A stretch of DNA of 64,000 nt from a virus. The translations under genes and the position numbers were made by a program. The stretch covers positions 1 through 64,000 of the IMG/VR virus record IMGVR_UViG_3300010413_000039. One strand, 5' to 3'. Below the pieces are notes generated by a model. That model ran no database searches. It was not told the origin of the DNA and was given only the letters and a program-made list of their open reading frames with translations. Positions 1-64,000 of this stretch are shown one piece after another (within the stretch, counting starts at the first letter, position 1; each line of letters begins with the position of its first letter).

Positions 1-27
1 ATATAATAGTATAGAAAGGAAACGCAA

Positions 28-195
28 ATGGAAAAAGTAATTATAATAACAGTTACAGATGAGACAGAAGATTTTGATGAATTATACTTTTCAGTATTAG
101 AAAGTTTACTTGAGGATAGTATACCGTGTATTATCAGTGATGGTGAAAGAACAAATATAATATCAAACGCTGAAATACATAGTTGTCCAGTTTAG
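28..195 (+). CDS. Small protein of unknown function (55 aa)
   Basis: A short ATG frame preceded by a good ribosome binding site (agaaagga, 9 bases upstream). The product is acidic with a beta-rich N-terminus (MEKVIIITVTDETEDF) and has no family I recognise. It ends 8 bases before tRNA-Trp, so it belongs to the tRNA-containing operon that starts left of the window. Its reality rests on the ribosome binding site and the tight packing. Confidence 0.6.
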   Translation: MEKVIIITVTDETEDFDELYFSVLESLLEDSIPCIISDGERTNIISNAEIHSCPV

Positions 196-203
196 TATAT
201 AGT

Positions 204-274
204 GGTGGGATCGTCTAATGGCAGGATGGGTGTCTCCAAAACATTTGGTCAGGGTTCGAGTCCTTGTCCCACCG
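204..274 (+). tRNA. tRNA-Trp (CCA)
   Basis: Acceptor GGTGGGA (204-210) pairs with TCCCACC (267-273), with discriminator G274. The anticodon stem GGTGT/ACATT holds the 7-base loop CTCCAAA, giving anticodon CCA. The T stem CAGGG/CCTTG closes TTCGAGT. No CCA end is encoded; the next bases are CCTA. It is the first of seven tRNAs in the block. Confidence 0.93.
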
Positions 275-279
275 CCTAT

Positions 280-351
280 AGGATCGTAGTTTAGAGGCAA
301 GAACACTGGTTTCTCACACCAGTAGCAGGAGTTCGATTCTCCTCGATCCTA
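280..351 (+). tRNA. tRNA-Glu (CTC)
   Basis: Acceptor AGGATCG (280-286) pairs with CGATCCT (344-350), discriminator A351. The anticodon stem CTGGT/ACCAG holds TTCTCAC, so the anticodon is CTC, reading GAG. No CCA is encoded; the trailer is CTA. The next gene starts 3 bases after the discriminator. Confidence 0.93.
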
Positions 352-353
352 CT

Positions 354-566
354 ATGATAATCAGACAAAGACTAGTTGATTCAATATCACCGTTTTATCA
401 TCCAGAAGTTGTAGAAAGTGTTGCTGATGATATAATAAAAATGTATCAGCAGTGGGATCATGAGCAGATAAAAATACTAGTTGCAGGAAATTATCCTTAT
501 GATGGTACTGTTGAAGAGCATTCTGATGTAGGCGTTATCTTACTAACACTACCAAAGAGAATATAG
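354..566 (+). CDS. Small protein of unknown function (70 aa)
   Basis: The ATG lies 3 bases after the 3' end of tRNA-Glu, so there is no room for a Shine-Dalgarno sequence outside the tRNA itself. Translation would have to start on a leaderless message released by tRNA processing, or on read-through RNA. The protein starts MIIRQRLVDSISPFYHPEVV and looks mainly alpha-helical in its first half. I recognise no family. The stop is followed by GGAG serving the next gene. Confidence 0.6.
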   Translation: MIIRQRLVDSISPFYHPEVVESVADDIIKMYQQWDHEQIKILVAGNYPYDGTVEEHSDVGVILLTLPKRI

Positions 567-577
567 GAGTAAGTATA

Positions 578-790
578 GTGGTAGACCCATATAAAGAGTG
601 GAAAGATATGCCAGAGTTTGTTCAAGAAGATAAAGAGGCTGTTGCAAGAGTAGTAATAAATTTTGAGACAGAAGAGGACATTGATCTGTTTAATAAAGTA
701 ACTGGTCTTTCAATAACAAAGAAAACAAAGGGTGTTTTTTTCCCACTACCAAAGAAAACCACTAAGATGGTATATGTAGATGAAACCTAA
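578..790 (+). CDS. Small protein of unknown function (70 aa, GTG start)
   Basis: The GTG start is chosen because ATAGGAG lies about 9 bases upstream and no better ATG exists. The product is a small, charged soluble protein (MVDPYKEWKDMPEFVQEDKE...). The frame overlaps the start of the glycosyltransferase gene by 11 bases, implying translational coupling with it. No family recognised. Confidence 0.6.
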   Translation: MVDPYKEWKDMPEFVQEDKEAVARVVINFETEEDIDLFNKVTGLSITKKTKGVFFPLPKKTTKMVYVDET

Positions 791-1610
791 TTATCCTATC
801 TATATAATATCAAAAGGTAGGTGGGAAAATAATCTTACAAGTAAGTCTTTAGAAGAAATGGGAGTACCATATCATATTGTTGTAGAGCCACAAGAATATG
901 ATAATTATTCAAAAGTTATTGATCCAGATAAAATTTATACTTTACCATTCAGTAATTTAGGGCAGGGATCAATACCAGCACGTAATTGGGTGTGGGAACA
1001 TTCAATAAGTATTGGTGCACAACGCCATTGGATACTAGATGATAACATAAGAGGATTTGAAAGATTAAACAGAAATACAAGACACAAAGTTTTGACTGGT
1101 TCTATATTTAGAGCATCAGAAGATTTTGTCGACAGATATAAAAATGTTGCTTTGGCTGGTTTTGAGTATAGACAATTTGCTGGTGGTGCTAGAAGAAAAA
1201 AAGCACCTTTTAGATTAAATACAAGAATTTACTCTACGATACTTGTAAAAAATGATTTACCAATAAGATGGCGAGGAGTGTATAACGAAGATACAGATTT
1301 GAGTATAAGACTTCTTAAGATGGGGTATTGTACAATATTGTTTCAATGCTTTCTGCAGAATAAAGTAAAAACAATGACTATGGCTGGTGGAAATACGGAC
1401 ACTATTTATAAAGATGATTTAGATAGACGGAAATTTGCAGAGAGTTTGAAAGAACAGCATCCAGATATTGTTGATATTGTTTGGAGATATGGAAGATGGC
1501 ATCATAATGTAGACTATTCTGCATTCAAAGATAATGAATTGGTATTAAAAAACGGTCTTATTATACCAGATCGTATCAATAATTATGGTATGGTTCTTAT
1601 GCCCGATTAG
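780..1610 (+). CDS. TET-associated-type GT-A glycosyltransferase for DNA hypermodification
   Basis: The 276-residue protein has the hallmarks of the phage TET-associated glycosyltransferases: N-terminal YIISKGRW, IVVEPQEYD at residues 34-41, the block LPFSNLGQGSIPARNWVWEH near 55-74, and HWILDDNI at 83-90, whose Asp-Asp pair fits the metal/nucleotide-sugar site of a GT-A fold. In known systems these enzymes glycosylate 5-hydroxymethylcytosine in phage DNA after C5 methylation and TET oxidation. A C5 methyltransferase lies downstream in the same operon, which supports that role. No TET-like dioxygenase is visible in the window. The last 10 bases overlap tRNA-Arg, and the TAG stop is positions 8-10 of that tRNA. 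The sugar and target sequence are unknown. Confidence 0.75.
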   Translation: MKPNYPIYIISKGRWENNLTSKSLEEMGVPYHIVVEPQEYDNYSKVIDPDKIYTLPFSNLGQGSIPARNWVWEHSISIGAQRHWILDDNIRGFERLNRNTRHKVLTGSIFRASEDFVDRYKNVALAGFEYRQFAGGARRKKAPFRLNTRIYSTILVKNDLPIRWRGVYNEDTDLSIRLLKMGYCTILFQCFLQNKVKTMTMAGGNTDTIYKDDLDRRKFAESLKEQHPDIVDIVWRYGRWHHNVDYSAFKDNELVLKNGLIIPDRINNYGMVLMPD

Positions 1611-1672
1611 TGTAAGGGAAAACATACTTGGCTACGAACCAAGAGATAGGGGTTCAAATCCTCTATCGGGTA
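1601..1672 (+). tRNA. tRNA-Arg (ACG)
   Basis: Acceptor GCCCGAT (1601-1607) pairs with ATCGGGT (1665-1671), discriminator A1672. Anticodon stem CTTGG/CCAAG, loop CTACGAA, anticodon ACG, which needs host A-to-I editing to read CGN. No CCA is encoded; the trailer is CTA. Its U8-A9-G10 is the stop codon of the glycosyltransferase gene. Confidence 0.93.
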
Positions 1673-1684
1673 CTAGGAGAGAGC

Positions 1685-1954
1685 ATGGAGATTACAATAA
1701 CTGATAGAGAAATACTGGAATCAATCGGTAAATATGCATCTATAGAGACATTTGTTGTTGCAACATTAGTGGATCGTGGTGCACCACTAAAAATAAAAGC
1801 TGGTATATCACTTCCTATTCTACGATTACTGGTGTTGAAACAAGATTTTGAGTTTACAGATGGATACACATCAATGCTATATTATTATGATGAAGTCAAA
1901 AAAGTACATATTTGGAGATTTGAAAAGGAGTCACAAGATGAAAATATCCAATGA
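1685..1954 (+). CDS. Small protein of unknown function (89 aa)
   Basis: Start chosen at ATG 1685 because AGGAGA lies just upstream; an upstream in-frame TTG falls inside tRNA-Arg. The protein (MEITITDREILESIGKYAS...) looks like a soluble alpha/beta protein. No domain recognised. It overlaps the next gene by 17 bases, suggesting coupling. Confidence 0.6.
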   Translation: MEITITDREILESIGKYASIETFVVATLVDRGAPLKIKAGISLPILRLLVLKQDFEFTDGYTSMLYYYDEVKKVHIWRFEKESQDENIQ

Positions 1955-2129
1955 AAATGGTGTGGAGTTTGTTACTATTACAAGAGAAGAGTATCAGGCA
2001 CTGTTGAAGGATCAGATTTTTTTACAGTGTTTACAGAATGCTGGTGTTGATAATTGGGAAGGATACTCTGATGCTATCCAGTTGATGGAAGAGGAATACT
2101 ACCAAGAAAGAATATATGGATGTGCATAA
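1938..2129 (+). CDS. Small protein of unknown function (63 aa)
   Basis: ATG 1938 is preceded by AAAAGGAG at a 7-base spacing inside the end of the previous gene. The start MKISNENGVEFVTITREEY resembles small AbrB/antitoxin-like phage proteins only vaguely. The C-terminus is helical and acidic (LMEEEYYQERIYGCA). The stop lies 7 bases before tRNA-Phe. Confidence 0.6.
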   Translation: MKISNENGVEFVTITREEYQALLKDQIFLQCLQNAGVDNWEGYSDAIQLMEEEYYQERIYGCA

Positions 2130-2136
2130 AAAATAT

Positions 2137-2209
2137 GTGATCGTAGCTCAGTCGGTAGAGCGTTGGTCTGAAGAGCCAAGCGTCAGTGGTTCGATCCCAC
2201 TCGATCACA
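2137..2209 (+). tRNA. tRNA-Phe (GAA)
   Basis: Acceptor GTGATCG (2137-2143) pairs with CGATCAC (2202-2208), discriminator A2209. D arm GCTC/GAGC, anticodon stem TTGGT/GCCAA with loop CTGAAGA, anticodon GAA. Trailer CTA, no encoded CCA. Confidence 0.93.
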
Positions 2210-2215
2210 CTAAAA

Positions 2216-2290
2216 GGTCATGTGGTGTAACAGGTTAACATACTACCCTGTCAAGGTAGAGACGTGCGAGTTCGAGCCTCGTCATGACCG
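2216..2290 (+). tRNA. tRNA-Asp (GTC)
   Basis: Acceptor GGTCATG (2216-2222) pairs with CATGACC (2283-2289), discriminator G2290. Anticodon stem CTACC/GGTAG with loop CTGTCAA, anticodon GTC. The methyltransferase start codon lies 10 bases after its 3' end. Trailer CTA, no encoded CCA. Confidence 0.93.
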
Positions 2291-2300
2291 CTAAAACAAA

Positions 2301-3182
2301 ATGAAAGTATTAAGTTTATTCGATGGAATATCCTGTGGGCAGGTTGCTTTAGAACGATCTGGTATACATGTTACTGAGTATTTTTCATCCGAAATAAATA
2401 GATTTGCGGTAGATGTTGTATCAAAACATTACCCACATACCACACAATTAGGTGATGTTGCCCAGTGGAAAACGTGGAAACTCCCAAAGATAGATTTACT
2501 AATAGGTGGTAGTCCATGTCAGGGTTTTTCTACTGCTGGAAAGTATCTAAATTTTGATGATCCTAGAAGTGTTCTGTTTTTCAAATACGTTGATGTACTC
2601 AGATCAATAAAACCAGAATACTTTATTTTTGAAAATGTGGTAATGGATAAATCAGTTGAATATGCCATAAGTTATGAATTAGGTGTTACTCCTGTTATGT
2701 TAGATTCTTCTCTAGTATCTGCACAAAGCAGGAAAAGACATTACTGGACAAACATAAACATAAAATCTATAGAAGACCGTTTTATATATCTTGATTCTGT
2801 TCTTGACAAATCACACATACCACATCACAAAATTCAGGATAAATTTTATTATCAGATTAATGAGTATGTGGATAAAGAGTGGTTAACAATAGGATATTCT
2901 AGAAAGAATGGATTTTTAAGGGAGTTAGAAAAATCATTATCTGTTCTTGCAAGTGATTATAAAGGAAGTTCTGGTCTCAATAGAAATCAAGCCCAAACTG
3001 CTGTTGTAAATACTGTTAGCATGACATATCGAGCATTAAATTTTCTAGAGAGAGAAAGATTGCAGACACTTCCAGAAGGGTATACTGATACTCTAAGTAA
3101 TTACCAAAGGTATATGACTATTGGTAACGGGTTTACAGTAGATATTATTGTAGAGATATTAAGATCACTTATGTGCCCTTAG
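2301..3182 (+). CDS. DNA (cytosine-C5) methyltransferase, orphan, copy 1
   Basis: The 293-residue protein has the C5-methyltransferase motifs in order: I (LSLFDGISCG, cofactor site, residues 4-13), IV (GGSPCQGFS, nucleophile Cys73), VI (FENV, 110-113), VIII-like (QSRKRHYW) and the C-terminal X region (GNGFTVDII). It transfers a methyl group from S-adenosylmethionine to C5 of cytosine. No restriction endonuclease is adjacent, so it is likely self-protection, or the first step of hypermodification with the glycosyltransferase upstream. It is a clear paralogue of the enzyme at 45555-46559. No Shine-Dalgarno sequence precedes the ATG, which lies 10 bases after tRNA-Asp. The TAG stop is inside tRNA-Asn. 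Confidence 0.93.
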   Translation: MKVLSLFDGISCGQVALERSGIHVTEYFSSEINRFAVDVVSKHYPHTTQLGDVAQWKTWKLPKIDLLIGGSPCQGFSTAGKYLNFDDPRSVLFFKYVDVLRSIKPEYFIFENVVMDKSVEYAISYELGVTPVMLDSSLVSAQSRKRHYWTNINIKSIEDRFIYLDSVLDKSHIPHHKIQDKFYYQINEYVDKEWLTIGYSRKNGFLRELEKSLSVLASDYKGSSGLNRNQAQTAVVNTVSMTYRALNFLERERLQTLPEGYTDTLSNYQRYMTIGNGFTVDIIVEILRSLMCP

Positions 3183-3245
3183 CTCAGTCGGTAGAGCAAT
3201 CGGCTGTTAACCGATGTGTCGATGGTTCGAGTCCATCAGGGTACG
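3173..3245 (+). tRNA. tRNA-Asn (GTT)
   Basis: Acceptor GTGCCCT (3173-3179) pairs with AGGGTAC (3238-3244, one G-U), discriminator G3245. Anticodon stem ATCGG/CCGAT, loop CTGTTAA, anticodon GTT. Its U8-A9-G10 (3180-3182) is the stop codon of the methyltransferase gene. Trailer CTA, after which the RNase P RNA starts. Confidence 0.93.
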
Positions 3246-3248
3246 CTA

Positions 3249-3443
3249 AACCAACAAGAGGGGTCTACGCTGGAAACAGAGGAACTTCAAGACACTACTG
3301 CTTAAGGTAGGAGGGGAAACCCGTCTTACTACCGAGAGTGCAAGCCCAAGCAGACTTAGCAGGTGAGCAGTGCAATAATAGTCGGGTAGGGTGCAAAGAT
3401 AAATGTAGACATAAAACAGAATCTTGGGTACGCTCAGTTGGTT
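3249..3443 (+). ncRNA. rnpB: Compact RNase P RNA encoded inside the phage tRNA array
   Basis: The 195-base segment folds with the core of a bacterial RNase P RNA. P1 is AACCAAC (3249-3255) with GTTGGTT (3437-3443). P2 is GTCTAC (3263-3268) with GTAGAC (3405-3410). P3 is a minimal CTG-GAAA-CAG hairpin. The universal P4 is ACTTCAAGA (3284-3292) with TCTTGGGT (3422-3429), including the conserved bulged U at 3287. Matches to bacterial conserved regions include GAGGAA before P4, AGGGGAAACCCGTC, CCGAGAGTGCAAGCC, and ACAGAATCTTGGGTA at the 3' end, aligning with ACAGAACCCGGCTTA. At about half the usual length it keeps the catalytic core but much of the specificity domain is reduced. The likely role is 5' maturation of the surrounding tRNAs, with a host protein subunit. 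The assignment is from sequence and pairing by eye. Confidence 0.82.
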
Positions 3444-3447
3444 ATAT

Positions 3448-3520
<73 letters not shown>

Positions 3521-3522
3521 CT

Positions 3523-4626
3523 ATGTATAAACTTAAAAATCTTTTTATTCTATTATTGATGTTTATTACATTTACTACATCAAAGGGAGATGAGCATATG
3601 ACTTATCTTCCTTTTGTGCTTAATTATGTTTATTCATATCAGGCTAGTTGTGGTAATAAGTTATATGGATCATCAGTATACAGGGGTGTTATTGACAATG
3701 CTGATGACTGGTTGCATTTTGTTAACAACTTCTCAATAGGAACACCAGAAGTATCTTTGAAGATGGAATATACACAACCAGCCTATGGTGTTTGGGACTT
3801 TACAAAGAGCGACTATGTCGTAAACTCATTAGTTGAAGAGAATAAAAAAGTATTCGGTCACAATATATTCTGGCATATTTTCAACCCAAGCTGGTTTGAG
3901 GATGGTAATTTCTCAAAGAGCCAGATTGAACAAATGGCGTATGAAAGAATAGATAAATTAGTATCGCATTACGATAATACAATAACAGATTGGGATTTGG
4001 CTAATGAGTTAATAAATGAGTACGGTACATACAGGGATACGAAATGGAATTTCGGATATGATTATTTAGGTAAGGTTTTTGAATATGCCCACTCAAAATA
4101 TCCAGATAAGAATTTCTGGTACAATGACGTGTTTGGTCAGTATGGACTTCCTGATGGATGGAAGAACAGGATCAGGGAATTAGCACGTTCTGGAAATTTA
4201 TATGGGGTTGGTTTCCAACTGCACATAGATGGTTGGTATGATAAGACGGTTGCGTGGAATGAGATAATGGATTTTTCACGTGAATTAGGTTTTATGGGCG
4301 TGCGTGTAAGGATCAGTGAATTAGATGTTCAGGTAAGAACAGCCTGTCCAGATAACTGTTATGAAGAGACAGGTATATATCAAACAGACTTTGAAAACCA
4401 ATCAGTAATAATAAATGATGCCTATAACCTATGTGCTGATTTATGGAACTGCACAGACGTAACATGGTGGGGAATAAATGATGATAGGAATTGGAGATCG
4501 AGCGATAAGTATCCAGCTTATGGGTATGCAACAAATTGGTATGGTGATTATTATGTGCGGAATTTGGACAAACATCATATAATTTGTTATGAAGATATTG
4601 TCTATTTTGAGAGAGAGTGGAAATAG
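3523..4626 (+). CDS. Secreted glycoside hydrolase family 10 (xylanase-type)
   Basis: The 367-residue protein starts with a signal peptide (MYKLKNLFILLLMFITFTTS), then MTYLPFVLN, then a GH10 barrel. Diagnostic GH10 blocks are GHNIFWH (residues 112-118), the acid/base Glu162 in DLANE, GFQLHI (230-235) and the nucleophile Glu266 in RISELDV. Both catalytic glutamates are present, so hydrolysis of beta-1,4-xylan or a related host or biofilm glycan is expected outside the cell. The ATG lies 3 bases after tRNA-Ile with no Shine-Dalgarno. An internal ATG at 3598 with GGGAGATG upstream would give a version without signal peptide. The first start is preferred because of the signal peptide and its parallel in the gene at 26322. 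Confidence 0.85.
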   Translation: MYKLKNLFILLLMFITFTTSKGDEHMTYLPFVLNYVYSYQASCGNKLYGSSVYRGVIDNADDWLHFVNNFSIGTPEVSLKMEYTQPAYGVWDFTKSDYVVNSLVEENKKVFGHNIFWHIFNPSWFEDGNFSKSQIEQMAYERIDKLVSHYDNTITDWDLANELINEYGTYRDTKWNFGYDYLGKVFEYAHSKYPDKNFWYNDVFGQYGLPDGWKNRIRELARSGNLYGVGFQLHIDGWYDKTVAWNEIMDFSRELGFMGVRVRISELDVQVRTACPDNCYEETGIYQTDFENQSVIINDAYNLCADLWNCTDVTWWGINDDRNWRSSDKYPAYGYATNWYGDYYVRNLDKHHIICYEDIVYFEREWK

Positions 4627-4628
4627 TC

Positions 4629-4657
4629 TTGACAAATAATACTTAATGTGGTATAAT
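4629..4657 (+). promoter_or_regulatory. Strong vegetative promoter (TTGACA-N17-TATAAT)
   Basis: Perfect -35 TTGACA at 4629-4634 and -10 TATAAT at 4652-4657, 17 bases apart, with an extended -10 (TGTGG before TATAAT). The same TGTGGTATAAT context recurs in minus-strand promoters at 36.7 and 39.3 kb. The predicted start is near 4664, exactly at the base of the first hairpin of the downstream RNA. Confidence 0.9.
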
Positions 4658-4663
4658 TAATCA

Positions 4664-4737
4664 GTAACCAAGTGTGGTTACATGCGCCTCCTTTCGCTTA
4701 GAGACCTGCAGATACAAATGTGGGTCTCTTTTCTTTA
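4664..4737 (+). ncRNA. Candidate short RNA or attenuated leader with an exposed CCUCCUUU loop
   Basis: Between the promoter at 4629 and the terminator at 4700 there is room only for a transcript of about 74 bases. It would hold a 7-bp hairpin GTAACCA/TGGTTAC (4664-4681), a small GCG/CGC hairpin whose 8-base loop is CCTCCTTT (4687-4694), and the terminator hairpin. The loop equals the anti-Shine-Dalgarno tail of 16S rRNA, so the RNA could pair with ribosome binding sites. Alternatively it is the 5' leader of the late operon, with read-through controlled by an antiterminator. No open reading frame fits. Confidence 0.55.
4700..4737 (+). terminator. Rho-independent terminator
   Basis: AGAGACC (4700-4706) pairs with GGTCTCT (4723-4729), followed by TTTTCTTT. 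It ends the short transcript 70 bases before the portal gene, so it separates or attenuates the late operon. Confidence 0.8.
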
Positions 4738-4761
4738 ACATCGCATTTATTAACGATACCT

Positions 4762-4776
4762 AATTGTAGATCATAG
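4762..4776 (+). promoter_or_regulatory. Candidate late-promoter motif
   Basis: AATTGTAGATCATAG lies 32 bases before the portal start. A near copy, AATTGTAGAATATAG (10222-10236), lies 34 bases before the connector gene, in the next intergenic region after a terminator. The shared sequence and position suggest a phage-specific late promoter. Only two copies were found. Confidence 0.35.
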
Positions 4777-4807
4777 CAGTGTTGTTCCATGTACGGGAGG
4801 AACGTTT

Positions 4808-6448
4808 GTGGCATCTATTCACAGAATCGGAAAAGCATATTCTGGTGGTCGGGTAGATGTAGTTCGTGGTGTTGATATTACATCTATAGGCGGTCAAATT
4901 TTCTATACAGATGATCTAACTCCTAGTATCCAAAAATTCAATGAATTTTGGGAACTAATGGATGTTATTAAAAAGCATGGGTACATAAGAGCATCCATGT
5001 CTGTTATTGGTCGTTCTGCTGTGGGAACTGATTGGTCTATAGTTAAGAAGGACGATTATATAGGAAGTGCACCACCACTACATAAGAAAAGACTACTGGA
5101 TTTTTATACAGGTGCGTATGCAAAAGATTGGAAAAATATCAGAGACTATCGTGATATCTCTTTCAATCTTATGATAGGCGTACAATATCTAAGGTATTTT
5201 GGTCAGGTTGCTTATCACGTTATAAGAGATAAAAGCACAAAAAGAGCACTTGGCATGTACCACCTACCTGGTCTTATTGTTCCAAACGTAGATTCAAATG
5301 GATATTTCAGATCGGGTCAGCCAGCATTTATTCAATACCCATCAAGTAATCCAAGGGATAGGGTAGAGTTTCAAAACCCTATGGATATTATCTTTATAAC
5401 TACACCATCTTGGGATGGAAACCCATTAGGCGGTACTGATATAGAGGCGTTGACTGAGTTTACAATACCACTTGATCTTTATCTGCAGACAGGCGCACGT
5501 GAGTATTTAAAGAACAGGGACAAACCAGAGGTAATTTATCAGGTTGCAAGCGATCTTAATGATGATGCTTTTGATACATTCAGGAGACAAATGGAGGCTG
5601 TGCAACGTGGTAGTGCTAACTTAGGAAGAAACCCTATTATTATGCAGGGTGATCTAAAAGTTCACGAAATGAGAGATTTACCGTCATCATTACCATACCA
5701 TGAGGGCAGGGATGATGCTATGGAAGAGGAGATGGCTATCTCTGGTGTTGGTGCTGTAAAACTAGGTATCACAAAAGGGTTATCACATTCTAATATGAGG
5801 GAATATAGGCGTGAATTTCATGAAACAACTATGCTACCTATGTTCAAGATATTAGAGGGTGGTTTTTATGAGCAGATAAATGTTAGGGAGTTTGGTATTC
5901 GTGGGTGGCAGTTCCAATTTGATCATCCTGATTTCCTAACTGCTGTAGAGCAGGCAACGGTTGATATGCGTTACTATGCTATGGGTGTTCTAAATCCAAA
6001 TGAAATGAGAAGAAACAGGGGTGATGATCCTAGAAGAGATGAGCTTGGTGATCTTTACTCAGACGAACTTCAAATATATATGGAAGATAGAAGAGAAGAT
6101 GAGAGGGAAGGTTTAAAACCAACTGGTGGAGAGCAGGGGTCGCCTCCTGAGGGGCGTGAGGATGAACCAGATTCCCCAAGTAATGTTGGAGAGCCATCAG
6201 ATTCTGATCAAGACCCTGTAAGGGGTGATCAACATGATGATGCTCAGAGAATAATCTCTGAATTACGTGCGTGGAAAAACTTTGTTCTAAGGAGAGATGG
6301 AAAACCAAGTAGAAAATTCAATCCAGAGAGCATACCAGATGACGTTGCTCAATTAATAGAAGAGCAGATAAGCACATCATCTACGTCTGAGAAAATAAAA
6401 AATATTTTTGATAATGCAGTTTATGCAGTAGGAGAATTCTATGGATAA
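4808..6448 (+). CDS. Portal protein
   Basis: The 546-residue protein matches tailed-phage portal organisation: an N-terminal arm, a stem/clip region with DPRRDELGD, and a long acidic proline-rich tail (about 430-470). Typical segments include IRASMSVIGRSAVGTDW, REYLKNRDKPEVIYQ and a crown-like helical C-terminus. It would form the dodecameric vertex ring through which DNA is packaged and the tail is attached. The GTG start is chosen because GGGAGG precedes it at a good distance. It is followed directly by head genes, but no terminase lies upstream, where most siphophages have it; that gene is presumably elsewhere in the genome. Confidence 0.82.
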   Translation: MASIHRIGKAYSGGRVDVVRGVDITSIGGQIFYTDDLTPSIQKFNEFWELMDVIKKHGYIRASMSVIGRSAVGTDWSIVKKDDYIGSAPPLHKKRLLDFYTGAYAKDWKNIRDYRDISFNLMIGVQYLRYFGQVAYHVIRDKSTKRALGMYHLPGLIVPNVDSNGYFRSGQPAFIQYPSSNPRDRVEFQNPMDIIFITTPSWDGNPLGGTDIEALTEFTIPLDLYLQTGAREYLKNRDKPEVIYQVASDLNDDAFDTFRRQMEAVQRGSANLGRNPIIMQGDLKVHEMRDLPSSLPYHEGRDDAMEEEMAISGVGAVKLGITKGLSHSNMREYRREFHETTMLPMFKILEGGFYEQINVREFGIRGWQFQFDHPDFLTAVEQATVDMRYYAMGVLNPNEMRRNRGDDPRRDELGDLYSDELQIYMEDRREDEREGLKPTGGEQGSPPEGREDEPDSPSNVGEPSDSDQDPVRGDQHDDAQRIISELRAWKNFVLRRDGKPSRKFNPESIPDDVAQLIEEQISTSSTSEKIKNIFDNAVYAVGEFYG

Positions 6449-6875
6449 AATAGTTGTTAAGCAGGGTGAAAAATACATATTTGAGGAAAAATTCACGCCA
6501 AAGACAACAACAAATTTATGGGCTAGTGTAAGTATCAAATCTGGAAAAGGATTTTTTCAGCTAGCATCTTCAAGAAAGGAAGTATTTGTTGATGGGCATA
6601 AGGAAATTGTAAGATTTGAATTTCCAGAACTAGAGCCAGGCGAGTATGAATATGTTGTAACAATCGGTGATCCCTTTGAGGGTATCGCAAAATTAGAGGG
6701 TGTTCTTGTTGTTGAAGAGAAAGCTAAAAAAGCACCCTTACCTAAGAAAACAAGTCAAAAGAAAGAGCCTGTAGTTACTAAAGTGAAGGCTGATAATTCT
6801 GGTGTATTTACGAGCAGTTCTTTCTTTGGGGAGGAAGATGATGGTGAATCAGGAAGTGGAGTGGAGATGCCCTGA
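6441..6875 (+). CDS. Head-region protein of unknown function (144 aa)
   Basis: It overlaps the portal stop by 8 bases, so translation is coupled. The N-terminal 95 residues look like a beta-sandwich (KQGEKYIFEEKFTPK..., EPGEYEYVVTIGD). A lysine/proline linker and an acidic tail follow (GEEDDGESGSGVEMP). An Ig-like accessory capsid or neck protein is possible, but no family is recognised. It is one of the few genes here ending in TGA. Confidence 0.65.
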   Translation: MDKIVVKQGEKYIFEEKFTPKTTTNLWASVSIKSGKGFFQLASSRKEVFVDGHKEIVRFEFPELEPGEYEYVVTIGDPFEGIAKLEGVLVVEEKAKKAPLPKKTSQKKEPVVTKVKADNSGVFTSSSFFGEEDDGESGSGVEMP

Positions 6876-7116
6876 TTGTGGAAGTACCCTAGGAATGGTT
6901 GTAGGTGGGGAATTAGAACCATTTAATGGGAACAAGATCAGAACACGTGGGGCTAATTTAGAAATAATCTGTTCTGGATGTAATTATACAAAAGTTTGGT
7001 ATACAAATGACGCTGTAACTAAAGCAGTAAACCAGTTAATTTCTGTTATATCTGCAGAGGCGGCTAAAAGTATGATACGTCAGATAGGAAAAGCAAAGCG
7101 TGAAATGAATATATAA
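6841..7116 (+). CDS. Zinc-ribbon protein (91 aa)
   Basis: The first residues include CPDC and, 34 residues on, CSGC, a classic four-cysteine zinc ribbon. A helical C-terminus follows (AVNQLISVISAEAAKSMIRQ). Start at ATG 6841 (or 6838) because GGGGAGG lies just upstream. The frame overlaps the previous gene by 35 bases. Its position between portal and protease suggests a morphogenesis accessory or a small nucleic-acid-binding protein. Confidence 0.65.
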   Translation: MVNQEVEWRCPDCGSTLGMVVGGELEPFNGNKIRTRGANLEIICSGCNYTKVWYTNDAVTKAVNQLISVISAEAAKSMIRQIGKAKREMNI

Positions 7117-7164
7117 TTGTTTACATTTGCCTAGCAATTATAATTGGAGTATGTGAGGTATATT

Positions 7165-7443
7165 ATGGTAGCAACTGTTACAAATGTTAGTGTTAGGAGA
7201 CAGGTTTCTGGTGCGATAGAAACCCCAATAGATGGTTATATTGACGATGCATCTAATAAAATTTTATATGAAAAATGGGACGATAGGCGTTTAGGTGAAT
7301 CAATAAAGTATCGTGGTGGTGAAGTCGGGATTACTGCAGAACTTATTCTTGGTGCACCAGAAGATGCTTTAAGAGATATCTACGGAGACGAATTTGCTGT
7401 TGTACTGCTTGATATCTCACGTGGAGTCGCATCATCCTATTAG
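7165..7443 (+). CDS. Head-region protein of unknown function (92 aa)
   Basis: ATG 7165 has GTGAGG seven bases upstream; an in-frame TTG further up has no binding site. The protein (MVATVTNVSVRRQVSGAIET...) is beta-rich. It lies between the zinc-ribbon gene and the prohead protease. No domain recognised; a small capsid-assembly accessory is plausible from position only. Confidence 0.6.
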   Translation: MVATVTNVSVRRQVSGAIETPIDGYIDDASNKILYEKWDDRRLGESIKYRGGEVGITAELILGAPEDALRDIYGDEFAVVLLDISRGVASSY

Positions 7444-7451
7444 GAGAAAGT

Positions 7452-8801
7452 ATGGAAACACGTGCTAAGTTTTTTCACATGAAACTAAATGATACCAATA
7501 GGGAGAAAAGCCCTGATGGTAAACGTCTTAGTGTTCGTGGTTATTTTACATCAGATCAGAAAGATGCTGTTGGTGATGTTATTACAAAAGAGGCTACAAT
7601 GAAAGCCATACCAGACTACAGGCAGTGGGGCAATATTAGATATATGCACCAACCTAAACCAGTCGGTGTTGTAAGAGCAATAGGCGAGGATGATGGTCTG
7701 GAATGGAATGAAGTAGCATTTGATATTACAAAACCAGATGTAATAGAGGATGTTGAGAACGGTCTTTTGAAGGCACTAAGCGTTGGAATCTTAGTTGATT
7801 TCAAAGATATTGATCAACTTCAGGATGGGGGCTGGATTATAAATGGATATAAACTTGCCGAGATTTCGCTGGTTGACCATCCTGCAAATTACGATGCAAG
7901 ACTTAAAACAATGACTGGTGAAGATGCGCTCTCTTATGTTAAGAGTTTGTATGGATCATCAAGGAACGTTATTGTAGAAACAAAATCTGAGGAAACACAA
8001 CCTGTAAAAGAAGAAAAGTCATCACCTTGTAGAGAGGAAAATGAATCTAAAGAAGATTGTGTTTCTAGAAAGATACCAGAGTTAATTGACGAAGGCATGG
8101 ATCAGGATCAGGCAGTTGCGGTTGCAAATGAAATGTGCTCTGAGGCGTGCGAACAAAAATCTATTATGGAGGATAAACCTATGGATCAGGAAGAAAAGGT
8201 ATTAGAAGAGGTTGTTCCAGTAGAAGATGTTGCTGATGAAGAGTTAGTTGAAACAATCACAACTGATGAAACTTCTGCTGAAAAAGCCATCGAGCCTGAT
8301 GTTGAAGATACGGTTGTTATCCAAGAGGAAACTCTTGAAGATGTAAATACCGTAGAAGAGACTGAAAAGGAACTTGATGGCGAAGTCAATAGTCAGGCTG
8401 ATGAAATTAAAGAAGAGCCTGTTGTAGAAGAGAAGGATATCACTTCTGCAGAAGAAACTATTGTAGAAGATGAGTTTCCAGAGTGGGTAAAATCACTTAC
8501 TGAGACTATTTCAAGGCTATCTGAGGAAATCTCAGAGATGAAAGGTGCAATTTCTGACTTGGAAAATAGACTTCAAGAGGCTGACACAGAGGCTGAGATC
8601 ACGCAAGATGTTAGCGAAGTTGATGAAGAGTTAGATAAAGGACTGATTGTCGGTGAGAACGTTGCAGTAGAGCCAGATGTCCAGAAAGGGGCTATGCCTG
8701 AAACGGAAATTATCGAGCCAAAGACTGATTTGGGGAATGAAGTGCCCGTAACAAAGGTGACTCTCCGTGATGTCTTGAAAGCAAGATTTAATGTAGAATA
8801 A
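7452..8801 (+). CDS. HK97-type prohead protease fused to an acidic scaffold domain
   Basis: Residues 1-170 match the herpesvirus-assemblin-like prohead protease: RGYFTSDQKDAVGD, His66 in RYMHQPKPVGVV, Ser110 in LKALSVGIL, and AEISLVDHPANYDA. Residues 180-449 are very rich in Glu and Val, with coiled-coil character (SRLSEEISEMKGAISDLENR near 350-375), as expected of a scaffold (delta) domain. One polypeptide thus supplies scaffolding and maturation cleavage. It lies directly before the capsid gene, as in HK97-like phages that fuse the two functions. RBS TAGGAGAAAGT precedes the ATG. Confidence 0.85.
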   Translation: METRAKFFHMKLNDTNREKSPDGKRLSVRGYFTSDQKDAVGDVITKEATMKAIPDYRQWGNIRYMHQPKPVGVVRAIGEDDGLEWNEVAFDITKPDVIEDVENGLLKALSVGILVDFKDIDQLQDGGWIINGYKLAEISLVDHPANYDARLKTMTGEDALSYVKSLYGSSRNVIVETKSEETQPVKEEKSSPCREENESKEDCVSRKIPELIDEGMDQDQAVAVANEMCSEACEQKSIMEDKPMDQEEKVLEEVVPVEDVADEELVETITTDETSAEKAIEPDVEDTVVIQEETLEDVNTVEETEKELDGEVNSQADEIKEEPVVEEKDITSAEETIVEDEFPEWVKSLTETISRLSEEISEMKGAISDLENRLQEADTEAEITQDVSEVDEELDKGLIVGENVAVEPDVQKGAMPETEIIEPKTDLGNEVPVTKVTLRDVLKARFNVE

Positions 8802-8826
8802 TATTTAAAAGGGGGGTATAACAATT

Positions 8827-10128
8827 ATGCCTAGCGAACTAAAGAAAGCACTGTTGACATCTGTATCTGGTTCAGCGTTGATTCCAGAAGATTTAGACAG
8901 CGTATTACATGATGAATTACTAAAGATTCAACCTCTGGTTGAAATCCTTGACGTGATTCAGGCAGAAGGTAAAACACACGAATACAACGTGCGTTCATCT
9001 CACCCACAGGGTTGGTTTGAGGGTGAAACTACTCCTATGGCACAGCAATCTGGTACGTACACACGTGCCACAGTTCAGTTGAAGATCGCCCGTATTTGGG
9101 GTGGTGTAACTGGATTTGGTCAGGCTGTTACTGAGGCTTACATTGACGCTCTTGAAACTGAAATCATGGGTGCTGTTGAAGGTATGGCTGATGTATTTGA
9201 ATACGGTCTGATGTGGGGCATTGCAGATGATATTGGATTTACGGGAGATGCTTATCAGTATTCTGGCGTAATTCCACGTCTTCTAAAATATGCACCAACT
9301 AACGTTGTTGATGCTGGTGGAAATAAAATTGAATTGTCTGATCTTGACTCTGCTATTGCCAAGACAACTTATCGTAGAACACGTCAAGACCCACGTCTGT
9401 GGCTGATGGGTGTTCAAATGAAACAGGTTGTTGATGGTCTGCAGACAAAAGTACAGATTCCATTAACACAGGTTGAACTAGCTGATGGTAAGATTGCTAT
9501 GTCAGCTTATGACTACATTCCGATTTGGGAAAGTGACTACATTGTGCCACAGAGCACAAGCACATCACCTACCCTTGCTGATGCTATTGCGGCTGGTGGT
9601 TCTCTTGCAGATGGTGATTATGATTACAAAATCTCATCTGTAACTATGTATGGTGAGCAGGTTGTTTCTGCCGCATCTGGTGGTGTAACTGCTGGATCAG
9701 GAAATAACAAAACTAACCTTACTTGGACTGCAGATACTAACGCTAAATCATATATGATTTGGAGACAGGATGGTGGTACAGGTGATTTTACATTACTTGA
9801 CATTATCCCTGCAAAAACATATGACAGTGCTGGTACAGTAAACGGTGTGGTAGAGGCTTATACTGATGATGGAACTAAAACCAAAATTGCAGTGAAACCT
9901 CTTGCGGCTGGCGAACAGAATATTCTGTTGCTTAACTACAATCCTGCACGTGGTTCTGCCTTTGTTGGTATGGTTGACGATATGGGACAGCAAACTGGTA
10001 AACTTTTGTCTTACGTGGAACTAGCACGTACAAAAGACAGCTATGATTTCTTCCTAAAGTCTTACCATGCACTACGTTTGGTACATCCAAATCTCGTAAG
10101 TCTGATCAGACACGCCAAATTAGCGTAA
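8827..10128 (+). CDS. Major capsid protein with inserted Ig/FN3-like domain
   Basis: The 433-residue protein follows the protease-scaffold gene and has strong, G/C-biased codon use typical of a highly expressed gene. It has HK97-fold character: a long N-terminal region, an E-loop-like segment (HPQGWFEGETTPMAQQSGT) and a P-domain. Residues about 240-370 form a separate module (DGDYDYKISSVTMYGEQVVS..., NLTWTADTNAKSYMIWRQDG) resembling a fibronectin/Ig-like surface domain inserted into the A-domain. RBS AAAGGGGGG lies upstream. The terminator at 10173 closes the transcript. Confidence 0.82.
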   Translation: MPSELKKALLTSVSGSALIPEDLDSVLHDELLKIQPLVEILDVIQAEGKTHEYNVRSSHPQGWFEGETTPMAQQSGTYTRATVQLKIARIWGGVTGFGQAVTEAYIDALETEIMGAVEGMADVFEYGLMWGIADDIGFTGDAYQYSGVIPRLLKYAPTNVVDAGGNKIELSDLDSAIAKTTYRRTRQDPRLWLMGVQMKQVVDGLQTKVQIPLTQVELADGKIAMSAYDYIPIWESDYIVPQSTSTSPTLADAIAAGGSLADGDYDYKISSVTMYGEQVVSAASGGVTAGSGNNKTNLTWTADTNAKSYMIWRQDGGTGDFTLLDIIPAKTYDSAGTVNGVVEAYTDDGTKTKIAVKPLAAGEQNILLLNYNPARGSAFVGMVDDMGQQTGKLLSYVELARTKDSYDFFLKSYHALRLVHPNLVSLIRHAKLA

Positions 10129-10172
10129 TCTGAGTAGTTTTACACAATTTAATCTTCCTCCTGTACACTTAC

Positions 10173-10211
10173 CGACAGGCTACCTCTTTCGGGGCTAGCC
10201 TGTCGTTTTTT
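10173..10211 (+). terminator. Rho-independent terminator after the capsid gene
   Basis: CGACAGGCTA (10173-10182) pairs with TAGCCTGTCG (10196-10205), followed by six T. It separates the head operon from the connector/tail operon. Confidence 0.92.
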
Positions 10212-10221
10212 ATTACAATAC

Positions 10222-10236
10222 AATTGTAGAATATAG
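10222..10236 (+). promoter_or_regulatory. Candidate late-promoter motif, second copy
   Basis: AATTGTAGAATATAG differs at two positions from the copy at 4762-4776. It lies directly after a terminator and before the connector gene, where a promoter is expected. Confidence 0.35.
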
Positions 10237-10240
10237 TTTT

Positions 10241-10256
10241 AGTACACATTTGTACT
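10241..10256 (+). promoter_or_regulatory. Palindromic operator candidate AGTACA-N4-TGTACT
   Basis: AGTACACATTTGTACT has perfect 6-bp arms and lies between the putative late promoter and the ribosome binding site. The same palindrome recurs at 44828, 54168, 58574 and, with one change, 63019, always in intergenic DNA. Confidence 0.45.
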
Positions 10257-10269
10257 CAGGAGTATAATT

Positions 10270-10830
10270 ATGGCATGGGAACTTTGCACAAAAGATGATG
10301 TAATGGCTATGACATCCGTTCCAGAGGATGAACTTAGGGACATGTGGTCAGATATTTCTGAGCAAATGATCAGGGATTATATAGGAACGCCTAACTTAGG
10401 TACATCTTTGGTAATAACTGGTGAGATACATAATGGTGATGGGACACCAATACTAATTGTTAAGCAACCTGTTATAACATCCGTGTCTGCAGTTCGTATA
10501 AGTGATGGGACTTTGACAGCAACGGATTATGAGGTTTTTCCGAATTATGTTGAACTATCATCTGGTGTATTTCCTGTTGGAATTCATAATGTAGAGATTG
10601 ATTATACATCTGGTGGTTCTGTGTCTGCAAGAGTTAGACTTACTGCTACACTTATGGTGATAGCGTGCCTTAATTATCGTAGGAGAAGAGGTGCAGATAC
10701 AAGTTCAAAGTTTGCTATTCCAGATACAAACACAGGTGAAGAGACCGCTAACATGAATATTGGTTTAGTTTCCCATCTTGATATGATAATGAAACAATCT
10801 TTACAAAGACAGGTGATGAGCTTTGGGTAA
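10270..10830 (+). CDS. Head-tail connector (gp6-like)
   Basis: The 186-residue protein begins with a helical region (DDVMAMTSVPEDELRDMWSDISEQMIRDYIG), like gp6/Gp15-type adaptors. A beta-region (QPVITSVSAVRISDGTLTATDY) and a C-terminal helix (LTATLMVIACLNYRRRRG) follow. By position, just after the capsid gene, and by layout it is the adaptor ring under the portal. RBS CAGGAG precedes the ATG. It overlaps the next gene by 8 bases. Confidence 0.65.
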   Translation: MAWELCTKDDVMAMTSVPEDELRDMWSDISEQMIRDYIGTPNLGTSLVITGEIHNGDGTPILIVKQPVITSVSAVRISDGTLTATDYEVFPNYVELSSGVFPVGIHNVEIDYTSGGSVSARVRLTATLMVIACLNYRRRRGADTSSKFAIPDTNTGEETANMNIGLVSHLDMIMKQSLQRQVMSFG

Positions 10831-11617
10831 CATTATAAAGATAAGACTTCTACCGACTGCAAGTGCGCTTGCAAACTCGTTAAAAAATGCTGATGATGTT
10901 GCTGACGATCTAACATCCACTGCAGGTAAAGAAGTTGCAAACAGACTTAAAGAGCTATTAAGAGCACCACTTGCCAAACACCCTGCTGGAATAGGTGCTA
11001 GTGGTAAGTCTTATTCATCAGTTCGTTATAGGAAAGGAAGTACATCTAAAGGACGTGCTGAGTATATTATATATGAAGATGGTTCTGGTGCTAACGAAAA
11101 AATAAGGAAAGGGATCAAGCCAGGCGAACAGGGATCAATAGCAAGTCTTAGGGAGTGGGCGATATCAAAGAGACTTTCACTAGTACACCCTGATAATTTC
11201 AAGACAGGTTCTGGAACTTCAACTGGTACTCAAAGGGAGTTGTTAAGCAGTGGCAGGGATAGTAAACCTGTTAGTTATATCAGCCCTAGTCAGAAACGTA
11301 GGATAAGACCATATAAAAGAGATGAGGATAAATTTACTGCGGCTATCTCAGCAATTTATCGTGCATTAGATAGAGAAGGAACTAATAGAGAACCAAATCC
11401 ACCAGTTATGGGGGCTAATTGGTGGAGATATTATCCAGAGGGGCAAGGTAGATTTGATTATGTTGCCTATGTTATTAGGACAAAACAACCAGAAATAAGG
11501 TCTATGATAAGTGATGCATCTAGAGATGTAAAATCTGGAATTATTAATTATGTTTTGAGTGGTAGAAAATCTGGTGGAATGAGTATGCCTATTACAATAA
11601 ATAGGTATAAGGGGTAA
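10823..11617 (+). CDS. Probable neck / tail-completion protein (gp10-like)
   Basis: A 264-residue basic protein with TTG start (GGTGATGAG upstream). N-terminal helices (SALANSLKNADDVADDLTSTAGKEVANRLKELL) recall HK97 gp10-like proteins. A basic, glycine/serine-rich middle follows (RYRKGSTSKGRAEYIIYEDG). Position between connector and tail terminator supports a neck role. Longer than the usual gp10 (about 120-150 aa), so the assignment is tentative. Confidence 0.5.
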   Translation: MGNIIKIRLLPTASALANSLKNADDVADDLTSTAGKEVANRLKELLRAPLAKHPAGIGASGKSYSSVRYRKGSTSKGRAEYIIYEDGSGANEKIRKGIKPGEQGSIASLREWAISKRLSLVHPDNFKTGSGTSTGTQRELLSSGRDSKPVSYISPSQKRRIRPYKRDEDKFTAAISAIYRALDREGTNREPNPPVMGANWWRYYPEGQGRFDYVAYVIRTKQPEIRSMISDASRDVKSGIINYVLSGRKSGGMSMPITINRYKG

Positions 11618-11619
11618 TT

Positions 11620-12078
11620 ATGGGACAAGCAGTAGGATTTACAGCATGTTATGATGCAATTATAGACAGGTTCAAAACATTCTTTCTTGGGACTATAAGA
11701 CCAGATGCTGTAGGAAAAGCACTGTTTGATGTCACTGACTATATCTATAGGAATGAACTAGAGTACGGTTTATGGGTAGAGTTTGCTACAGGAGAGCAGG
11801 AGGTACTTCCACCATTCAGAAAACATATGTGGATATGGACATTGGATGGTGCTTTGTTGATACGTTATACTGGTGATGATACCTCAATGGAAGAAAGACT
11901 TAGTGAGATGGTTGATAAGTTGTTTTATACATTTGCAACACCTAACCATGCTATTGATGACATCACGCCATATGTAAAAATTCCTTGGATAGGGAAACCA
12001 GAGGCTGTCTCTGTTGAAGATACACCTTTTTATTTCCTGCCTTTTATTATAAAAATTATAGATGATCGTGGAGGATAA
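11620..12078 (+). CDS. Probable tail terminator protein
   Basis: A 152-residue alpha/beta protein (AIIDRFKTFFLGTIRPDAVG..., EQEVLPPFRKHMWIWTLDGALLIRYTGDDTSMEERLSEMVDKLF). Size, order and alternation of helix and strand fit tail-terminator proteins that cap the tail tube. RBS AAGGGGTAATT lies upstream. No motif is specific enough for a firm call. Confidence 0.5.
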   Translation: MGQAVGFTACYDAIIDRFKTFFLGTIRPDAVGKALFDVTDYIYRNELEYGLWVEFATGEQEVLPPFRKHMWIWTLDGALLIRYTGDDTSMEERLSEMVDKLFYTFATPNHAIDDITPYVKIPWIGKPEAVSVEDTPFYFLPFIIKIIDDRGG

Positions 12079-12082
12079 TCTA

Positions 12083-12502
12083 ATGACAGAATTTGATGAA
12101 TTTGAACCAATTGAAGTAGCAGTAGAAGTTGAACCAGAACCAGTTATGGTTGAAGAGAAAGAAGAAACCGTGAAACTCCCAAAGGTTTTCACAGAGCCAC
12201 CAGAAAGGATTGGTAATCCTAGAAGTCCTTTCAAGAACTATCTGATCCTAGATTATGATAGGGTTGTTAGATTTGCTAGGAATGCCAACGAAAGAGTTAG
12301 GGGAAAGATGCATTATGCTGTTATCACGGAAGATGCGAATGATTATCCTAATTCATCTGACACAATCTTATGGTGGGCGTGTCAATCTCTAAAAAGCGGT
12401 GGTACTCTGTACGTTCTTGATAATTATGTTGATCATGAGTTCCTATCTGGTTGGGAAAAAGGACGTAAAAAAGAGGGGTACGTATCATATATCAAACCGT
12501 AG
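12083..12502 (+). CDS. Protein of unknown function with acidic N-terminus (139 aa)
   Basis: ATG 12083 follows GTGGAGG at a good distance. The first 40 residues are acidic and disordered (EFDEFEPIEVAVEVEPEPVM). The remainder looks folded (YLILDYDRVVRFARNANERVRGKMHYAV). It sits between the tail terminator and the tail tube genes. No family recognised. Confidence 0.6.
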   Translation: MTEFDEFEPIEVAVEVEPEPVMVEEKEETVKLPKVFTEPPERIGNPRSPFKNYLILDYDRVVRFARNANERVRGKMHYAVITEDANDYPNSSDTILWWACQSLKSGGTLYVLDNYVDHEFLSGWEKGRKKEGYVSYIKP

Positions 12503-12558
12503 CGTTTGAAGTAACTGAACAGGTGGAAGTTTTTACCTTTTATGGAGGATAACATATT

Positions 12559-12975
12559 ATGGCGGCTATCGTAGGAATTGATGCAAAAGTTGAATGGAGT
12601 ACGGATGATGTTACTTACACTGCCTTTACAGAGCGTAATGAATTTAGCATCACCATCAACGTTGATATTGCCGAGCATCGTGTTTTTGTAGCAAGTCTGG
12701 CGGATGCGTGGGTTGGAAAAGCACGTACATGGATGAACTGGAACGGGTCATTAAGTGGATATTATGATGATGCAAATGATGATATCTACGATACAGTAGT
12801 AGCTGGTGAGGCTGTTTATATTAAGTTTTATGACAGCTATGATCGTGCACCTACTAAGTATTGGAAGGGACAGGTGATCCTGACTTCCGTTGATCGTTCT
12901 ACAGGAACAGAAGACTTTGCAACATTGAACGTAGACTTTGAAGGTCTTGGCGAATTAACAAGAGTTACTTCATAA
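12559..12975 (+). CDS. Major tail tube protein
   Basis: A 138-residue beta-rich protein with features of siphophage tail tube subunits: ITINVDIAEHRVF, the WNGSLSGYYDDANDDIYD segment, and a C-terminal GQVILTSVDRSTGTED strand pair. Order (before chaperones and tape measure) and capsid-like codon use support it. RBS TGGAGGATAAC. The hairpin downstream may stabilise or attenuate its message. Confidence 0.75.
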   Translation: MAAIVGIDAKVEWSTDDVTYTAFTERNEFSITINVDIAEHRVFVASLADAWVGKARTWMNWNGSLSGYYDDANDDIYDTVVAGEAVYIKFYDSYDRAPTKYWKGQVILTSVDRSTGTEDFATLNVDFEGLGELTRVTS

Positions 12976-13001
12976 TTACTAAAAGTAATTATCAGTTAAA
13001 C

Positions 13002-13038
13002 ACCTAACACCTGATGACTTAGTTATTGGGTGTTAGGT
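13002..13038 (+). terminator. Hairpin after the tail tube gene (attenuator-like)
   Basis: ACCTAACACC (13002-13011) pairs with GGTGTTAGGT (13029-13038). There is no run of T, so it may reduce rather than stop transcription into the chaperone gene, or protect the 3' end of the abundant tube message. Confidence 0.55.
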
Positions 13039-13063
13039 CACATATATTTTTGGAGTGTGAGAC

Positions 13064-13513
13064 ATGACAGAAGAGGTTGTTGCAGTGGAAGAAAAGAAAA
13101 ATGTAATCGTTGTTGGTGATTCTGAATATCCCCTAATTAAAAGAGGAAGAGCACAGGCTGACCAAGTTGCCGGTATTGCACGCTGGATTAAATTGTATGG
13201 TCTTCCAGCGGCACAGGAAGTTGGAACTGCTGATATGGCTAACGGTATGCAGTTCCTGCTAAATATTGTTGGTGGTTTAAGCAGTGATGCTCTTATTGAT
13301 CTGTTCATTATTATCTCTGGTTGTACATATTCTGAGGCTGAGGAGAATTTTGATATTGCTCAGTTAATTGATATTGCAGTACAAACATATGAGGGTCAAC
13401 CATCATTCAAGAAAGTTATTGACCGTTTTTTACCAGGGTTAGCATCAACAGAGCCTACGGAGAACTCAAAGGAAGAATCTTCCATGACATCAGAAGAGCC
13501 TACGGATGGTTAG
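13064..13513 (+). CDS. Tail assembly chaperone, short (G) product
   Basis: A 149-residue protein between the tube and tape-measure genes, the usual place of the lambda G/T pair. The helical core (ADQVAGIARWIKLYGLPAAQEV..., LSSDALIDLFIIISGC) and the acidic tail fit the family, which binds tape measure during tail assembly. A slippery TTTTTTA at 13426-13432 in the zero frame would direct part of translation into the T frame. Confidence 0.75.
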   Translation: MTEEVVAVEEKKNVIVVGDSEYPLIKRGRAQADQVAGIARWIKLYGLPAAQEVGTADMANGMQFLLNIVGGLSSDALIDLFIIISGCTYSEAEENFDIAQLIDIAVQTYEGQPSFKKVIDRFLPGLASTEPTENSKEESSMTSEEPTDG

Positions 13514-13860
13514 ATGATCAAATAATAGACCATGTTGAAGAGTATGGTCTTGAATGGTTATGGGAAACTTGGAAATTAATAAGAGAAGATAAAGCAGAAT
13601 TTTTCAGTATGCTCTTCTCTATCGTCCCATTAGCACAAACACCTTGGGACAAAAGACATGCAAGTTCGCAAAGAAACCACTCTGGAAGAGTGCAGAAAGC
13701 AATAGAAAGCATAGCACCTTGGCAGTACAGTGGTCGTGCTCGTAGCAAGCTGGCACATCTACGAGATAAGGTGAAACCTGGAGAAGTAGTCGTAATGCTG
13801 GATGCAGGAGATCAAGCAAACCTTAGCCTATATGAAGATGCTAAGATTATGAGGGAGTAA
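13426..13860 (+). CDS. Tail assembly chaperone T extension, made by -1 frameshift
   Basis: The frame that is -1 to the G gene is open from 13424 to the stop at 13860 and has no ATG with a binding site near its beginning. The canonical heptamer T TTT TTA at 13426-13432 lies exactly in the overlap. After slippage the product continues with GELKGRIFHDIRRAYGWLDD and then a conserved-looking helical region (HVEEYGLEWLWETWKLIRED). This gives a GT fusion of about 265 residues. The tape-measure ATG starts 6 bases after its stop. Confidence 0.75.
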   Translation, partial: FFTRVSINRAYGELKGRIFHDIRRAYGWLDDQIIDHVEEYGLEWLWETWKLIREDKAEFFSMLFSIVPLAQTPWDKRHASSQRNHSGRVQKAIESIAPWQYSGRARSKLAHLRDKVKPGEVVVMLDAGDQANLSLYEDAKIMRE

Positions 13861-13865
13861 CCTTA

Positions 13866-16800
13866 ATGGCTGAACAGGAAATCTTTAGAATTGAAGGTGA
13901 TGCTAGTGATGCTATACAAGCATTAGAGCAACTTGCAAGTGCCTTAGAAAACTTACCTGCTATTGTACAGAAAATATCTAAGTCTATATCTTCTATGGGA
14001 ACTAGTGTTGATAAGTCCCTTAAAAAGATAGAGACACGTATTGATTCCCTTAATGCAAAATTAGAAACAAACCAACAGAAGTTTAAGGAAACTGGTGCAT
14101 CTATTACAAGTATAAGCAGACGTGCCAATACCCTGAATACTAAAATGGAAACTCAGGGTAAAATATATTCTGATGTACATAAATCTGTAGGTAGTGTTAA
14201 TACAGCATCAAAACAATTAAATACCAGTCTTTCAAATGTTTCAAAATCTATGGAAAAGGTTGGTTCTAGTGCACAAGCATCTACATCTACAGCATCAACT
14301 GGTCTTAAGAAAGTAAATACACAGGCACAGGCGGTAGCATCAACTCTTTCAGCAAAACCATCAACTGCAGGCGGTGCTAGTATTGGGGGCACAAGTGTTG
14401 CTGGAATTACCAAATTTTCTAAATCACTAAGTACATTAGGAACTATTACTACTGGTGTTGTGGCTGGATTCAAGGTTGTTGGTGGGGCTGTACAACAAGC
14501 ATTCAAAGGTGCTGGTTCTTTAATACAAGGTTTTGGTAGGGGTCTAATGACCATACATAATACAACCATGACACTTGTTAATTCTGTACGTATGCTTGCT
14601 CAGGGTATAACAAACGCTGGTAGAGCCATGATGTTTTTTGTGTCTCTTCCATTAATTGGTTTCCTAACAAAGGCAACAACAACAGCCATTGATTTTGAAG
14701 ATGCTTTAGTACGTACAGGTAAAACAACCAATCTTTGGTGGGGTAGTGGTCTAGATGAACTAAAAAGCGGACTTAGGGAACTTGCTAAATATACATCTAC
14801 GTCACATACAGAACTTGCTGTTATGGCAGAGCAAGTTGGTCAGTTAGGTGTTCGTGGTGTTGATAATATATTGAATCTGGTAGATTTGTTCAATACCATG
14901 ACAATAACAACTGATTTATCAGCAGATTCTGTTGCTAAGAGTATGGGTAAGATTGGTAATGCCTTTGGGTATAATCTGAGTTCTGCTGGTGGTGTTAGAA
15001 ACTTAACTGCTCTCGCAACAACGATCAACAGGCTAGAAAATGAGACAGCGGCTAGTGCTGATGAAATCGTTACATCTATGTTGAAGTGGGCACAAATGGC
15101 AAGCCAAATGAAGATATCAGCGGCTGAGGCGGCAGGTTTATCTGCAAGCATGATTGCTTTGGGTATGTCTGAGGAAGAGTCTGGTACTGCCTTAAAGAAT
15201 GCATCTTTGTACATGGCGGCTAAAATTGATAAATTACAAAGTGCCCTTAGATTACAAGAGAAATACAACACAATAGAAAAAACAAGACAGCAGTTAGACA
15301 GAGATCAGGTGGGGGTATTTCTTGATCTTGCAGAGGCGGCTAAAGAGTATGGTTCTAACTCAGAGGCTATGACTACGCTTATAGAAATCGGTAATTTGCG
15401 TGGTGGTAGGGCACTTATGGCTATGGCAACAAATGTTAACTTTGTAAGGGAGAACTTACAAAGAGCAAATAGTGAGTGGGAACACGGTAACTCATTATTT
15501 GAAGAATATGAAAAAGCCATGACATCAACAAAGAATCAGTTAGGTGTTCTAAAAAATAATATTAGTGATGTCGGGATAACTCTTGGAGAAACATTACTTC
15601 CTCAAATAAATAAACTTGTAAGTGTTTTAATACCCGCAGTACAGGAATTTAATAAATGGTTTGAAAGTCTGGATTCAAAGACAAAACTATTGGCTGTTGG
15701 TATAGCACTATTAATTATAGTTATCGGCCCATTGTTGTTCTTTTTTGGTCAAATCATACATGCTGTATCACTTATAGCATGGGGTTTTGGTACATTAATT
15801 GGTTTAGTTCCTAAACTTATAATGGGGATTGGCAGTCTCATTATGACAATAGCTGGTCTTGGTAAATTTGCACTCCTAATTCCTGTTGGAATCGTAGGCG
15901 GTATATTACTCCTAATGAAGTTTTTGGGAAAGACTGGTGCGGATATAGCAAAAGTATTTACAGACATAGCAAGTAAGGCTACTCAGTGGGGAAATAACCT
16001 AGCAAGGAACTTTGGTCAGGGATTCCTTGCTGGTGCTGTTAAATTTATTGCAACAGCGATAGCAACGGTTGCTAGAATGATTGCTGGATTCTTTGAATCA
16101 CACTCTCCTCCTAAAGAAGGCCCACTAAAAGGAATAAATAAGTGGGGAACTGCATTAATGGAAACCTACCTAAAAGGTTTTGAGCTTGCAGATTTTGGCA
16201 TACTAAAAGATATCTCTGGATATATAGAAAAAATATTAACTATGGGCAAAGAGGGTATGCCTCTTGCAGAGTCCCTTGGAAACTTAGCAAAGGCAAGAGT
16301 TATAATTTCACAAGTTGTTGATAGATTTAATAAGACTGGTCAAATTGCTTATGATCTTCTTGATAAAATGGTTAAGGGTACTGGAAAATACGGAAGTAAG
16401 TTAAAGGACTTACTTGTAACCCAACTACAGTATAAAAAAGTACAGCAAGAATTAGCCAATATAGAAAATAGAAGAAAAGAAATTGATCAGGAATTTAGGG
16501 ATTCAATAAAAAGAATATCACAGGCTGGTGATGTTGGGTATAAGGTATCAGAAATAAGAAAGGCGAAAAGAGCACGTGATGATGAATTACGCTCATTAAA
16601 GATGAGAGAGGAGATGCTTGAACGTCAGGAAGAGTACCTTAAAGAGCAAGTAGAACTTCAAAAAGCTATGCTAGATGCTCTTCTTGATCAAGAAGATATA
16701 TTCCAAAGAATTGCTGATATTATAAAGAGTTTGGGAGAAAGTCAAGGCGGTGGTGGTGATCTAGGTGGTGTTGCATTTCCTGATCCTGATGAGATGAGTG

Positions 16801-18749
16801 ATGTTAGAAATGCGATAGATGAGGCAGGTCGTACATTTGAATCATTCAAAGAAAGAATCGGGGAGGCTAAAGAGGCATTCCAAGGATTTTTGGATGGTTT
16901 CTCAGGAACTGATATGAAATCCCTAGAAGAGTTTGCTAACATTGACTGGACTACGGGAACAACAGCAGAAAATATAAAAGAACTATTAGATAGTAAACCA
17001 CTATATGAGTTTTATACACAACTATATAATATAGGGCAAACAGCAGGAGAGATAAAAGGAAAGATAGCAACATTTGCAAGTACGGTTTCTGTTTATTGGG
17101 AAAATCTTAAAACATTTTTTGGTGGTGTTAGTGCATTCTTTACAGAACTTAGCAAGCCAGAAAGTCCACACATGAGAAATATAGGACTTCGTGGAGAAGA
17201 ACTTGCTGGTGGTGGTGCTAGTCAGTTAGACAATATACAAAAATTTGTTGATACGGTTAAGAAAGTAATTGACATACCAGTTGATCTACTAAAGGGGATT
17301 TTCGAGAATATATTAGCCTATTTAACAGGTTTTTATAAAGGAATGGAGGGTACTGATTTCATTGCACTCTCTGGTGCAATAAAAAGATTTATTGACGTTC
17401 TTTCTGTAGATTCTGGTGAAGGTAGTTGGGCAGAGGCTGGTGGAAAATTAGTTAAAATTATATCATTTATTATAGGATTAACCGCTGGTAGTGGTATTAG
17501 AAGGGCTATTGGTGGTTTCTCAATGCTTATCGAACTTATAACGCAATTTATTGGGGCACTAAAAGGACAACCAGCAGACTGGTCTAACTTAACTAAGATG
17601 TGGGATGCATTTTGGTCACTATCACCGTCAGAAGAACAATTGGTCGGGTTCTTTAGTAAGGGAGAAGACGCTGGAACTTTTCTTGCAGACGGATTTAACG
17701 CAGGCGTTGAAGAAAATATTCAACCATTTACTCCCCCTATGGGTGGATATGATTTTACTGGTGCATATAGTGGTGGGACTGGTGGAGTTCCAGCAACTTT
17801 TTGGAGTGATATACTAATAGGAGATGGTGGAGACCTAGAGAAGGTTGGGAGTAGCGCACTTAGTATTGTACAAGAGGGTCTTGTAAGTACAGAGAAATCA
17901 TCAGTTCCTATAGCCGAGACATTATTTGGAGAACCAAAGAATGCTTTTGAGGAGTGGGCAACCAGCGCAATAGATGGGTTATTTGGATTTTTGGCTGAAC
18001 CGAAAGATGGTGTGGAAACAAGTCCTTTTATTACAGCCATGTTTGGTGATGCAGAAAATAACGCATCTACTGTCGGCCAAGATATTATGACTGGTATTGG
18101 TACTGGTATATCAACAAGTGATGCTGGAACTACAGCAATTAAAGATGCATCACAGCAGATAATTGATATGGCTAAAGAGAAATTTGGCATTAAATCTCCA
18201 TCAGAAGTATTTTCTGCTATGGGTATTGATTTGATGCTTGGTTTGGAAGAGGGTATTTTATCTAAAGTGGGTTCTGTATTTGCTAGTGCAAGTGGTGCTA
18301 TAAATACTGCTATCCAAGGGATGACAGCAAGCGGTAAAGGTGCTATGAGGCAGATGGGTATAGCACTTGGTTCTGGATTTGTTGAAGGTATCCGTACAAT
18401 ACTTCTTGCAATAGCAGGTAGAGCACCATCCCCATTTGCAGAATATTTGACACAACTTGCTAAGGGTTTGAGTATCAGTTCCCCATCAAAAGTTGCTGAG
18501 GAAATAGGTACATACTTTGGAGAAGGTTTTGTTCAGGGTGTTGCTGGTGTTATGGACGCTAATGCATTTGCATACGATGCGGCTAGTTTCTATGAAACAA
18601 ACAACGGAGTTATGAGTCCAACTATCATCATAGATAATCCGATTGTGTCTGATTCTGCAGATATTGATCTGATGGTAGAGAAAATAAAGGATGCTTTGGC
18701 GCACGATGTATATAAAGCAACAAAGTTTGGTGGGTATACGAGTTTCTAA
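13866..18749 (+). CDS. Tape measure protein
   Basis: At 1627 residues it is by far the largest tail gene and lies directly after the chaperones. N-terminal 200 residues are coiled coil with Ser/Thr/Gln-rich repeats (KKIETRIDSLNAKLETNQQK). Residues about 255-460 contain a TP901-type tape-measure core (SADSVAKSMGKIGNAFG, ASADEIVTSMLKWAQMA). Hydrophobic segments lie near 625-720 (LLAVGIALLIIVIGPLLFFF; LIPVGIVGGILLLMKFL). Long helices follow at 860-960. KSPSEVFSAMGIDLMLGLEEG and ISSPSKVAEEIGTYFGEGFV near the end are typical tape-measure repeats. It sets tail length and probably helps DNA cross the membrane. Confidence 0.9.
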   Translation: MAEQEIFRIEGDASDAIQALEQLASALENLPAIVQKISKSISSMGTSVDKSLKKIETRIDSLNAKLETNQQKFKETGASITSISRRANTLNTKMETQGKIYSDVHKSVGSVNTASKQLNTSLSNVSKSMEKVGSSAQASTSTASTGLKKVNTQAQAVASTLSAKPSTAGGASIGGTSVAGITKFSKSLSTLGTITTGVVAGFKVVGGAVQQAFKGAGSLIQGFGRGLMTIHNTTMTLVNSVRMLAQGITNAGRAMMFFVSLPLIGFLTKATTTAIDFEDALVRTGKTTNLWWGSGLDELKSGLRELAKYTSTSHTELAVMAEQVGQLGVRGVDNILNLVDLFNTMTITTDLSADSVAKSMGKIGNAFGYNLSSAGGVRNLTALATTINRLENETAASADEIVTSMLKWAQMASQMKISAAEAAGLSASMIALGMSEEESGTALKNASLYMAAKIDKLQSALRLQEKYNTIEKTRQQLDRDQVGVFLDLAEAAKEYGSNSEAMTTLIEIGNLRGGRALMAMATNVNFVRENLQRANSEWEHGNSLFEEYEKAMTSTKNQLGVLKNNISDVGITLGETLLPQINKLVSVLIPAVQEFNKWFESLDSKTKLLAVGIALLIIVIGPLLFFFGQIIHAVSLIAWGFGTLIGLVPKLIMGIGSLIMTIAGLGKFALLIPVGIVGGILLLMKFLGKTGADIAKVFTDIASKATQWGNNLARNFGQGFLAGAVKFIATAIATVARMIAGFFESHSPPKEGPLKGINKWGTALMETYLKGFELADFGILKDISGYIEKILTMGKEGMPLAESLGNLAKARVIISQVVDRFNKTGQIAYDLLDKMVKGTGKYGSKLKDLLVTQLQYKKVQQELANIENRRKEIDQEFRDSIKRISQAGDVGYKVSEIRKAKRARDDELRSLKMREEMLERQEEYLKEQVELQKAMLDALLDQEDIFQRIADIIKSLGESQGGGGDLGGVAFPDPDEMSDVRNAIDEAGRTFESFKERIGEAKEAFQGFLDGFSGTDMKSLEEFANIDWTTGTTAENIKELLDSKPLYEFYTQLYNIGQTAGEIKGKIATFASTVSVYWENLKTFFGGVSAFFTELSKPESPHMRNIGLRGEELAGGGASQLDNIQKFVDTVKKVIDIPVDLLKGIFENILAYLTGFYKGMEGTDFIALSGAIKRFIDVLSVDSGEGSWAEAGGKLVKIISFIIGLTAGSGIRRAIGGFSMLIELITQFIGALKGQPADWSNLTKMWDAFWSLSPSEEQLVGFFSKGEDAGTFLADGFNAGVEENIQPFTPPMGGYDFTGAYSGGTGGVPATFWSDILIGDGGDLEKVGSSALSIVQEGLVSTEKSSVPIAETLFGEPKNAFEEWATSAIDGLFGFLAEPKDGVETSPFITAMFGDAENNASTVGQDIMTGIGTGISTSDAGTTAIKDASQQIIDMAKEKFGIKSPSEVFSAMGIDLMLGLEEGILSKVGSVFASASGAINTAIQGMTASGKGAMRQMGIALGSGFVEGIRTILLAIAGRAPSPFAEYLTQLAKGLSISSPSKVAEEIGTYFGEGFVQGVAGVMDANAFAYDAASFYETNNGVMSPTIIIDNPIVSDSADIDLMVEKIKDALAHDVYKATKFGGYTSF

Positions 18750-18761
18750 TTTGGAGATAAC

Positions 18762-20252
18762 ATGGCATTATTTACATTATCACTAACAAATAACAGCGAG
18801 ACTATTGATTTCTTAGACAGCACTACTTTCAAAGTAATGGATGGTGGGTTTGATATAGGCACTCCATCAAATAAGAGAACACTAGCACCTATTCGTGAAG
18901 GTTTTTACATACCACTTAATTCACCAGCGTCTTATAGAGAATCAACTATAAAATTCTCTATTCACGGTACAACAAGATCAAACTGTATTTCATCGTTACA
19001 GAAATTACAGAGGATAATAAATAGTATTCATAGACGTGAGTTCATAGAGCAGGGTAGAAGAGGTCAGTTATCGTATGCATGGTCTGGTGCAACAAATGTA
19101 ACCTATTTCGAGGTGTTTGGTGCAGATTTTATTGAACAGCCAGATGACATTCTATCTGTGGAAAAGATACATAGGAACATAGGAGGTGATTATGTAATAC
19201 CTGATTTGAAAATAAAACTATATCTGAGTGCTGTTGGATACGGTCTTTCAATATACTCTGCAGTAACAAATGAGTTACAGCTATCAACAGCCTATGAATC
19301 AGCAAAGACAGGTGGTGTTGGGATAGAGAATGCTGGTAATGATACGGGTAACAGTAATTGGGTGCAAATAGCAAGTACACAAGTTCCTGGTTCAAGTCCT
19401 TACATTATTAAATTATACCTACAAAGTGGATCAACTTACTCTTTATGGAATACCATGTACATTACCCATCAAATTGGGGATACATCAAAACTAACAATCT
19501 TTGATGTTCAAGATGGTACAGACTTAATTGGTGGTATAGGCTCACTTGTAACGGATGACTATGCAAACTATAATTCAGCCAAGACAACAAGAAAATATTT
19601 CCAGATACCGATAGATGGGGATGATGGATTTTATTCACAAGAAATTGTGTTTGGTTGGGACTTACCAAATCAGATAGGTACATTTCTTGCATTACTTCAC
19701 TCAACTTCTCAAAAATTTAGCACCAGTGTTGCTTATAGATTTGCTTTAGGGTATTCAAGTTATTGGGATCATGTTATTAATTACGATTGGATTTCATCAG
19801 CAAATTACTATATGTTGCCTCTAGGGATAGTTACTCTACCGCCTGGCGACAAAGATATTTATCAGGCAGGGAATATAGAATCATTAAAGATGGGATTTGG
19901 TTTGAATGGTAGCCCAAACGGGGGTGTTGGTTATAACACATACGTTGATTATCTAGAACTCATGCCAGCTAACAATGGGGTAAGAATACTAACAAATAAA
20001 ACACAGGTAGGAAGTACAAATACTGGTATATTTATTGATGATTATTGGCAGGGACTGGCATATTATTTGCGTACTGGTGGGTATGTATCAAACATTGTCC
20101 CTCTCATGTCACCAATATTCCTAGAACCAGCAACTACACAGAGATTATATTTCCATAGTTGTGGTTATGAGAATCATGGGACAGTTGAGAGAGGGAGGGA
20201 ATTTACTGTAAAATTGTATGCTGTCCCAACTTATGAGACTTTAGCGGAATAA
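18762..20252 (+). CDS. Distal tail (Dit-like) protein with large C-terminal extension
   Basis: The N-terminal about 150 residues resemble the Dit hub domain (DSTTFKVMDGGFDIGTPS, REGFYIPLNSPASYRESTIKFSIHGTTR). Residues about 180-480 are an extra beta-rich module that may bind host glycan. It lies first after the tape measure, the usual Dit position. RBS TTGGAGATAAC. Call from layout and N-terminal style. Confidence 0.6.
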   Translation: MALFTLSLTNNSETIDFLDSTTFKVMDGGFDIGTPSNKRTLAPIREGFYIPLNSPASYRESTIKFSIHGTTRSNCISSLQKLQRIINSIHRREFIEQGRRGQLSYAWSGATNVTYFEVFGADFIEQPDDILSVEKIHRNIGGDYVIPDLKIKLYLSAVGYGLSIYSAVTNELQLSTAYESAKTGGVGIENAGNDTGNSNWVQIASTQVPGSSPYIIKLYLQSGSTYSLWNTMYITHQIGDTSKLTIFDVQDGTDLIGGIGSLVTDDYANYNSAKTTRKYFQIPIDGDDGFYSQEIVFGWDLPNQIGTFLALLHSTSQKFSTSVAYRFALGYSSYWDHVINYDWISSANYYMLPLGIVTLPPGDKDIYQAGNIESLKMGFGLNGSPNGGVGYNTYVDYLELMPANNGVRILTNKTQVGSTNTGIFIDDYWQGLAYYLRTGGYVSNIVPLMSPIFLEPATTQRLYFHSCGYENHGTVERGREFTVKLYAVPTYETLAE

Positions 20253-20256
20253 CATT

Positions 20257-21939
20257 ATGAAATTTTATGCTCTCATTTATGATGATATAACAGAGAAGGT
20301 TTCTACTGGATCACATGATGTCTCAGATACCGTTAGTTTTTCAACTAAAGTACACGGTGGTTATTCAGCATGTAGCTTTGATATATACGGTTCTGCATCA
20401 GACAGACTTGAGATGTTTAGTTCTTATTTAGGTAAATCGGTTGTTGTTGTTGACATGTTTGGTTTCAGGTGTTTTGAGGGAAGGATCACAAGCCTGTCAA
20501 ATCAGAAAGGATTATTGGCAACTGAATGCTCTGGATATTATGAAGATGGGGCTAATGTGTTTGATGACCTTATCTATCTTGCTGATCCTGCAAAAACAAA
20601 CTATATAAATAATCCTAGTTTCGAGAATAACGTAACCGATTCATGGACACATAATGGGGAGGGAACTGTTGCACAGGATTCATCACAGGCATTCTACGGA
20701 TATGATAGCTTAAAAGCTACACAACCATCAAGTTCTGGTGATGAATTAGAGTTTTATACCACAATAAATACGACAGGAACTTCATTTACATTCTCTTTAT
20801 ATGCCAAAAATGGCAACATAGAGACAACGCCTCAGATATATATCATTCAAAAAGATGGAACTGGTGGAGGTGGTAGTGAATTAAAGTCGTCTTCAAAGAG
20901 TTTATCTGCTATGTCTGATTCACAGTGGATAAGATACTCTGTATACATAGAACAATCTGAAACTGGTATTCAAAGTGTCATATTAAAACTTACAGTAAAA
21001 GGTGACAGTAAGCAGGGGTATTTCTACGTGGATGCTGTGCAGTTTGAGGGAGAAGATATAAGCTCTTACCTAGATGGCGATCTTGGTGATGGGTATGATT
21101 GGACTGGAACTGCACATAACAGCCCAAGTACACGTGAAAATATGTATCCCTATGCCAGAGATATTATTCAGGATGCTTGTGATCTAGTACCCTCTTGGGG
21201 AAAACCAGTATACTCTGGAAACTTTGATTCAAGAATAGATGTAGATATGGACTTTTCTCAGGTAAAAGTATCGGATGCTGTGGTTGATACATTGAAGTTT
21301 GGTTTTAGTAATACTTACTTTCTTCCAGCATACCTTGTAATATATACAACAAGAATTCCACAGATCGTAGTTGAGCAAACATCAGTCAACCCTGATTGGT
21401 ATCTCGATGTTAAATTATTGACAAATGATTCTATTGGTATGGAAGTCTCACTTAACGATGTGTTTAATAGAGTATTCGCTGTATATGATAATGCCAATGA
21501 TGGTATAAGTGTTACAGAACCTGCCAATAACTATGCATCACAGGTAAGATACGGGGTAAGAGAGGGTTTGATAGATAATGGCGATACGCCAGGCGGTCTT
21601 GCATTAGCGGAAGATTTGAGAGATACAGCACTCGAAAAGTATAAAAATCCTAGACGTGTTGTATCTATAACACTTGGTGGTTATGTTAGGAACGGGTCTG
21701 GTTCTAGGGACTATGTGTACAAAATACGTGCTGGACAAAATGCTGTCTTATCTGATCTTGATTTATTTAGTTCTCAGGCAAATTATCTTAGTTCTGAATC
21801 GAGCGTACCTTTGAACGGGTTTATATTTTCTACAGACTATGATGTTAAAAATAATACAATTAAGATAGATATAGGTACAGATGATCTTTCGTTTGAAGTG
21901 TTAATGAGCAGGTTAGGTTTGAGTGGGGGATTGAAATAA
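20257..21939 (+). CDS. Tail-tip hub (Tal/gp27-like) protein with inserted carbohydrate-binding-like module
   Basis: The 560-residue protein starts with a hub-like beta domain (MKFYALIYDDITEKVSTG, GKSVVVVDMFGFRCFEGRI). Residues about 120-280 read as a CBM4/9-like jelly roll (INNPSFENNVTDSWTHNGEG ... YFYVDAVQFEGED), and the C-terminus resumes hub-like sequence. It would form the tail-tip ring below Dit and contact cell-surface glycans. It overlaps the fibre gene by one base (TAATG). Confidence 0.6.
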   Translation: MKFYALIYDDITEKVSTGSHDVSDTVSFSTKVHGGYSACSFDIYGSASDRLEMFSSYLGKSVVVVDMFGFRCFEGRITSLSNQKGLLATECSGYYEDGANVFDDLIYLADPAKTNYINNPSFENNVTDSWTHNGEGTVAQDSSQAFYGYDSLKATQPSSSGDELEFYTTINTTGTSFTFSLYAKNGNIETTPQIYIIQKDGTGGGGSELKSSSKSLSAMSDSQWIRYSVYIEQSETGIQSVILKLTVKGDSKQGYFYVDAVQFEGEDISSYLDGDLGDGYDWTGTAHNSPSTRENMYPYARDIIQDACDLVPSWGKPVYSGNFDSRIDVDMDFSQVKVSDAVVDTLKFGFSNTYFLPAYLVIYTTRIPQIVVEQTSVNPDWYLDVKLLTNDSIGMEVSLNDVFNRVFAVYDNANDGISVTEPANNYASQVRYGVREGLIDNGDTPGGLALAEDLRDTALEKYKNPRRVVSITLGGYVRNGSGSRDYVYKIRAGQNAVLSDLDLFSSQANYLSSESSVPLNGFIFSTDYDVKNNTIKIDIGTDDLSFEVLMSRLGLSGGLK

Positions 21940-24900
21940 TGAATATCAATAAGCAGGTTGTTGACCAACTTAGCAGGTGGTTTGTCAGGAGAGACAAAGA
22001 TACCACTTTTGGTGGGCATTTACTTCCTAGTGCAGAGAGTACCTATAATATAGGATCGTCTGATAGGAGAGTAAATGTTTTATATGCAAGGGCTGTTGTT
22101 GCTGATAATCTAGGTACAACGGAAGGCGGTGGTATAGGTAATGCAGATACAGTTGATGGGTATGATGCATCATCAACACCTACCGCAAGTACGCTGTTAC
22201 CCCTAGATGGTTCTGCTCAGTTTCCAACATCTGTATACCCTAATGCTCTGCTTGTTGATGGTTCTAGGGCACTGACTGGAAACCTATCTGTAAATGCTGG
22301 TATAACAATAGATGGCGTTGATATAGGTGCACATGCAAGTAATGCAGATGCCCACCACAGCAGATCACACGGTATTACAAGCTCATCAGACCATACTGTA
22401 ACAGGGTCTACACAGCAACTTGTTGGATTAACTGGCACTAATACTTTAGGTTTGTTGACACCATCAAGCAGTCCTGGCGCATCTTCTCAAATATTAAAGA
22501 GTGATACGGATGGTAGACTTCGTTTAGAGGAGTTGGGTCTTGGAAATTCTCCAAGCGCATACTATAAACTATATGCTGTACAATCAAAAACATCACCTGG
22601 GGTAGGAGTTGGTGGTATATATAGTCAAGCGGTTATATCAGACGTTGCTACATATTATGGAAGTGGTTTATTTCTTTTAGAACAAGCTCAAACAGCGTCT
22701 AATAACAGTTTGACGATGACTAACCTGCTTGCACGTTATGTACACAATACGACATATAACCATACTGGTGCTATTTATAATCTCGTAAGTGAAACATACT
22801 CGTATAGTACAGGAGATATAAGTAATGTATATGATATAGTTGCTGGTGCTGGATATGATCAGTATAGCAGTACGATTTTAGGTAATAGGTTTGGTGTTCT
22901 TGTACAAGATTCAAGTTTCTCTATATCTGGTGCTCAATATGGTTTATATGTTAGCTCATTAACAAAAGGTGTCGATAACTATGCGATACTAACAAATAAC
23001 GGATATGTTAAATTTGGGGATAATGTTGCTATTGTTGGTAGCCCATCAGAATACACAGGTTTATATATTGTTAGGGAGGGGTCTGGTGCTAGTGCTGTAC
23101 ATGTTTACGGTGAGCATATATTTGCATACTCTACAGATCATCAAGATGCATATAGTCTAACAGCATTATATGCACAGGCATATTTTCAAGACACATCAAG
23201 CTCAAGTGTTGGTCTTGTTGGTGGCGAAATATCAGTATTCCATAGTACGGGGTCTACTTTAACAAGTGCAATAGGAGTTCAAACTAATGCATACTTGTAT
23301 TCAAGTGGAGAGATTAGCAATTGGTATGGTTTCTTTGTTGGTGGATCATTCCTACCAAGTGGGGGTTCTGTAGAATACAGGCGTGGTTTATTTGTAGCAC
23401 AACCAGCAACTGGTGTAGTTAATAATTACGCTATTCAAATAGAAGACCAGAGAAATGCAAGCGGTTTTACTTATGCAATATATTCTGGTGGTGGTGATAT
23501 TCACTTTGCATACGGTGACATGACTTTAAATGATATAGACATTGAAACATCTAATTATGTATCACAGACTACTGGATGGGCAATCGGGTATGATGGTTCT
23601 GCAGACTTTAGAAGTCTATATTCAGATGAAATAGTGACAAAAGCATTCATTGCAGAGGTATACGAATCTCTTGTTGGTGCTATTATTGTAACAAAATCAC
23701 GTGCTAAATTATCAAGATCATTTACCGTACCATTTGGTACTGAGATAGTAGGTATTTCTAGCAGTCTTACAGGAGTAAGCATAGTTGCTGTTGATACAGG
23801 CTCTGAGTATTTTTCTATATCTGGTGATCATACATCAGAAATAGCGGTTGGGGATAAGTTCACAGTAGCAGGATCAACTGGAAATGACGGTATTTGGACG
23901 GTAGCATCTACATCTTATGTTGATCCAAATACAAGAATATTTGTTTCTGGTGATATAACAGATGCAACAGTCGATGGGACTATATCTTTCCACCACTATT
24001 TCAGCATAGATGGAAACCATACTGCTAAGTTTAGCGTGTCTGATACAATTTACATAAACTACTCTACTGGTAATGATGGATCATATACTGTCGAAAGCAC
24101 ATACTATGATTCTGGAAATGATGAAACTGATATTTACCCAACAACAGCCATACCAGTATTGACTGTAGATGGTAATCTAGGTAAAGGAAGTACAATTTAT
24201 CTGCAGGACTTGGAAGGATTAGAGGGTACACAGGTATTTTCTGCTAATGACTTTGTTGAGTTACGTGTAATTGATACATCAGGTGGCGGTCTTATCATGG
24301 TAAATGCTTGGGGGTCTGTAAGTAATTATACAGACTTGACTGGTGGTGAGCAATCATGGTTATTTGAGGCTGTTTACTCTGAATCTGGTTATGGTCTTAC
24401 AGTAAATAGCGGAAGTCTTGTATTGGATTATGGTCAACCAAGTTCTGGAAGTAGGGGTGTTGTAGAAATAACTGTTCTTGATTCTGCAGGATCGCCTTAT
24501 TCTCAGGTAAAAACGTGGGAAACAAATCCATACAACCCTGCTAACTGGACAACACATTTGAGAGAGGGTAATCTTGATGGTATCTCTGGTATTGATCTAG
24601 AGTATGGTTTGTGGGCAGGTCAGGGTACAGGTGCTACTGATACGTGGATACTTCTATCAGACCAGAGTGCAGAAATTCACAACATGCCACTAAAAATAAA
24701 TGATGGGTCTAACAACACTATCTTATTAGAACCATCAACGCCTTATTTTAGCATAGGTTCTACAGCACCTACATCATATAGCAGTGGTTCTGGTATATGG
24801 ATGGGTAAAGATAGTGGTGCGTTCAAGTTCCGTGTTGGAAACCCATCAGGAATAAGGTTTGCTTGGGATGGCACTGATGTTTATGTTGGTGGGTCTGCAG

Positions 24901-26309
24901 AGTATGTTAAGGTTTCATCATCTGGTCTTAGCTTATATGGTAACAGCACAGAAGTAATAAAATTAGATACCTCTGGAAATGCTATATTTGGTCAGGTTGC
25001 AACGGATCAAGGAAATATGTACTGGAATGTAACAACTAAACAACTTCAGTTTAGAGGAGACACGTCTGGTACTGTAGTAAAAGCATATATTGATACAGAC
25101 GGTAGTCTATCAGTTGGAGAAGGGACATTAAAATTTGATCATCTAGGAGAAACCATAACTACCCCTGGTAGAGTGTTTGAGGGGTTAGTTACTGAGATAG
25201 ATTCTGATCCAATCGGCGGTATCTATATGGATTATAATTCAGATGCTGTTGATGGTGATGTTGTTAGTAGGTTCTGGTTTGATCGTGGCGAGTATGGTAC
25301 TGAACAAATAACAAATGGCACATTTGAATCTGGTCTTACAGGATGGACATTCACAGAGACAGGAGATACGTCTTATACACAATCCAGTGTTTCTAAGGTT
25401 GGTGATTATTCTATGTATCTCACAGCATCATATGATCTTGGTATATCGGACATTGTTGCTAAATCAAACTCTATCACAGCAACTACTGGTGATAGGTTCA
25501 TAATAACTTTTTACTACAGAACATCACTTACTGGAACATCACTTGATCATGGTACAATATCTGTATATTCTTATGGTGCTGGTGTATCTGGTGTTATAAA
25601 TTATCTTCCTATACAGCCTACAGGAAGATGGAGGTATGTTCATGTAGTAACCCCACCATGCCCATCAGGAACAACATCTGCAGAACTTCGTCTGAGGGTA
25701 GCAAGTGGTTATTCTGGAACTGTAGGAATTTACTTTGATCAGGTCTCAGTAAAAAAGATAACATACTATTCATCTATTCTTTTGGATCAAACATCTATTG
25801 AGATGTACAACGATGTTGGTATAAATTATGGTGATTTCTATGTAAGAAATGGCGGTCTTTCTGTTGGAAGTTCTACAGCACCTGATGAAGGGAGTGTTCT
25901 TTACACTGGAAACCTTGTGAGTATGCCTGCTGGTTTTGGTGGGACTGAGTATGACGTATACGCCTACTATGCACTAACAACGAAATCCGTACATACTTCT
26001 TGGGATGGTGACAGTAAGTCTACGGGAGAATCTACAGTAAGCCTGACATCAACATGGACAATTACAGTTCCATCATATGCTAAGGCTATTCAAATAAGAA
26101 TGAGAGTAGAAAGTGCGACTGCTGGTGCTAGTGTTTCTGTAGGAAATAGTACAGATAAGTATCAAATGACGTTGTTTGCACCTGCATCAAGTACAAGTGT
26201 TCCATCTGGTGGTAACGGTATTATCACCCTAGATAATACAAATATATATGTAAATGTAGCGGGTGCAACATGTAATGTCTATATATGGATATTGGGATGG
26301 TTTATCTAA
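21939..26309 (+). CDS. Giant tail fibre / receptor-binding protein (1456 aa)
   Basis: The N-terminus contains a typical phage fibre head (GGHLLPSAESTYNIGSSDRRVNVLYARAVVADN) followed by GNADTVDGYDASSTP, a common trimeric-fibre motif. The long middle is Ser/Gly/Tyr/Thr-rich beta repeat. A CBM4/9-like module occurs near 1120-1280 (ITNGTFESGLTGWTFTETGD ... IYFDQVSVKKI). The C-terminus (ATCNVYIWILGWFI) is compact and hydrophobic, as in fibre tips. It probably recognises the host surface. Confidence 0.75.
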   Translation: MNINKQVVDQLSRWFVRRDKDTTFGGHLLPSAESTYNIGSSDRRVNVLYARAVVADNLGTTEGGGIGNADTVDGYDASSTPTASTLLPLDGSAQFPTSVYPNALLVDGSRALTGNLSVNAGITIDGVDIGAHASNADAHHSRSHGITSSSDHTVTGSTQQLVGLTGTNTLGLLTPSSSPGASSQILKSDTDGRLRLEELGLGNSPSAYYKLYAVQSKTSPGVGVGGIYSQAVISDVATYYGSGLFLLEQAQTASNNSLTMTNLLARYVHNTTYNHTGAIYNLVSETYSYSTGDISNVYDIVAGAGYDQYSSTILGNRFGVLVQDSSFSISGAQYGLYVSSLTKGVDNYAILTNNGYVKFGDNVAIVGSPSEYTGLYIVREGSGASAVHVYGEHIFAYSTDHQDAYSLTALYAQAYFQDTSSSSVGLVGGEISVFHSTGSTLTSAIGVQTNAYLYSSGEISNWYGFFVGGSFLPSGGSVEYRRGLFVAQPATGVVNNYAIQIEDQRNASGFTYAIYSGGGDIHFAYGDMTLNDIDIETSNYVSQTTGWAIGYDGSADFRSLYSDEIVTKAFIAEVYESLVGAIIVTKSRAKLSRSFTVPFGTEIVGISSSLTGVSIVAVDTGSEYFSISGDHTSEIAVGDKFTVAGSTGNDGIWTVASTSYVDPNTRIFVSGDITDATVDGTISFHHYFSIDGNHTAKFSVSDTIYINYSTGNDGSYTVESTYYDSGNDETDIYPTTAIPVLTVDGNLGKGSTIYLQDLEGLEGTQVFSANDFVELRVIDTSGGGLIMVNAWGSVSNYTDLTGGEQSWLFEAVYSESGYGLTVNSGSLVLDYGQPSSGSRGVVEITVLDSAGSPYSQVKTWETNPYNPANWTTHLREGNLDGISGIDLEYGLWAGQGTGATDTWILLSDQSAEIHNMPLKINDGSNNTILLEPSTPYFSIGSTAPTSYSSGSGIWMGKDSGAFKFRVGNPSGIRFAWDGTDVYVGGSAEYVKVSSSGLSLYGNSTEVIKLDTSGNAIFGQVATDQGNMYWNVTTKQLQFRGDTSGTVVKAYIDTDGSLSVGEGTLKFDHLGETITTPGRVFEGLVTEIDSDPIGGIYMDYNSDAVDGDVVSRFWFDRGEYGTEQITNGTFESGLTGWTFTETGDTSYTQSSVSKVGDYSMYLTASYDLGISDIVAKSNSITATTGDRFIITFYYRTSLTGTSLDHGTISVYSYGAGVSGVINYLPIQPTGRWRYVHVVTPPCPSGTTSAELRLRVASGYSGTVGIYFDQVSVKKITYYSSILLDQTSIEMYNDVGINYGDFYVRNGGLSVGSSTAPDEGSVLYTGNLVSMPAGFGGTEYDVYAYYALTTKSVHTSWDGDSKSTGESTVSLTSTWTITVPSYAKAIQIRMRVESATAGASVSVGNSTDKYQMTLFAPASSTSVPSGGNGIITLDNTNIYVNVAGATCNVYIWILGWFI

Positions 26310-26321
26310 TGGAGTTTTGTG

Positions 26322-26846
26322 ATGAGAAAAATTTTATATGTGACTGTGTTCTTTCTGTGTTTTTTCTTGGTATCCCTATCACCTAATACAGGTGCTGAAA
26401 AAACATACCTGCCTTTGATCCACAATAAAGTTCCTCTGTCATTTGTTCCAGCACGTGTTGTTGGTAAACTTGTTGATGCTGATGGAAACCCAAAGGCTAA
26501 TACTATAGTGAGATTGGCTGAGGTTTGGTGTACTAATTATGATCTAAAATATAATTGTGCTGTACTTCTTGATCTGGCAAATGATCCTGCAGACTGCACC
26601 AATCAGAACGGTGAATACGAACTTTCAATTGATGCGTGGTATTTAGAGAATGTTAAGGGCTGGTTATTTCTTTCAGGTGATGTAATAAATGGTGATTATC
26701 AGCTACACTATTCATCATATGATGATATTATAGAAGTATATTCTGGTCAGATACATGACATGGGTAATGTTATCACTATTGTTAATAATGAAACATGCAA
26801 TATACGTGAGCAGTTGGACATTGACAAAATCATAAAAGTGTGGTAA
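26322..26846 (+). CDS. Secreted protein with Chloroflexota-style YLPL motif (174 aa)
   Basis: Signal peptide (MRKILYVTVFFLCFFLVSL), then EKTYLPLIHNK, then a regulatory-like beta domain (ARVVGKLVDADGNPKANTIVRLAEVW ... TNQNGEYELSIDAWYLENVKGWLF) resembling carboxypeptidase-regulatory folds of exported proteins. Four to five cysteines may form disulphides outside the cell. ATG 26322 is chosen over a GTG one codon upstream because GGAG is well spaced. A strong promoter for the next gene overlaps its last codons, and its TAA stop lies in that -10. Confidence 0.65.
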   Translation: MRKILYVTVFFLCFFLVSLSPNTGAEKTYLPLIHNKVPLSFVPARVVGKLVDADGNPKANTIVRLAEVWCTNYDLKYNCAVLLDLANDPADCTNQNGEYELSIDAWYLENVKGWLFLSGDVINGDYQLHYSSYDDIIEVYSGQIHDMGNVITIVNNETCNIREQLDIDKIIKVW

Positions 26847-26849
26847 AAT
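26821..26849 (+). promoter_or_regulatory. Promoter (TTGACA-N17-TAAAAT) embedded in a gene end
   Basis: TTGACA at 26821-26826 and TAAAAT at 26844-26849, 17 bases apart, with the extended context TGTGG. It overlaps the end of the upstream secreted-protein gene and would drive the lysis-region genes from 26881. Confidence 0.75.
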
Positions 26850-26880
26850 AGATAGGTTAATTTATTTTGTGGAGGGTGTT

Positions 26881-27258
26881 ATGACACGCAATAGAGTGAG
26901 CAAGAGACTTTCATCTGAGTATGAATTTGAGCTACCTGTAATTCAGGTACTGCAGGTATCGTGGTTATTGGCAAAAGAAAATAGAGGGTATAATCTTACA
27001 GAAGGTAGATATGTAAGTGCTATCATTGAAGAATTTGATCTAGAAAGTTATCCAGAAGTATCAGAAAAAGACCTTAAGAAGATGGTAAAGGCATCACTAT
27101 CTGGTTATGAACTCGAATTCCTGAAAGGTTTAATAGCAGAAGAGTTTGATAAGAGGTCTATACCGGCAGTAAGAGTAACGCCTGTTCTTAATCTGTACGA
27201 TCTTATTGAAAGTATGCTTTCAAAACCAGTTGATGAATCAACCATAGAGGAAGAGTAA
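26881..27258 (+). CDS. Protein of unknown function (125 aa)
   Basis: First gene after the embedded promoter; GTGGAGGG precedes the ATG. The protein is helical and charged (MTRNRVSKRLSSEYEFELPV, KMVKASLSGYELEFLKGLIAEEF). No family recognised. A regulator or tail accessory is possible, but nothing in the sequence decides. Confidence 0.6.
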   Translation: MTRNRVSKRLSSEYEFELPVIQVLQVSWLLAKENRGYNLTEGRYVSAIIEEFDLESYPEVSEKDLKKMVKASLSGYELEFLKGLIAEEFDKRSIPAVRVTPVLNLYDLIESMLSKPVDESTIEEE

Positions 27259-27322
27259 CACTACATAAATATGCTTTGCCCGTTTGAAGTATTTAACTAA
27301 TACTTAAGGGTGAGGCATTATA

Positions 27323-27718
27323 ATGGATGATACTAAAATCCTAATTGAGCTACAAAAACTCAATGATGGGCAAGATCATGTTACAGATAAGATAGATAAC
27401 ATAGCAAGAGACGTTGATAGCCTTAATAAAACAGTTAGGGGGTTCAACGGAAGTCCAGGTTTAGTAACTCAGGTTGTTACTCTACAAAACAGTATGACAG
27501 TAATGAGTGAGGACATTGCTGAACTAAAGTTATGTGTAAAGGAAGTAGAGAGAACGAGCGCATCAACTAATAGTAATAGTGAACCAGTTGATAAAAAGGC
27601 TAAATCACTTAGTAAAGAGTGGTTTTTTGATAAGGTGGAATACCTAGGATTAGCGTTTCTTGTCTGGTTTTTACTGGACATATTGCCTAGGATAATAGAA
27701 CATTTTGGAACACCATAG
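27323..27718 (+). CDS. Coiled-coil protein with C-terminal membrane segment (XhlA/spanin-like)
   Basis: Residues 1-70 form a heptad-rich coiled coil (QKLNDGQDHVTDKIDNIARDV). Residues about 107-125 form one transmembrane helix (YLGLAFLVWFLLDILPRII). This layout matches XhlA-type holin-associated proteins, and the gene lies in front of the lysin and holin. A lysis accessory role is likely. Confidence 0.55.
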   Translation: MDDTKILIELQKLNDGQDHVTDKIDNIARDVDSLNKTVRGFNGSPGLVTQVVTLQNSMTVMSEDIAELKLCVKEVERTSASTNSNSEPVDKKAKSLSKEWFFDKVEYLGLAFLVWFLLDILPRIIEHFGTP

Positions 27719-27728
27719 GGAGGATAAT

Positions 27729-28130
27729 ATGGAAGAAAGATTACAAAGTTGGTTAGATTTTCTAGTAGGGTTGAAAAATGAGGGCGTTCAGTTCTCACTC
27801 CAAATTGATTTGGGGGAAGAGTTTGGTGAAGTTTATGTTGAAATTCCAGATGATGGGGGCAGTTCTGGTGGTAATGGTGGTGGTACTCCTGTAACAAGGC
27901 AGAGATACATTGTAGATACAACTGGAAAGAATAACAATAAAGTTAAGGTTCGTCCATTACCATCTAACTCATATGGGGAACATGATTTTGTGTTGAATGG
28001 CGAGATCATAGAAGGCCCTAAAGGCAAGGCTCAGGATAATTTTATCTTTATTGATGATAGGGTAAATCCAAATACTAATCTTGTTGCTGGTTGGGTAGAG
28101 GCACAGTACCTAAGAATCTATAACGAATAA
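27729..28130 (+). CDS. Protein with SH3-like C-terminal domain (133 aa)
   Basis: ATG 27729 follows AGGGAGGATAAT. The N-terminus is helical, a Gly/Ser linker (GGSSGGNGGG) follows, and the last 75 residues look like a bacterial SH3 module (VDTTGKNNNKVKVRPLPSNS ... WVEAQYLRIYNE). Next to the lysin it may assist wall binding or be a tail-associated wall-binding protein. Confidence 0.55.
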   Translation: MEERLQSWLDFLVGLKNEGVQFSLQIDLGEEFGEVYVEIPDDGGSSGGNGGGTPVTRQRYIVDTTGKNNNKVKVRPLPSNSYGEHDFVLNGEIIEGPKGKAQDNFIFIDDRVNPNTNLVAGWVEAQYLRIYNE

Positions 28131-28146
28131 TTTCGGGGGGATTATC

Positions 28147-29061
28147 ATGGGGGGAAACCAATCTCTACCAGAAGGATTAGATTTTTCTAGATGGAATCCT
28201 GACTGGCAACCAGAAGTCTCAATATCTAGGGGCAGTAAATTCATAATTAACAGGTTATCTGTTGGTACATATTATGAAGATGCCACATATAAAGAAAATT
28301 ATGTAAAAGCTAGACAGTATGGACTTCCGTATTCGGCATATCATGTTGTAAAACCATCCTATTCTGCAGTATCACAGATGAATTATGCTTTCGGTTTATT
28401 GAAATCATATCCTGCAGATAGGATTGTGCTTGATATAGAAGTACACGATAAACAAACACCAGAAAAAATAACTGATGTTGTATATGGATGTATGATGGAA
28501 TGTGTTGATAGGGGTCACATTCCAATAATATACACATCTGCCGGTTTCTGGAACTATTACATTCTTAGAAAATCGCTTTGGAAAAATTACCCACTTCACG
28601 TTGCTAACTACGGTGTTCTATACCCAACAATACCAGTAGATTGGCAAGGTGTTGGCTGGAAATTGTGGCAATACAGTGCGGATGGGAACTATCTTGGGTC
28701 GTACTATGGGGTTAGCTCACGACATGTTGATGTAAATAAATTCAATGGGACTTTAGAGGAAATGTATTCCTTTTTCAATGCAACCATGCCGAATCCAGAC
28801 CCTGACCCTGATCCAGAACCACAACCAGAACAAGACTACATTAATGCATATCTTTGGAAGACACTTACCAGATTAAATGTAAGAACAAAGCCAAGTACAT
28901 CATCTAGTATTGTTCGCACACTTCCAAGTAATACGATTGTAGAAGAATTAGAGAGTATAGACGATAACAGCAATAGGTGGATTAGAATAGGTAATTCTCA
29001 GTATTGCGCTGTTACGTATAATGGAAATAAATATCTCACACCAATTTATAAGGAGAGTTAG
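28147..29061 (+). CDS. Endolysin: GH25 muramidase with SH3b wall-binding domain
   Basis: Residues 8-205 are a GH25 lysozyme domain: GLDFSRW with Asp12 and the catalytic DxE motif in IVLDIEV (Asp96, Glu98), plus VDWQGVGWKLWQYS near the end of the barrel. A proline-rich linker (DPDPDPEPQPE) leads to an SH3b domain (LNVRTKPSTSSSIVRTLPSN). It cuts the MurNAc-GlcNAc bond of peptidoglycan at lysis. There is no signal peptide, so the holin encoded next should release it. RBS GGGGGG. A monoderm host is implied by the architecture. Confidence 0.92.
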   Translation: MGGNQSLPEGLDFSRWNPDWQPEVSISRGSKFIINRLSVGTYYEDATYKENYVKARQYGLPYSAYHVVKPSYSAVSQMNYAFGLLKSYPADRIVLDIEVHDKQTPEKITDVVYGCMMECVDRGHIPIIYTSAGFWNYYILRKSLWKNYPLHVANYGVLYPTIPVDWQGVGWKLWQYSADGNYLGSYYGVSSRHVDVNKFNGTLEEMYSFFNATMPNPDPDPDPEPQPEQDYINAYLWKTLTRLNVRTKPSTSSSIVRTLPSNTIVEELESIDDNSNRWIRIGNSQYCAVTYNGNKYLTPIYKES

Positions 29062-29063
29062 AA

Positions 29064-29441
29064 ATGGAATTCACATTTGATATTGGCGAAGTTTTACAGC
29101 TTATTATTCAGATCATCATAACTGTTTTACTTCCAGTTGTTTTAACATATGTTGGGGTGGCTGTTCGTGCGTGGTGGATTAAGATTAAGGCTCAAATCCC
29201 TGCAGAGCAATATGCGTTTGCATCTACTTTAGTTTCTCAACTGGTTCTTGCGGCTGAACAATCTGGATTGGCTGGAATTCTGTCAAATGAGTCACAGGCA
29301 AAGAAAGCATGGGTTATTGAACGTGCAGAGGCAGAACTTGCTAAGATGGGTATCAAGATGGACTTGGAAACAATCTCTGATCTGATCGAGGCGGCAGTAA
29401 AAGCAGAATTAAATAAAGATAAAGTACCTGCAGAGGGATAA
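29064..29441 (+). CDS. Holin, phage LL-H type
   Basis: A 125-residue protein with an N-terminal hydrophobic stretch (residues 9-35, VLQLIIQIIITVLLPVVLTYVG) and an amphipathic C-terminal half (EQYAFASTLVSQLVLAAEQSG ... KKAWVIERAEAELAKMGI). This is the layout of LL-H-family holins. It starts 2 bases after the lysin stop, in the classical lysin-holin pair. Unusually high G/C codon use suggests strong expression. Confidence 0.8.
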   Translation: MEFTFDIGEVLQLIIQIIITVLLPVVLTYVGVAVRAWWIKIKAQIPAEQYAFASTLVSQLVLAAEQSGLAGILSNESQAKKAWVIERAEAELAKMGIKMDLETISDLIEAAVKAELNKDKVPAEG

Positions 29442-29466
29442 TACTTTATTCTTTACGGAGGTTTAG

Positions 29467-29835
29467 ATGGCAAGAGCAGAATTATCTTTAATAACAACAA
29501 CGAGACCTGGGACAGCAGTTACTTTTACAGCGGCAACAGCAGACGGACACGCATTCCAGAACGAAAGAGAGAATGTTATCCTGTTAGTGAAAAACGATTC
29601 TGGTGGTGCTGTAACAGTTTCAATCAATACGCCAGGTACAGTTGATGGGTTGGCAATTCCAGATCAGGGTGGTTCGGTTTCTGCTGGAACTATAAAGGCA
29701 TTCGGCCCATTTAGGAAATCTTTGTATAACCAAGATGATAGCGGAGGCGATACTGGTCTAACAGAGGCTGTGTTTGTAAACACAAGTGTTCAAACAAGTA
29801 TCTCATACTCTGCAGTTAAACTTGGTACAAAGTAG
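29467..29835 (+). CDS. Small virion-type beta protein (122 aa)
   Basis: A Thr/Ala/Gly-rich beta protein (MARAELSLITTTRPGTAVTF, VTVSINTPGTVDGLAIPDQG), with capsid-like codon use and a TACGGAGG binding site. This style fits head-decoration or small structural proteins, which are usually highly expressed. No specific family assigned. Confidence 0.55.
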   Translation: MARAELSLITTTRPGTAVTFTAATADGHAFQNERENVILLVKNDSGGAVTVSINTPGTVDGLAIPDQGGSVSAGTIKAFGPFRKSLYNQDDSGGDTGLTEAVFVNTSVQTSISYSAVKLGTK

Positions 29836-29844
29836 GAGTGAATT

Positions 29845-30216
29845 ATGGGAAAATCAGTTAGTAATACAGTTCTTGATGCGGCATTAAATTATATTAAAAA
29901 CAATGCTGACTTAATGACTGCTTGTAGTGCAGAACCAACAAACCTTACAGAGGCTGTGACAACTTATGCTCTTGCAGATGTTGCCATGACTGGTACAGAT
30001 TTTACCGTTGGTGATGGTGATACAAATGGTCGTAAGGTAGCGGTTGGTGCAAAAGCAGATGTACTGGTTGATGCAAGTGATACTGCAACTCATGTTGCGC
30101 TTGTAGATTCTGGTACAGAACTTCTTTATGTAACTACATGTACGTCACAAGCACTTACGTCTGGAAATACAGTAGATTTCCCAACATGGGATATCGAAAT
30201 TGCTGATCCTACATAA
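29845..30216 (+). CDS. Small virion-type protein (123 aa)
   Basis: Starts 9 bases after the previous stop with TAGGAGTG. Thr/Ala/Asp-rich (LNYIKNNADLMTACSAEPTN ... ALTSGNTVDFPTWDIEIADP). The N-terminal helix followed by a beta part recalls head-fibre or decoration subunits of other siphophages. Capsid-like codon use. A terminator follows at 30273. Confidence 0.55.
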   Translation: MGKSVSNTVLDAALNYIKNNADLMTACSAEPTNLTEAVTTYALADVAMTGTDFTVGDGDTNGRKVAVGAKADVLVDASDTATHVALVDSGTELLYVTTCTSQALTSGNTVDFPTWDIEIADPT

Positions 30217-30272
30217 TTATAATGTAGGGTAATAAAAATTTAGTATTTAACAACACTGCAATTTAATAATTA

Positions 30273-30308
30273 AATAGGTAGGTATACATGTGTACCTGCC
30301 TATTTTTT
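30273..30308 (+). terminator. Rho-independent terminator
   Basis: AATAGGTAGGTA (30273-30284) pairs with TACCTGCCTATT (30293-30304, one G-U), followed by T6. The loop and upper stem (GGTATACATGTGTACC) resemble the GTACACATGTGTAC palindrome found elsewhere, so the site could also bind that regulator. Confidence 0.9.
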
Positions 30309-30323
30309 ATTTAGAGGGATATT

Positions 30324-30734
30324 ATGATAGACTATAAACTTATTTCTACACCAACATTTCAATCAAATTTTGAAACCAATGCACCAACAATTATAAGCTG
30401 GATAAAGAATAATCCTGGAAAAACATATCAACAAATAGCAACTGGTACTGGATTTTCTTTGGGAATAGTGCAGGATTTTTGTAATATACTTGCAAATATG
30501 GGTCTTGCTCTTGAAGTAGCTGGTGGTTCTGGTGAAACTGTGGTATGGCATGTTTCAGACTGGTCTAGTGAATTAGAATCTAATATACAGAATGCCAGAA
30601 ACTGGTTAGATACACACAATAATCAGCTTATGACACATATGCAAGCAGACTTGGGAGTCCCGTATGAGATTGCAGAAAGACTAGGGTATTTCTTACAGGT
30701 AGAAGGTTCTGCTATGAGACTTACAGCAGTCTAG
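30324..30734 (+). CDS. Winged-helix-like protein (136 aa)
   Basis: Contains a helix-turn-helix-like segment (WIKNNPGKTYQQIATGTGFSLGIVQDFCNILANMGLALEV) ending in a predicted wing, and a second similar half (ADLGVPYEIAERLGYFLQVEG). MarR/ArsR-like winged helices have this pattern. Lying alone between structural genes, it may be a regulator or a DNA-binding virion protein. RBS AGAGGG. Confidence 0.5.
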   Translation: MIDYKLISTPTFQSNFETNAPTIISWIKNNPGKTYQQIATGTGFSLGIVQDFCNILANMGLALEVAGGSGETVVWHVSDWSSELESNIQNARNWLDTHNNQLMTHMQADLGVPYEIAERLGYFLQVEGSAMRLTAV

Positions 30735-30744
30735 GAAATTGTAA

Positions 30745-33700
30745 ATGGCTCAATATGCACGTCCCGATAGTGATATTGTTACTGGCGGTTGGGGAACTGC
30801 ACCTCTTTATCAGAATGTAGACGAGATAACCTATAGTGACACAGATTACATTCAAGGCCCAACTCGTGAAGACGGTACTTGTGAACTGGGTCTTTCAACT
30901 GTTACAGACCCGTCTAGTTCCAGTGGGCATATTGTTAGGGTTCGTGCTAAAAAGAACAGTTCGTCTGCGGTAGTAAATCTTACCGCCTATTTATATCAAG
31001 GTGCAACACAGAAAGCAAGTTTTTCTGTTTCTCTATCTGCCAGTTATGCAACAACTGAATACACACTAAGCAGTGGTGAGGCTGATAGTATTACTGATTA
31101 CTCAGACCTCCGCATTAAATTATTTAATGACTGGGTATCTGGTGTTCAGAGCGTATCTTCTGTATCTTGGGTGGAGTTTGAAGTACCAGATTCAGCAGGA
31201 GTAGAATTAGTTATAGCGTCTGCAACACACTCTCACACTGCAGATAATATAGCACTTACCCAAGATCATCAGCTAACTATTCAATCAGCCACACATTCAC
31301 AGACTGCAGACAATGTTGTCTTAGTACAAGATCACCAGATTGTAATTCAATCTGCAGACCATTCACATACTGCGGATAATCTAGAACTTACACAGCATTC
31401 AACATTAACAATCCAGTCTGCGGATCATTCCCATACTGCGGATAATATTGATTTAACTCAGGATCACCAGCTTGTTGTTCAGTCTGCGGATCATTCACAC
31501 ATTGCAGATAATATTATACTTGTACAAGATCACCAACTTGTTGTACAGGAATCAGCCCACGATCATACATCAGATAATATAAGTCTTACACAAGATCATC
31601 AGTTATCAATAAATTCTGCAGATCACTCACATTCTGCAGATAACATCCTATTAACACAGGATCATCAACTTGTAATACAGTCATCAGACCACTCTCATAC
31701 TGCGGATAATCTTGATCTTGCACAGGATCATCAACTTGTAGTACAAGAATCAACGCACTCCCATACTGCAGATAATGTAGAACTTGTACCTCAGACATCA
31801 GTCGAGCTTATAATACAATCAGCAGTACATTCTCAAACATCCGATAATATTGATCTTGCTCAAAAGTCTACTCTGGTAATTGGTTCTGGAACTCACTCAC
31901 ATACTGCAGATAATATCTCGATAACTCAGCACCATGTTCTTGAAATATCTGGTCAAGAATACAGCAATAAAGTTTTAGGATTATCCCCAATTGCTTACTG
32001 GATTTTAGGTGAGAAGTCTGGTTCAACAGCAGTTGATCAGGTAAATCCTAGCCAAAATGGTACTTATTCAAATGTAAGCCTGAATTATGATACTGGAATA
32101 GATGATCAAGACGGTGATAAAGATCATAATGTAACCCCACTATTTCAAATAGCAAGTAATTCGAGAGTAAATATTCAATCAAGTTCTCTAGAATCTGCCT
32201 TTGACGGTAATTCTGGAACTATGTCACTATGGGTAAAAACAAACTGGTCTACTGGAAGTGGAAATAGGACTATATTAATAATTTCTTATGCTAGTAATTA
32301 TTATATAAACATATATAGACCAACAACAGCCAATACTTTATCTGTACTACGCTCTGCAGGAACAACCTACACTTTATCTAAATCTGGCATAACTAGTAGT
32401 GATTGGATTCATGTAGGTTTTACTTGGGATTATGCTAGTGGAAAAAGTTACCTGTATGTAAATGGTGTTTTAGCCCAAAGCAAAGAAGATGGTATCGGAA
32501 ATTGGACTGACACAACAATGTTTTCAGGATATAACAACATAGGTTGTTTTAGTCTTGGAACTGCTCATTTCGAGGGTCAGGTTTCACACGTTACTGTTTT
32601 TGATAAAGCGTTATCAGAAGAAAATATCATTGCTCTGGCAGATATACCACCAGAATTAGTACACACCCATACTGCAGACAACCTAGATTTAACACAGGAT
32701 CACCAGCTTGATATAAACTCATCAGATCACTCCCATACTGCAGATAGCATAGAGTTAACACAGCATCATACTCTTGTTGTCCAGCAATCAGCACATTCAC
32801 ACAGTTCTGATAACATAGATTTAACACAGTCACAGGTTCTTGTAGTACAGTCTGCAGATCACTCCCATACAGCAGATAATGTTCCTATTGCACAAACACA
32901 TAATCTGGTAGTACAGCAGTCAAATCATGGGCACACTGCAGATAATATTAGCCTAGTGCAGGATCACCAGCTAGATGTACAATCATCAGATCATGGTCAT
33001 ACATCCGATAATATAGATTTAGTGCAGGATCACCAGTTAGTAATACAATCTTCAAGCCACTCACAGACATCTGAAAATATTAGTTTGTCTCAAACCCATA
33101 AACTAACTGTACAATCAAGCGAACACCAGCATACTGCAGGCAACATAGACTTAACACAAGACCACCATTTAGTAATAAATGATTCAAGTCATGTGCACTA
33201 TGCTGAAAATGTTGATATATCAAGTGGCATAGAACTTGAAATTAGTGGATCATCCCACTCCCATACTGCAGATAATATAAGTCTTGTTCAAGATCACCAA
33301 CTGGTTATCCAAGAAAGCAGTCATGCCCATACTGCGGATAATATATATCTTGGTGCTGATCTTCTGGTAGATGGCTCTGCTCATGCAGTAACATCAGATA
33401 ACATTTCGTTAACACAAGCCCATACGATTGTAATACAGTCATCAGATCATACTCATTCTGCAGACAGTATTGATTTAACACAACATCATTATCTAGTAAT
33501 AGGCAGTGCCAGTCATTCACATACTGCTGATAATATCGGTTTATCACAATCACATAAACTATCTATAAATAGTGGTTTACACCAACATACTGCAGACAAT
33601 ATAGTTCTTACACAAGATCACCAACTTGTTATTAATAGCTCAAATCATGTACACACAGCAGATAATGTATCTATTTCAAGCGGAACTCTATTAGAAATAG

Positions 33701-34977
33701 ACAGTACAAATCACTCACATACTGTTGAAAATATAACCATTACTCAGGATCATCAGCTAGTAGTACAAGATTCTGCTCACTCACACACAGCAGACAATAT
33801 AGATTTAGTAAGCGGTCTATCGCTTGATATTGATAGTGCTGTTCATACACAAAGTGCCGATAACCTTGATCTTGTTCAGGATCACCAGCTTTCTGTAAAC
33901 AGCAGTGACCACCAGCATACTGCGGATAACATAGACTTAACACAAAACCATGTGTTACAGGTACAATCAGCAACCCATAACCATACTGCAGATAATATTG
34001 TTATTACACAGTACCACGTATTAATAATAGACGGTTCTTCTCATAGTCATACTGCAGATAACATATCTCTTACACAAGCACACACACTATCTATAAACGA
34101 AACTCTGCACGATCATTATTCAGAGAACATTACATTACTTGTAAGTGGTGCTCTAGAAATTGAAAGTACATCCCATGCTGTATCATCAGATAATATTGAT
34201 CTGGCACAGACACATGTATTGTCAATAAATGACAGCACTCACCAACATTATGCAGATGAATGTTTAGTAAGTCCAGATTTAGTTATATACTCTATACATC
34301 ACCCACACTATGCGGATAATATTGATCTTACTCAAACACACGTACTTTCAATAAATAGTGCGGATCATGCAACATACTCAGATAACATATCCCTGAATAT
34401 AAGTATACCGATTAATTCAGGACATCACGATCATTCAGCAGATAATATAACACTGACACAGCACCATGTTCTAAACATACATAGCGCACAACATCAGCAG
34501 TCATCTGATAATATAAATCTATCTCAGGATCATGTTCTTGTAATAGACAGCAGTACACACAACCACATAGCGGATAATGTCAGCCTGGCACAGGCACATT
34601 ACCTTATTATTAATGATGGTCTTTCTTCTCAGACTGCAGACAATATTACATTCTCCGTACATTCATATCTTGATGTTGATAGTGGGCATCACTCACTTGA
34701 ATCAGATAACATAACACTAGCACAATCCCATGTGCTTGTAATAGACAGTACAACACATGCTCATTATGCAGATGAATTTTATATTACAAAACTACTTCAA
34801 CCGCATATAAACCTGTATGCAGAGATAAATACAACAGACACAAGAGATGTTGAACTTGTTATGTTGTTTGAAGAACAAGCTGAAATAAATACAACAGATA
34901 CAAGGGAAGTAGAGTTAGTAACAAATGTATCTATATTTGCAGAAATAAATAGGGACGATCAATCAGAATGGCAATAA
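30745..34977 (+). CDS. Giant His-rich repeat fibre with LamG-like domain (1410 aa)
   Basis: Residues 1-150 are a beta sandwich. Then come 44 degenerate repeats of about 20-22 residues, with consensus near SADHSHTADNIDLTQDHQLVI. Eleven precede, and 33 follow, a concanavalin/LamG-like domain (about 405-630; GTMSLWVKTNW ... SGKSYLYVNGVLAQSKEDG). Nearly every repeat carries HxH or HxQ followed by DN. In T4 gp37 HxH motifs in three chains coordinate iron along the needle; by analogy this could be a long metal-clasped trimeric shaft. A different repeat (EINTTDTRDVELV) closes the protein. It is probably a tail or head fibre with a glycan-binding domain. Confidence 0.7.
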   Translation: MAQYARPDSDIVTGGWGTAPLYQNVDEITYSDTDYIQGPTREDGTCELGLSTVTDPSSSSGHIVRVRAKKNSSSAVVNLTAYLYQGATQKASFSVSLSASYATTEYTLSSGEADSITDYSDLRIKLFNDWVSGVQSVSSVSWVEFEVPDSAGVELVIASATHSHTADNIALTQDHQLTIQSATHSQTADNVVLVQDHQIVIQSADHSHTADNLELTQHSTLTIQSADHSHTADNIDLTQDHQLVVQSADHSHIADNIILVQDHQLVVQESAHDHTSDNISLTQDHQLSINSADHSHSADNILLTQDHQLVIQSSDHSHTADNLDLAQDHQLVVQESTHSHTADNVELVPQTSVELIIQSAVHSQTSDNIDLAQKSTLVIGSGTHSHTADNISITQHHVLEISGQEYSNKVLGLSPIAYWILGEKSGSTAVDQVNPSQNGTYSNVSLNYDTGIDDQDGDKDHNVTPLFQIASNSRVNIQSSSLESAFDGNSGTMSLWVKTNWSTGSGNRTILIISYASNYYINIYRPTTANTLSVLRSAGTTYTLSKSGITSSDWIHVGFTWDYASGKSYLYVNGVLAQSKEDGIGNWTDTTMFSGYNNIGCFSLGTAHFEGQVSHVTVFDKALSEENIIALADIPPELVHTHTADNLDLTQDHQLDINSSDHSHTADSIELTQHHTLVVQQSAHSHSSDNIDLTQSQVLVVQSADHSHTADNVPIAQTHNLVVQQSNHGHTADNISLVQDHQLDVQSSDHGHTSDNIDLVQDHQLVIQSSSHSQTSENISLSQTHKLTVQSSEHQHTAGNIDLTQDHHLVINDSSHVHYAENVDISSGIELEISGSSHSHTADNISLVQDHQLVIQESSHAHTADNIYLGADLLVDGSAHAVTSDNISLTQAHTIVIQSSDHTHSADSIDLTQHHYLVIGSASHSHTADNIGLSQSHKLSINSGLHQHTADNIVLTQDHQLVINSSNHVHTADNVSISSGTLLEIDSTNHSHTVENITITQDHQLVVQDSAHSHTADNIDLVSGLSLDIDSAVHTQSADNLDLVQDHQLSVNSSDHQHTADNIDLTQNHVLQVQSATHNHTADNIVITQYHVLIIDGSSHSHTADNISLTQAHTLSINETLHDHYSENITLLVSGALEIESTSHAVSSDNIDLAQTHVLSINDSTHQHYADECLVSPDLVIYSIHHPHYADNIDLTQTHVLSINSADHATYSDNISLNISIPINSGHHDHSADNITLTQHHVLNIHSAQHQQSSDNINLSQDHVLVIDSSTHNHIADNVSLAQAHYLIINDGLSSQTADNITFSVHSYLDVDSGHHSLESDNITLAQSHVLVIDSTTHAHYADEFYITKLLQPHINLYAEINTTDTRDVELVMLFEEQAEINTTDTREVELVTNVSIFAEINRDDQSEWQ

Positions 34978-35004
34978 CGATTGTAGTAACATGCGAGGTA
35001 AATT

Positions 35005-35364
35005 ATGACAGATGTTAGAAGATTACATGTAAATGAAGTAGGGACTATTTTAAAAATACTAGTTCAGGAACGTGATGAAAATGATGTTCTCCAAATCGTA
35101 GACTTAGCATCTATGGTTCAGGCACACATTGCTTTCGTGAAAGGGGAGGGGGGTGAAATAATCTCACGTGCTCTTTGGCACTATACTGATGGCACAGACG
35201 GTCTTCTTGTATATATTTTCCAAGAGGGTGATCTTGATACAGAGGGCAGGTGGGATTGGCAAATGTTTGTTCAGATGCCATCAGGAAAATGGTACTCACG
35301 TAAATCCTATATATACGTTGATGATGTTTTTGAAACATATGATGATGAGGATATACCTAATTAG
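35005..35364 (+). CDS. Baseplate-type N-terminal domain protein (119 aa)
   Basis: Reads like the N-terminal domain of BppU-type baseplate or fibre-adaptor proteins: LHVNEVGTILKILVQERDEN near the start and GRWDWQMFVQMPSGKWYSRK near the end. It lies just after the giant fibre and may anchor it. ATG preceded by GCGAGG. Confidence 0.5.
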   Translation: MTDVRRLHVNEVGTILKILVQERDENDVLQIVDLASMVQAHIAFVKGEGGEIISRALWHYTDGTDGLLVYIFQEGDLDTEGRWDWQMFVQMPSGKWYSRKSYIYVDDVFETYDDEDIPN

Positions 35365-35372
35365 GAGGTTGT

Positions 35373-35864
35373 ATGGGAATAAAGGAAGTTTTATCTGGAA
35401 CACAGGGGGCTATACCAGTTTGGGAAAACCTCGATCTAATAGTAGATGGCAGTGAAGTTGCAACAACAGTATATACACAAAAGTCATATACCTACATAGA
35501 AAGAATTATATGGTTATTATATTTTGAGTCATCAACCGTTGATTGGGAATTATTTGGCGGTGATACAGCACTGACAAGTGGTATAAATATTGTATATAAT
35601 GGCTCTATTCTGACACTAGATCATGCGATTAAAAGTAATGAGGATTTCCACGTATGGGGTTTTGATGTAACTATACAATCGGATGATAAGACACCAAAGG
35701 GTAATGTTGTTTCTTCTAGGTGGACATTCTCTAAGTCTGTGCCAAATGGATTAAGCATGTGGGACGGTGAGACATTCGGTTTTCTTATTTCCGAGGATAT
35801 AACAGCATTGACAAGCCTAGATGAGTTTCATGTTGCTGTTCAAGGGTGGTTGATACCAGAATAA
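35373..35864 (+). CDS. Structural protein of unknown function (163 aa)
   Basis: Last gene of the rightward virion block; TTAGGAGGTTGT precedes its ATG. Beta-rich with many aromatics (YTYIERIIWLLYFESSTVDWELFGG ... in the first half). No domain recognised; position suggests a fibre or baseplate accessory. Confidence 0.55.
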   Translation: MGIKEVLSGTQGAIPVWENLDLIVDGSEVATTVYTQKSYTYIERIIWLLYFESSTVDWELFGGDTALTSGINIVYNGSILTLDHAIKSNEDFHVWGFDVTIQSDDKTPKGNVVSSRWTFSKSVPNGLSMWDGETFGFLISEDITALTSLDEFHVAVQGWLIPE

Positions 35865-35865
35865 A

Positions 35866-35893
35866 AATACCCCACAGTTTCCTATGGGGTATT
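35866..35893. terminator. Bidirectional terminator between convergent operons
   Basis: AATACCCC (35866-35873) pairs with GGGGTATT (35886-35893). On the minus strand it is followed by TTTTTATT; on the plus strand by an A/T-rich tail. It separates the structural block from the replication block. Confidence 0.85.
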
Positions 35894-35909
35894 ATAACAC
35901 TATCTTATT

Positions 35910-36659
35910 TTACCATCCCAAGCAGGATAATAAATCTTTTGCCACATCACGAATAGTATTACCGTCTGTATCTGTTGGAACAAAGTCTGGAATCTTTGTA
36001 GATGAATAAGTGCCTGCCAACCATTCAAGTGTTTTTACAGACAGCATAGAATGCTCTGCAACCAAGCTAGAAAGACTTTGACCAGCAAGTGGGTGTGGTT
36101 CTGGAACAAATAAGACAGTCGCATCTTTCAAAAGATTAGAAAATTGATCAAACTGTTTCGGGTCTGTTGGGATATCAAGAGTATATTCAGCAGACGGTAG
36201 GAGTTCTTTAGGAAGAGTAAGTGGTTCGATTGGGGGTGATCCGTATTCCTGTTTTACAGAAACCCACCTTGGCTCATAGCTGTATAGGTATCTACCTATT
36301 CCCCACTGTACACCTGCTCTTTTCATGGCATTTGAAATACCGCCTTTTACTGGTTCAAAGTTTGTGGGTTCAGCACCATCCCATTTAGTAATCCACTCAT
36401 CACCAATCCTGATAGAAATACCACACATGATACCATTGTTAACTGGCGAGATACTAAATTCGTTCTTCCAGTTTTCAGCACCACACACCTCATCGAGTCT
36501 TTCCATGATTGCTCTGTTATCCACATAAGGTACATACAGAACCATTGTAGGAAACTTAGCATTAGAATCTTTTCTCTGCAGGGATTTCAGATTAGTTGAT
36601 GTTGCTAACCAACCAATATCTTCAAGTGGAAACGGTCTTTTTAATTGTTCTAAGTTCAT
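35910..36659 (-). CDS. Rad52-like single-strand annealing recombinase
   Basis: The 249-residue protein has the Rad52/Sak pattern: KRPFPLEDIGWLATS, ALMERLDEVCGAENW-type motif (RAIMERLDEVCGAENWKNEF, residues about 48-67), IRIGDEWITKWDG, GGISNAMKRAGVQWGIGRYLYSY. It would anneal single strands during phage recombination and replication. A long proline-containing C-terminal tail follows. RBS AAAGGATAAAC. Transcribed from the promoter at 36686. Confidence 0.85.
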   Translation of the reverse strand: MNLEQLKRPFPLEDIGWLATSTNLKSLQRKDSNAKFPTMVLYVPYVDNRAIMERLDEVCGAENWKNEFSISPVNNGIMCGISIRIGDEWITKWDGAEPTNFEPVKGGISNAMKRAGVQWGIGRYLYSYEPRWVSVKQEYGSPPIEPLTLPKELLPSAEYTLDIPTDPKQFDQFSNLLKDATVLFVPEPHPLAGQSLSSLVAEHSMLSVKTLEWLAGTYSSTKIPDFVPTDTDGNTIRDVAKDLLSCLGW

Positions 36660-36685
36660 TTGTTTATCCTTTCGTATGATTTATT

Positions 36686-36714
36686 ATTATACCACATAAC
36701 TTACTACAGGTCAA
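36686..36714 (-). promoter_or_regulatory. Promoter TTGACC-N17-TATAAT (minus strand)
   Basis: On the minus strand, -35 TTGACC (36714-36709) and -10 TATAAT (36691-36686) with 17-base spacing and an ATGTGG extension. It overlaps the end of the upstream gene and serves the Rad52-like gene. Confidence 0.85.
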
Positions 36715-37687
36715 GGTATACAACCTGCCTGTTTGAGATAGGTAATCTTGTAACCAAGTCTTGTAAAATCTCTACTGGAATTTCTGGTGAATCTAATAAT
36801 AGATTCACAGTCTCTATGCTCTCTGTAAACTTTTCCCCTGTGTCTGCAACGGATGTACGTGCTAGGCTGATCTCTATATAACCTCCCTCCTGTATCCATC
36901 TATAATGAATTTCTGGTTTTGTCAGGATATCATGTTTTACAAATCTCATAGCATCTTTAGCGGTATCTTGATTAGTAACCTCATCAAGTAACTGCCTGAT
37001 GTATGGTTTCATGGTTTCTACTAGGTTTCCATTACTTCTACTTGGATCAAGTTTAGCCTTTTCGATTAGTGGCATGATTGTGTCCACATTATTTGGGTCA
37101 AGCTGATTGACTATACTAAGTGCTATGTCTGGATTAATACCTACCAGTTTTCTTCTCGTATCGGTGTCCCACTCAAGAACATTCTTTAAAGTCTCTCTGA
37201 ATGCGTGTGCATATTTGTTAAGATACTCATACGATTCCTCTAAAGATATCCCTACCTGCATAGCACGATCTATGGCCGCCATGTTTCTAAAGATAATATC
37301 ACGTGATACATGGGCATCGTGAGAAAACCAGTCAACAAACTCAGTCATATTCCTGAAAGGTCTTTCTTCATACGGGTGATTGAAGTATTGAAAGATTGGT
37401 ATGCCTTCCACTTTTTCATTAACAAGCCTGTAGAATAGCATGATGCCACGATTACGAAACAGACGACTTAGATTTATGTCCCTGCTAACTCTTGTAAGGT
37501 CTTTCTCTATATCACCAGACAGTTCTGGTAACTCAACGGAAAATATCTCAGATAAGGAAGACAGTAACTTCATAATAGATGGGTCTTGTCCACTTATCCT
37601 AGACACATCAAGAAGTCCCATATCAAGCAACGTTCTGTTTACTTCCTCAACTGCTGTATCATGAAATACTACTGCTAAATCTTTCAT
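36704..37687 (-). CDS. Protein of unknown function in replication operon (327 aa)
   Basis: A mostly helical, charged 327-residue protein (MKDLAVVFHDTAVEEVNRTL ... LPISNRQVVYLDL). Overlaps the next upstream gene by 4 bases (ATGA-type), so it is coupled to the coiled-coil and ATPase genes. No nuclease or polymerase motif is seen. A replication or recombination accessory is likely from context alone. Confidence 0.6.
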   Translation of the reverse strand: MKDLAVVFHDTAVEEVNRTLLDMGLLDVSRISGQDPSIMKLLSSLSEIFSVELPELSGDIEKDLTRVSRDINLSRLFRNRGIMLFYRLVNEKVEGIPIFQYFNHPYEERPFRNMTEFVDWFSHDAHVSRDIIFRNMAAIDRAMQVGISLEESYEYLNKYAHAFRETLKNVLEWDTDTRRKLVGINPDIALSIVNQLDPNNVDTIMPLIEKAKLDPSRSNGNLVETMKPYIRQLLDEVTNQDTAKDAMRFVKHDILTKPEIHYRWIQEGGYIEISLARTSVADTGEKFTESIETVNLLLDSPEIPVEILQDLVTRLPISNRQVVYLDL

Positions 37688-38232
37688 AGTGCAAATTTCT
37701 CCATGTATTTATCGAAAGGGAATTCCTCCCTGAATTTTTTCAGCGTGCCTTCTCTGAATCTAAGGAACGCCATCCTACCCCACCATGTTACGGGACACAT
37801 TTCTACAAATACATTACCGTCATCAGATAGAAACTGTATGCCTTTGTGATTATGTGAGCTATCCTCTGGACAGTACACCATTGTTTTTTTAGTAAGGTTT
37901 GACAAATCCCTTATCTCATTTTCTAGTCTACTCCCCTGTTTTTCCATTTCATCCACTCTCTTATGGTTAAAATAGTTTTCATCTTCAAGTACAGATGTGT
38001 ACCCCATAACCTTAATAATACGTGACATTTCTGATAAATTTTCACTTGTTTGTTTCATGTAATGAAGTACCTCTTGGTACTTATCATCTCTTCTATTCTG
38101 ATCTTCTTTCTCATCTAGACGAAATATCTTTTTCATTCTCGCTAATTCACTGCCGAGGTCTGACATTTGTCTGTATAAAGACTTTATATCAGTCTGATTT
38201 ATTTCAAATAATTCTTGTGGTGTTGTTGCCAT
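37684..38232 (-). CDS. Coiled-coil protein in replication operon (182 aa)
   Basis: Residues 5-110 form long heptad-bearing helices (MSDLGSELARMKKIFRLDEK, HYMKQTSENLSEMSRIIKVM). The C-terminus is a compact domain (CPEDSSHNHKGIQFLSDDGN). It overlaps both neighbours by 1-4 bases, indicating a tightly coupled operon with the ATPase. Could be a helicase loader or scaffold; unproven. Confidence 0.6.
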   Translation of the reverse strand: MATTPQELFEINQTDIKSLYRQMSDLGSELARMKKIFRLDEKEDQNRRDDKYQEVLHYMKQTSENLSEMSRIIKVMGYTSVLEDENYFNHKRVDEMEKQGSRLENEIRDLSNLTKKTMVYCPEDSSHNHKGIQFLSDDGNVFVEMCPVTWWGRMAFLRFREGTLKKFREEFPFDKYMEKFAL

Positions 38233-39296
38233 TAGAATAAATCCTTTTGCTCTAAATCATTTCGGTTTGCTATTGACATTGCTTGCTTGTCCCACTCCTT
38301 TGGCAGGTAAGCATCACCAAAGAATGCGCCCGATTCATCATCTATCTTTTGATACATAGCAAATCCACCAGATTTTCTACTCTCTTCCAGAGTGATCTTT
38401 ACAAATCCACTGTTATCTTCGTACTTTGTGCTGAGGATAGAGTTAGCCTCTTGATGTCCTTTCTTTCCACCAGATGCTGTAAGCCCTATACCTCCCTGAT
38501 CTCTTTGAGACCACAGACTTACCTGAGATAATAGAAATACAACTGTCTTTGTTTCAGCAACAAATGAACCAACCTTACTAACAGCCTGTAATTGTTTCTC
38601 ATAATCTGTTGCTGTCTCACTAATATTGTACTGCTGTACGTGATCTATAACAAAGATATTGTAACCCTGCTCTGCTAGGTATCTCCATCTAATGTCACTG
38701 GTTTTCAGGTCTCGTGTAGTACCCTGTATATGACTAGCACCATATAGATTTAAATTCCAGCTATGCATTTCTTCCTTAGCCCGATCTATTGCTTTATATT
38801 GCTCTGGTGATCTGGAAACAAACTTAAGAAACTCTGGTGATAGTCTTAGTTCTTTACATTGTTCTGATCCACATACAGGGCATCTACCATGTGATGGTGG
38901 TACGTGCCCTCTGTCTATTAATACCTGTGATGCTATGATAGAAAGAAGTGTGTCTCTATTTCGTTCTGGTGGACTTCCAGATTCAAGACTATCCAGAACA
39001 ACCTTTACACCAACATCTGGATTTTTATTCTTGAATATATTTCTTACTATATTGAGAATGAACGTAGTCTTTCTTTGTTTCTCAGGCCCTAATATCATAT
39101 TCATTTCGCCTGATGCTGTGTCTATACCCCACAGTGCCTTATCAAGTGGTTTTACACCCCATTTGATAAGGTTCTTTAGGTTTGTTTCGGGGTCTCCCCA
39201 ATCACTGTCTGTCTTTGCTAACAGACCCTGTATTGTAGGATCATAATCCTCAGACTGCCACCTTAACTCAGGTGCGCTTTCTTTTATTGGTGTCAT
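38232..39296 (-). CDS. RecA/DnaB-fold ATPase, probable replicative helicase
   Basis: A 354-residue P-loop protein: GPEKQRKTT at the Walker A position (about 70-78) and YNIFVIDHVQQY as Walker B (about 216-227). FLLSQVSLW and SSGGKKGHQEANSILST-like segments resemble the DnaB/KaiC sensor region. It contains a zinc knuckle CPVCGSEQC near 138-146. The Walker A lacks the second glycine of GxxxxGK[ST], having Arg instead, an oddity. It lies with the polymerase and Rad52-like genes. Helicase is the likeliest role; a recombination ATPase is the alternative. Confidence 0.65.
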   Translation of the reverse strand: MTPIKESAPELRWQSEDYDPTIQGLLAKTDSDWGDPETNLKNLIKWGVKPLDKALWGIDTASGEMNMILGPEKQRKTTFILNIVRNIFKNKNPDVGVKVVLDSLESGSPPERNRDTLLSIIASQVLIDRGHVPPSHGRCPVCGSEQCKELRLSPEFLKFVSRSPEQYKAIDRAKEEMHSWNLNLYGASHIQGTTRDLKTSDIRWRYLAEQGYNIFVIDHVQQYNISETATDYEKQLQAVSKVGSFVAETKTVVFLLSQVSLWSQRDQGGIGLTASGGKKGHQEANSILSTKYEDNSGFVKITLEESRKSGGFAMYQKIDDESGAFFGDAYLPKEWDKQAMSIANRNDLEQKDLF

Positions 39297-39326
39297 ATAT
39301 TATCCTCTAAAAGGGGTTATCTATAT

Positions 39327-39355
39327 ATTATACCACAGACCTTTCACTTAGTCAA
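39327..39355 (-). promoter_or_regulatory. Promoter TTGACT-N17-TATAAT (minus strand)
   Basis: Minus-strand -35 TTGACT (39355-39350) and -10 TATAAT (39332-39327), spacing 17, extension CTGTGG. It overlaps the last codons of the DUF4338/Mom-like gene and serves the ATPase operon. Confidence 0.85.
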
Positions 39356-39905
39356 GTTTCTTACAAAATACAAGTTTCTGTGTACCATCAGACCAAATTC
39401 TTTTACCTGACCAATTTTCTGTATGATCTGGATCAGGTATTCTTGTTGCGGTTCTGCCTCTGGTAGTACCTATCCACGCCCACCCTGCTCTGCGATAGAG
39501 TTCTCCATCACGTGGTGGTTCTACCAGAGTTTCAAAACCTAAAACAACATCATTATACTTGGTTTCCCAATCTACCCGTATTAAACGTTCCCACTCTTCT
39601 ACTACCCGTGAAGTGAAGTTTCTCATGGGATATTTTCCTTGCACTTTTTCTACGTGATAGAAAATATTGTTTACAACGGAGTTTAATTGGGACTGATCTA
39701 TCCCCAAAAACTCATTCCTGTTTGGTAAATGGAGTGTTGCAGAGCCACCAAGTATGTGACCGTAGTATGTGCCATCATATAAGATAGCATATGCTATCTT
39801 TCTACCTACAAACCAAGAACGTTTTCCCTGTGTAGTGTAGTGTTTGTTATCCATAAGATAAAGCAAACGTCTATCATTTGCTTTTGTCATGACAAGATTT
39901 ATCAT
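39348..39905 (-). CDS. DUF4338 / Mom-like protein, possible DNA-modification acyltransferase
   Basis: A 185-residue protein starting at ATG 39905, overlapping the upstream stop as ATGA. Central features: YYGHILGGSATLHLPNRNEF, NSVVNNIFYHVEKVQGKYPMRN, WERLIRVDWETKYNDVVLGFETLVEP and YRRAGWAWIGTTRGRTATRIPD. This order (asparagine motif, RW..KY...ETFV-like, YR.AGW..IG.T.GR) is that of DUF4338 and the related Mom family. Mom converts adenine to carbamoylmethyl-adenine in phage Mu; other DUF4338 proteins occur in defence loci. In a phage with two C5 methyltransferases and a glycosyltransferase a base-modification role is attractive, but substrate is unknown. Confidence 0.55.
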   Translation of the reverse strand: MINLVMTKANDRRLLYLMDNKHYTTQGKRSWFVGRKIAYAILYDGTYYGHILGGSATLHLPNRNEFLGIDQSQLNSVVNNIFYHVEKVQGKYPMRNFTSRVVEEWERLIRVDWETKYNDVVLGFETLVEPPRDGELYRRAGWAWIGTTRGRTATRIPDPDHTENWSGKRIWSDGTQKLVFCKKLD

Positions 39906-40099
39906 TCTAATGGAAGTCCTAATACTAACATTATAACAGGCAGTGATGCTATTCCACCACATATAATCATTAGGACAGTATAGATAAGCCACTTTACAGC
40001 AGTCTCAAAACTGTCTTCAACACGACCTAGTTTATAAATCTCAGTTGATATTAAAGAAGACATATAAATAAATACGATACTGATTATCATTATAAACAT
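39902..40099 (-). CDS. Small membrane protein (65 aa)
   Basis: Two predicted membrane helices (MFIMIISIVFIYMSSLIS; LIYTVLMIICGGIASLPVIM) joined by a short charged loop. It overlaps the polymerase stop and the next start, so it is coupled to both. Function unknown. Confidence 0.6.
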   Translation of the reverse strand: MFIMIISIVFIYMSSLISTEIYKLGRVEDSFETAVKWLIYTVLMIICGGIASLPVIMLVLGLPLE

Positions 40100-41967
40100 T
40101 ATTTAGCATCTCCCCAAGACTTACCATAATTCGGATCAGCCTTTATTGGTACTGTTATATTGAAAACATCTTCAACACTTTCCATAAGCACCTGCGCTTT
40201 ATGTGCCATGTGTTCAACGGAATCTGTAGGTACTTCCCATATTAGCTCATCGTGCACCTGCCCAACAAGAGAAGAACCATAAACATCCCTTAATATTTTC
40301 TGTTCTTCTATCATAACATACCTCATAAGTGAGGCGGCTGTGCCCTGAATGACAGCGTTTGGTGCTTGTCTCTCGGCACGTGCTCTCTCTGAGTTTAGTT
40401 TTGATGTCAGATCGGGAAGTCTACGCTTGTGACCATCTATGGTTTTTACATAACCTAGCTTACGTCCCCACTGCAGTACCTTTCCTTTCCAAGTACCAGC
40501 ACCAGGAAAAACTACCTCAAAGTCATTCAACCATTTACCAGCCTCACGCTCATTCGGTCTTTCAGCACCAGTCTTTTCTATCGCATCAGCAAGACCACGA
40601 CCGCCTATACCATACACCCATCCAAAGTTTACACCTTTGGCATTTCTTCTACTAATACCTATCATGTCAGCAGTCATCTGGTGTGGATCACCACCTTCCA
40701 TAAAAGTCTTTACAAGATTAGGGTCTTTTGAATAATGTGCAAGCAGTCTAAGCTCAAGTTGTGAGTAGTCGCTGACAACTATTGAATACCCGTCCTTTGC
40801 TATAAACACATACCTTAATTCAGACCCCATTCCAAATCCTGGGATATTCTGCAAATTCGGATTAGATGATGTAAGTCTGCTTGTTACAGTACCATATGTA
40901 CTGTCCCTACCTGATGTGGAATTATAACTGGTATGTATCCTTCCATCGTGCTGTTTATCAAGCAGTGGTTCTATGTACGTACCTAGTATCTTTGTTGACT
41001 GTCTGTATGAGATAACGTCCATTAAAAATTTCGTGTTTTGGTCTGCTAGATTTGGTTCTCCGTCCTTATATTTCATCAAACGTCTGAGCGCAACGATGTC
41101 TGTTGCTGGTTGACCTTTATCTGTAAATTTTGTTGCTCTCATTCCTAGTGTACCGAACAGATAATCTGATAACTGGTCTGTGCTGTTGGGGTTTTCTATT
41201 CCATCTTTCTGTATTTTCTCATAATACTGGTCTCGTAAATCGGTATATTCAGCAACCATCTTTTCAAGTCTAGGAATATCAAGTTGAAATCCTGTCTCTT
41301 CCATATCAAGAAGTACCCACATCATGGGCATTTCATTGTTCCAGAATAGATCAAGCATACCCTCTTCCTGCATTTCCCTGATACACACTGGTACTAGATC
41401 AAGAGTAATTCTTGTATCTCTGGCCGCATAGGGTGCTAACCTGTTCAGTGGTATCATGTCGATAGTCACTTTACCCTGTGTCATCTTATATGCTTTAGCA
41501 GTATCCCTAACCAAATCTTTATAGGTAGGAAGATCATCATCTATTCCTGTCTTCCATGCCAAAGACTTAAGCGCAAGCCTCTGGTTCTCATCAACCAGCA
41601 TCTGAGCTATCAGGGTATCAAAAATTTTCTGTGGTCTGACACCCCACTTATTAAGAATATGCATATCGTATCGTGCATTATGCATAGCCACTGTTTTATT
41701 GGGGCTATCTACCAGTTTCCTAAGATCAGGAAGTATTGCTTTTTCAGCACCTCCTGTTAGATACCAGTCCCTATCATCCACTGAAAAGGATATACCATGT
41801 AAGTCTGCAACCATCCAGTCCAGTGATGTTGTTTCAGTATCTAAGGCAAATAGATCGTGTTTATCAAGCTCATTAAGAACATCCCCAACTTCATTCACGT
41901 CCTGAATAAGTTTGAAATTCTTTGTGTATAGAAAATCTTTAGGGTTATCAAATAACATCATTGTCAT
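40099..41967 (-). CDS. polA: DNA polymerase I-type (family A) replicative polymerase
   Basis: The 622-residue enzyme has a 3'-5' exonuclease domain (Asp43 and Glu45 in ALDTETTSL; AARDTRITLDL) and a complete family A polymerase domain. Visible are SSNPNLQNIP, motif A DYSQLELRLLAHYS, the O-helix RRNAKGVNFGWVYG, and motif C QVHDELIWEV. The O-helix has Phe at the position corresponding to E. coli Phe762. There is no 5'-3' exonuclease domain, as in other phage replicative family A polymerases. It starts with an ATGA overlap onto the preceding gene. Confidence 0.95.
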   Translation of the reverse strand: MTMMLFDNPKDFLYTKNFKLIQDVNEVGDVLNELDKHDLFALDTETTSLDWMVADLHGISFSVDDRDWYLTGGAEKAILPDLRKLVDSPNKTVAMHNARYDMHILNKWGVRPQKIFDTLIAQMLVDENQRLALKSLAWKTGIDDDLPTYKDLVRDTAKAYKMTQGKVTIDMIPLNRLAPYAARDTRITLDLVPVCIREMQEEGMLDLFWNNEMPMMWVLLDMEETGFQLDIPRLEKMVAEYTDLRDQYYEKIQKDGIENPNSTDQLSDYLFGTLGMRATKFTDKGQPATDIVALRRLMKYKDGEPNLADQNTKFLMDVISYRQSTKILGTYIEPLLDKQHDGRIHTSYNSTSGRDSTYGTVTSRLTSSNPNLQNIPGFGMGSELRYVFIAKDGYSIVVSDYSQLELRLLAHYSKDPNLVKTFMEGGDPHQMTADMIGISRRNAKGVNFGWVYGIGGRGLADAIEKTGAERPNEREAGKWLNDFEVVFPGAGTWKGKVLQWGRKLGYVKTIDGHKRRLPDLTSKLNSERARAERQAPNAVIQGTAASLMRYVMIEEQKILRDVYGSSLVGQVHDELIWEVPTDSVEHMAHKAQVLMESVEDVFNITVPIKADPNYGKSWGDAK

Positions 41968-42437
41968 AATTCACGCCATCCTATTCTGTCAAGTGTTGTA
42001 TCTGCCTGTTGCTGTAATTCCTTTTCCTTTTCCAGTATGTCGGATGCTATGACCTTTGTACTGTACAGATCATTCAACGTGAAGATCAGGGTTGAATAAT
42101 TTCTGTACTTCCACCTTGAATCAGTAAACAGTATTTCCAAAGATTTTATAGCAAGTTCTATATCACCATTGAAGATGTTAAATAATATTTCTTTAGCCTG
42201 TGCTGTCTCTCTTGCTATTTTGTGTTTGTTTATTCTCCAAGCACTCTGAGAAGTACCCTTAGTAAGCCATAGAGAATAAAGTTTTTCATACTTACGGATG
42301 AATATATTAATTGGGTCTTCAACATCTTCTGAAAACCAGTCTCCATTGTGTATAATTATGCTTGTTCCACATGATGGGCATACCCCGCCCTTACGCCTTT
42401 TGCTGTGTTCAGTATTGCATTTAGGACATATCGGCAT
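41964..42437 (-). CDS. Zinc-finger protein upstream of the polymerase (157 aa)
   Basis: ATG 42437 follows AAAGGACTTGATA. The N-terminus is a four-cysteine zinc ribbon (CPKCNTEH ... CPSCGTS) and the rest is helical (INIFIRKYEKLYSLWLTKG). It is coupled to the polymerase by an ATGA overlap. It may be a primase-like or single-strand-binding accessory, but no catalytic motif is seen. Confidence 0.6.
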   Translation of the reverse strand: MPICPKCNTEHSKRRKGGVCPSCGTSIIIHNGDWFSEDVEDPINIFIRKYEKLYSLWLTKGTSQSAWRINKHKIARETAQAKEILFNIFNGDIELAIKSLEILFTDSRWKYRNYSTLIFTLNDLYSTKVIASDILEKEKELQQQADTTLDRIGWREL

Positions 42438-42690
42438 TATCAAGTCCTTTCTTTTTCATGATCATTTTTCTGACATTATCAAACGTAGGATCATTAAGAA
42501 CTAACTGCCTCCCATATGTATTAAATTCTACCATAAATTCACCGAGACATTCTCTGAGAAGTGTGGTTTTATCTATGTTGTTATGTCCAGCAAACTCAGT
42601 TAACCACTCATCAACATCCTGTGTAACTGTAAATCTAAGCATTACGTCTTTTCTTTTACCTGCAGGTAATGGTTTTCTACCTCTCTTCAT
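42421..42690 (-). CDS. Ribbon-helix-helix-like small DNA-binding protein (89 aa)
   Basis: ATG 42690 follows AGGAG at 8 bases. The basic N-terminus MKRGRKPLPAGKRKDV is followed by MLRFTVTQDVDEWLTEFAGHN, a strand-helix-helix layout typical of RHH/CopG-type regulators. It could regulate the early or replication operon. Overlaps both neighbours. Confidence 0.55.
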   Translation of the reverse strand: MKRGRKPLPAGKRKDVMLRFTVTQDVDEWLTEFAGHNNIDKTTLLRECLGEFMVEFNTYGRQLVLNDPTFDNVRKMIMKKKGLDNADMS

Positions 42691-42871
42691 GGTTATCACT
42701 CCTACTATCCAGTATAATCACGTCATCCGAATTTTCTATAGACCTTCCATAAATTAGATATGGTTTATCTTGATCATAGTAATATTCACGCCCGTTATAT
42801 TTAAATACGAAAACTACTTTCCTACCAAATATCCTTGATGGTATTGTTGGGCTGATAAAATTAGGCATCAT
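42677..42871 (-). CDS. Small protein of unknown function (64 aa)
   Basis: AAGGAG lies seven bases before the ATG. Beta-rich, basic and aromatic (VVFVFKYNGREYYYDQDK). Overlaps both neighbours. No family recognised. Confidence 0.55.
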   Translation of the reverse strand: MMPNFISPTIPSRIFGRKVVFVFKYNGREYYYDQDKPYLIYGRSIENSDDVIILDSRSDNHEER

Positions 42872-43064
42872 TCTCTAACTCCTTATCGAAAGGAAGTACC
42901 ATGAGAATACAGTCCCCAACTATTTCTTGTAGTTTAGAATCTTCTATCACGGATAATCCATATGGAAGTCTATCTAATTTTTCATTAGCACTTTTCTCGT
43001 CCTTGAATAGCTGATACCACACACCAACTATATCAAAAGGTAATTCTATAATCAGTCTGTACAT
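42861..43064 (-). CDS. Small protein of unknown function (67 aa)
   Basis: Overlaps the upstream gene by 13 bases and the downstream one by 11. Sequence MYRLIIELPFDIVGVWYQLF... suggests a small alpha/beta fold. GAGGGTGAAG upstream may act as binding site. Confidence 0.5.
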   Translation of the reverse strand: MYRLIIELPFDIVGVWYQLFKDEKSANEKLDRLPYGLSVIEDSKLQEIVGDCILMVLPFDKELENDA

Positions 43065-43588
43065 TCTTCACCCTCTGGTACTTCATATACCCCATACAGA
43101 CTAATATCGTTTAGCGTTATAGTTGTTACTGTTAGTACATTTATTGGTTCTTCTATAATACCGTTATAGTATAGGGCATCTAAAACAAACTCTGATACAT
43201 TACCGGCATCAAGTGACATGATCCTTTTTGTATAAACCCTATCAGCAAGTTTATGATAGCGTGATGGGCACAGGTTATATAAAGTTTCACGCCCTATAAT
43301 CATATAATTTCCTAGACTATGCATGTCTATTGATTTAGTCAGATCAACTTTTGTTTCCCCACCTATTATATTAAAGTAAACCCTAAAGACATCTTCCTTT
43401 TCTGATACTGTACCAACTGCTATCTCTCCACCAAAGAGATCATTGACAACCAGTGCTGTTACATCATCTTGAAGAAACCCTGGGTTTTCGGGATTCCACA
43501 CACCACTAGAACGTGCTGTATTTCTAGACCATGCGTGCCAAAGATGTTTATATACATTGTCCATATTTTTATTATTCAGTTCTAACAT
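43052..43588 (-). CDS. Protein of unknown function (178 aa)
   Basis: Start ATG 43588 with AAGGTGATTT upstream. A soluble alpha/beta protein (LWHAWSRNTARSSGVWNPEN ... ). The stop lies inside the next gene. No motif recognised. Confidence 0.6.
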   Translation of the reverse strand: MLELNNKNMDNVYKHLWHAWSRNTARSSGVWNPENPGFLQDDVTALVVNDLFGGEIAVGTVSEKEDVFRVYFNIIGGETKVDLTKSIDMHSLGNYMIIGRETLYNLCPSRYHKLADRVYTKRIMSLDAGNVSEFVLDALYYNGIIEEPINVLTVTTITLNDISLYGVYEVPEGEECTD

Positions 43589-43625
43589 AAATCACCTTAA
43601 CCGTCAGATTTGAAAAGCACTTGTC

Positions 43626-43838
43626 TTAAGTATCTATCTCAGATAGAACGTCCAAGACAAGTAAGTATATTTGTTCTATGTTATTGTCCCCCACAGTTGC
43701 AGTCCAAGTTTTATTAGCTGTGTGAAGTCTTATATTACTGCCATCGAATATAATGCTGAAACCATTCGTAATTTCAGATAGTCTGCTAAGTCCTGCAGAT
43801 AATCCAGCAAACCCGTTTGTCTTTACATCTATTCTCAT
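43626..43838 (-). CDS. Small protein of unknown function (70 aa)
   Basis: Start placed at ATG 43838, where TGGAGA lies 10-12 bases upstream; an alternative ATG at 43856 overlaps the DUF1360 gene. Protein MRIDVKTNGFAGLSAGLSRL... has a helix plus beta-hairpin look. No family. Confidence 0.5.
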   Translation of the reverse strand: MRIDVKTNGFAGLSAGLSRLSEITNGFSIIFDGSNIRLHTANKTWTATVGDNNIEQIYLLVLDVLSEIDT

Positions 43839-43845
43839 ATTATTA

Positions 43846-44313
43846 TTATTCTCCATCAGGTGAGATTTTACCACAACTAACACGGAATAACCGTCCTCCC
43901 CAAGATAACCATTCTCCAAGATTGTATAGCATCTCGCTACCACCAGCAAGTGCTAGGATGATAATCAAAACCTTTCCGAAAGATGGTATTAGTGTGTACA
44001 CAGCTACAAGAATTAATGCACTCCACGTGCCAGTGCAGATGGGACATGCAAGCAGTCCACCTATCGCACGTACAAAACCAGTACCTTTTGGCACTACTCC
44101 CTGACCAGCACCACATGTATCTGGAAGTGTTTCAGTAAACGGTTCACGTAACCATTCCATAATCTCATTCTCACTGATTGTCCTAGCCATTCTCATTACC
44201 GCTAATGTGGTAAGCAGAATTAACCATACAGGCATATCAAATGGTTTAGTAGATATAATGTAGATTGAAGTGAAGAATATAATTTCCAGAACAAACAGCG
44301 TGAGTTTTTTCAT
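43846..44313 (-). CDS. DUF1360 membrane protein
   Basis: ATG 44313 follows AGAAAGGATTCCTG. The 155-residue protein has about four membrane helices and the DUF1360 signature ACPICTGTWSALILVAVY near residues 103-120, whose CxxC...W motif faces the membrane edge. DUF1360 proteins are common in phages and sporulating bacteria; function unknown. First gene after the promoter at 44354. Confidence 0.7.
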   Translation of the reverse strand: MKKLTLFVLEIIFFTSIYIISTKPFDMPVWLILLTTLAVMRMARTISENEIMEWLREPFTETLPDTCGAGQGVVPKGTGFVRAIGGLLACPICTGTWSALILVAVYTLIPSFGKVLIIILALAGGSEMLYNLGEWLSWGGRLFRVSCGKISPDGE

Positions 44314-44353
44314 CAGGAATCCTTTCTGTATACAATAGGTAAAATATCCTATT

Positions 44354-44382
44354 ATTATAGCACATAAATTCAATTAAGTCAA
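44354..44382 (-). promoter_or_regulatory. Promoter TTGACT-N17-TATAAT (minus strand)
   Basis: Minus-strand TTGACT (44382-44377) and TATAAT (44359-44354), spacing 17, extended ATGTGC. It starts the operon reading from the DUF1360 gene towards the polymerase. Confidence 0.85.
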
Positions 44383-44387
44383 GTGGG

Positions 44388-44600
44388 CTATTTAAGGATG
44401 TAGCATTTACGCTCACGTCTGCAAGCTGTCCAACCTATATAAAATATAATACAGTGAACAGCATAAACAATAACGTAATCCACCCAATCTGGATAGCTTG
44501 TAGGAATAAAGTTGACTAAAGAATATATAGATATAAATGTTATAGGCAACACCATTGTTATACAAAATATGATAAACCTGAGTATCTTTTTTCCACGCAT
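44388..44600 (-). CDS. Small membrane protein (70 aa)
   Basis: Start at ATG 44600 with TAGGAAT upstream; an ATG at 44633 has no binding site. Two membrane helices (ILRFIIFCITMVLPITFISI; YVIVYAVHCIIFYIGWTAC) and a basic C-terminus. Function unknown. Confidence 0.55.
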   Translation of the reverse strand: MRGKKILRFIIFCITMVLPITFISIYSLVNFIPTSYPDWVDYVIVYAVHCIIFYIGWTACRRERKCYILK

Positions 44601-44681
44601 TTTGTTTATTCCTAAGTGAAAGGGTAAATACATTGGGGGTTATCTATAGTACCCTTTACCCGTCCTTTATGTACTACAAAC

Positions 44682-44816
44682 TTAACTAGAATATGTCTGC
44701 ATAATCTCGATAACAGTCTGCATAATAGTGATGATCAGTTCTAATACAGGTTCAAACACTATGCATAGTAGTAATACAAATCCTAGTAAAAGTAAAAAAT
44801 ACACTGTTAATTTCAT
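44682..44816 (-). CDS. Very small membrane protein (44 aa)
   Basis: Reads MKLTVYFLLLLGFVLLLCIV, then an amphipathic helix ending in MQTYSS. TGGAA lies just before the ATG, and the 16-bp palindrome at 44828 overlaps this leader. It resembles phage membrane micro-proteins. Confidence 0.45.
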   Translation of the reverse strand: MKLTVYFLLLLGFVLLLCIVFEPVLELIITIMQTVIEIMQTYSS

Positions 44817-44827
44817 AATGATTTCCA

Positions 44828-44843
44828 AGTACACATGTGTACT
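44828..44843. promoter_or_regulatory. 16-bp palindromic operator AGTACACATGTGTACT
   Basis: A perfect palindrome identical to that at 54168. It lies between two small early genes, immediately before the ribosome binding site of the 44-residue membrane protein, where a repressor would block expression. Confidence 0.5.
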
Positions 44844-44861
44844 AGCAATAGGGATTTCTCC

Positions 44862-45107
44862 CTATGTTACAACTGAGTGGATATGTTCTGTAGGTACATA
44901 ACCGAAAGCACCTAGCTCTTCTACCAACTTCCATACGTACTCATCTTCCTCTTTTGTCTGCAGTCCACTGACAAGTACATTCCATCCAACCTTATCTGTT
45001 TTCTGAGCATTGAATCCCTCTTCCTTAAGTACGTTGATCATGGAATCTATTCCAAGTAATTCCCTCTTACCATCGTTTACTGTTTCCTGTCTTACCATTA
45101 GGTACAT
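44862..45107 (-). CDS. Small protein of unknown function (81 aa)
   Basis: RBS AAGGAGAATATA before the ATG. Alpha/beta sequence (LLGIDSMINVLKEEGFNAQK ... VSGLQTKEEDEYVWKLVEEL). No family recognised. Confidence 0.6.
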   Translation of the reverse strand: MYLMVRQETVNDGKRELLGIDSMINVLKEEGFNAQKTDKVGWNVLVSGLQTKEEDEYVWKLVEELGAFGYVPTEHIHSVVT

Positions 45108-45120
45108 TATATTCTCCTTA

Positions 45121-45426
45121 TCAGAATTCTCTTATCTGTGATATTAAGTCTCGTTCAGTTTTATAGTAGTCAACATGGTCACACAACCCATACCACCATT
45201 CCATAAACGTTTCCTGATCTTCTGGTTTTATTGTAGTGACAGTTGCTACCCTCGGTGTCCTATAGAAGTAGAACCAGTATCTTTTGCCTTTTACCAGCAT
45301 ATAGATAATGTCCATATCTCTAAGCAGGTACGTTACCCGTCCTTTATCATCAACTATCCCACGTAGTGGAAGAGTACGTTCTGTATTTTCTACAAAACTT
45401 TCTATTGCTTTTGTGAGATTACTCAT
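45121..45426 (-). CDS. Small protein of unknown function (101 aa)
   Basis: AAGGAGAAAGC before ATG; its start overlaps the end of the 48-residue membrane protein. Soluble, basic, aromatic (MLVKGKRYWFYFYRTPRVAT). No family recognised. Confidence 0.6.
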   Translation of the reverse strand: MSNLTKAIESFVENTERTLPLRGIVDDKGRVTYLLRDMDIIYMLVKGKRYWFYFYRTPRVATVTTIKPEDQETFMEWWYGLCDHVDYYKTERDLISQIREF

Positions 45427-45565
45427 GCTTTCTCCTTATTGCTGTTATAAGAATGAATGCTGATACAGATATTGGTACTGCTAACCACTGTTCTGGTACT
45501 TCTATACGGAACATAAGTGATACCAGCAGTCCTATCGTAATGGATGCCAAGAAATTAAGAGCCAT
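45419..45565 (-). CDS. Very small membrane protein (48 aa)
   Basis: Reads MALNFLASITIGLLVSLMFR ... SVSAFILITAIRRKHE: two hydrophobic segments and a basic tail. ATG overlaps the end of the methyltransferase gene by 11 bases, and its end overlaps the next start, so it sits snugly in the operon. Confidence 0.5.
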   Translation of the reverse strand: MALNFLASITIGLLVSLMFRIEVPEQWLAVPISVSAFILITAIRRKHE

Positions 45566-46559
45566 TATGCAGTCCTTTCAGTATATGTGTTGTTACGTCT
45601 ACAGTCCAGCTATTACCAAGAGCCTTATAACGTTGATGGTTGCTGATCTTCTTTACTCTCCCATCGAAATTTCCGTAGGCTGTATACCCGTCCTCAAATG
45701 TTTGAAGTCTTTCACATTCTATTGGATCAAACTTACGTACACACTTTTCCGTGATCAGTACGTTGTAAGGTACTCCCTTACGAAAGTTTGCTACCACTGC
45801 AGATGATTTGTTGTCCTTTACGTCTGAGTGATGATTGAAATTCCAGTGTGTCCTACCATCCTTTACCTGCCTGTTCATGTACTCCATTTCATTATCTGAC
45901 AGGATCAGATAAGGTATATGCCCACCACCACTATTTGGACGTATTGCAGGTGATTTGTCATAGTATGCACGTGGTTCATGCTCTCCCCACCTACCATACA
46001 TATCATGCAGTGCTGGTGGGTGAACGTCATCAAGAATGATGTCCTTTAGCAGGATACCTGCATCTTTTGGCTGAGTGATCTCAAAGTTTGACCAGTAAAC
46101 TCTCGGTCTTTTCTGTGCTGATAAGAGAGCACTGTTGATATGGATAGGATCAACTCCTACGAATGATGTCATGGTATCTATCCATTCAGTTTTCATCTTG
46201 ACATTCTCAAGCAGGAATTTAACATCAGGGTTGTTGTGCTCACGTACCCATTTCAGGATGTCAACGAATGTGAAGAACAGTTTTGATCTAGGATCATCGA
46301 AATTCAAACCATCGCCCGCAGGCGAGAAACCCTGACATGGCGAACCTGCAAGGATCAAATCTATCTTATCGGTAAAGATGTCCCAAGATTCCCATTCCTG
46401 CACATCACCCAACTGGATAGTATCTGGATAGTTGTGTTGTGTAATGGCTATTGCATACTTATCTATTTCACTGGCATAGTATTTATCAACCTGAATACCT
46501 GCACGTTCAAGTGAAACACGTCCTGCTGATATGCCATCAAACAAAGAGAGCACTATCAT
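45555..46559 (-). CDS. DNA (cytosine-C5) methyltransferase, orphan, copy 2
   Basis: A 334-residue C5 methyltransferase: motif I LSLFDGISAG, motif IV AGSPCQGFSPAG with nucleophile Cys75, motif VI LENV (117-120), QKRPRVYW, and GNSWTVDVTTHIL at the C-terminus. It is about half identical by eye to the copy at 2301 in the first 160 residues, including LNFDDPRS after motif IV, but the target-recognition regions differ. This points to duplication with a new target sequence. No endonuclease is adjacent. It is read from the type B promoter at 46996, so it is likely made early. Confidence 0.94.
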   Translation of the reverse strand: MIVLSLFDGISAGRVSLERAGIQVDKYYASEIDKYAIAITQHNYPDTIQLGDVQEWESWDIFTDKIDLILAGSPCQGFSPAGDGLNFDDPRSKLFFTFVDILKWVREHNNPDVKFLLENVKMKTEWIDTMTSFVGVDPIHINSALLSAQKRPRVYWSNFEITQPKDAGILLKDIILDDVHPPALHDMYGRWGEHEPRAYYDKSPAIRPNSGGGHIPYLILSDNEMEYMNRQVKDGRTHWNFNHHSDVKDNKSSAVVANFRKGVPYNVLITEKCVRKFDPIECERLQTFEDGYTAYGNFDGRVKKISNHQRYKALGNSWTVDVTTHILKGLHNGS

Positions 46560-46741
46560 TCGCTGTATTCTCCTGATTTACCTTTGTTATGCCCATCTAA
46601 CCAGTTATCCTGTCCCCATAGCCATATGATATCAAGTACCTCATTCTGATCAAGGGATTCAGTGAGTTTAGGGAACATATCTACAAATTCTGTTCTTGAT
46701 TCGCACTCCATTAAACGTTCTCCGATTTCACGCCTATTCAT
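46556..46741 (-). CDS. Small acidic protein (61 aa)
   Basis: Start at ATG 46741 (MNRREIGERLMECESRTEFV), preceded by GGAAAG. Overlaps the methyltransferase start by ATGA and the upstream gene by 8 bases. Helical and acidic. No family. Confidence 0.55.
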   Translation of the reverse strand: MNRREIGERLMECESRTEFVDMFPKLTESLDQNEVLDIIWLWGQDNWLDGHNKGKSGEYSE

Positions 46742-46970
46742 AGCTTTCCTCCAGAAAATATTCCAGCTTGAAATGTTCAACAAATTCCTCTGCAGTAGGT
46801 GTGTAGTCATTTTCTATGGTGTAGATCATGTTATCTGTGATAACACATGCAGTAGGATCACCGTCATTTACCAGCCTGATAGCCTCTTTAGCAAATGGTA
46901 TAATGGAAAGAGGCTTTCCCCATTCATAAACCATGTAATTTTCTAACTGAATTTCCATATGCAAGTCCAT
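46734..46970 (-). CDS. Small protein of unknown function (78 aa)
   Basis: First gene after the type B promoter at 46996; GAAAGGAGTTATC precedes its ATG. Sequence MDLHMEIQLENYMVYEWGKP, alpha/beta. No family. Confidence 0.6.
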   Translation of the reverse strand: MDLHMEIQLENYMVYEWGKPLSIIPFAKEAIRLVNDGDPTACVITDNMIYTIENDYTPTAEEFVEHFKLEYFLEESYE

Positions 46971-46995
46971 GATAACTCCTTTCGTTTACTCTTTA

Positions 46996-47039
46996 ATTAT
47001 ACCATAGTCAGGCACAAATTAGATTAAGGTTTGATTAGT
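46996..47039 (-). promoter_or_regulatory. Type B promoter (two 11-bp-spaced boxes, TATAAT)
   Basis: Minus strand: ACTAATC (47039-47033), CTTAATC (47028-47022), TATAAT (47001-46996). Box 2 overlaps the -35 position and there is no TTGACA. Same geometry as seven other promoters. Serves the methyltransferase 2 operon. Confidence 0.75.
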
Positions 47040-47045
47040 GCTGTA

Positions 47046-47300
47046 TTAAGAACCTGCCATTAGAAGTTTGAGGGCATCATCATTATCATAGTTATATATC
47101 CACATTGCCATGCAGAATACTTGAAAAGCATACTCAAAGCTAGGAAAGTAATCTGATTCATGTACTATCCTGTTTGGTATAGGATCAGACAAATCCACTA
47201 TGAGATAGTACCAACCTCTCTCCCCAAACTCTGCAGATGGTGCATCGTTGAAATACAGTCGGTATTCAAAACCATTTAGAATATAAGTATCAACTAGCAT
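47046..47300 (-). CDS. Small protein of unknown function (84 aa)
   Basis: Overlaps the upstream gene by 11 bases; AGAGGTTACAATTCT before ATG. Sequence MLVDTYILNGFEYRLYFNDA ... suggests a beta-rich fold with a C-terminal helix. No family. Confidence 0.55.
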   Translation of the reverse strand: MLVDTYILNGFEYRLYFNDAPSAEFGERGWYYLIVDLSDPIPNRIVHESDYFPSFEYAFQVFCMAMWIYNYDNDDALKLLMAGS

Positions 47301-47589
47301 AGAATTGTAACCTCTCTTGTAATTTATTCAGGCTGTTTGTTTCCGATATCAGGACTTCCCATCCAGTCATCACATCCCATACCTTCTGGCATTCGCTGAT
47401 GACTTTCAAAACGATCACCTGATTTTTATTCACAGCGTATAGCTCACCAGTGTCCTCTACCCAACTTACCCGATATGGTATAGGATCGCCTTCCAGTTTC
47501 CACCACACGCCGAAATCACGTTCATTTGATTTCAGTCTTACATCTGATTCCATCAACCACTTTTCGTACACACTGAATATGTTATCCAT
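47290..47589 (-). CDS. Small protein of unknown function (99 aa)
   Basis: Its ATG lies 1 base after the upstream stop, with GGATATGTGG upstream. Soluble alpha/beta protein (MDNIFSVYEKWLMESDVRLK). No family. Confidence 0.55.
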   Translation of the reverse strand: MDNIFSVYEKWLMESDVRLKSNERDFGVWWKLEGDPIPYRVSWVEDTGELYAVNKNQVIVLKVISECQKVWDVMTGWEVLISETNSLNKLQERLQFYAS

Positions 47590-47590
47590 T

Positions 47591-48028
47591 TTACCACATA
47601 TCCTCTGGTATAAATTCCCATGTGAATGTTACCCGTCCTTCATTATCCGCATCTATCTTAGTGCATTTAAACAGTTTGCGGATTATGTAACGTGGATCAC
47701 GATGTTCTATAGTAAACCACTTACGATCTCCAAACACAGCACTGTTATGTGGGTGTGCAGGATCATCTATCAGGGCACTTCCATATTCCTGCAGATCGTG
47801 GAAGAATGACACTGGTTTGGTGGGCTTTGGTGATAGAACATAGTCCACCACTACTCCATTTAATGAAAGGTTTATATCTGATATAGTAGCCTTATACATA
47901 TTTCCAGTAGCGTATCGGTAGACATATGTCTTAGTCGGTATGTTTGCAAACTCAGCATTTTCAACATCGAGCCGATGGATGAGTATGTCATCTTTAGTCC
48001 AGTAGTTTAGTTTCAGATTTACTGCCAT
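47591..48028 (-). CDS. Protein of unknown function (145 aa)
   Basis: TGGAGGAATC precedes the ATG. Beta-rich 145-residue protein (MAVNLKLNYWTKDDILIHRL). It overlaps the upstream gene by 10 bases. No family. Confidence 0.6.
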   Translation of the reverse strand: MAVNLKLNYWTKDDILIHRLDVENAEFANIPTKTYVYRYATGNMYKATISDINLSLNGVVVDYVLSPKPTKPVSFFHDLQEYGSALIDDPAHPHNSAVFGDRKWFTIEHRDPRYIIRKLFKCTKIDADNEGRVTFTWEFIPEDMW

Positions 48029-48267
48029 GATTCCTCCATATCCACTGCATACACATTCTTATAACCGATATCTTCAAGCTCTTCCAGCAGGGACTGATAC
48101 TCACCTCTCCATGCAGGTGTGGTATCTTCTCTTACCCAAGCACGTGAGCACTCACCATGTTGACCGACATGAGCATAGCACAAGTAATTCCCTGCATTGG
48201 CTTGCTCTTGGATCAACACTGCAGTGATCTCACCTTCAAACTTGCAGAAATAAACTGGTGTACCCAT
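48019..48267 (-). CDS. Small protein of unknown function (82 aa)
   Basis: Start at ATG 48267 because GAGGAGAATC precedes it; a more distal ATG at 48300 lies too close to the -10 at 48307. Sequence MGTPVYFCKFEGEITAVLIQ ... acidic C-terminus. No family. Confidence 0.6.
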   Translation of the reverse strand: MGTPVYFCKFEGEITAVLIQEQANAGNYLCYAHVGQHGECSRAWVREDTTPAWRGEYQSLLEELEDIGYKNVYAVDMEESWQ

Positions 48268-48306
48268 GATTCTCCTCACGTGACTTTCAAATGTTGACAT
48301 GTAAAT

Positions 48307-48350
48307 ATTATACCACAGGATAATGTCAGTAACATTAGAGAATGATTAAT
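48307..48350 (-). promoter_or_regulatory. Type B promoter
   Basis: Minus strand: ATTAATC (48350-48344), TCTAATG (48339-48333), TATAAT (48312-48307). Overlaps the end of the upstream gene. Confidence 0.75.
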
Positions 48351-48714
48351 CTTCATTGCACAAAGCACAACGTCTGCGAAAGAAGTCAGTACCATTGACA
48401 GTATCCATGAAATACCCTTTACCATGACAGTCTGGACAAGATACCTTTGTCATCTTGGTGATCTTCATATTTTCAGATTGTTTATTCACACTCCACCTGT
48501 AACCATGATATTCAAACTCCATATAATCAGGTGAATAATGAAGTAGCTCACCATCATCCAAGAGCGCATCATACATTGGATCATCTTCTGAGAGTTTCTT
48601 CTCATTCAGATAGAAATTGAAACCATCCGCATAAGCACCGGCATTCTCTGGAATGTAGGTAAAACCAAACTTGGCATCACGATAACCTATTTGAAAATCA
48701 GACATATAAGACAT
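48346..48714 (-). CDS. Zinc-knuckle protein (122 aa)
   Basis: AAAGGAGATAACTG precedes ATG. The C-terminus has CPDCHGKGYF ... CALCNED, a DnaJ-like half zinc finger; the N-terminus (SDFQIGYRDAKFGFTYIPEN) recalls small ribosome- or tRNA-modulating phage proteins only loosely. Confidence 0.6.
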   Translation of the reverse strand: MSYMSDFQIGYRDAKFGFTYIPENAGAYADGFNFYLNEKKLSEDDPMYDALLDDGELLHYSPDYMEFEYHGYRWSVNKQSENMKITKMTKVSCPDCHGKGYFMDTVNGTDFFRRRCALCNED

Positions 48715-48735
48715 CAGTTATCTCCTTTGGTATGA

Positions 48736-48987
48736 TTAATTCCATCCGTGACAGCCATCATAGTGACTGTCGTATCTCTTATCAGGCTGATACTTGAAGA
48801 AAGGCAGGGTGTCCTTAGATGGTACGGTTCTCCCGCACTCCATACACATTGACATTCTACCTGATAGATCAGGTGTATCATTGTCTACCACATTATAACC
48901 TGCGTTGATACCTGCACAGATAACACATACTGGATTTCCATTACGATCTGAACCGTTTGCCATATGACCACATTTCATCTTAGGCAT
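48736..48987 (-). CDS. Small zinc-finger protein (83 aa)
   Basis: ATG 48987 is chosen: GGAGG lies 6 bases upstream, while ATG 48993 has no spacing. MPKMKCGHM...CVIC and MCMECGRTVPSK give two zinc-knuckle pairs. Possibly a host-takeover protein. Confidence 0.6.
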   Translation of the reverse strand: MPKMKCGHMANGSDRNGNPVCVICAGINAGYNVVDNDTPDLSGRMSMCMECGRTVPSKDTLPFFKYQPDKRYDSHYDGCHGWN

Positions 48988-49192
48988 TTTCATCCTCCAT
49001 TATTGCACATATAATAACTGTCGTGTCTCTTTCCTGATCAAACAAGATAACCAAAGGTTTAGTCCTGACAAATGTATCATTGTCTACCTTGAATGATACG
49101 ATGTGATTGACGTTGACAGATGTAAAATCTTTCAGGTTGATCTCTATGGTGATATTCTGGTGTTTATATGGTAGTACATATTCAGCTTTCAT
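48980..49192 (-). CDS. Small protein of unknown function (70 aa)
   Basis: CGGAGATAAT before ATG. Beta-rich (MKAEYVLPYKHQNITIEINL). Overlaps the zinc-finger gene by 8 bases. No family. Confidence 0.55.
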   Translation of the reverse strand: MKAEYVLPYKHQNITIEINLKDFTSVNVNHIVSFKVDNDTFVRTKPLVILFDQERDTTVIICAIMEDENA

Positions 49193-49255
49193 ATTATCTC
49201 CGTTTAACCCTACAGTACCGAAAGAACGAGCCGACCCCGATTTTTCCCCATCAGA

Positions 49256-49450
49256 TTATAGTATCAAGAATAGGAGTATACAGGGTAAGCACAACACTGC
49301 TAATGAGACTAATCCTATCAGAATACTCATGATACTTATAGTACATGATGCCAGTCCAGCCAGCATCTTCATTGGAAGAATGATAAGTATCTCGAACACT
49401 AACAGGATCACGTCAAATATATTTTCTAAAAAAGATTTATTTTTTGTCAT
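49256..49450 (-). CDS. Small membrane protein (64 aa), apparently leaderless
   Basis: Hydrophobic protein with two long membrane helices (IFDVILLVFEILIILPMKML; ISIMSILIGLVSLAVLCLPC). The ATG starts 7 bases after the TATAAT of its promoter, so the mRNA should begin at or near the start codon. Confidence 0.55.
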   Translation of the reverse strand: MTKNKSFLENIFDVILLVFEILIILPMKMLAGLASCTISIMSILIGLVSLAVLCLPCILLFLIL

Positions 49451-49457
49451 AAAGTTA

Positions 49458-49501
49458 ATTATACCTCAGATTTATTCTGATAAAATTAATATAAGATTAG
49501 T
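49458..49501 (-). promoter_or_regulatory. Type B promoter, leaderless output
   Basis: Minus strand: ACTAATC (49501-49495), ATTAATT (49490-49484), TATAAT (49463-49458). The start codon of the membrane protein is 7 bases downstream. Confidence 0.75.
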
Positions 49502-49508
49502 AAATTAT

Positions 49509-49925
49509 TTACAGGGTTTCCAGATATGTGAACAGTTTATCCAGATGATCACGATCAAACATCTCGGTGCTATGGATGTACCCTGTGTATGCACCTTTCA
49601 CATCTACACGTACACATTCACCCACTGTTACCCGTACTATATCAGAATTTGATCCGTCTTTATTGATACGGTTTACAGCGTCCATTAACTCTTCTATTGT
49701 CCTCATGTTATCCTTTATATCAACATATATATTGGTGTAGGTAGGTGATAGGTAGATGCCCATACCCTGTTGATGCTTTTCCATGATCCTTTGTACTCTT
49801 TCTGTGCTGGCTGATGTAAGTTTCATATATGATCTTACAGTACCATTACACCTCATAAAGTTTACATTAGAAAATCCAGCTTTGATGTGTGACCAGTAGG
49901 ATACAGAAGTAATATAAGTCTTCAT
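49509..49925 (-). CDS. Small early protein, paralogue 1 of 3 (138 aa)
   Basis: TTGGAGAGATAAT precedes ATG 49925. Shares a layout with the next two genes: S-x-W near the N-terminus (SVSYWSHIKAGFSNVNFMRC), an AS/TS-x-x-R motif (SASTERVQRIMEKH) and SPTYTNIYVD. The C-terminal 60 residues are extra. Function unknown. Confidence 0.6.
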   Translation of the reverse strand: MKTYITSVSYWSHIKAGFSNVNFMRCNGTVRSYMKLTSASTERVQRIMEKHQQGMGIYLSPTYTNIYVDIKDNMRTIEELMDAVNRINKDGSNSDIVRVTVGECVRVDVKGAYTGYIHSTEMFDRDHLDKLFTYLETL

Positions 49926-49926
49926 A

Positions 49927-50142
49927 TTATCTCTCCAAGATGACAGATACATTGGTATGGATTGGCGTAATCACTACGCTGGTATTGTATTTATACGCCT
50001 CAAATATTCTTGAAAGTCTTCTGCAGGATGCTTTGGTAGGGTGTGGATACCTGCCTATTTTCAGGGATTCCCCTTCATGCCTGATAAACCTTACAACGGA
50101 TAAACCGTCATTGAATGTCCAGTGTGAAATTAGAAGTCTCAT
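49927..50142 (-). CDS. Small early protein, paralogue 2 of 3 (71 aa)
   Basis: Preceded by AAGGACGGGTATA. MRLLISHWTFNDGLSVVRFI ... KASCRRLSRIFEAYKYNTSV ... ITPIHTNVSV aligns with its two neighbours. Starts after, and may be coupled to, the gene at 50154. Confidence 0.6.
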   Translation of the reverse strand: MRLLISHWTFNDGLSVVRFIRHEGESLKIGRYPHPTKASCRRLSRIFEAYKYNTSVVITPIHTNVSVILER

Positions 50143-50153
50143 TATACCCGTCC

Positions 50154-50393
50154 TTATTCAAACAGTATAAATAGATTGGTATAATGGCTGGATAGGTTTA
50201 CGTTAACCCTGTCTCTATGCTTGAAGAATACTTCATCCAGCCTCTTATATGATGCAGGTGTAATATTCCTGTATGTATGACGTGATGCATACACATATCC
50301 CCTATCCACAGGATCACTCCTACAAAAGTTTACACTCTGCCAAGTATTTTGGGTATAATTCCAGTATGAGATCATACTGATTCTATTCTTCAT
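50154..50393 (-). CDS. Small early protein, paralogue 3 of 3 (79 aa)
   Basis: AGGGTAAC upstream of ATG. MKNRISMISYWNYTQNTWQS ... NITPASYKRLDEVFFKHRDR ... LSSHYTNLFI aligns with the two downstream genes. Its TAA stop is part of the AAGGACGGGTA binding site of the next gene. Confidence 0.6.
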   Translation of the reverse strand: MKNRISMISYWNYTQNTWQSVNFCRSDPVDRGYVYASRHTYRNITPASYKRLDEVFFKHRDRVNVNLSSHYTNLFILFE

Positions 50394-50394
50394 G

Positions 50395-50601
50395 TTACCC
50401 TACCTTATTGGATTCAACTACATCAGGTGAAAGATATCCATTGGTTGCCACACTTGTGGGAACAACAGCCCACTTGTCGAGGGTGAACCATCGACTGTAC
50501 AGATCATTGCCATATGCTTTGGCATCTTCAACAGTTTCAAACTCCAAAGCATTGGTTGCATATGAACGTCCACCTACTTCTAAACACCACACTTTATACA
50601 T
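50395..50601 (-). CDS. Small protein of unknown function (68 aa)
   Basis: AGGAGG precedes two adjacent ATGs (50604, 50601); the second has better spacing. YKVWCLEVGGRSYATNALEF ... resembles small SH3-like or DUF-type proteins. No firm family. Confidence 0.55.
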   Translation of the reverse strand: MYKVWCLEVGGRSYATNALEFETVEDAKAYGNDLYSRWFTLDKWAVVPTSVATNGYLSPDVVESNKVG

Positions 50602-50610
50602 CATATCCTC

Positions 50611-50874
50611 CTATGAATTTGACCATTCAACTAACAGTTCTTTAATGACGTGTTCTGCATCTGAGAAATTATCCCCGTATAACTTCTCGGAGAGGAAACT
50701 AGCCAGATCATACAGACCTGCAACACACATTGTCTTCACCAGTTGTTTGTTATGCTGTAGGCGTTCTTTCTCGCTCAGCTTTTCATCTTCTGCAGTAATC
50801 ATCTCTTCCATATTCCGAATAATGATTACTTTATTTCCAAGTGCCGGTAACAAATATTGTATGTCAGCTTTCAT
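50611..50874 (-). CDS. Small helical protein (87 aa)
   Basis: ATG 50874 follows GGAGGTTCAA; an ATG at 50898 lies 3 bases from the -10. Helical, acidic (KADIQYLLPALGNKVIIIRN ... VIKELLVEWSNS). No family. Confidence 0.6.
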   Translation of the reverse strand: MKADIQYLLPALGNKVIIIRNMEEMITAEDEKLSEKERLQHNKQLVKTMCVAGLYDLASFLSEKLYGDNFSDAEHVIKELLVEWSNS

Positions 50875-50900
50875 TTGAACCTCCATTTCGATATGCATTA

Positions 50901-50944
50901 ATTATAGCACACATTTACACACTTTACATTAATATCACATTAGA
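50901..50944 (-). promoter_or_regulatory. Type B promoter
   Basis: Minus strand: TCTAATG (50944-50938), ATTAATG (50933-50927), TATAAT (50906-50901). Serves the operon from 50874 leftward. Confidence 0.75.
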
Positions 50945-51163
50945 AATTTGGGTGTCCTATTACCCGTCCTTTTAAGTGGTGTCCTATACCCGTCCTTTAA
51001 TAAGACTAACCAGGTAGGAATTATCCAGGATAAATCGGATAGGATTGGTAGAAATAAGCTATTGGATAAATAAGATAAACTTTGTCCGATTTATTCCCTC
51101 GGGTGGATTATCATCCTCTCAGCCACAGGGTCGACACTGCACAGGGGTGTGTGTTTTCTGATG
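50945..51163 (-). ncRNA. Structured non-coding region, member of the 'TAATCCACCC' family
   Basis: No gene in 219 bases between two type B promoters. The upstream promoter at 51171 would transcribe only this segment before the next promoter. Reading the minus strand it contains GATGATAATCCACCC (near 51113-51099) followed by a hairpin GGAATAAAT/ATTTATCC, shared with the regions at 54.3 and 58.7 kb. Near 50960-51000 there are two tandem copies of a binding-site-like unit (AAAGGACGGGTA) without start codon, perhaps remains of lost genes. Confidence 0.5.
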
Positions 51164-51170
51164 TAGTTAT

Positions 51171-51214
51171 ATTATACCACAATCCAATCCCCCTGAGATT
51201 AATATTAGATTAGA
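51171..51214 (-). promoter_or_regulatory. Type B promoter for the 51-kb RNA
   Basis: Minus strand: TCTAATC (51214-51208), ATTAATC (51203-51197), TATAAT (51176-51171), with GGGGGATTGG between box 2 and the -10, as also at 52673. Confidence 0.75.
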
Positions 51215-51223
51215 AAAACCTGG

Positions 51224-51469
51224 CTAAACAAGGAAACACTGGCTGTTGTGATCCCAAGTAATGTGTACGAGGGCATCATCATTATAAAACTCTTTAAGAG
51301 CCTGCAGGATAGGTTCTTTATCCAGCTTTATATAAGTGAAGAAGATGTAGTGATATACCGGCACTTCATCGTAGCTCAGGATTTCAACCAGCTTTTCAAC
51401 AGTGAGCCAAACCTGTGCAGTACCAGCACTGGCATTCCCAACCATCTTGTCAAATTTAGTTTTGTACAT
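51224..51469 (-). CDS. Small protein of unknown function (81 aa)
   Basis: Preceded by the recurrent AAGGACGGGTAACA binding site. Alpha/beta (MYKTKFDKMVGNASAGTAQV ... ALVHITWDHNSQCFLV). No family. Confidence 0.55.
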   Translation of the reverse strand: MYKTKFDKMVGNASAGTAQVWLTVEKLVEILSYDEVPVYHYIFFTYIKLDKEPILQALKEFYNDDALVHITWDHNSQCFLV

Positions 51470-51481
51470 TGTTACCCGTCC

Positions 51482-51772
51482 TTATACTTGATTCGTTTCT
51501 TCAAGATAATCTATAACCATTGACCTGCAGACCCTATTGATGCAGTATCTGAATTTCTTTTTATCTATACCATAATCATCATTCTCATTATACAGATCAC
51601 ATGCTCTGTTAACTACCTCAGTGATCCCGTCTGAGTTAACCATCTGATATAGAATCCACGCAAGGTTTCTTCCCTCATGTTCATAGTCAGGTTCATCCAG
51701 CATTCCTGCTTTAGGGTCAACGATCTTTGTGCCTTCTGGTACATATAATTCCACTTCCATATACTGTGTCAT
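51482..51772 (-). CDS. Small protein of unknown function (96 aa)
   Basis: Preceded by AAAAGGACGGGTAAAG, which also encodes the end of the upstream gene. Acidic N-terminus, helical remainder (MTQYMEVELYVPEGTKIVDP ... CRSMVIDYLEETNQV). No family. Confidence 0.55.
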   Translation of the reverse strand: MTQYMEVELYVPEGTKIVDPKAGMLDEPDYEHEGRNLAWILYQMVNSDGITEVVNRACDLYNENDDYGIDKKKFRYCINRVCRSMVIDYLEETNQV

Positions 51773-51774
51773 CT

Positions 51775-51924
51775 TTACCCGTCCTTTTTAGTAAATATAA
51801 ATATACCTGATATTATACCACATGAAATTACGATCAGGTTATTAATCAGATTAAACTCTGGTGAGAATAACCATATCCAGCCGACAGATAATATAACTAT
51901 AATGATCCCTATTACACGTAACAT
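51775..51924 (-). CDS. Very small membrane protein ending KKDG (49 aa)
   Basis: Reads MLRVIGIIIVILSVGWIWLF ... NNLIVISCGIISGIFIFTKKDG: two membrane helices. Start preceded by AAAGGACGGGTAACG. Its final codons and stop (AAG GAC GGG TAA) are the binding site of the next gene. A type B promoter lies inside it. Confidence 0.6.
   Translation of the reverse strand: MLRVIGIIIVILSVGWIWLFSPEFNLINNLIVISCGIISGIFIFTKKDG
51812..51855 (-). promoter_or_regulatory. Type B promoter inside a gene
   Basis: Minus strand: TTTAATC (51855-51849), a weaker TAATAAC (51844-51838), TATAAT (51817-51812) with TGTGG. Geometry identical to the other seven although it lies in the coding sequence of the 49-residue protein. 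Confidence 0.65.
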
Positions 51925-51926
51925 CG

Positions 51927-52196
51927 TTACCCGTCCTTTAAATTAACTGTCATAACAGGCTGACGCTTTGTATACCTGTCTTTTAATTCCTCTTCCGATA
52001 CGTACTTGTATGTAGGGTGTCCTATGCGTTTCATGTGATACAGCTTGCAGTCCCCATAATTCTGCACAGCTATAGCATCATAAGCATAGTCAACTACCCA
52101 TAGAGTCTTGGATCGGTTGTTAATATAGACATCTCCGCATTCATCTGGATAGTCCCCTACATAGACATCTATGCCAAGAGAGTTCCTTATAAACAT
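51927..52196 (-). CDS. Small protein of unknown function ending NLKDG (89 aa)
   Basis: Start ATG 52196 after AGGGACGGGTAAA. Beta-rich protein (MFIRNSLGIDVYVGDYPDEC ... QPVMTVNLKDG). The last codons form the next gene's binding site. No family. Confidence 0.6.
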   Translation of the reverse strand: MFIRNSLGIDVYVGDYPDECGDVYINNRSKTLWVVDYAYDAIAVQNYGDCKLYHMKRIGHPTYKYVSEEELKDRYTKRQPVMTVNLKDG

Positions 52197-52197
52197 T

Positions 52198-52404
52198 TTA
52201 CCCGTCCCTCTTTGCTTTAACCCACTGCATGACGGTTTGGATTTCTTCAAATGTCATAGGTGCTTGGTTAACAAACAGTGGGCGCAGGGTGTGTACCCTG
52301 AATACAAGCATGGCATTAATAGCCACGCCAAATTGATTCTCGATATCCACAACTACAGAGTCGTCCTTCTCAGGATACTCTCTGAAATTAAAATAAGTCG
52401 GCAT
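52198..52404 (-). CDS. Small protein of unknown function ending AKRDG (68 aa)
   Basis: Three ATGs in a row; the third (52404) is best spaced from GGAAG. Alpha/beta (MPTYFNFREYPEKDDSVVVD ... FEEIQTVMQWVKAKRDG). Overlaps the upstream zinc protein. Ends in the KRDG-stop form of the GGACGGGTAA unit. Confidence 0.55.
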   Translation of the reverse strand: MPTYFNFREYPEKDDSVVVDIENQFGVAINAMLVFRVHTLRPLFVNQAPMTFEEIQTVMQWVKAKRDG

Positions 52405-52654
52405 CATCATCTTCCATCCCGAACATATTAGAGAAACATGTACCGCATATGCCAGTCATCATCAGTTCCCTATTATCACGAGAGACATAGGGGAATGCTG
52501 TCTGGATATGCATTCCGTTGTGATAGTTGTATAGATCACGGGCGTTGATGGTGATGTCGGTCACACTGCCACAGTCCACACATTTGCAGTGGAATGTGTA
52601 CTCATGATCTGGTTCATATGTTTCATCATAAGGTTGTGTTAAGAAATGTTGCAT
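52388..52654 (-). CDS. Small zinc-finger protein (88 aa)
   Basis: ATG 52654 follows ACGGAGGATAAT; the ATG at 52672 touches the -10 and cannot be transcribed. CKCVDCGSVT ... CGTCFSN supply zinc ligands. Acidic end (MEDDDADLF). No family. Confidence 0.6.
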   Translation of the reverse strand: MQHFLTQPYDETYEPDHEYTFHCKCVDCGSVTDITINARDLYNYHNGMHIQTAFPYVSRDNRELMMTGICGTCFSNMFGMEDDDADLF

Positions 52655-52672
52655 ATTATCCTCCGTACTCAT

Positions 52673-52716
52673 ATTATACCATAAACCAATCCCCCAAACA
52701 TTAATGTTAGCTTAGA
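52673..52716 (-). promoter_or_regulatory. Type B promoter
   Basis: Minus strand: TCTAAGC (52716-52710), ATTAATG (52705-52699), then GGGGGATTGG, TATAAT (52678-52673). Overlaps the end of the upstream gene. Confidence 0.75.
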
Positions 52717-53126
52717 GAGGGGTATACGTCCTCAAAGTAATCTACCCAACCTTCCATGATGTTTGCGCTCTTCTCCGCATATCCACTAACTACTGCACAG
52801 ATCAGGGTACGTACCATATGGTTGTCCTTAGACAGATATTCATCACACAACTGCTGGAATGCCTTCCGAGAAAATCTGCTGGTGCTCTTCACACCACAGT
52901 ATACCCCATCAGTGGGTACATACTCTCTAACCATGTCACTGTATGTCATTGGCTGGACTGACAGGTAGTACCCACGTTCTACGTCCTTACCTGTAAAGTA
53001 ATTATATCCCCCCAAATTATAATACATTTTCACTTCCATAGCGTTAACCTTTGGCAAACCATCTGCCTGCAGGATAATGCTATTCTCAAACTTATTATTG
53101 ATTTTCTTTATAATTTCGCCTATCAT
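52707..53126 (-). CDS. Protein of unknown function (139 aa)
   Basis: GAAAGGACACAGATACT precedes ATG. Sequence MIGEIIKKINNKFENSIILQ ... with CGVKSTSRFSRKAFQQLCDE. Alpha/beta, no known motif. Confidence 0.6.
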   Translation of the reverse strand: MIGEIIKKINNKFENSIILQADGLPKVNAMEVKMYYNLGGYNYFTGKDVERGYYLSVQPMTYSDMVREYVPTDGVYCGVKSTSRFSRKAFQQLCDEYLSKDNHMVRTLICAVVSGYAEKSANIMEGWVDYFEDVYPSLS

Positions 53127-53169
53127 AGTATCTGTGTCCTTTCCTCAGAATAAATCGCTAAAATGTGCC

Positions 53170-53769
53170 TTATTTTCTAATTTCAAAGGGCTTATCCCAC
53201 TTACCTACACCAGTGTGTAACCAGTAGTTTGTGCAGAAGTAATCTACCATAGGATCACTCTTATCCCACCTGTAATACAGTGCTATGGTATATACCAGTT
53301 CCATCAGTGCACGTCCTCTTGCAGTAAGACGATACTCATTCTTAGGGTAATAGTGATTGGTCTGCATATAATGATCGCTCTCATTCATGCAAACCTCATA
53401 CGGTGCAGACATCAGGTATACATTAATGCAGTCAGTCCCTGATCCTCTACCATCACGAGTCACTGAGAATTTAATGTCCTTTCCAAAGACGTATTTCAGG
53501 GTTGACCTGATCCATTTAACGATCTCATGTGCTGGCATTCCAGATACGGGTGTGCTGTGGATAACCTCTTCCCACCTGTCGTACTCTTCATCGAAATTAA
53601 CAGGATCGGATTCCCCGTCCTCATTAACTCTAATATGATGATAGTGCTCATATCTGAGCAGGGTATAGTTTGTTAACCTTACAGCATCATCATATCCCCC
53701 CTCAACGTCTACTTTGGTTTCCCCTAACTGATTATCATTTTCATCATACCACTTGATATTATATTTCAT
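53170..53769 (-). CDS. Protein of unknown function (199 aa)
   Basis: ATG 53769 follows TGGAGGCAGTC. One of the largest proteins of the right arm: an N-terminal beta domain (MKYNIKWYDENDNQLGETKV) and a middle with KFSVTRDGRGSGTDCINVYL, followed by a helical end. No family recognised. Confidence 0.6.
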   Translation of the reverse strand: MKYNIKWYDENDNQLGETKVDVEGGYDDAVRLTNYTLLRYEHYHHIRVNEDGESDPVNFDEEYDRWEEVIHSTPVSGMPAHEIVKWIRSTLKYVFGKDIKFSVTRDGRGSGTDCINVYLMSAPYEVCMNESDHYMQTNHYYPKNEYRLTARGRALMELVYTIALYYRWDKSDPMVDYFCTNYWLHTGVGKWDKPFEIRK

Positions 53770-53787
53770 GACTGCCTCCATACATAT

Positions 53788-53831
53788 ATTATATCACAAT
53801 AATGTCCCCCTAACATTAATGTGTGATTAGC
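53788..53831 (-). promoter_or_regulatory. Type B promoter
   Basis: Minus strand: GCTAATC (53831-53825), ATTAATG (53820-53814), TATAAT (53793-53788). GGGGGACATT lies between box 2 and the -10. Confidence 0.75.
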
Positions 53832-54075
53832 GCATCAACTCAAACTGAACAGTGATATTTCCACGAGTATCAAGATAAATTCCACTGAGCTTGCCGGTCA
53901 TTCGCTCACCAGCTACATCAAATGCATACGGACAGTCGCTGGCATATACCTTAAGGTTAAGGTAGCGGTTCTCTTCTGGTGCTGGTTCATTGACCTCAGT
54001 AGTATTAATCGCCAGAATGCTTTCCTTCCCTTTCTTCTCACTGTCAAATAAGACTTCCTCGATTATCAGTTTCAT
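53827..54075 (-). CDS. Small protein of unknown function (82 aa)
   Basis: ATGGAGGCACGCAG before ATG. Beta-rich, charged (MKLIIEEVLFDSEKKGKESI ... ). G/C-richer than its neighbours. No family. Confidence 0.6.
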   Translation of the reverse strand: MKLIIEEVLFDSEKKGKESILAINTTEVNEPAPEENRYLNLKVYASDCPYAFDVAGERMTGKLSGIYLDTRGNITVQFELMR

Positions 54076-54104
54076 CTGCGTGCCTCCATCTGTAAGATGT
54101 CTAC

Positions 54105-54165
54105 ATTATACTACGATCTGCAGGTTAAGCAAGAGTAAATTGATCACTCTCATGAAACATTAATG
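54105..54165 (-). promoter_or_regulatory. Type A promoter (boxes upstream of -35)
   Basis: Minus strand: CATTAAT (54165-54159), CATGAGA (54154-54148), -35 TTGCTT (54132-54127), 16 bases, TATAAT (54110-54105). Serves the 82-residue gene. Confidence 0.75.
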
Positions 54166-54167
54166 TT

Positions 54168-54183
54168 AGTACACATGTGTACT
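54168..54183. promoter_or_regulatory. 16-bp palindromic operator AGTACACATGTGTACT
   Basis: Identical to the site at 44828, placed 2 bases upstream of the first box of the type A promoter at 54105. Confidence 0.5.
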
Positions 54184-54478
54184 GGATAAATTGGATCAGC
54201 TTTATCGGATATATCCAGTCCGAAAAAGCTAACAAAGTAGACCAGGATTGTCGCATTAGTATGTGGATAAATCGGATCGGAGTAGTCCGAATTTATTCCA
54301 GGGGTGGATTATCATCTTCTTGGTCTCCTGGTCACACCACACAAGGGTCTGGTTATCATGCCACCTATACGGGCTGTTATGTGTGGTGGAGGACTACTGT
54401 CCCGTCCCCCACCATCTTTGGATTTCTCTCCGTTTACCTGATCCCGTTGCACTCTCCTTTTGTCTACTCCGTTCTTAT
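54184..54478 (-). ncRNA. Structured non-coding RNA, 'TAATCCACCC' family (about 295 nt)
   Basis: No coding frame fits on the minus strand, yet a strong promoter (54485) feeds exactly this segment, which ends before the next promoter. In minus orientation it contains GATGATAATCCACCC, then a hairpin with arms GGAATAAAT and ATTTATCC enclosing CGGAC/TCCG pairs, then GACAATCCTGGTC, and the 3' core TATCCGATAAAGCTGATCC. The same order is found near 58.7 kb, with compensating base changes in the hairpin. The 5' half has complementary GGTGG / CCACC segments. Confidence 0.6.
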
Positions 54479-54484
54479 GATACA

Positions 54485-54545
54485 ATTATACCAGATACCG
54501 GCAGACTGTCAAGGGTATCTGGTATGTTCTCATAAAACATTAATA
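54485..54545 (-). promoter_or_regulatory. Type A promoter with inverted repeat around the -35
   Basis: Minus strand: TATTAAT (54545-54539), TATGAGA (54534-54528), TTGACA (54512-54507), 16 bases, TATAAT (54490-54485). A perfect 12-bp inverted repeat, ATACCAGATACC (54488-54499) and GGTATCTGGTAT (54514-54525), flanks the -35, so a dimeric repressor could cover the promoter. Confidence 0.82.
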
Positions 54546-54884
54546 TAAGAATGATCTCTTTTCAACATGATCTATGCACAGATCGAGTGTATACCGTCTG
54601 ATCAGGTTATCATTAGAATCCCTGATCTCAGCACCAGTAACACCATCTTCTGTGTTCATTATAGTTTCAACTACCTTAAAGATCAGAGCAGGTGTAGCCA
54701 TATCACCACGAATGATAACGGTTTCCCCACTGGTAAAATAGATTGATGCTATCATCTGAATAGATGTTATGACTGGTTTATACCCACAGTCAAAGCAGTT
54801 CGTGTTCAGTGATCCCATCTGCCCACCACAGTGTGGACACTGTTCTGGCCAGCTTGTAATATTTCCATCTTTCCAGTTCGTCAT
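54540..54884 (-). CDS. Zinc-ribbon protein (114 aa)
   Basis: N-terminal CPHCGGQMGSLNTNCFDCGY is a clear zinc ribbon. Then a beta-rich domain (IASIYFTSGETVIIRGDMAT). Its ATG overlaps the stop of the basic protein upstream (ATGA). RBS AGAGAGGTAAGAA. Confidence 0.65.
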   Translation of the reverse strand: MTNWKDGNITSWPEQCPHCGGQMGSLNTNCFDCGYKPVITSIQMIASIYFTSGETVIIRGDMATPALIFKVVETIMNTEDGVTGAEIRDSNDNLIRRYTLDLCIDHVEKRSFLY

Positions 54885-55009
54885 TTCTTACCTCTCTTTA
54901 CCTGTTCCTGCTGGATAATGAATACAGATTTGCTGTCTACCTGCATACCACGCTTACGCTTGCGTTTCTGTTCTCGTTTCTCTGATTTATATTCTGATCG
55001 TGTTCTCAT
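54881..55009 (-). CDS. Very basic 42-residue protein
   Basis: Reads MRTRSEYKSEKREQKRKRKR, then GMQVDSKSVFIIQQEQVKRG and KK. Joined to both neighbours by ATGA overlaps, which makes it a credible coupled gene despite its size. Strong positive charge suggests RNA or DNA binding. Confidence 0.6.
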   Translation of the reverse strand: MRTRSEYKSEKREQKRKRKRGMQVDSKSVFIIQQEQVKRGKK

Positions 55010-55347
55010 GATACCTTTGCCTCAAACTCCAAGATATTTCTGGTGTCATAGGTGTTTCCAGTTGAGTGTATATCACTCTCAAAAGCTATCTTGCCTTCAC
55101 GATATCCCATGTGAATCTCAGTGATCCCGTCCAGATCAACGTTTCCAAAGATACCGTGTCTCATGATAACATTAAATGATGGTGGTTTGATCTCACGATG
55201 ACCATATACACTGTAGTTATCATAAGGATGCTGGCTGTGAAGAACATCTAAAGCCTCAGCCAGATTGTCAGCCTGAATCTCTTCAAGCGAAACATGGACT
55301 ATCTCAACCCCATCTGTGAAAGCTACAGCTAAAATGTATGTGTTCAT
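55006..55347 (-). CDS. Protein of unknown function (113 aa)
   Basis: AGGAGGCACACAT before ATG. Beta-rich N-terminus (MNTYILAVAFTDGVEIVHVS), later GYREGKIAFESDIHSTGNTY. First of a three-gene coupled operon from promoter 55377. No family. Confidence 0.6.
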   Translation of the reverse strand: MNTYILAVAFTDGVEIVHVSLEEIQADNLAEALDVLHSQHPYDNYSVYGHREIKPPSFNVIMRHGIFGNVDLDGITEIHMGYREGKIAFESDIHSTGNTYDTRNILEFEAKVS

Positions 55348-55376
55348 ATGTGTGCCTCCTGTATCGTTATATGTGT

Positions 55377-55437
55377 ATTATAACAGAAAAACCCCTGATG
55401 TCAAGAGCTATCAGGGGTTTCTCATGTTGCTCTAATG
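55377..55437 (-). promoter_or_regulatory. Type A promoter with inverted repeat around the -35
   Basis: Minus strand: CATTAGA (55437-55431), CATGAGA (55426-55420), TTGACA (55404-55399), 16 bases, TATAAT (55382-55377). AAACCCCTGA (55389-55398) and TCAGGGGTTT (55411-55420) form a 10-bp inverted repeat across the -35; it could also act as terminator for the RNA arriving from upstream. Confidence 0.82.
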
Positions 55438-55616
55438 TTAGCGGAGGCGGTCTAACACTAGACAATAGGGTCTTATGGTTTGCGTTCAGTCTCCCTAACT
55501 TACCATGAGCTAGATCATCAACAGCCTACATAAGACCCTGATCTGACGTGCGCCCACCAGCACACACTCTCCTATCGAGTGGATTTGTCGTCAACGTGCA
55601 CCCTATTGGTCAGTCC

Positions 55617-56006
55617 TAGCACTGCAGGGACTCGAACCCTGTCAGTCAGTGTGCACTCCCACAACACAGGATACCAGCCTGTGTTCACAGAGATTTTATG
55701 AGCATTCAGGGGAATGTGAGAGTTTATCTCGTCAGGTTACAAACAAGGGTGTGGTATACTCCGAGTCTATCTGACATATAGGGTAGGATTTCACTAAAAC
55801 AGGCTTACCACACTTCCCTGCAAATGTCCTCCAGCCTTCCATTCCCCTGATTGCCCATAATTCTAGTTCTAGGGTCTGACTCTCACACCTGTACATGGTG
55901 ATCGGTAGTAGTGTACTTACAAGTTGGGTCATGCCAACCTAGGATTTACACTTTATCTGCACTCTTCCTATCTAATGCGAGTCACCTACTTGAGTCATTC
56001 AGTGCT
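55617..56006 (-). ncRNA. tRNA-like (acceptor plus T-arm) closure of a 390-nt domain
   Basis: Minus strand: AGCACTG (56006-56000) pairs with CAGTGCT (55624-55618). The 3' half is preceded directly by a perfect T arm, CAGGG-TTCGAGT-CCCTG (55641-55625). This is the arrangement of a tRNA or tmRNA, but with about 350 bases between acceptor and T arm. An arm ACAGG-CTGGTAT-CCTGT lies shortly before the T arm. tmRNA signature bases (GATTCGAC after the acceptor, G-U third pair) are absent, so it is called tRNA-like only. Confidence 0.55.
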
Positions 56007-56196
56007 ATCTAGAAATCTCTATGCTGTCCTGCAGTACAGTATAGTGTGTTTGTGAGACAGGTTGTACTGACCTGTATGTATCTCAGAGGCGAGTCGGACA
56101 TTTCATTCTAATTAGTCCTTGAATTTCTTATGTGGCATCCCGCTTTTACACCATCCCTGCTGACAGCAGGTAAACTTTTGAACCGCAAACCTCGGC

Positions 56197-56317
56197 GGAC
56201 GGTGGTGGGATTCAAACCCACAACCTCCCATCTTTCCCTAGTGTTGATCAGACACTTTCCGAGGATGATCAATCCTCTACAGGATCATGAGTGCTCTACC
56301 AGTTGAGCTACACCGCC
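56197..56317 (-). ncRNA. tRNA-like domain with 55-nt insertion in place of the anticodon loop
   Basis: Minus strand: acceptor GGCGGTG (56317-56311) with CACCGTC (56204-56198); D arm GCTC-AACTGGTA-GAGC; anticodon-type stem CTCAT with ATGGG; variable AGGTT; T arm GTGGG-TTTGAAT-CCCAC. Everything is standard tRNA length except the anticodon loop, where 55 bases replace 7. The insert holds AGTGT-CTGATCA-ACACT, itself like an anticodon arm, and an ATCC/GGAT hairpin. It may be a decoded-out tRNA serving as an RNA end structure, or a tRNA with an unusual intron. Confidence 0.6.
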
Positions 56318-56394
56318 ATATTATTTGAGGTTCATTCCAGTGATCAAATCTGGATTGTAAGATTCATATTCAGTTGTTAAGGTTCGATGTTATA

Positions 56395-56454
56395 ATTATA
56401 CTACAATTTCTTTGTTTGTCAAGGGTATTTCGTGTTTCTAATCTTACATTAATA
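56395..56454 (-). promoter_or_regulatory. Type A promoter for the 950-nt RNA
   Basis: Minus strand: TATTAAT (56454-56448), GATTAGA (56443-56437), TTGACA (56422-56417), 16 bases, TATAAT (56400-56395). Confidence 0.82.
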
Positions 56455-56913
56455 TCGTGGGACTTTCACCCACATGGTGGGACTTTCCCACCAGTATTAT
56501 TCTTTACCTGTCCATTGGATTTAGTCCTCCAGTGAGACACATATTTTATCTGGATGGTCTCACGCTGTCCAGTGATTATCTTCTACACTCTTGGGGGCAT
56601 TCTACGTCACAGCCATTGTAGACATCGGTCTTTGGCTATCGGCTGTCTGACCTGCCCCCAAGAGGGCAGAAAATCTCAGGCTATTGTGATCTCTCGGACA
56701 CTTATCACCTTACTTAGCTGGTCGGTCGTTTCCACTACCAGTACCTGAAATATTCTGTTGTTAAGGTTCTGACAGAACCCCTCCAGTCTTAGTGCCTAGT
56801 GTAGGTCTAGTGGGTCTTCGAGTCTCGCTCTACTTGCCTCACCGCTCACTACCTGTTATGGTAGGTGCACATTGGCTGGACTGCCTACTCAGAATGTTAA
56901 GGTTCTGTCTTAT
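56455..56913 (-). ncRNA. Second structured RNA (about 460 nt)
   Basis: From the type A promoter at 56920 to the boxes of the next promoter there is no gene. The minus strand begins AGAACCTTAACA, as does the 950-nt RNA; a third copy lies at 56769. A perfect 10-bp pairing CTTGGGGGCA/TGCCCCCAAG joins 56662-56653 with 56599-56590 as inverted repeats. The 3' end has two tandem GAAA-loop hairpins (56492-56476 and 56473-56457), both with GTGGG/CCCAC-type stems. GGTTCTGTCAGAACC forms another hairpin. Confidence 0.6.
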
Positions 56914-56919
56914 GTCACT

Positions 56920-56979
56920 ATTATAGCATGTTTCAGATATTTGTCAAGGGTTTTAAGGTGTTCTCATGAAACATTAATG
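56920..56979 (-). promoter_or_regulatory. Type A promoter for the 460-nt RNA (three boxes)
   Basis: Minus strand: CATTAAT (56979-56973), CATGAGA (56968-56962), CTTAAAA (56957-56951), TTGACA (56947-56942), 16 bases, TATAAT (56925-56920). The three boxes are exactly 11 bp apart. Confidence 0.85.
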
Positions 56980-57237
56980 TTAGGGTGTTACCCCTATTAC
57001 CCCTATTAAACACTGCTCACCACCTTGGCATGGAAAGCCAAACACAGGTTCATTGCCAACAACGTGGTTTCTGATGTCGTTTAAGTATACCTTATAAGTA
57101 CAGACTGTATCACCTATCTCACCACCAGTGCAGGTGTCGGTCAACGGATTCGACCCTGCATCCACAGGTTGTACAGCCACCAACAACATTACCACACCTA
57201 CCACCAGCACTACCAGAATAAGCACAACGGTTTTCAT
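56980..57237 (-). CDS. Small secreted or membrane-anchored protein (85 aa)
   Basis: AAAAGGAGTCAATC before ATG. Signal-type N-terminus (MKTVVLILVVLVVGVVMLLV AVQPVDA cleavage site), then a short Cys-rich exported domain (CTGGEIGDTVCTYKV ... FPCQGGEQCLIG). It may modify the host surface, for example in superinfection exclusion; unproven. Confidence 0.6.
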   Translation of the reverse strand: MKTVVLILVVLVVGVVMLLVAVQPVDAGSNPLTDTCTGGEIGDTVCTYKVYLNDIRNHVVGNEPVFGFPCQGGEQCLIGVIGVTP

Positions 57238-57479
57238 GATTGACTCCTTTTAATCTTCTCTATTAGAGTATTAACTGTTATACATACCGACATGAATTGA
57301 CCTACTTCTACAGGATACTCATAATAAATAGTATGCTCTTCACTTTCATATGGTTCTTTATATGAGAATGTTAATCCAGTAGAGTCAAACTCCATACTAA
57401 CGTAGTAGCCACTATCGTTAATATACATTAACTTTTCTGTTAGCACAGACACACATTGACTAGTAGTTGCCATCCACAT
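57234..57479 (-). CDS. Small protein of unknown function (81 aa)
   Basis: GGAGGTTTCTA before ATG 57479. Beta-rich (YINDSGYYVSMEFDSTGLTF). Ends with an ATGA overlap onto the next gene. No family. Confidence 0.6.
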   Translation of the reverse strand: MWMATTSQCVSVLTEKLMYINDSGYYVSMEFDSTGLTFSYKEPYESEEHTIYYEYPVEVGQFMSVCITVNTLIEKIKRSQS

Positions 57480-57533
57480 TAGAAACCTCCATAAAATAGG
57501 ATCAATAAGGTGGGATTTCTCCCACCTGTAATA

Positions 57534-57950
57534 TTAGATGTATCGTTGCAGTTTTATTTCGCCACTGTCAACCATCTGTGAGATTTTCTGAGCAGTCTCA
57601 ACAGCCTGTCGGTTTCTGTCGTCAGCGTATTGCTGTTCTGCCAGTCCACAGATAATCCCCAAGCAGAAGTTGACAGCCAGCCCCTGCAGTGTCCTGTGAG
57701 TACCTCGCAACCTTAACCCGATCTGTACACCCTCTCCGAAATTCTTTCCTCCGCTGTTCAACCAGTCATCAAACAGACGGGTAAACCGATTGGTTGTGAG
57801 TGCCCTCTTTAGGCTAAAGGTGCTGATTTCTACATACTCGCCGGTCTCGTATCCAGTCTCAACTTCCCACTTTGAGTCCGCTACCCACTCTCTGAGGTCT
57901 ACCCGTTCCTTCTCGAGTCTCTCTTTAATCCTGTCTACATAGATGTTCAT
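57534..57950 (-). CDS. Helical protein of unknown function (138 aa)
   Basis: ACGGAGGCACAAACGA before ATG. Strongly helical and basic (MNIYVDRIKERLEKERVDLR; FTRLFDDWLNSGGKNFGEGV). G/C-rich codons compared with its neighbours suggest a different origin. First gene after promoter 57982. Confidence 0.6.
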   Translation of the reverse strand: MNIYVDRIKERLEKERVDLREWVADSKWEVETGYETGEYVEISTFSLKRALTTNRFTRLFDDWLNSGGKNFGEGVQIGLRLRGTHRTLQGLAVNFCLGIICGLAEQQYADDRNRQAVETAQKISQMVDSGEIKLQRYI

Positions 57951-57981
57951 TCGTTTGTGCCTCCGTTTCTAAGATGTCCTC

Positions 57982-58042
57982 ATTATATCAGGTTATAGTA
58001 TCCTGTCAATAGTATTTTAGGTATTCTCATAATTCTTTAATG
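57982..58042 (-). promoter_or_regulatory. Type A promoter
   Basis: Minus strand: CATTAAA (58042-58036), TATGAGA (58031-58025), CTAAAAT-like third box, TTGACA (58009-58004), 16 bases, TATAAT (57987-57982). Confidence 0.82.
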
Positions 58043-58212
58043 TGGGTGGTGGGCTACAAATTCCCGTCTCTTTTATCACTCACGTGGAGAGGCTTACAAC
58101 CCTCTCAGGACTTTACACCGACACCTGCCACCTAGTAGTGTTCTCAGGTACACTGCCACCTGTACCGCAGGGTCTTGACGTAGGGTCTCCGATATGTCCC
58201 TACACCACCCAC
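58042..58212 (-). ncRNA. Structured 3' region closed by a 10-bp stem
   Basis: GTGGGTGGTG on the minus strand (58212-58203) pairs perfectly with CACCACCCAC (58051-58042), closing 150 bases that contain no gene and several GC-rich complementary pieces (GGAGAGG-type, GGTGGCAG repeated twice). It lies after the gene at 58220 and may be its 3' untranslated structure or a separate small RNA. Confidence 0.5.
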
Positions 58213-58219
58213 ACTCCAG

Positions 58220-58480
58220 CTATACAACACCTACAAATACAAACCCTCTTCCTACACAGTCTACTGCAGTCTCATGCACTGGTCTCTCAGTCTCGTGGTG
58301 TCCCTCGCACCACACCCCAAAGCATGAATGCTCTACAGTATGAGAACCGTCACCGTTCATTCTGATTCTCACAGTGTCGGGTGTGTCTCCGCACACCTCC
58401 CACTTGGCAACCCTACCAGACCACGCTCGATTCTCTTCATCATTCATTGCTCGCATGTTCCTAGTCCAGTTGTGCCTCAT
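58220..58480 (-). CDS. Small protein of unknown function (86 aa)
   Basis: CGGAGGCGAAA before ATG supports the start. MRHNWTRNMRAMNDEENRAW ... a basic, Trp/His-rich protein with a Cys pair. Composition differs from the AT-rich neighbours. No family. Confidence 0.55.
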   Translation of the reverse strand: MRHNWTRNMRAMNDEENRAWSGRVAKWEVCGDTPDTVRIRMNGDGSHTVEHSCFGVWCEGHHETERPVHETAVDCVGRGFVFVGVV

Positions 58481-58509
58481 TTTCGCCTCCGTGTTCCTGT
58501 TATGTCTAC

Positions 58510-58569
58510 ATTATAACACATTATAGAATGTTGTCAAGTGTTTTAAGCCTCTCTAATCAAACATTAATC
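58510..58569 (-). promoter_or_regulatory. Type A promoter (three boxes)
   Basis: Minus strand: GATTAAT (58569-58563), GATTAGA (58558-58552), CTTAAAA (58547-58541), TTGACA (58537-58532), 16 bases, TATAAT (58515-58510). Boxes exactly 11 bp apart. Confidence 0.85.
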
Positions 58570-58573
58570 TTTC

Positions 58574-58589
58574 AGTACACATGTATACT
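58574..58589. promoter_or_regulatory. Palindromic operator AGTACACATGTATACT
   Basis: One base from perfect symmetry; lies 4 bases upstream of the first box of the promoter at 58510, the same arrangement as at 54168. Confidence 0.45.
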
Positions 58590-58797
58590 TGACAAATCAG
58601 ACCAGCTTTATCCGATAAAGATTGTCCACAAATAGGATCGAAATAGTCCAGGATTGTGCCGGCGTGCATGTGGACAAACTGGATAGGATTAGTCCGAATA
58701 GTTTGCAGGGGTGGATTACCTTCCTTGCATTGCCTGTGGTCGATTTGCCTGGGATGCTGGTTTCTTCTTCACCAGTCTGGAAGTGTGTCTGTCTTAT
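58590..58797 (-). ncRNA. Structured non-coding RNA, 'TAATCCACCC' family (about 208 nt)
   Basis: Driven by the promoter at 58804; no gene fits. Minus strand order: GGTAATCCACCCC, hairpin GCAAACT/AGTTTGTCC (where the 54-kb copy has GAATAAAT/ATTTATCC, so both arms changed together), CACAATCCTGG, then TATCGGATAAAGCTGGTC and GATTTGTC. It ends just before the palindrome and boxes of the next promoter, as at 54 kb. Confidence 0.6.
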
Positions 58798-58803
58798 GAT
58801 CTA

Positions 58804-58863
58804 AGTATACCAGAAAATCCCCTCTTGTCAAGGGGATTCTGGCTTTCTCATGAAACATTAATC
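58804..58863 (-). promoter_or_regulatory. Type A promoter with inverted repeat around the -35
   Basis: Minus strand: GATTAAT (58863-58857), CATGAGA (58852-58846), TTGACA (58831-58826), 16 bases, TATACT (58809-58804). CCAGAAAATCCCC (58810-58822) and GGGGATTCTGG (58832-58842) form an imperfect inverted repeat across the -35. Confidence 0.8.
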
Positions 58864-59039
58864 TATGCGAGTCTCGTGCCTCGGATGTATAGAGGAAAGG
58901 ATTCTTCATCATCTTCAAGAATCACCTCGCCTGAGAAATCATAATCATCAGAGAAATCATCCTCTAGGCACTGGTCACACAGCCCATCATCTTCCTCGTT
59001 TATTAATGTTCCACATCCCACGCAAAGATATCTTTCCAT
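58863..59039 (-). CDS. Small acidic zinc-ribbon protein (58 aa)
   Basis: AAGGAGTCTAAT before ATG 59039. MERYLCVGCGTLINEEDDGL, then CDQC, gives a compact zinc ribbon; the rest is very acidic (DDFSDDYDFSGEV, LEDDEESF). The layout resembles small phage proteins that bind host RNA polymerase or nucleases, but nothing identifies a target. Confidence 0.6.
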   Translation of the reverse strand: MERYLCVGCGTLINEEDDGLCDQCLEDDFSDDYDFSGEVILEDDEESFPLYIRGTRLA

Positions 59040-59049
59040 ATTAGACTCC

Positions 59050-59283
59050 TTATGCTGTAAGATTTAAATCTGGATCAGCACTAAAATCCACAGGGTGGAT
59101 TATTAATGCTGGTATAATTGTACTTACCACTTCACCACTACCATCTATAAATTCAACGTACTCCACCTGCCCACTGAACAGCAGGGTATCAACCGCCATT
59201 CTCACATCCTGTTCTGGTGATGTCCAGTCAGATGTGATAGTAATTTGACCTCCATTAGTAAAATTCACGTAAGCTGTAAACAT
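59050..59283 (-). CDS. Small protein of unknown function (77 aa)
   Basis: GGGAGGCTTAA before ATG. Beta-rich (MFTAYVNFTNGGQITITSDW). Lies in a short operon with 59284 and 58863. No family. Confidence 0.6.
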   Translation of the reverse strand: MFTAYVNFTNGGQITITSDWTSPEQDVRMAVDTLLFSGQVEYVEFIDGSGEVVSTIIPALIIHPVDFSADPDLNLTA

Positions 59284-59478
59284 TTAAGCCTCCCACTTAA
59301 TAACTGTATTCTGCAAAGCGTCCAGCAGTTGCTTTGCGTTGACCACTGTTGATGCAGGTTCGATACCAGTCTCAACCGTGAGGATCGCATTACCATTTGT
59401 CAAGATCACGATCTCAAAACCCTGTCCCTTGATTGCGCTGTCTGCATAAATTCCATTTACCTTGATAATTTCTAACAT
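59284..59478 (-). CDS. Small protein of unknown function (64 aa)
   Basis: CGGAGGCGAAAC before ATG. MLEIIKVNGIYADSAIKGQG ... NAKQLLDALQNTVIKWEA, alpha/beta. First gene after promoter 59507. No family. Confidence 0.6.
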   Translation of the reverse strand: MLEIIKVNGIYADSAIKGQGFEIVILTNGNAILTVETGIEPASTVVNAKQLLDALQNTVIKWEA

Positions 59479-59506
59479 GTTTCGCCTCCGTGTTTATGAT
59501 GATTAC

Positions 59507-59566
59507 ATTATACCAGAAAATGCTAGCCTGTCAAGCGATTTAAGACATTCTAATAAATCTCTAATG
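59507..59566 (-). promoter_or_regulatory. Type A promoter (three boxes)
   Basis: Minus strand: CATTAGA (59566-59560), TATTAGA (59555-59549), CTTAAAT (59544-59538), TTGACA (59534-59529), 16 bases, TATAAT (59512-59507). Confidence 0.85.
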
Positions 59567-59640
59567 TGACAAATCGGACTAGCTTTATCGGATAATTTCA
59601 CTCCGAATAAGCTGATAAAGTTGACCAGGATTGTCCTATT
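59567..59640 (-). repeat. Short copy of the structured RNA core repeat
   Basis: Minus strand: GGACAATCCTGGTCAACTT, then TTATCCGATAAAGCTAGTCC and GATTTGTC. It matches the 3' halves of the 54-kb and 58-kb RNAs, but the 5' half (TAATCCACCC part) is missing. It follows the terminator of the gene at 59694. Confidence 0.6.
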
Positions 59641-59647
59641 TCCTGGT

Positions 59648-59680
59648 AAAAAATAAGGCTTGCCTCCCTGACAAGCCTCA
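59648..59680 (-). terminator. Rho-independent terminator (minus strand)
   Basis: On the minus strand AGGCTTG (59678-59672) pairs with CAAGCCT (59662-59656), then TATTTTTT. Ends the transcript of the gene at 59694. Confidence 0.85.
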
Positions 59681-59693
59681 TTATATTGCAGGT

Positions 59694-59909
59694 TTAAGAT
59701 ACTTTGGTTATAATACCCTCCGCTACCTCTACAGTAGCATACCATTTGCGGTTGCGGTAGGGGTCAGGGCCGACAACCGTGAATTTACCAGTTCCAGATT
59801 CAGGGATTTCATTCCCAAACAGGGATGTTTCCACAAACCTACCTGCTGAAATTCCCTGCCCTACCTGTTCCTTGAGTTCCTTTTTAGTCTTGCGATATGA
59901 TCCTACCAT
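59694..59909 (-). CDS. Small basic protein (71 aa)
   Basis: CGGAGGTAGTGAA before ATG. MVGSYRKTKKELKEQVGQGI ... FTVVGPDPYRNRKWYATVEV, basic alpha/beta. Single-gene transcript between promoter 59944 and terminator 59648. No family. Confidence 0.6.
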   Translation of the reverse strand: MVGSYRKTKKELKEQVGQGISAGRFVETSLFGNEIPESGTGKFTVVGPDPYRNRKWYATVEVAEGIITKVS

Positions 59910-59943
59910 TTCACTACCTCCGTTTTTTATTTGTTATGTCCTA

Positions 59944-59999
59944 ATTGTACCAGTTATTAGATCGCTTGTCAAGTTAAACTTGGTTAAGGTTTGGTTAAG
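59944..59999 (-). promoter_or_regulatory. Variant promoter with CTTAACC direct repeats
   Basis: Minus strand: CTTAACC (59999-59993) and CTTAACC (59988-59982), period 11; then TTGACA (59972-59967), 17 bases, TACAAT (59949-59944). Boxes are nearer the -35 than in type A. Confidence 0.75.
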
Positions 60000-60321
60000 A
60001 CTTTCGCCATACGTGATTATAGATATCACGTAGAATCTGCAGTTTAACATAGTATCCTGCAGGGAGTCTGCCATCAGGGGTTAAGGATTCCCTGAATGCA
60101 GACATTGCATTATATAATGCTGTCCTCTTTGTTTCACCAGAAAATAAGTTGTTGAGGGGTAGATTAAACCCCTCTAAACTAACAGTAAACATATCACCAG
60201 CCTTTTTTAAATAAATGCCCATCCAGCAGGAGGCAACATAGCCCACTATTGTTTCCTCCTCCCCATCTATGAGCCTTTCAAATTCGGCTGTCATTCCCAT
60301 CGGTTTTAATGTAAATTCCAT
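59995..60321 (-). CDS. Protein of unknown function (108 aa)
   Basis: CGGAGGATTAAA before ATG. Alpha/beta (MEFTLKPMGMTAEFERLIDG ... TLYNAMSAFRESLTP-like helix). The stop overlaps the CTTAACC repeats of the next promoter. No family. Confidence 0.6.
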   Translation of the reverse strand: MEFTLKPMGMTAEFERLIDGEEETIVGYVASCWMGIYLKKAGDMFTVSLEGFNLPLNNLFSGETKRTALYNAMSAFRESLTPDGRLPAGYYVKLQILRDIYNHVWRKS

Positions 60322-60349
60322 TTTAATCCTCCGTTTATTTGGTCAATGT

Positions 60350-60372
60350 GGGGAGGCTGTCCTAGCCTCCCC
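60350..60372. promoter_or_regulatory. Intercistronic hairpin
   Basis: GGGGAGGCT (60350-60358) pairs with AGCCTCCCC (60364-60372). On the minus strand it is followed by ACATTGACCAAA and then the next binding site, exactly as at 60984. On the plus strand it is followed by T6, so it could also stop antisense transcription. Confidence 0.55.
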
Positions 60373-60380
60373 ATTATTTT

Positions 60381-60728
60381 TTACTGCAGTCTATAGGTGA
60401 TGGTCACACCGTCAACCGCTGTCATCTTTCGGTGCAGGTGTTCCCACCCTACCTCACCCTGTCTTATTGTCGCTTTGTACTGTGACAGTGAGCTATCCTC
60501 ATTAATCATGTGGTTTATAACAGCCACTGTATGACTGCAGAATGAGGGGGAGGGTGCTGTCCTAGTACCACCACGAGTCGCCCACTTGCAAGAGCATGCA
60601 GGAATGCCATCGTTGACAAACACAGGGTAAGATTCACCACTTTCACATGATATCACCTCGAATCCCCATGAGCGTACCTCAACCTGATGTCCCAAACCTT
60701 TATTAATAATATTTTTAATGTGTCGCAT
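60381..60728 (-). CDS. SWIM-type zinc-finger protein (115 aa)
   Basis: CGGAGGTTAAA before ATG. Contains ACSCKWA ... FCSHTVAVINHM, i.e. CxC-xn-CxH, the SWIM zinc-finger signature, at residues about 44-70. SWIM domains bind DNA or proteins in recombination and transposition factors. Here the domain stands almost alone, so a host-directed DNA-binding role is possible. Confidence 0.7.
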   Translation of the reverse strand: MRHIKNIINKGLGHQVEVRSWGFEVISCESGESYPVFVNDGIPACSCKWATRGGTRTAPSPSFCSHTVAVINHMINEDSSLSQYKATIRQGEVGWEHLHRKMTAVDGVTITYRLQ

Positions 60729-60760
60729 TTTAACCTCCGTGTTTTATTTGTTATGTCCTT

Positions 60761-60822
60761 ATAATACTACGAATTTTAATTCTTGCATAGGGTAAATTCG
60801 ATACTCTAATAATCCTTTAATG
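60761..60822 (-). promoter_or_regulatory. Type A promoter (weak -35)
   Basis: Minus strand: CATTAAA (60822-60816), TATTAGA (60811-60805), TCGAATT (60801-60795), -35 ATGCAA (60788-60783), 16 bases, -10 TATTAT (60766-60761). A poor core with good boxes suggests strong dependence on the box-binding protein. Confidence 0.65.
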
Positions 60823-60951
60823 TTGTCCTTTAGTACCTAAAATTAACCATAGTCCAAACATAACACCTAATACTAATAGTACAGTGCTTAAACTCACGTC
60901 ATATGATTGTATATTTATATAATCCGTTAGTATTGTCATTATTATGTCCAT
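60817..60951 (-). CDS. Very small membrane protein (44 aa)
   Basis: ATG 60951 follows AAAGGATATATA. MDIIMTILTDYINIQSYDVS, then a membrane helix (VLLVLGVMFGLWLILG) and TKGQH. Function unknown. Confidence 0.5.
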   Translation of the reverse strand: MDIIMTILTDYINIQSYDVSLSTVLLVLGVMFGLWLILGTKGQH

Positions 60952-60983
60952 TATATATCCTTTAATCCGTGTTTGGTCAATGT

Positions 60984-61014
60984 CCAGTGAGTAGACATAT
61001 AATCTACTCACTGG
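60984..61014. promoter_or_regulatory. Intercistronic hairpin, second copy
   Basis: CCAGTGAGTAGA (60984-60995) pairs perfectly with TCTACTCACTGG (61003-61014). As at 60350, on the minus strand the hairpin is followed by ACATTGACCAAA and a ribosome binding site. The stems differ but flanks agree, so structure plus flank is conserved. Confidence 0.55.
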
Positions 61015-61023
61015 TATTATTTA

Positions 61024-61314
61024 TTAGTTGATAATATCGTTAATTATATCCTCCATTAATTCTATGCTATCATCAAATATCTGTCTATGATTATAATATA
61101 CCATTATTTGATCGTTTTTAAGGTCTATGCTATAGGTTAAACCGCTTACGTAGTGCTTATTAATGCTATTATGATATACTCCGTTACAGTACATCAACTC
61201 GATAACATAAACTATGTCCTCGATCAAAGCACAGGCCGTCCCTACATCTAAGGTAAGATTAATAAATTTTACTTCATCCCCATGCTTATTAATTAATTCG
61301 CTCACTAGACTCAT
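61024..61314 (-). CDS. Small protein of unknown function (96 aa)
   Basis: ATG 61314 is preceded by TGGAGGCTAAA, which itself follows an upstream ATG without a site. MSLVSELINKHGDEVKFINL ... acidic, alpha/beta. No family. Confidence 0.6.
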   Translation of the reverse strand: MSLVSELINKHGDEVKFINLTLDVGTACALIEDIVYVIELMYCNGVYHNSINKHYVSGLTYSIDLKNDQIMVYYNHRQIFDDSIELMEDIINDIIN

Positions 61315-61326
61315 TTTAGCCTCCAT

Positions 61327-61650
61327 TTATGATAATTTATGTCCTAATTGTCCGCTATGCCTTAACATAACGGTTTTAACTGTCACTGTTCGAGGGTCTA
61401 CGCATGCTATTACTACATTGCCATGTGACCCATTAATATGACAAACCTTGTCCAGTTTTTTAATTACTACCATAACCTGATCACGATCTGATAATTTGGA
61501 CAATTCTGGTCTGAATTTATTTATAATGTCCTCTACCTCAGAAACTGATGTAATTCCGACAAACCTGGTCTTAATTCTCTCTATTGCGTGATTTGTCATC
61601 AGTTTGTTGGTTATAATTCGATCTTGCTCATGCCATCTTAATTTAGACAT
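61327..61650 (-). CDS. Small basic protein (107 aa)
   Basis: ATG 61650 follows GGAGTGAAA. MSKLRWHEQDRIITNKLMTN, HAIERIKTRF, HINGSHGNVVIACVDPRTVT. A basic alpha/beta protein; the central part resembles small DUF4258-like or nuclease-toxin folds, but no catalytic pattern is clear. Confidence 0.5.
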   Translation of the reverse strand: MSKLRWHEQDRIITNKLMTNHAIERIKTRFVGITSVSEVEDIINKFRPELSKLSDRDQVMVVIKKLDKVCHINGSHGNVVIACVDPRTVTVKTVMLRHSGQLGHKLS

Positions 61651-61697
61651 TTTCACTCCAATTGGTAGGATATCCCCCTAATATCCTACGATTAATC

Positions 61698-62621
61698 CTA
61701 GTGTAAGTTTAGCACAAATGGTATATGATTAATTATATAATAAATATCATCCTCTACACTATCGCAAGCTGTAGGGAGGTGATTATAATCACCCTCATTA
61801 ATTCGGACAAATGCTGTCGGAATTGTCGGGATATTATTTTCATCGTAGATTAACTCACTGTCAAATATACTTCCGTGACTATATGTTAGATGAAAATTTT
61901 CACCCCACAGGTGCATGTAATCACGAACATATTGAATCACCTTAGTATACCCGTAAAAAAGTACATCCTTTAAATACATGCTAGCCAAAAGCCATGCGAT
62001 AAAATAGGATGTACTTGCCATCCCCCCAGCGGAATGAATTCGGACTATTTTCATCCGATTTACCTTGATTGTCTTAATAAGGGTCATGGCTTGCGCTAGG
62101 ATATCATCCTTTAAGGATAGTATAATTTTCGTGTTATACATTCTTGCATGCCATGTGTCGGAGTATTGATTCTCTTCACCAGCACTATAGCAGTACCCGA
62201 TTTTATCATCCCCACTACCAGTTAAGGTATTTTTTATTAATATTGTCCCCGTCCTATTTGGACTATTCTTGTCCATTTTAGCGTAGGCCTTGCATAGCCA
62301 TGCGGCCGGACAAGTGTATCCACTGCTTAAGTTTATACTTGCCACTTGATACAGGTATTTAATTATAAAATTAATGTCTATATCACCTGATTTTAATTCC
62401 CTTGCCATTTTAACGATTTTGTGATTGTGAGATATTTTTAGGGAATTAACCCTATTTAACCCGTCATTATTTTCTATCTCATTAATCAATTCAGCATAAA
62501 GAACATTTAAACCACTACGGGTTAAATACTCTTTATTTTTATTTATATCTTTAGCGATTCTACTCTTTAATACGAGTATATCACTAGTTAAATTTTTATA
62601 AATAACATTTGATTTAGACAT
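61698..62621 (-). CDS. GP88-like phage protein (307 aa)
   Basis: TGGAGGTGTTATA before ATG. It has the GP88 family pattern known from mycobacteriophages and many other phages: TCPAAWLCKAYA (about 103-114), CYSAGEENQYSDTWHARMYN, VRIHSAGGMASTSYFIAWLL, VLFYGYTKVIQYV. Several conserved Cys, His and Asp suggest a metal-containing enzyme, but the function of the family is not established. It is read from the region with CTTAAC direct repeats and is the largest early protein of the right end. Confidence 0.75.
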   Translation of the reverse strand: MSKSNVIYKNLTSDILVLKSRIAKDINKNKEYLTRSGLNVLYAELINEIENNDGLNRVNSLKISHNHKIVKMARELKSGDIDINFIIKYLYQVASINLSSGYTCPAAWLCKAYAKMDKNSPNRTGTILIKNTLTGSGDDKIGYCYSAGEENQYSDTWHARMYNTKIILSLKDDILAQAMTLIKTIKVNRMKIVRIHSAGGMASTSYFIAWLLASMYLKDVLFYGYTKVIQYVRDYMHLWGENFHLTYSHGSIFDSELIYDENNIPTIPTAFVRINEGDYNHLPTACDSVEDDIYYIINHIPFVLNLH

Positions 62622-62677
62622 TATAACACCTCCATATAAGATACCGTAAGGATACCATGAAATACAAGACTCTGTCT

Positions 62678-62725
62678 GTTAAGAGACGGTTAAGGTATAG
62701 TTAAGATCATGTTAAGATATTTAAG
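62678..62725 (-). promoter_or_regulatory. Array of CTTAAC direct repeats at exact 11-bp period
   Basis: Plus-strand GTTAAG at 62678, 62689, 62700 and 62711 (CTTAAC on the minus strand), plus a degenerate TTTAAG at 62720. Period is exactly 11 bp over four copies. It lies 57 bases upstream of the GP88-like gene. A weak TTGTAT-N18-TATCTT follows. The layout is that of Pho-box-like binding sites for OmpR-family regulators. Confidence 0.7.
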
Positions 62726-63121
62726 GCTTATTCAGATAAATTAGACTAGCTTAGTCGGATATAAATTGTCTGAATTATGTATATATATGCATAGATAATA
62801 TGATAATCCAGGTCGGAATTGCCGGTATTAGAGTATTCACATATGCCGATATGTGTATATGCATATATTCGCATATGTGCATAAGTAATCGGATAATTCA
62901 GACCATTGTTGGGGGAATTGAGCTTGACCCCGGCCGACGAAGTGGGTCAGACGAAAATTTTTTTATAATTTTCAAATATCCCTTTTCCATAGCAAATAAA
63001 TTCATCTATCCCCACGCAGGTACACATGTATACTGGACTATTATGATCTTATTACTCCCCTACTGATCATACCAGTCGATATTTGCGATTCTCAGAAATA
63101 AGCCAGGACGGACACTATAAT
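62726..63121. other. 396-base non-coding region with palindromes; possible origin
   Basis: No gene. It holds a copy of the RNA core repeat (62733-62761), and palindromes such as CACATATGCCGATATGTG (62839-62856) and alternating TATATATGCATA tracts. TGACCC/GGGTCA flanks a GC-rich centre near 62928-62955, followed by AAAATTTTTTTATAATTTTC. A palindrome GGTACACATGTATACT lies at 63019-63034. The mixture of palindromes and an AT tract in the longest clean gap of the right end makes a replication origin or packaging-related site possible. Confidence 0.35.
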
Positions 63122-63146
63122 AAAAAACCCCCCAAGCAGGGGGGTT
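63122..63146 (-). terminator. Strong rho-independent terminator (minus strand)
   Basis: On the minus strand AACCCCCC (63146-63139) pairs with GGGGGGTT (63133-63126), followed by TTTTTTA. It begins at the stop codon of the gene at 63145 and isolates the right-end operon from the region to its left. Confidence 0.93.
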
Positions 63147-63519
63147 AGTATCTTTTCTTTGCTATTTCAAGCCATTCTTTAAGTTCTGGTGGAAGATCAC
63201 CGTATTCTTCTAAGATATACACCATTGATCTCACCATATTTTCATCATCAAGTTTCTTATCTTTCAGAACAGCGTTCTTTGCATATTCTATTGTTTCTTT
63301 ATAGAATCTCATCTTATCGTTTGGTAGTCCAACCCTATCATATATATAGAGAATATCGCTAAGGGTTTTCATATAAGTCATATCTGATGTTGTATCGTCT
63401 GCAAGAATATTCATAGCATAGATAATAATATACCTGTAATCTCTGAGCTTATCCCCCAATCCCTCAGCCATCATTTTACTTATTAGTTTTTCTAAAGCCA
63501 CTTCTGAATTACTTGCCAT
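63145..63519 (-). CDS. Helical protein of unknown function (124 aa)
   Basis: ATG 63519 follows ACGGATAAATATT and overlaps the upstream gene by 11 bases. Wholly helical (MASNSEVALEKLISKMMAEG ... LPPELKEWLEIAKKRY). No family; last gene of an operon entering from the right. Confidence 0.6.
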   Translation of the reverse strand: MASNSEVALEKLISKMMAEGLGDKLRDYRYIIIYAMNILADDTTSDMTYMKTLSDILYIYDRVGLPNDKMRFYKETIEYAKNAVLKDKKLDDENMVRSMVYILEEYGDLPPELKEWLEIAKKRY

Positions 63520-63733
63520 AATATTTATCCGTTGGTTCAAAGTATATATGTGTAATAAATGGAGAAGTTACTATCTCCGAGAATTTCAGTAAACCTGATA
63601 TGTTGATCAGTCTATCCAGCCTATCTGATGATTCCAGAGTAATGGTATAGTTACGTTCACTATTCATTCTTTCAAAGAACACTTCTGTGCCCCACTTATC
63701 ACGTCTTACGGATACAGATACTATCTCATTCAT
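63509..63733 (-). CDS. Small protein of unknown function (74 aa)
   Basis: MNEIVSVSVRRDKWGTEVFF ... beta-rich N-terminus. Starts 3 bases after the upstream stop; the run CAAAGGTGACTGATAT supplies a binding site. No family. Confidence 0.6.
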   Translation of the reverse strand: MNEIVSVSVRRDKWGTEVFFERMNSERNYTITLESSDRLDRLINISGLLKFSEIVTSPFITHIYFEPTDKYYGK

Positions 63734-63736
63734 ATA

Positions 63737-63934
63737 TCAGTCACCTTTGTATCTTATTTCGAGTATCTTGTGGTAGGGTATTGCTACTGCAGTATTGTCT
63801 TCTTCGATAACGAGAAAACCAAACCTCTTTATTGATTCGAGCAGGTCAAGATAGGAACGAAAGTCATGTATATGTGCAAGAACATGTTCAACCTGTTCGT
63901 TATTTACAGTGTAGCATACAGTTACTTTATCCAT
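63737..63934 (-). CDS. Small protein of unknown function (65 aa)
   Basis: MDKVTVCYTVNNEQVEHVLA ... alpha/beta. Its ATG overlaps the TAA of the upstream frame (TAATG), implying coupling. No family. Confidence 0.6.
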   Translation of the reverse strand: MDKVTVCYTVNNEQVEHVLAHIHDFRSYLDLLESIKRFGFLVIEEDNTAVAIPYHKILEIRYKGD

Positions 63935-64000
63935 TAGAAAGGTATCCCGTAGTATCCTGCAGACAGCCTGAGAAAACCAAGCTGAATTATAATTGATTTA
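63934..64000 (-). CDS. C-terminal end of a gene continuing beyond the window
   Basis: The minus strand is open from the window edge to a TAA at 63936-63934 that overlaps the next ATG. The visible end reads KSIIIQLGFLRLSAGYYGIP plus F. Too short to identify; the overlap with the downstream start is the main support. Confidence 0.45.
   Translation of the reverse strand, partial: KSIIIQLGFLRLSAGYYGIPF

Follow-up and report, generated by a model that had tools for sequence, protein, structure and literature searches.

RNase P RNA, the catalytic RNA that releases tRNAs from transcripts, is counted among the core ribozymes of the cell. Its specificity domain reads the T loop of tRNA, and in the archaeal type T RNA (Pyrobaculum) this domain has been almost wholly lost. 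In mitochondria, tRNAs lie at the borders between genes; cutting at the tRNAs frees the mRNAs, and polyadenylation completes the stop codons. The RNase P RNAs of CPR bacteria are diverged, are missing helices and were detected only with lowered score cut-offs; they are in cellular genomes, and the accessible part of that paper does not mention phage copies (PMC8172020). GOLLD and ROOL are large phage RNAs beside tRNA islands, described in the available portion of the source as having no known function (PMC12286853).

The RNA described here differs from the CPR RNAs in being phage-borne, and the fold of GOLLD and ROOL is unrelated to it. As a kind, RNase P RNA is known. What is new, as far as the literature searched shows, is a phage-borne class with a reduced specificity domain (S domain) that is located inside tRNA arrays. 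We found no report of a phage-encoded RNase P RNA in that literature, which excluded preprints and most subscription papers.

Organization of the tRNA and gene cluster

The window is the whole stretch of DNA that was analysed (64,000 nucleotides), from a virus record of 68,390 bases that encodes a portal protein (PF04860). Its first 4.6 kb contain seven tRNAs interleaved with genes, all on a single strand (+) and packed end to end, including the RNase P RNA. tRNA-Trp(cca) (204..276) is followed by tRNA-Glu(ctc) (280..352) and by an open reading frame whose ATG, at 354, is 2 nt past the end of that tRNA. The gene for a TET-associated glycosyltransferase (TAGT; 780..1610, 276 aa; Pfam PF20691, E 2e-45) overlaps tRNA-Arg(acg) (1601..1673; Rfam 60.3 bits) by 10 nt. 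Next are a small gene for a T7 gp5.9-like RecBCD inhibitor (1938..2129; PF25708, E 9e-20), tRNA-Phe(gaa) (2137..2210), tRNA-Asp(gtc) (2216..2291) and a gene for a C5-cytosine methyltransferase (2301..3182, 293 aa; DNA_methylase PF00145, E 1e-37), which also has a 10-nt overlap, with tRNA-Asn(gtt) (3173..3246; Rfam 68.3 bits). The RNase P RNA (3249..3443, ~195 nt) separates tRNA-Asn from tRNA-Ile(gat) (3448..3521), which lies 4 nt past helix P1 of that RNA. The ATG of a GH10 glycosyl hydrolase gene (3523..4626) is 2 nt past the end of tRNA-Ile. All seven tRNAs were identified with ARAGORN, and those for Trp, Arg, Phe, Asp, Asn and Ile also with Rfam. Promoter-like matches were at chance level (21 observed, 22.6 expected), and no TET enzyme partner for the TAGT gene was found in G000.

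As in mitochondria, starts and stops in this cluster abut tRNAs or lie within them, and cutting at the 5' and 3' ends of the tRNAs would release mRNAs. In contrast to mitochondria, the phage stop codons would be lost by this putative cutting. We consider it likely that the cluster is a tRNA-punctuated operon with its own RNase P RNA, that this RNA acts with the RnpA protein of the host, and that the overlaps between genes and tRNAs are tolerated as a result of compaction.

An RNase P RNA with a reduced specificity domain

Signatures of RNase P were first spotted by eye in the ~200 bases separating tRNA-Asn from tRNA-Ile. The initial annotation of this DNA had overlooked the RNA at 3249-3443.

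With a relaxed threshold, the Rfam family RNaseP_arch matched this region with 47.9 bits (E 1.1e-12; positions 1-288 of the 288 in the model), a significant match to a known family of the RNase P RNA clan (CL00002). The score is under the gathering cut-off of 84 bits, and the RNA is therefore invisible to standard annotation. That is, at Rfam gathering no RNase P family was found in the window, nor in 12 phage loci among the 150 listed of 156 matches. The best score with RNaseP_bact_a, 42.9 bits, was likewise under the gathering cut-off for membership in RF00010 (100 bits). We also used a covariance model, R1, made from 14 phage relatives and excluding the window RNA. R1 matched the core of the window RNA (3279-3430) with 136.3 bits (E 2e-35).

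The helix names used here are those of type A. All elements are on the + strand. P1 (3249-3255/3437-3443; AACCAAC/GUUGGUU) closes the RNA, and P2 (3263-3268/3405-3410) follows. The CR-I sequence GAGGAA is at 3279, and P4 (3284-3292/3422-3429; ACU-U-CAAGA/UCUUG-GGU), formed by CR-I and CR-V, has one bulged U. A reduced S-domain hairpin (3306-3333), P15 (3353-3356/3380-3383) and the sequence ACAGAA (at 3416) complete the set. The phage RNA thus has in common with bacterial type A (RF00010) helices P1-P4, GAGGAA in CR-I, the bulged U in P4, P15, the P6 pseudoknot, CR-IV (GCAAG..AAACAG) and CR-V (..AATG..ACAGAA); P1, P2, P15 and CR-IV are all present, as is expected of an RNase P RNA. It differs from type A in that it is phage-borne, is ~195 nt long (in the window), has one hairpin in place of P8-P14, scores below the Rfam cut-off, and has no partner protein gene that we could find.

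Covariation agrees with this structure. In an alignment of 15 phage RNAs, 84.6% of cells are paired in the structure described above. The covariation score was 0.536, compared to 0.182 for shuffled alignments (0/500 shuffles reached the observed score), and it fell to at most 0.147 when the structure was slid by 1-3 columns. P2 (97.7% of cells paired), P7 (98.3%), P15 (96.5%) and P6 (81.9%) covary, and the sequences were not preselected for these helices. In the P6 pseudoknot, six of the seven pairs have changes on both sides. Pairing in P4 is 100%, in part because 10 of the 15 sequences had been prefiltered for P4 complementarity; the remaining five are also fully paired. The bulged U is kept in 14 of 15. 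Two parts are weak in the alignment: P1, with 58.9% of cells paired, and the inner pairs of the S domain, with 23-38%. Taken sequence by sequence, P1 is mostly a perfect helix of at least 7 pairs in a similar place, as found by a script that picks the longest complement, so that some of these helices arise by chance.

On the evidence of sequence and fold, the region 3249-3443 is an RNase P RNA with a catalytic core. In place of a full specificity domain (P7-P14) the window RNA has one hairpin, and we therefore assign it to a separate reduced class and not to type A (RF00010). The near-complete loss of the specificity domain resembles that described for type T. The phage RNA differs from type T in that it has P6 and P15, and tmRNA in kin phages together with the RecBCD-inhibitor homologue in the window points to bacterial hosts. 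For the same two reasons we rejected an archaeal host, as might be read from the label RNaseP_arch. An RNA of this kind would extend RNase P RNA to phages, in a virus-borne class with a minimal S domain, and would provide small natural ribozymes for asking how little RNase P suffices.

The partner protein is probably that of the host, since no match to the RnpA family was found in any of 18 phage records (18/18), in a search that was positive in 10 of 14 control genomes. In the absence of RnpA, the S-domain-poor phage RNA might be weak or inactive. The lack of rnpA, together with the reduced S domain, is also what one would expect if the core were a decoy that sequesters host RnpA and lowers maturation of host tRNAs, leaving residual host enzyme to process the phage tRNAs. 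However, the most conserved parts of the aligned RNAs are the nucleotides of the catalytic core and P4, features that a decoy for a protein could do without, and the RNA sits within tRNA arrays. We think a decoy rather improbable, and favor an RNA that acts with host RnpA on the tRNAs of its own operon.

Distribution among tRNA-rich phages

Kin of the window phage were located by means of the capsid protein. (The portal protein was dropped as a route to kin; it had no relatives in viral-contig or phage collections.) The tRNA arrays of the kin had 34 (G002), 6 (G004) and 39 (G005) Rfam tRNA matches. G005 has an RNA that matches RNaseP_bact_a (E 1.9e-13) and sits 3 nt upstream of a tRNA-Asn, and G002 has one that matches RNaseP_arch (E 1.3e-10). 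Our searches found no RNase P RNA in G004 (a 45-kb fragment) or in the short records G001 and G003.

Using blastn with the G005 RNA, we found matches in unannotated gaps of the cultured Stenotrophomonas phage vB_SmaS-DLP_6 and of the 735-kb records LR756501 and LR756503; the LR7565xx records are presumably those of the huge-phage paper. The homologue in DLP_6, a cultured phage, lies at about 105,780-106,025 of KU682439 and makes the class experimentally accessible. DLP6 has been described (PMC5349666). The term "RNase P" has 0 occurrences in the main text of the huge-phage paper (PMC7162821).

Three of the 96 contigs from a first motif scan looked real (L139, L203 and L152, which is G002). The others had neither tRNAs in the locus nor a paired P4, and we discounted them as chance matches. 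A second motif scan found 39 contigs, 24 of which passed a strict P4 filter. All 39 match R1 (39/39); 9 of the 14 model sequences are from these contigs (G005 included), and the motif itself selects part of the RNA. In the cellular genome collection the second motif found a single contig, with five tRNAs and an R1 score of 140.6 bits, which is possibly itself a phage; this contrast between phage and cellular collections is biased toward phages, as the motif was derived from one subclass of the phage RNAs, and the window RNA does not match it.

R1 gave one strong match each in 12 of 15 records; W01 also had a weak second match (E 0.03). Among 11 further named phages there were four strong matches (LR756500, LR756502, LR756508 and LR756511). 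No R1 match was found in T4, S-CRM01, KVP40, CcrColossus, Atu_ph07 or LR756504, and a match in Enterocloster phage CB457P2 (E 0.097) was judged to be due to chance. The class thus occurs within the tRNA arrays of numerous phage contigs, of huge-phage records and of DLP_6, below the Rfam cut-offs where this was examined. Curated cut-offs hide it, and the annotation of many phage genomes may be incomplete as a result. The terminase family PF03237 was found in 6 of 18 records, and the rest are taken to be viral from the IMG/VR call or from structural genes. GOLLD RNA is present in two of the phage loci.

Of 40 P RNA cores, 14 have the start of a tRNA no more than 30 nt away on the 3' side, 12 have the end of a tRNA no more than 60 nt away on the 5' side, and 6 have both, the window included. 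It is conceivable that the ribozyme is active and aimed mainly elsewhere, with loss of the S domain allowing it to cut host tRNAs or mRNAs; general RNase P biochemistry would associate a reduced S domain with looser substrate choice. But each record has one strong copy, beside the tRNAs of its own array, and we regard targets outside the array as quite unlikely.

Some tRNA-rich phages have no P RNA, and phage tRNAs can therefore be processed without it. T4 and KVP40 manage in this way, as would be expected if host RNase P does all of the processing and the phage RNA is an unrelated, decaying passenger. The covariation across very different records indicates instead that selection on the fold has continued, and a passenger RNA seems to us highly improbable. 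An RNase P RNA that processes the phage's own tRNAs would go some way to account for how certain tRNA-rich phages provide for their tRNAs.

Stop codons within tRNAs

The stop codons of the glycosyltransferase gene (TAG, 1608-1610) and of the methyltransferase gene (TAG, 3180-3182) are exactly nucleotides 8-10 of tRNA-Arg and tRNA-Asn, respectively. The initial annotation had reported this, and it agrees with the open reading frame, ARAGORN and Rfam coordinates.

This shared stop is not unique to the window phage. TAG is present at nucleotides 8-10 in 35 of 83 tRNAs of the window phage and its kin; for the tRNAs of other tRNA-rich phages the figure is 177 of 492. It is common enough that a gene entering a tRNA in that frame will stop there. 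Histograms of where open reading frames of at least 80 aa end have a peak at tRNA nucleotide 8 (4 in the kin, 10 in the others). In 540 tRNAs of tRNA-rich phages, 13 of 244 stops at nucleotide 8 end open reading frames of at least 80 aa, compared to 14 of 1379 stops at nucleotides 11-71 (Fisher p 4e-5). For open reading frames of at least 150 aa in the same set, the numbers are 8 of 244 and 4 of 1379 (Fisher p 6.7e-5). Given this excess, the shared stop is a real and recurrent arrangement.

Gene ends also abut tRNAs more generally. Open reading frames end within 30 nt upstream of a tRNA or on nucleotide 8 in 78 of 573 cases in records with the P RNA, compared to 3 of 113 in phages without it (p 3.5e-4). 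For ends on nucleotide 8 alone the numbers are 14 of 573 and 0 of 113, which is not significant (p 0.14). The control in both comparisons consists of five well-known phages only (the 113 tRNAs are a subset of 130 counted in another tally), and tRNAs from the same genome are not independent.

The initial annotation had proposed that cutting at the tRNA 5' end and translation of the two enzymes are mutually exclusive on each transcript. The geometry holds: cutting before nucleotide 1 of the tRNA would take away the stop codon together with the two codons that precede it, leaving a non-stop mRNA, and a ribosome terminating at nucleotides 8-10 would occupy the acceptor and D arm of the tRNA. Exclusivity is overstated, as many rounds of translation could take place on one mRNA ahead of the cut. 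The geometry and the over-representation of nucleotide-8 stops at the ends of long open reading frames fit an overlap maintained by selection to make release of the tRNA and production of the enzyme compete for each transcript. Several findings argue against such a switch. The initial annotation had looked to relatives for conservation of the overlap, and a search of the five kin records found neither gene. In other records, homologues have stop codons of their own. The stop was identified for 78 glycosyltransferase homologues; 50 of them end -2 to +5 residues from the end of the window protein, with their own stop codon, and the nearest methyltransferase homologues (L005 and L006) likewise use their own. 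The homologue loci have no tRNA, with the sole exception of L051, where the tRNA is on the other strand. Judging by these homologues, the overlap is not a conserved feature of the two genes, and compaction can explain it, since homologues without a tRNA end near the same residue. Other genes that end on nucleotide 8 are mostly mobile and endonuclease-like: seven of their proteins were scanned, and four belong to endonuclease families, one is a dCMP deaminase, one is a helix-turn-helix protein and one had no match. This suggests insertion beside tRNAs, use of the nearest stop, and compaction. The regulatory part of the earlier proposal is unsupported; we consider a dedicated switch unlikely, and the overlaps are best viewed as a tolerated product of compaction.

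In the tRNA-punctuated operon that we favor, genes, tRNAs and ribozyme would be on one transcript, and ribosomes would make the glycosyltransferase and methyltransferase while this RNA is still uncut. Either the ribozyme, joined by RnpA of the host, or the host enzyme itself would then cut the 5' end of each tRNA, freeing the tRNAs and the ribozyme. The cuts at tRNA-Arg and tRNA-Asn would remove the stops of the two enzyme genes, giving non-stop mRNAs. The cut at tRNA-Ile would form the 3' end of the P RNA, and removal of tRNA-Asn its 5' end; processing of the tRNA on the 3' side would in this way trim the ribozyme as well. Ribosomes on the cut mRNAs could be rescued by tmRNA such as the kin phages carry. 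A more specific version, which we put forward tentatively and hold to be possible rather than probable, is that a phage ribozyme without its own protein gene matures itself through cleavage of the tRNA attached to its 3' end, that the phage thereby times tRNA release and stop loss, and that tmRNA clears the ribosomes.

We found no tmRNA in the window or at 63001-68390 of the record. tmRNA is present in all three larger kin (G002, G004 and G005), which fits a genome that could give rise to many non-stop mRNAs. tmRNA or permuted tmRNA is also present in L135, L139 and L267.

tRNA 3' ends and enlarged anticodon arms

We compared the 3' ends of 82 tRNAs, those at window positions 204-3521 together with those in loci L124-L129 from kin of the window phage. 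None of the 82 had an encoded CCA. Nucleotide 74, which follows the discriminator, was C in 77 of the 82; the discriminator was followed by CT in 44, by CA in 17 and by CC in 16.

Two sequences matched the Rfam tRNA model, one of 121 nt at window 56197-56317 on the minus strand and one of 119 nt at L128 6479-6597. Both have an insert of ~50 nt in the anticodon arm of the cloverleaf. Neither was called by ARAGORN, although both were matched by Rfam.

Phage RNase P RNA and accompanying structured RNAs

The bulged nucleotide of helix P4 is U in 14 of the 15 phage RNase P RNAs. It is A in the remaining one, from kin record G002 (L125 5387-5540).

We found GOLLD RNA together with phage RNase P RNA in the tRNA arrays of two loci (GOLLD at L238 1003-1462 and, on the minus strand, at L267 10629-11095). 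A permuted tmRNA was matched in Stenotrophomonas phage DLP_6 (KU682439; L135 1-175) at 86.8 bits, the match running off the edge of the locus. The main text of the DLP6 paper (PMC5349666) does not mention a tmRNA.

Genes near the tRNA cluster and a second methyltransferase

A phage-borne GH10 (xylanase-type) glycosyl hydrolase gene with a hydrophobic N-terminus (window 3523-4626) starts 2 nt past the end of tRNA-Ile. A candidate sigma-70 promoter lies at 4629-4657 (12/12 consensus match, with TG preceding the second hexamer), and structural genes lie downstream of it. The window also contains a second C5-methyltransferase gene (45555-46559, minus strand), with about 50% identity to the first across the matched parts.

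What the first reader, a model, noticed from the sequence alone, without database searches (positions are those of the whole stretch)
46996..53831. Eight promoters with identically spaced 11-bp direct boxes replacing the -35
Seen: on the minus strand, box 1 (near [ACGT]CTAATC), box 2 (near ATTAATG) and TATAAT keep exactly the same distances in eight promoters. In plus coordinates the boxes start 26 and 37 bases right of the start of ATTATA, at 46996, 48307, 49458, 50901, 51171, 51812, 52673 and 53788. None has TTGACA. Inference: an activator binding direct repeats one helical turn apart contacts RNA polymerase at the -35, as PhoB does. This would be one switch for the whole early region.
Basis: partly seen in the sequence, partly recalled or inferred. 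Interest (0 to 1): 0.85.

Follow-up and report, generated by a model that had tools for sequence, protein, structure and literature searches.

The report
One phage operator, two mirrored promoter classes
An unstudied 68 kb phage carries the same paired-box DNA control site at about 17 of its gene switches, in one orientation where it replaces a normal promoter element and flipped upstream of the strongest promoters, as if one regulator protein governs its whole early gene region.

Summary
The boxes are real. Seven of the eight minus-strand promoters carry YTAA(T/G)-N6-YTAAT-N21-TATAAT in exact register, with a TGn extended -10 and no -35. The eighth (51812) has its second box 2 bp off. Strict matches in this region: 6, against 0 in 300 shuffles.

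The same 21-bp operator occurs inverted, at a fixed 42-44 bp offset, upstream of 10 further promoters (54.1-60.8 kb), eight of them with perfect TTGACA. Three replication-region promoters checked lack it.

Best reading: an OmpR/PhoB-type regulator (head-to-tail dimer on 11-bp direct repeats) contacts RNA polymerase in two geometries. Both resemble distances measured for Salmonella PhoP: direct 21-23 nt from the -10, reverse 37 nt (phage 20 and 37-38). In Clostridium, 7 of 7 close orthologues of one OmpR-family regulator gene have TTAAT-type boxes at 11-bp steps before a TATAAT.

No OmpR-type domain was found in the phage, so a host regulator is favoured; a diverged phage-encoded one remains possible. 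Five related records show no such promoters, so the system looks lineage-specific. Binding, timing and the sign of control at the early class are untested.

The parts
53811..53831 (-). M-class operator (direct orientation), -10 at 53788-53793
   Evidence: leave-one-out 18.1 bits
52696..52716 (-). M-class operator, -10 at 52673-52678; box 1 reads CTAAG
   Evidence: leave-one-out 16.8 bits
51835..51855 (-). degenerate M-class site, -10 at 51812-51817; second TTAAT displaced by 2 bp
   Evidence: leave-one-out -6.2 bits
51194..51214 (-). M-class operator, -10 at 51171-51176; no SD-preceded ORF found downstream
   Evidence: leave-one-out 20.3 bits
50924..50944 (-). M-class operator, -10 at 50901-50906
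   Evidence: leave-one-out 17.7 bits
49481..49501 (-). M-class operator, -10 at 49458-49463
   Evidence: leave-one-out 19.3 bits
48330..48350 (-). M-class operator, -10 at 48307-48312
   Evidence: leave-one-out 10.2 bits
47019..47039 (-). M-class operator, -10 at 46996-47001; a third TTAAT lies 11 bp further upstream
   Evidence: leave-one-out 17.8 bits; sequence
60805..60825 (+). E-class operator (inverted relative to its promoter), -10 TATTAT at 60761-60766 on the minus strand, weak -35
   Evidence: 11.8 bits with the matrix made from M sites only; offset 44
59549..59569 (+). E-class operator, promoter TTGACA-16-TATAAT with -10 at 59507-59512 (-)
   Evidence: 13.3 bits, offset 42
58846..58866 (+). 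E-class operator, -10 TATACT at 58804-58809 (-), TTGACA
   Evidence: 17.1 bits, offset 42
58552..58572 (+). E-class operator, -10 at 58510-58515 (-), TTGACA
   Evidence: 24.9 bits, offset 42
58025..58045 (+). E-class operator (weak), -10 at 57982-57987 (-), TTGACA
   Evidence: 5.6 bits, offset 43
56962..56982 (+). E-class operator, -10 at 56920-56925 (-), TTGACA
   Evidence: 21.2 bits, offset 42
56437..56457 (+). E-class operator, -10 at 56395-56400 (-), TTGACA; followed by the tRNA-like gene
   Evidence: 18.0 bits, offset 42
55420..55440 (+). E-class operator, -10 at 55377-55382 (-), TTGACA
   Evidence: 12.9 bits, offset 43
54528..54548 (+). E-class operator, -10 at 54485-54490 (-), TTGACA
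   Evidence: 13.2 bits, offset 43
54148..54168 (+). E-class operator, -10 at 54105-54110 (-), weak -35 (TTGCTT)
   Evidence: 21.2 bits, offset 43
42421..42699 (-). 92-aa phage protein, possible ribbon-helix-helix DNA-binding protein; weak candidate for a phage-encoded regulator
   Evidence: AlphaFold2 pLDDT 71.9; Foldseek matches include AvtR, ParD, CopG and Arc but none with E below 0.25; no Pfam or PDB sequence match

Best explanation
The 21-bp element TCTMATSWAACATTAATGTTA is the operator of a single OmpR/PhoB-type transcription factor that binds head to tail on two TMAT/TAAT cores 11 bp apart. Shown: at seven (eight with a degenerate one) M promoters the operator is in direct orientation and occupies the -35 position next to an extended -10; at ten E promoters the same operator is inverted and centred at about -59, upstream of mostly perfect TTGACA-16-TATAAT promoters. 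Inferred: at M promoters the factor supplies the contact that the missing -35 would give, so these promoters depend on it; at E promoters it contacts RNA polymerase from upstream, probably the alpha C-terminal domain, and raises already strong promoters. Both geometries resemble those in which Salmonella PhoP is known to activate. Because no OmpR-type domain was found in the phage, the factor is most likely a host response regulator, which would couple the whole early region to a host signal. Not shown: binding, transcription starts, timing, identity of the factor, sign of the effect at E promoters.
For: Register and statistics of the M class. With a matrix from the seven in-register M sites only, 9 plus-strand hits of 11 bits or more in 53841-61000 against a mean of 0.11 and a maximum of 2 in 100 dinucleotide shuffles; for 8 of 8 TTGACA promoters from 54485 to 59507 the best plus-strand site between 20 and 90 bp upstream is at offset 42 or 43, while the ninth TTGACA promoter (59944) and three promoters of the replication region (44354, 39327, 36686) have none. 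The direct repeat of the TMAT/TAAT core is kept in the 17 sites, whereas box 1 has no dyad and the dyad of box 2 is partial. Salmonella PhoP, passages of PMC3335776 read: 17-nt box made of two hexamers 5 nt apart; direct orientation works 12 or 21-23 nt upstream of the -10; reverse orientation was found at 30, 37, 47-49 and 58 nt and worked when placed at 27, 37 or 48 nt. The phage's equivalent 17-mer lies 20 nt (direct) and 37-38 nt (reverse; 39 at 60761) upstream of the -10 (positions). Clostridium: 7 of 7 orthologues (87-100% identity) of a Response_reg plus Trans_reg_C regulator have a TTAA-box pair at 11 bp, up to four TTAAT boxes, and a 20-nt gap to TATAAT; 0 of 7 paralogues at about 63% identity do. 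A second group of Clostridium promoters, upstream of a CYTH-domain gene, has the phage's exact 21-nt gap. PF00486 not found in the 68.4-kb record at E up to 10, control rings in 13 of 14 genomes; no DNA-binding Pfam family at E up to 0.05 among 49 early and middle ORFs.
Against: No binding or expression data. Five related records (major capsid 55-89% identical) have no such promoters, although their early genes are mostly not homologous and the closest is a 14-kb fragment. The host is unknown, so the proposed regulator cannot be shown to exist there. E promoters already have consensus -35 and -10 and should need no activator. The M gap (20 nt) is 1 nt short of the PhoP range, and which strand of the phage box corresponds to PhoP's 'direct' is assumed. 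A missing Pfam match does not exclude a diverged phage protein. Of 54 stretches found in genomes, most look like chance; only 8 of 54 carry TTAATGTTA.
Confidence: 0.47

Rival explanations
1. The operator is bound by an unrecognised phage-encoded early protein that works as a two-way switch: made from the strong E promoters, it activates M promoters from the -35 position and damps or shuts off E promoters from the inverted upstream site, like phi29 p4 acting on A3 and on A2b/A2c.
For: Classical early/middle logic: E promoters have consensus -35 and -10, M promoters lack a -35, and the two classes occupy separate adjacent blocks, 54.1-60.8 and 46.9-53.8 kb. The operator is absent from related records, as expected for a fast-evolving phage-specific regulator. 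phi29 p4 activates A3, whose -35 is poor, and represses A2b and A2c (passages of PMC3100819).
Against: No candidate regulator recognised among 49 ORFs. In the PhoP system a reversed box 37 nt upstream of the -10 activates. Two E promoters with weak -35 keep the operator, which does not suggest a shut-off device. Unrelated records share the box-to-TATAAT distance (L004 group; Clostridium).
Confidence: 0.3
2. The boxes are repressor sites (stoperator- or immunity-like): M promoters are extended -10 promoters that work unaided and a repressor covering their -35 region silences them, while the inverted sites tune E promoters.
For: Extended -10 promoters can work without a -35 (general knowledge); an operator covering -50 to -30 could block polymerase.
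Against: The fixed distance to the -10 in 7 of 8 M and 10 of 10 E sites is more than blocking needs; E operators centred near -59 do not overlap the core promoter; no integrase or repressor was recognised among the ORFs scanned (not every ORF of the record was scanned).
Confidence: 0.13
3. The regulator is the phage's own ribbon-helix-helix-like protein (42421-42699), with one dimer on each box, 11 bp apart as in Arc-type operators.
For: Sequence and model suggest a ribbon-helix-helix protein; Foldseek's weak matches include AvtR, ParD, CopG and Arc. Box 2 is partly palindromic.
Against: No match is significant (best E 0.25), the short strand typical of the fold was not built in the model, box 1 is not palindromic, and the gene lies in the replication block rather than behind an E promoter.
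Confidence: 0.07

Closest known systems
Salmonella PhoP regulon promoter architectures III and V (OmpR family), PMC3335776, passages read
   Same: Hexamer-N5-hexamer direct repeat; fixed distances; direct orientation near the -10 and reverse orientation about 37 nt upstream, used as two distinct architectures; box variants that go with architecture (here CTCATG in box 1 occurs in 5 of 10 E sites and 0 of 7 in-register M sites).
   Different: Box sequence is TAAT-based; the sites are on a phage; no PhoP or other OmpR-type gene found in the phage; architecture V promoters of Salmonella also carry a second box.
T4 middle promoters (MotA box), PMC2988021, passages read
   Same: A phage element replaces the -35 while the sigma70 -10, often extended, is kept; early promoters are of the strong host type.
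   Different: MotA box is a single site centred at -30, 12 or 13 bp from the -10, bound by a monomer together with AsiA; here two boxes, centred at -46.5 and -35.5, and the same operator recurs inverted at early promoters. No MotA or AsiA relative was recognised.
phi29 p4 switch at A2c/A2b/A3, PMC3100819, passages read
   Same: One sequence-specific protein acting on both an early and a later promoter class; the activated promoter has a poor -35.
   Different: p4 sites are inverted repeats (CTTTTT-15-AAAATG) in one control region; here direct repeats at 17 or 18 separate promoters.
Cyanophage use of the host PhoB regulator (S-PM2d), PMC10976474, abstract and one results section read
   Same: Phage promoters bound by a host OmpR-family response regulator.
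   Different: There a few scattered genes with poorly predictable boxes; here stereotyped sites at nearly every early-region promoter, regulator unknown.
lambda CII promoters (recalled; mentioned in a passage of PMC3335776)
   Same: Direct repeats around the -35 position of a promoter lacking a good -35.
   Different: Spacing, box sequence and the inverted second class differ.

Membership tests
OmpR/PhoB-family (class II or upstream) activator promoters | direct repeats at about one helical turn (11 bp) | tested here: met
   7 of 8 M sites and the E sites
OmpR/PhoB-family (class II or upstream) activator promoters | fixed orientation-dependent distance to the -10 | tested here: met
   20 nt direct, 37-38 nt reverse (39 at 60761), compared with PMC3335776
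OmpR/PhoB-family (class II or upstream) activator promoters | an OmpR-type regulator encoded in the same genome | tested here: not met
   PF00486 absent from the phage record; the host genome is unknown, so presence there could not be tested
OmpR/PhoB-family (class II or upstream) activator promoters | the regulator binds the boxes and activates | not testable with these tools
   needs gel shift or footprint and in vitro transcription
PhoB (Pho box) promoters in the strict sense | CTGTCAT-type repeats next to the -10 (recalled) | tested here: not met
   box sequence YTAATS and position about 9 bp further upstream; the PhoB values are recalled
T4 MotA middle promoters | single MotA box (TGCTTtA) 12 +/- 1 bp from the -10 | tested here: not met
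   two YTAAT boxes instead; MotA values from PMC2988021
phi29 p4 sites | inverted repeat CTTTTT-15-AAAATG | tested here: not met
   direct repeat of the core, no such inverted repeat in the aligned sites; p4 consensus from PMC3100819
conserved promoter class of this phage family | same boxes in relatives | tested here: not met
   0 of 5 records with related capsid proteins; matrix scan of 15 pieces, 263,902 bases, found 5 hits over 11 bits, none at such a promoter

The most novel reading that the evidence does not exclude
A phage has wired nearly every promoter of its early region, 17 or 18 sites, to one host two-component response regulator, using the two mirror-image promoter geometries known for the OmpR family, so that the start of infection is gated by a host environmental signal.
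Probability: 0.3. Interest if true: 0.82.

Novelty: new variant of a known kind. Interest (0 to 1): 0.6.

Why it matters
Phage promoters that replace the -35 with an activator site are known (T4 middle promoters), and a few phage genes are known to answer to host PhoB. A whole early region built from one operator in two fixed, opposite orientations has no counterpart in the papers found in my ten searches, which cover open-access text only. Either way the 21-bp operator is a ready bait for finding the protein, and the two geometries predict measurable dependence on orientation and helical phase.

Tried and rejected
Relatives: portal, DNA polymerase and the 203-aa protein at 53170-53781 gave no relatives in viral contigs; the major capsid protein gave five, family-level kin that share structural and replication genes but few early genes and lack the operator. 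No DNA match of 8827-18749 and no tblastn match of the portal among cultured phages.

Same pattern elsewhere: the M pattern in viral contigs gave 5 stretches, about what I would expect by chance from a hand estimate. Three of them (L002, L004, L005) are one phage group, unrelated to this one at protein level, with a perfect operator in exact register; the conditional chance of such a score is about 1.3e-4. L003 and L006 look like chance. Of 28 contigs with the bare 20-mer only that group has TATAAT at the distance. A second, weaker site in the L004 phage is no better than the reversed-pattern control. The E pattern gave two contigs: L007 is a good look-alike with a single site, L008 is weak; L015 is inside what looks like coding sequence and has no promoter. 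In genome contigs 54 stretches are mostly Clostridia and mostly chance by score; nine form one conserved Clostridium promoter group.

Error of mine: the pattern has a 20-nt gap between box 2 and TATAAT, not the phage's 21; it thereby found the response-regulator operons, whose gap is 20. I report them as analogues, not as exact matches. In one search I scanned only one strand and missed orthologues; one search repeats it correctly. One search printed nothing for the same reason and was replaced.

Regulator search: PF00486 absent; Pfam, PHROGs and NCBIfam scans of early ORFs gave no regulator (one PHROG annotated as Q-like antitermination matches one ORF at E 0.00095, not followed up). AlphaFold2 of the 138-aa early protein was too poor to use (pLDDT 42). 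A ribbon-helix-helix reading of 42421-42699 stayed weak. The palindrome of box 2 was considered as the recognition unit and set aside because it is partial and absent from box 1. The host was guessed as Chloroflexota from a YLPL-type motif in two secreted proteins (recalled association), untested.
Full report
WHAT IS THERE. The window is 64,000 of 68,390 bases of a virus record. Structural genes (portal, head protease, major head protein, tape measure) lie on the plus strand; Rad52-like, DnaB-like helicase and family A DNA polymerase genes and many small genes lie on the minus strand from about 35.9 kb on. No cultured phage is close (DNA polymerase relatives all below 60%, the best listed about 32-33%).

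Eight TATAAT sites are at the stated positions. Numbering from the first T of TATAAT, the seven in-register sites read cTAATc at -37, TTAATg at -26 and T(G/A)TGn directly before TATAAT. 51812 keeps box 1 and the extended -10 but its second TTAAT is shifted by 2 bp. Shuffles give no such promoter in 300 trials against 6 observed. None has a usable -35: best match 2-3 of 6, as in random sequence.

In the next block, 54.1-60.8 kb, lie nine TTGACA promoters with 16- or 17-bp spacers. A matrix made only from the seven M sites finds nine plus-strand hits of 11 bits or more there, against a mean of 0.11 and a maximum of 2 in 100 shuffles; one on the minus strand of the same block; two in 44.5 kb of the rest, both strands. 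Aligned with the promoters, 8 of 9 TTGACA promoters (all but 59944) have the operator inverted at offset 42 or 43, the weakest at 5.6 bits (57982). Two further sites (54148, 60805) sit at offset 43 and 44 from TATAAT and TATTAT with weak -35 elements. 59944 instead has TTAACC twice, 11 bp apart, just upstream of its -35. Promoters at 44354, 39327 and 36686, in the replication region, have no operator. Box 1 is CTCAT(G/A) in 5 of 10 E sites and never in the seven in-register M sites.

GEOMETRY. In promoter coordinates (TATAAT at -12 to -7), the M operator spans -50 to -30 (centre -40) and the E operator -69 to -49 or -70 to -50 (centre about -59), inverted. Expressed as hexamer-N5-hexamer, the distance to the -10 is 20 nt (M) and 37-38 nt (E; 39 at 60761). 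In Salmonella, PhoP boxes, also hexamer-N5-hexamer direct repeats, activate in direct orientation 12 or 21-23 nt upstream and in reverse orientation at positions including 37 nt, natural (pagK) and engineered; at any one position only one orientation works (passages of PMC3335776). The pair of geometries was found in the phage before I read that paper. The match to the direct class is 1 nt off and I assume, rather than know, that the phage's M orientation corresponds to PhoP's 'direct'.

AN ANALOGUE IN BACTERIA. A scan of genome contigs for the M pattern gave 54 stretches. Nine Clostridium loci share one conserved promoter with the exact 21-nt gap; in eight the first gene found is a CYTH-type protein (one tested against Pfam, E 3.7e-25), in the ninth (L077) the next gene. 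A related pattern, with a 20-nt gap, found a second conserved promoter, in front of a small protein and a response regulator with receiver and Trans_reg_C domains. Of 17 genomes of that genus group, 14 have a hit at E 1e-80 or better; the 7 at 87-100% identity all have a TTAA-box pair at 11 bp (three have four TTAAT boxes in a row) and a 20-nt gap to TATAAT; the 7 at about 63% have none. This is what an autoregulated OmpR-family gene would look like, though binding was not tested. It shows that boxes of this kind, at this distance, belong to such regulators elsewhere.

OTHER PHAGES. An unrelated phage group (L002, L004, L005) has one perfect operator in exact register with TATAAT in front of its packaging genes. 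L007 has one E-like promoter. Five records with related capsid proteins have no M pattern and no operator at their TTGACA promoters. So the element is not a family trait of this phage's kin.

HOW IT MOST LIKELY WORKS. Shown: one operator, two fixed mirror geometries, two adjacent promoter blocks. Inferred: one head-to-tail dimer of an OmpR-type factor activates both; M promoters depend on it, E promoters are boosted. The absence of a Trans_reg_C domain in the phage and of any recognised DNA-binding family among 49 early and middle ORFs favours a host factor. The alternative, an unrecognised phage protein that activates M and damps E as phi29 p4 does with A3 and A2b/A2c, fits the classical early/middle logic and is not excluded.

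VERDICT. It is a new variant of a known kind: activator-dependent phage promoters of OmpR-type design, with an inverted second class.

Noticed in passing
56197-56317 (-): tRNA-like gene (Rfam tRNA 45.6 bits, gathering 29) with about 48 extra bases in the anticodon region, directly behind E promoter 56395; ARAGORN in intron mode calls it tRNA-Phe(gaa), which may be wrong.
   Followed up: partly
58804, 56920, 54485 (E) and 51171 (M) transcription units: No Shine-Dalgarno-preceded ORF follows these promoters; the units of 58804, 54485 and 51171 share 69-74% identical stretches, suggesting early noncoding RNAs.
   Followed up: partly
promoters 58804, 55377, 54485 (-): Strong hairpins (z -4.9, -6.3, -4.2) overlap the -35 element, two followed by T-rich stretches, as if the terminator of one unit overlaps the promoter of the next.
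   Followed up: partly
59944 promoter (-): TTAACC-N5-TTAACC direct repeat (11 bp) just upstream of the -35 instead of the operator.
   Followed up: no
3424-4626 (+): Glycosyl hydrolase family 10 (Pfam E 1.7e-43) in a phage, overlapping a tRNA-Ile gene at its automatic start.
   Followed up: no
26319-26846 and 3424-4626 (+): Secreted-looking proteins with a YLPL/YLPF motif near the N terminus that I associate with Chloroflexota (recalled); possible host hint.
   Followed up: no
L101-L106, L131-L137: Conserved Clostridium operon of a small protein and an OmpR-family regulator behind TTAA-type boxes at 11-bp steps: probably an autoregulated two-component system.
   Followed up: partly
2301-3182 (+) and 45555-46559 (-): Two C-5 cytosine methylase-like genes (the second: Pfam E 1.3e-33; both hit the same place in L003 by tblastn).
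   Followed up: no
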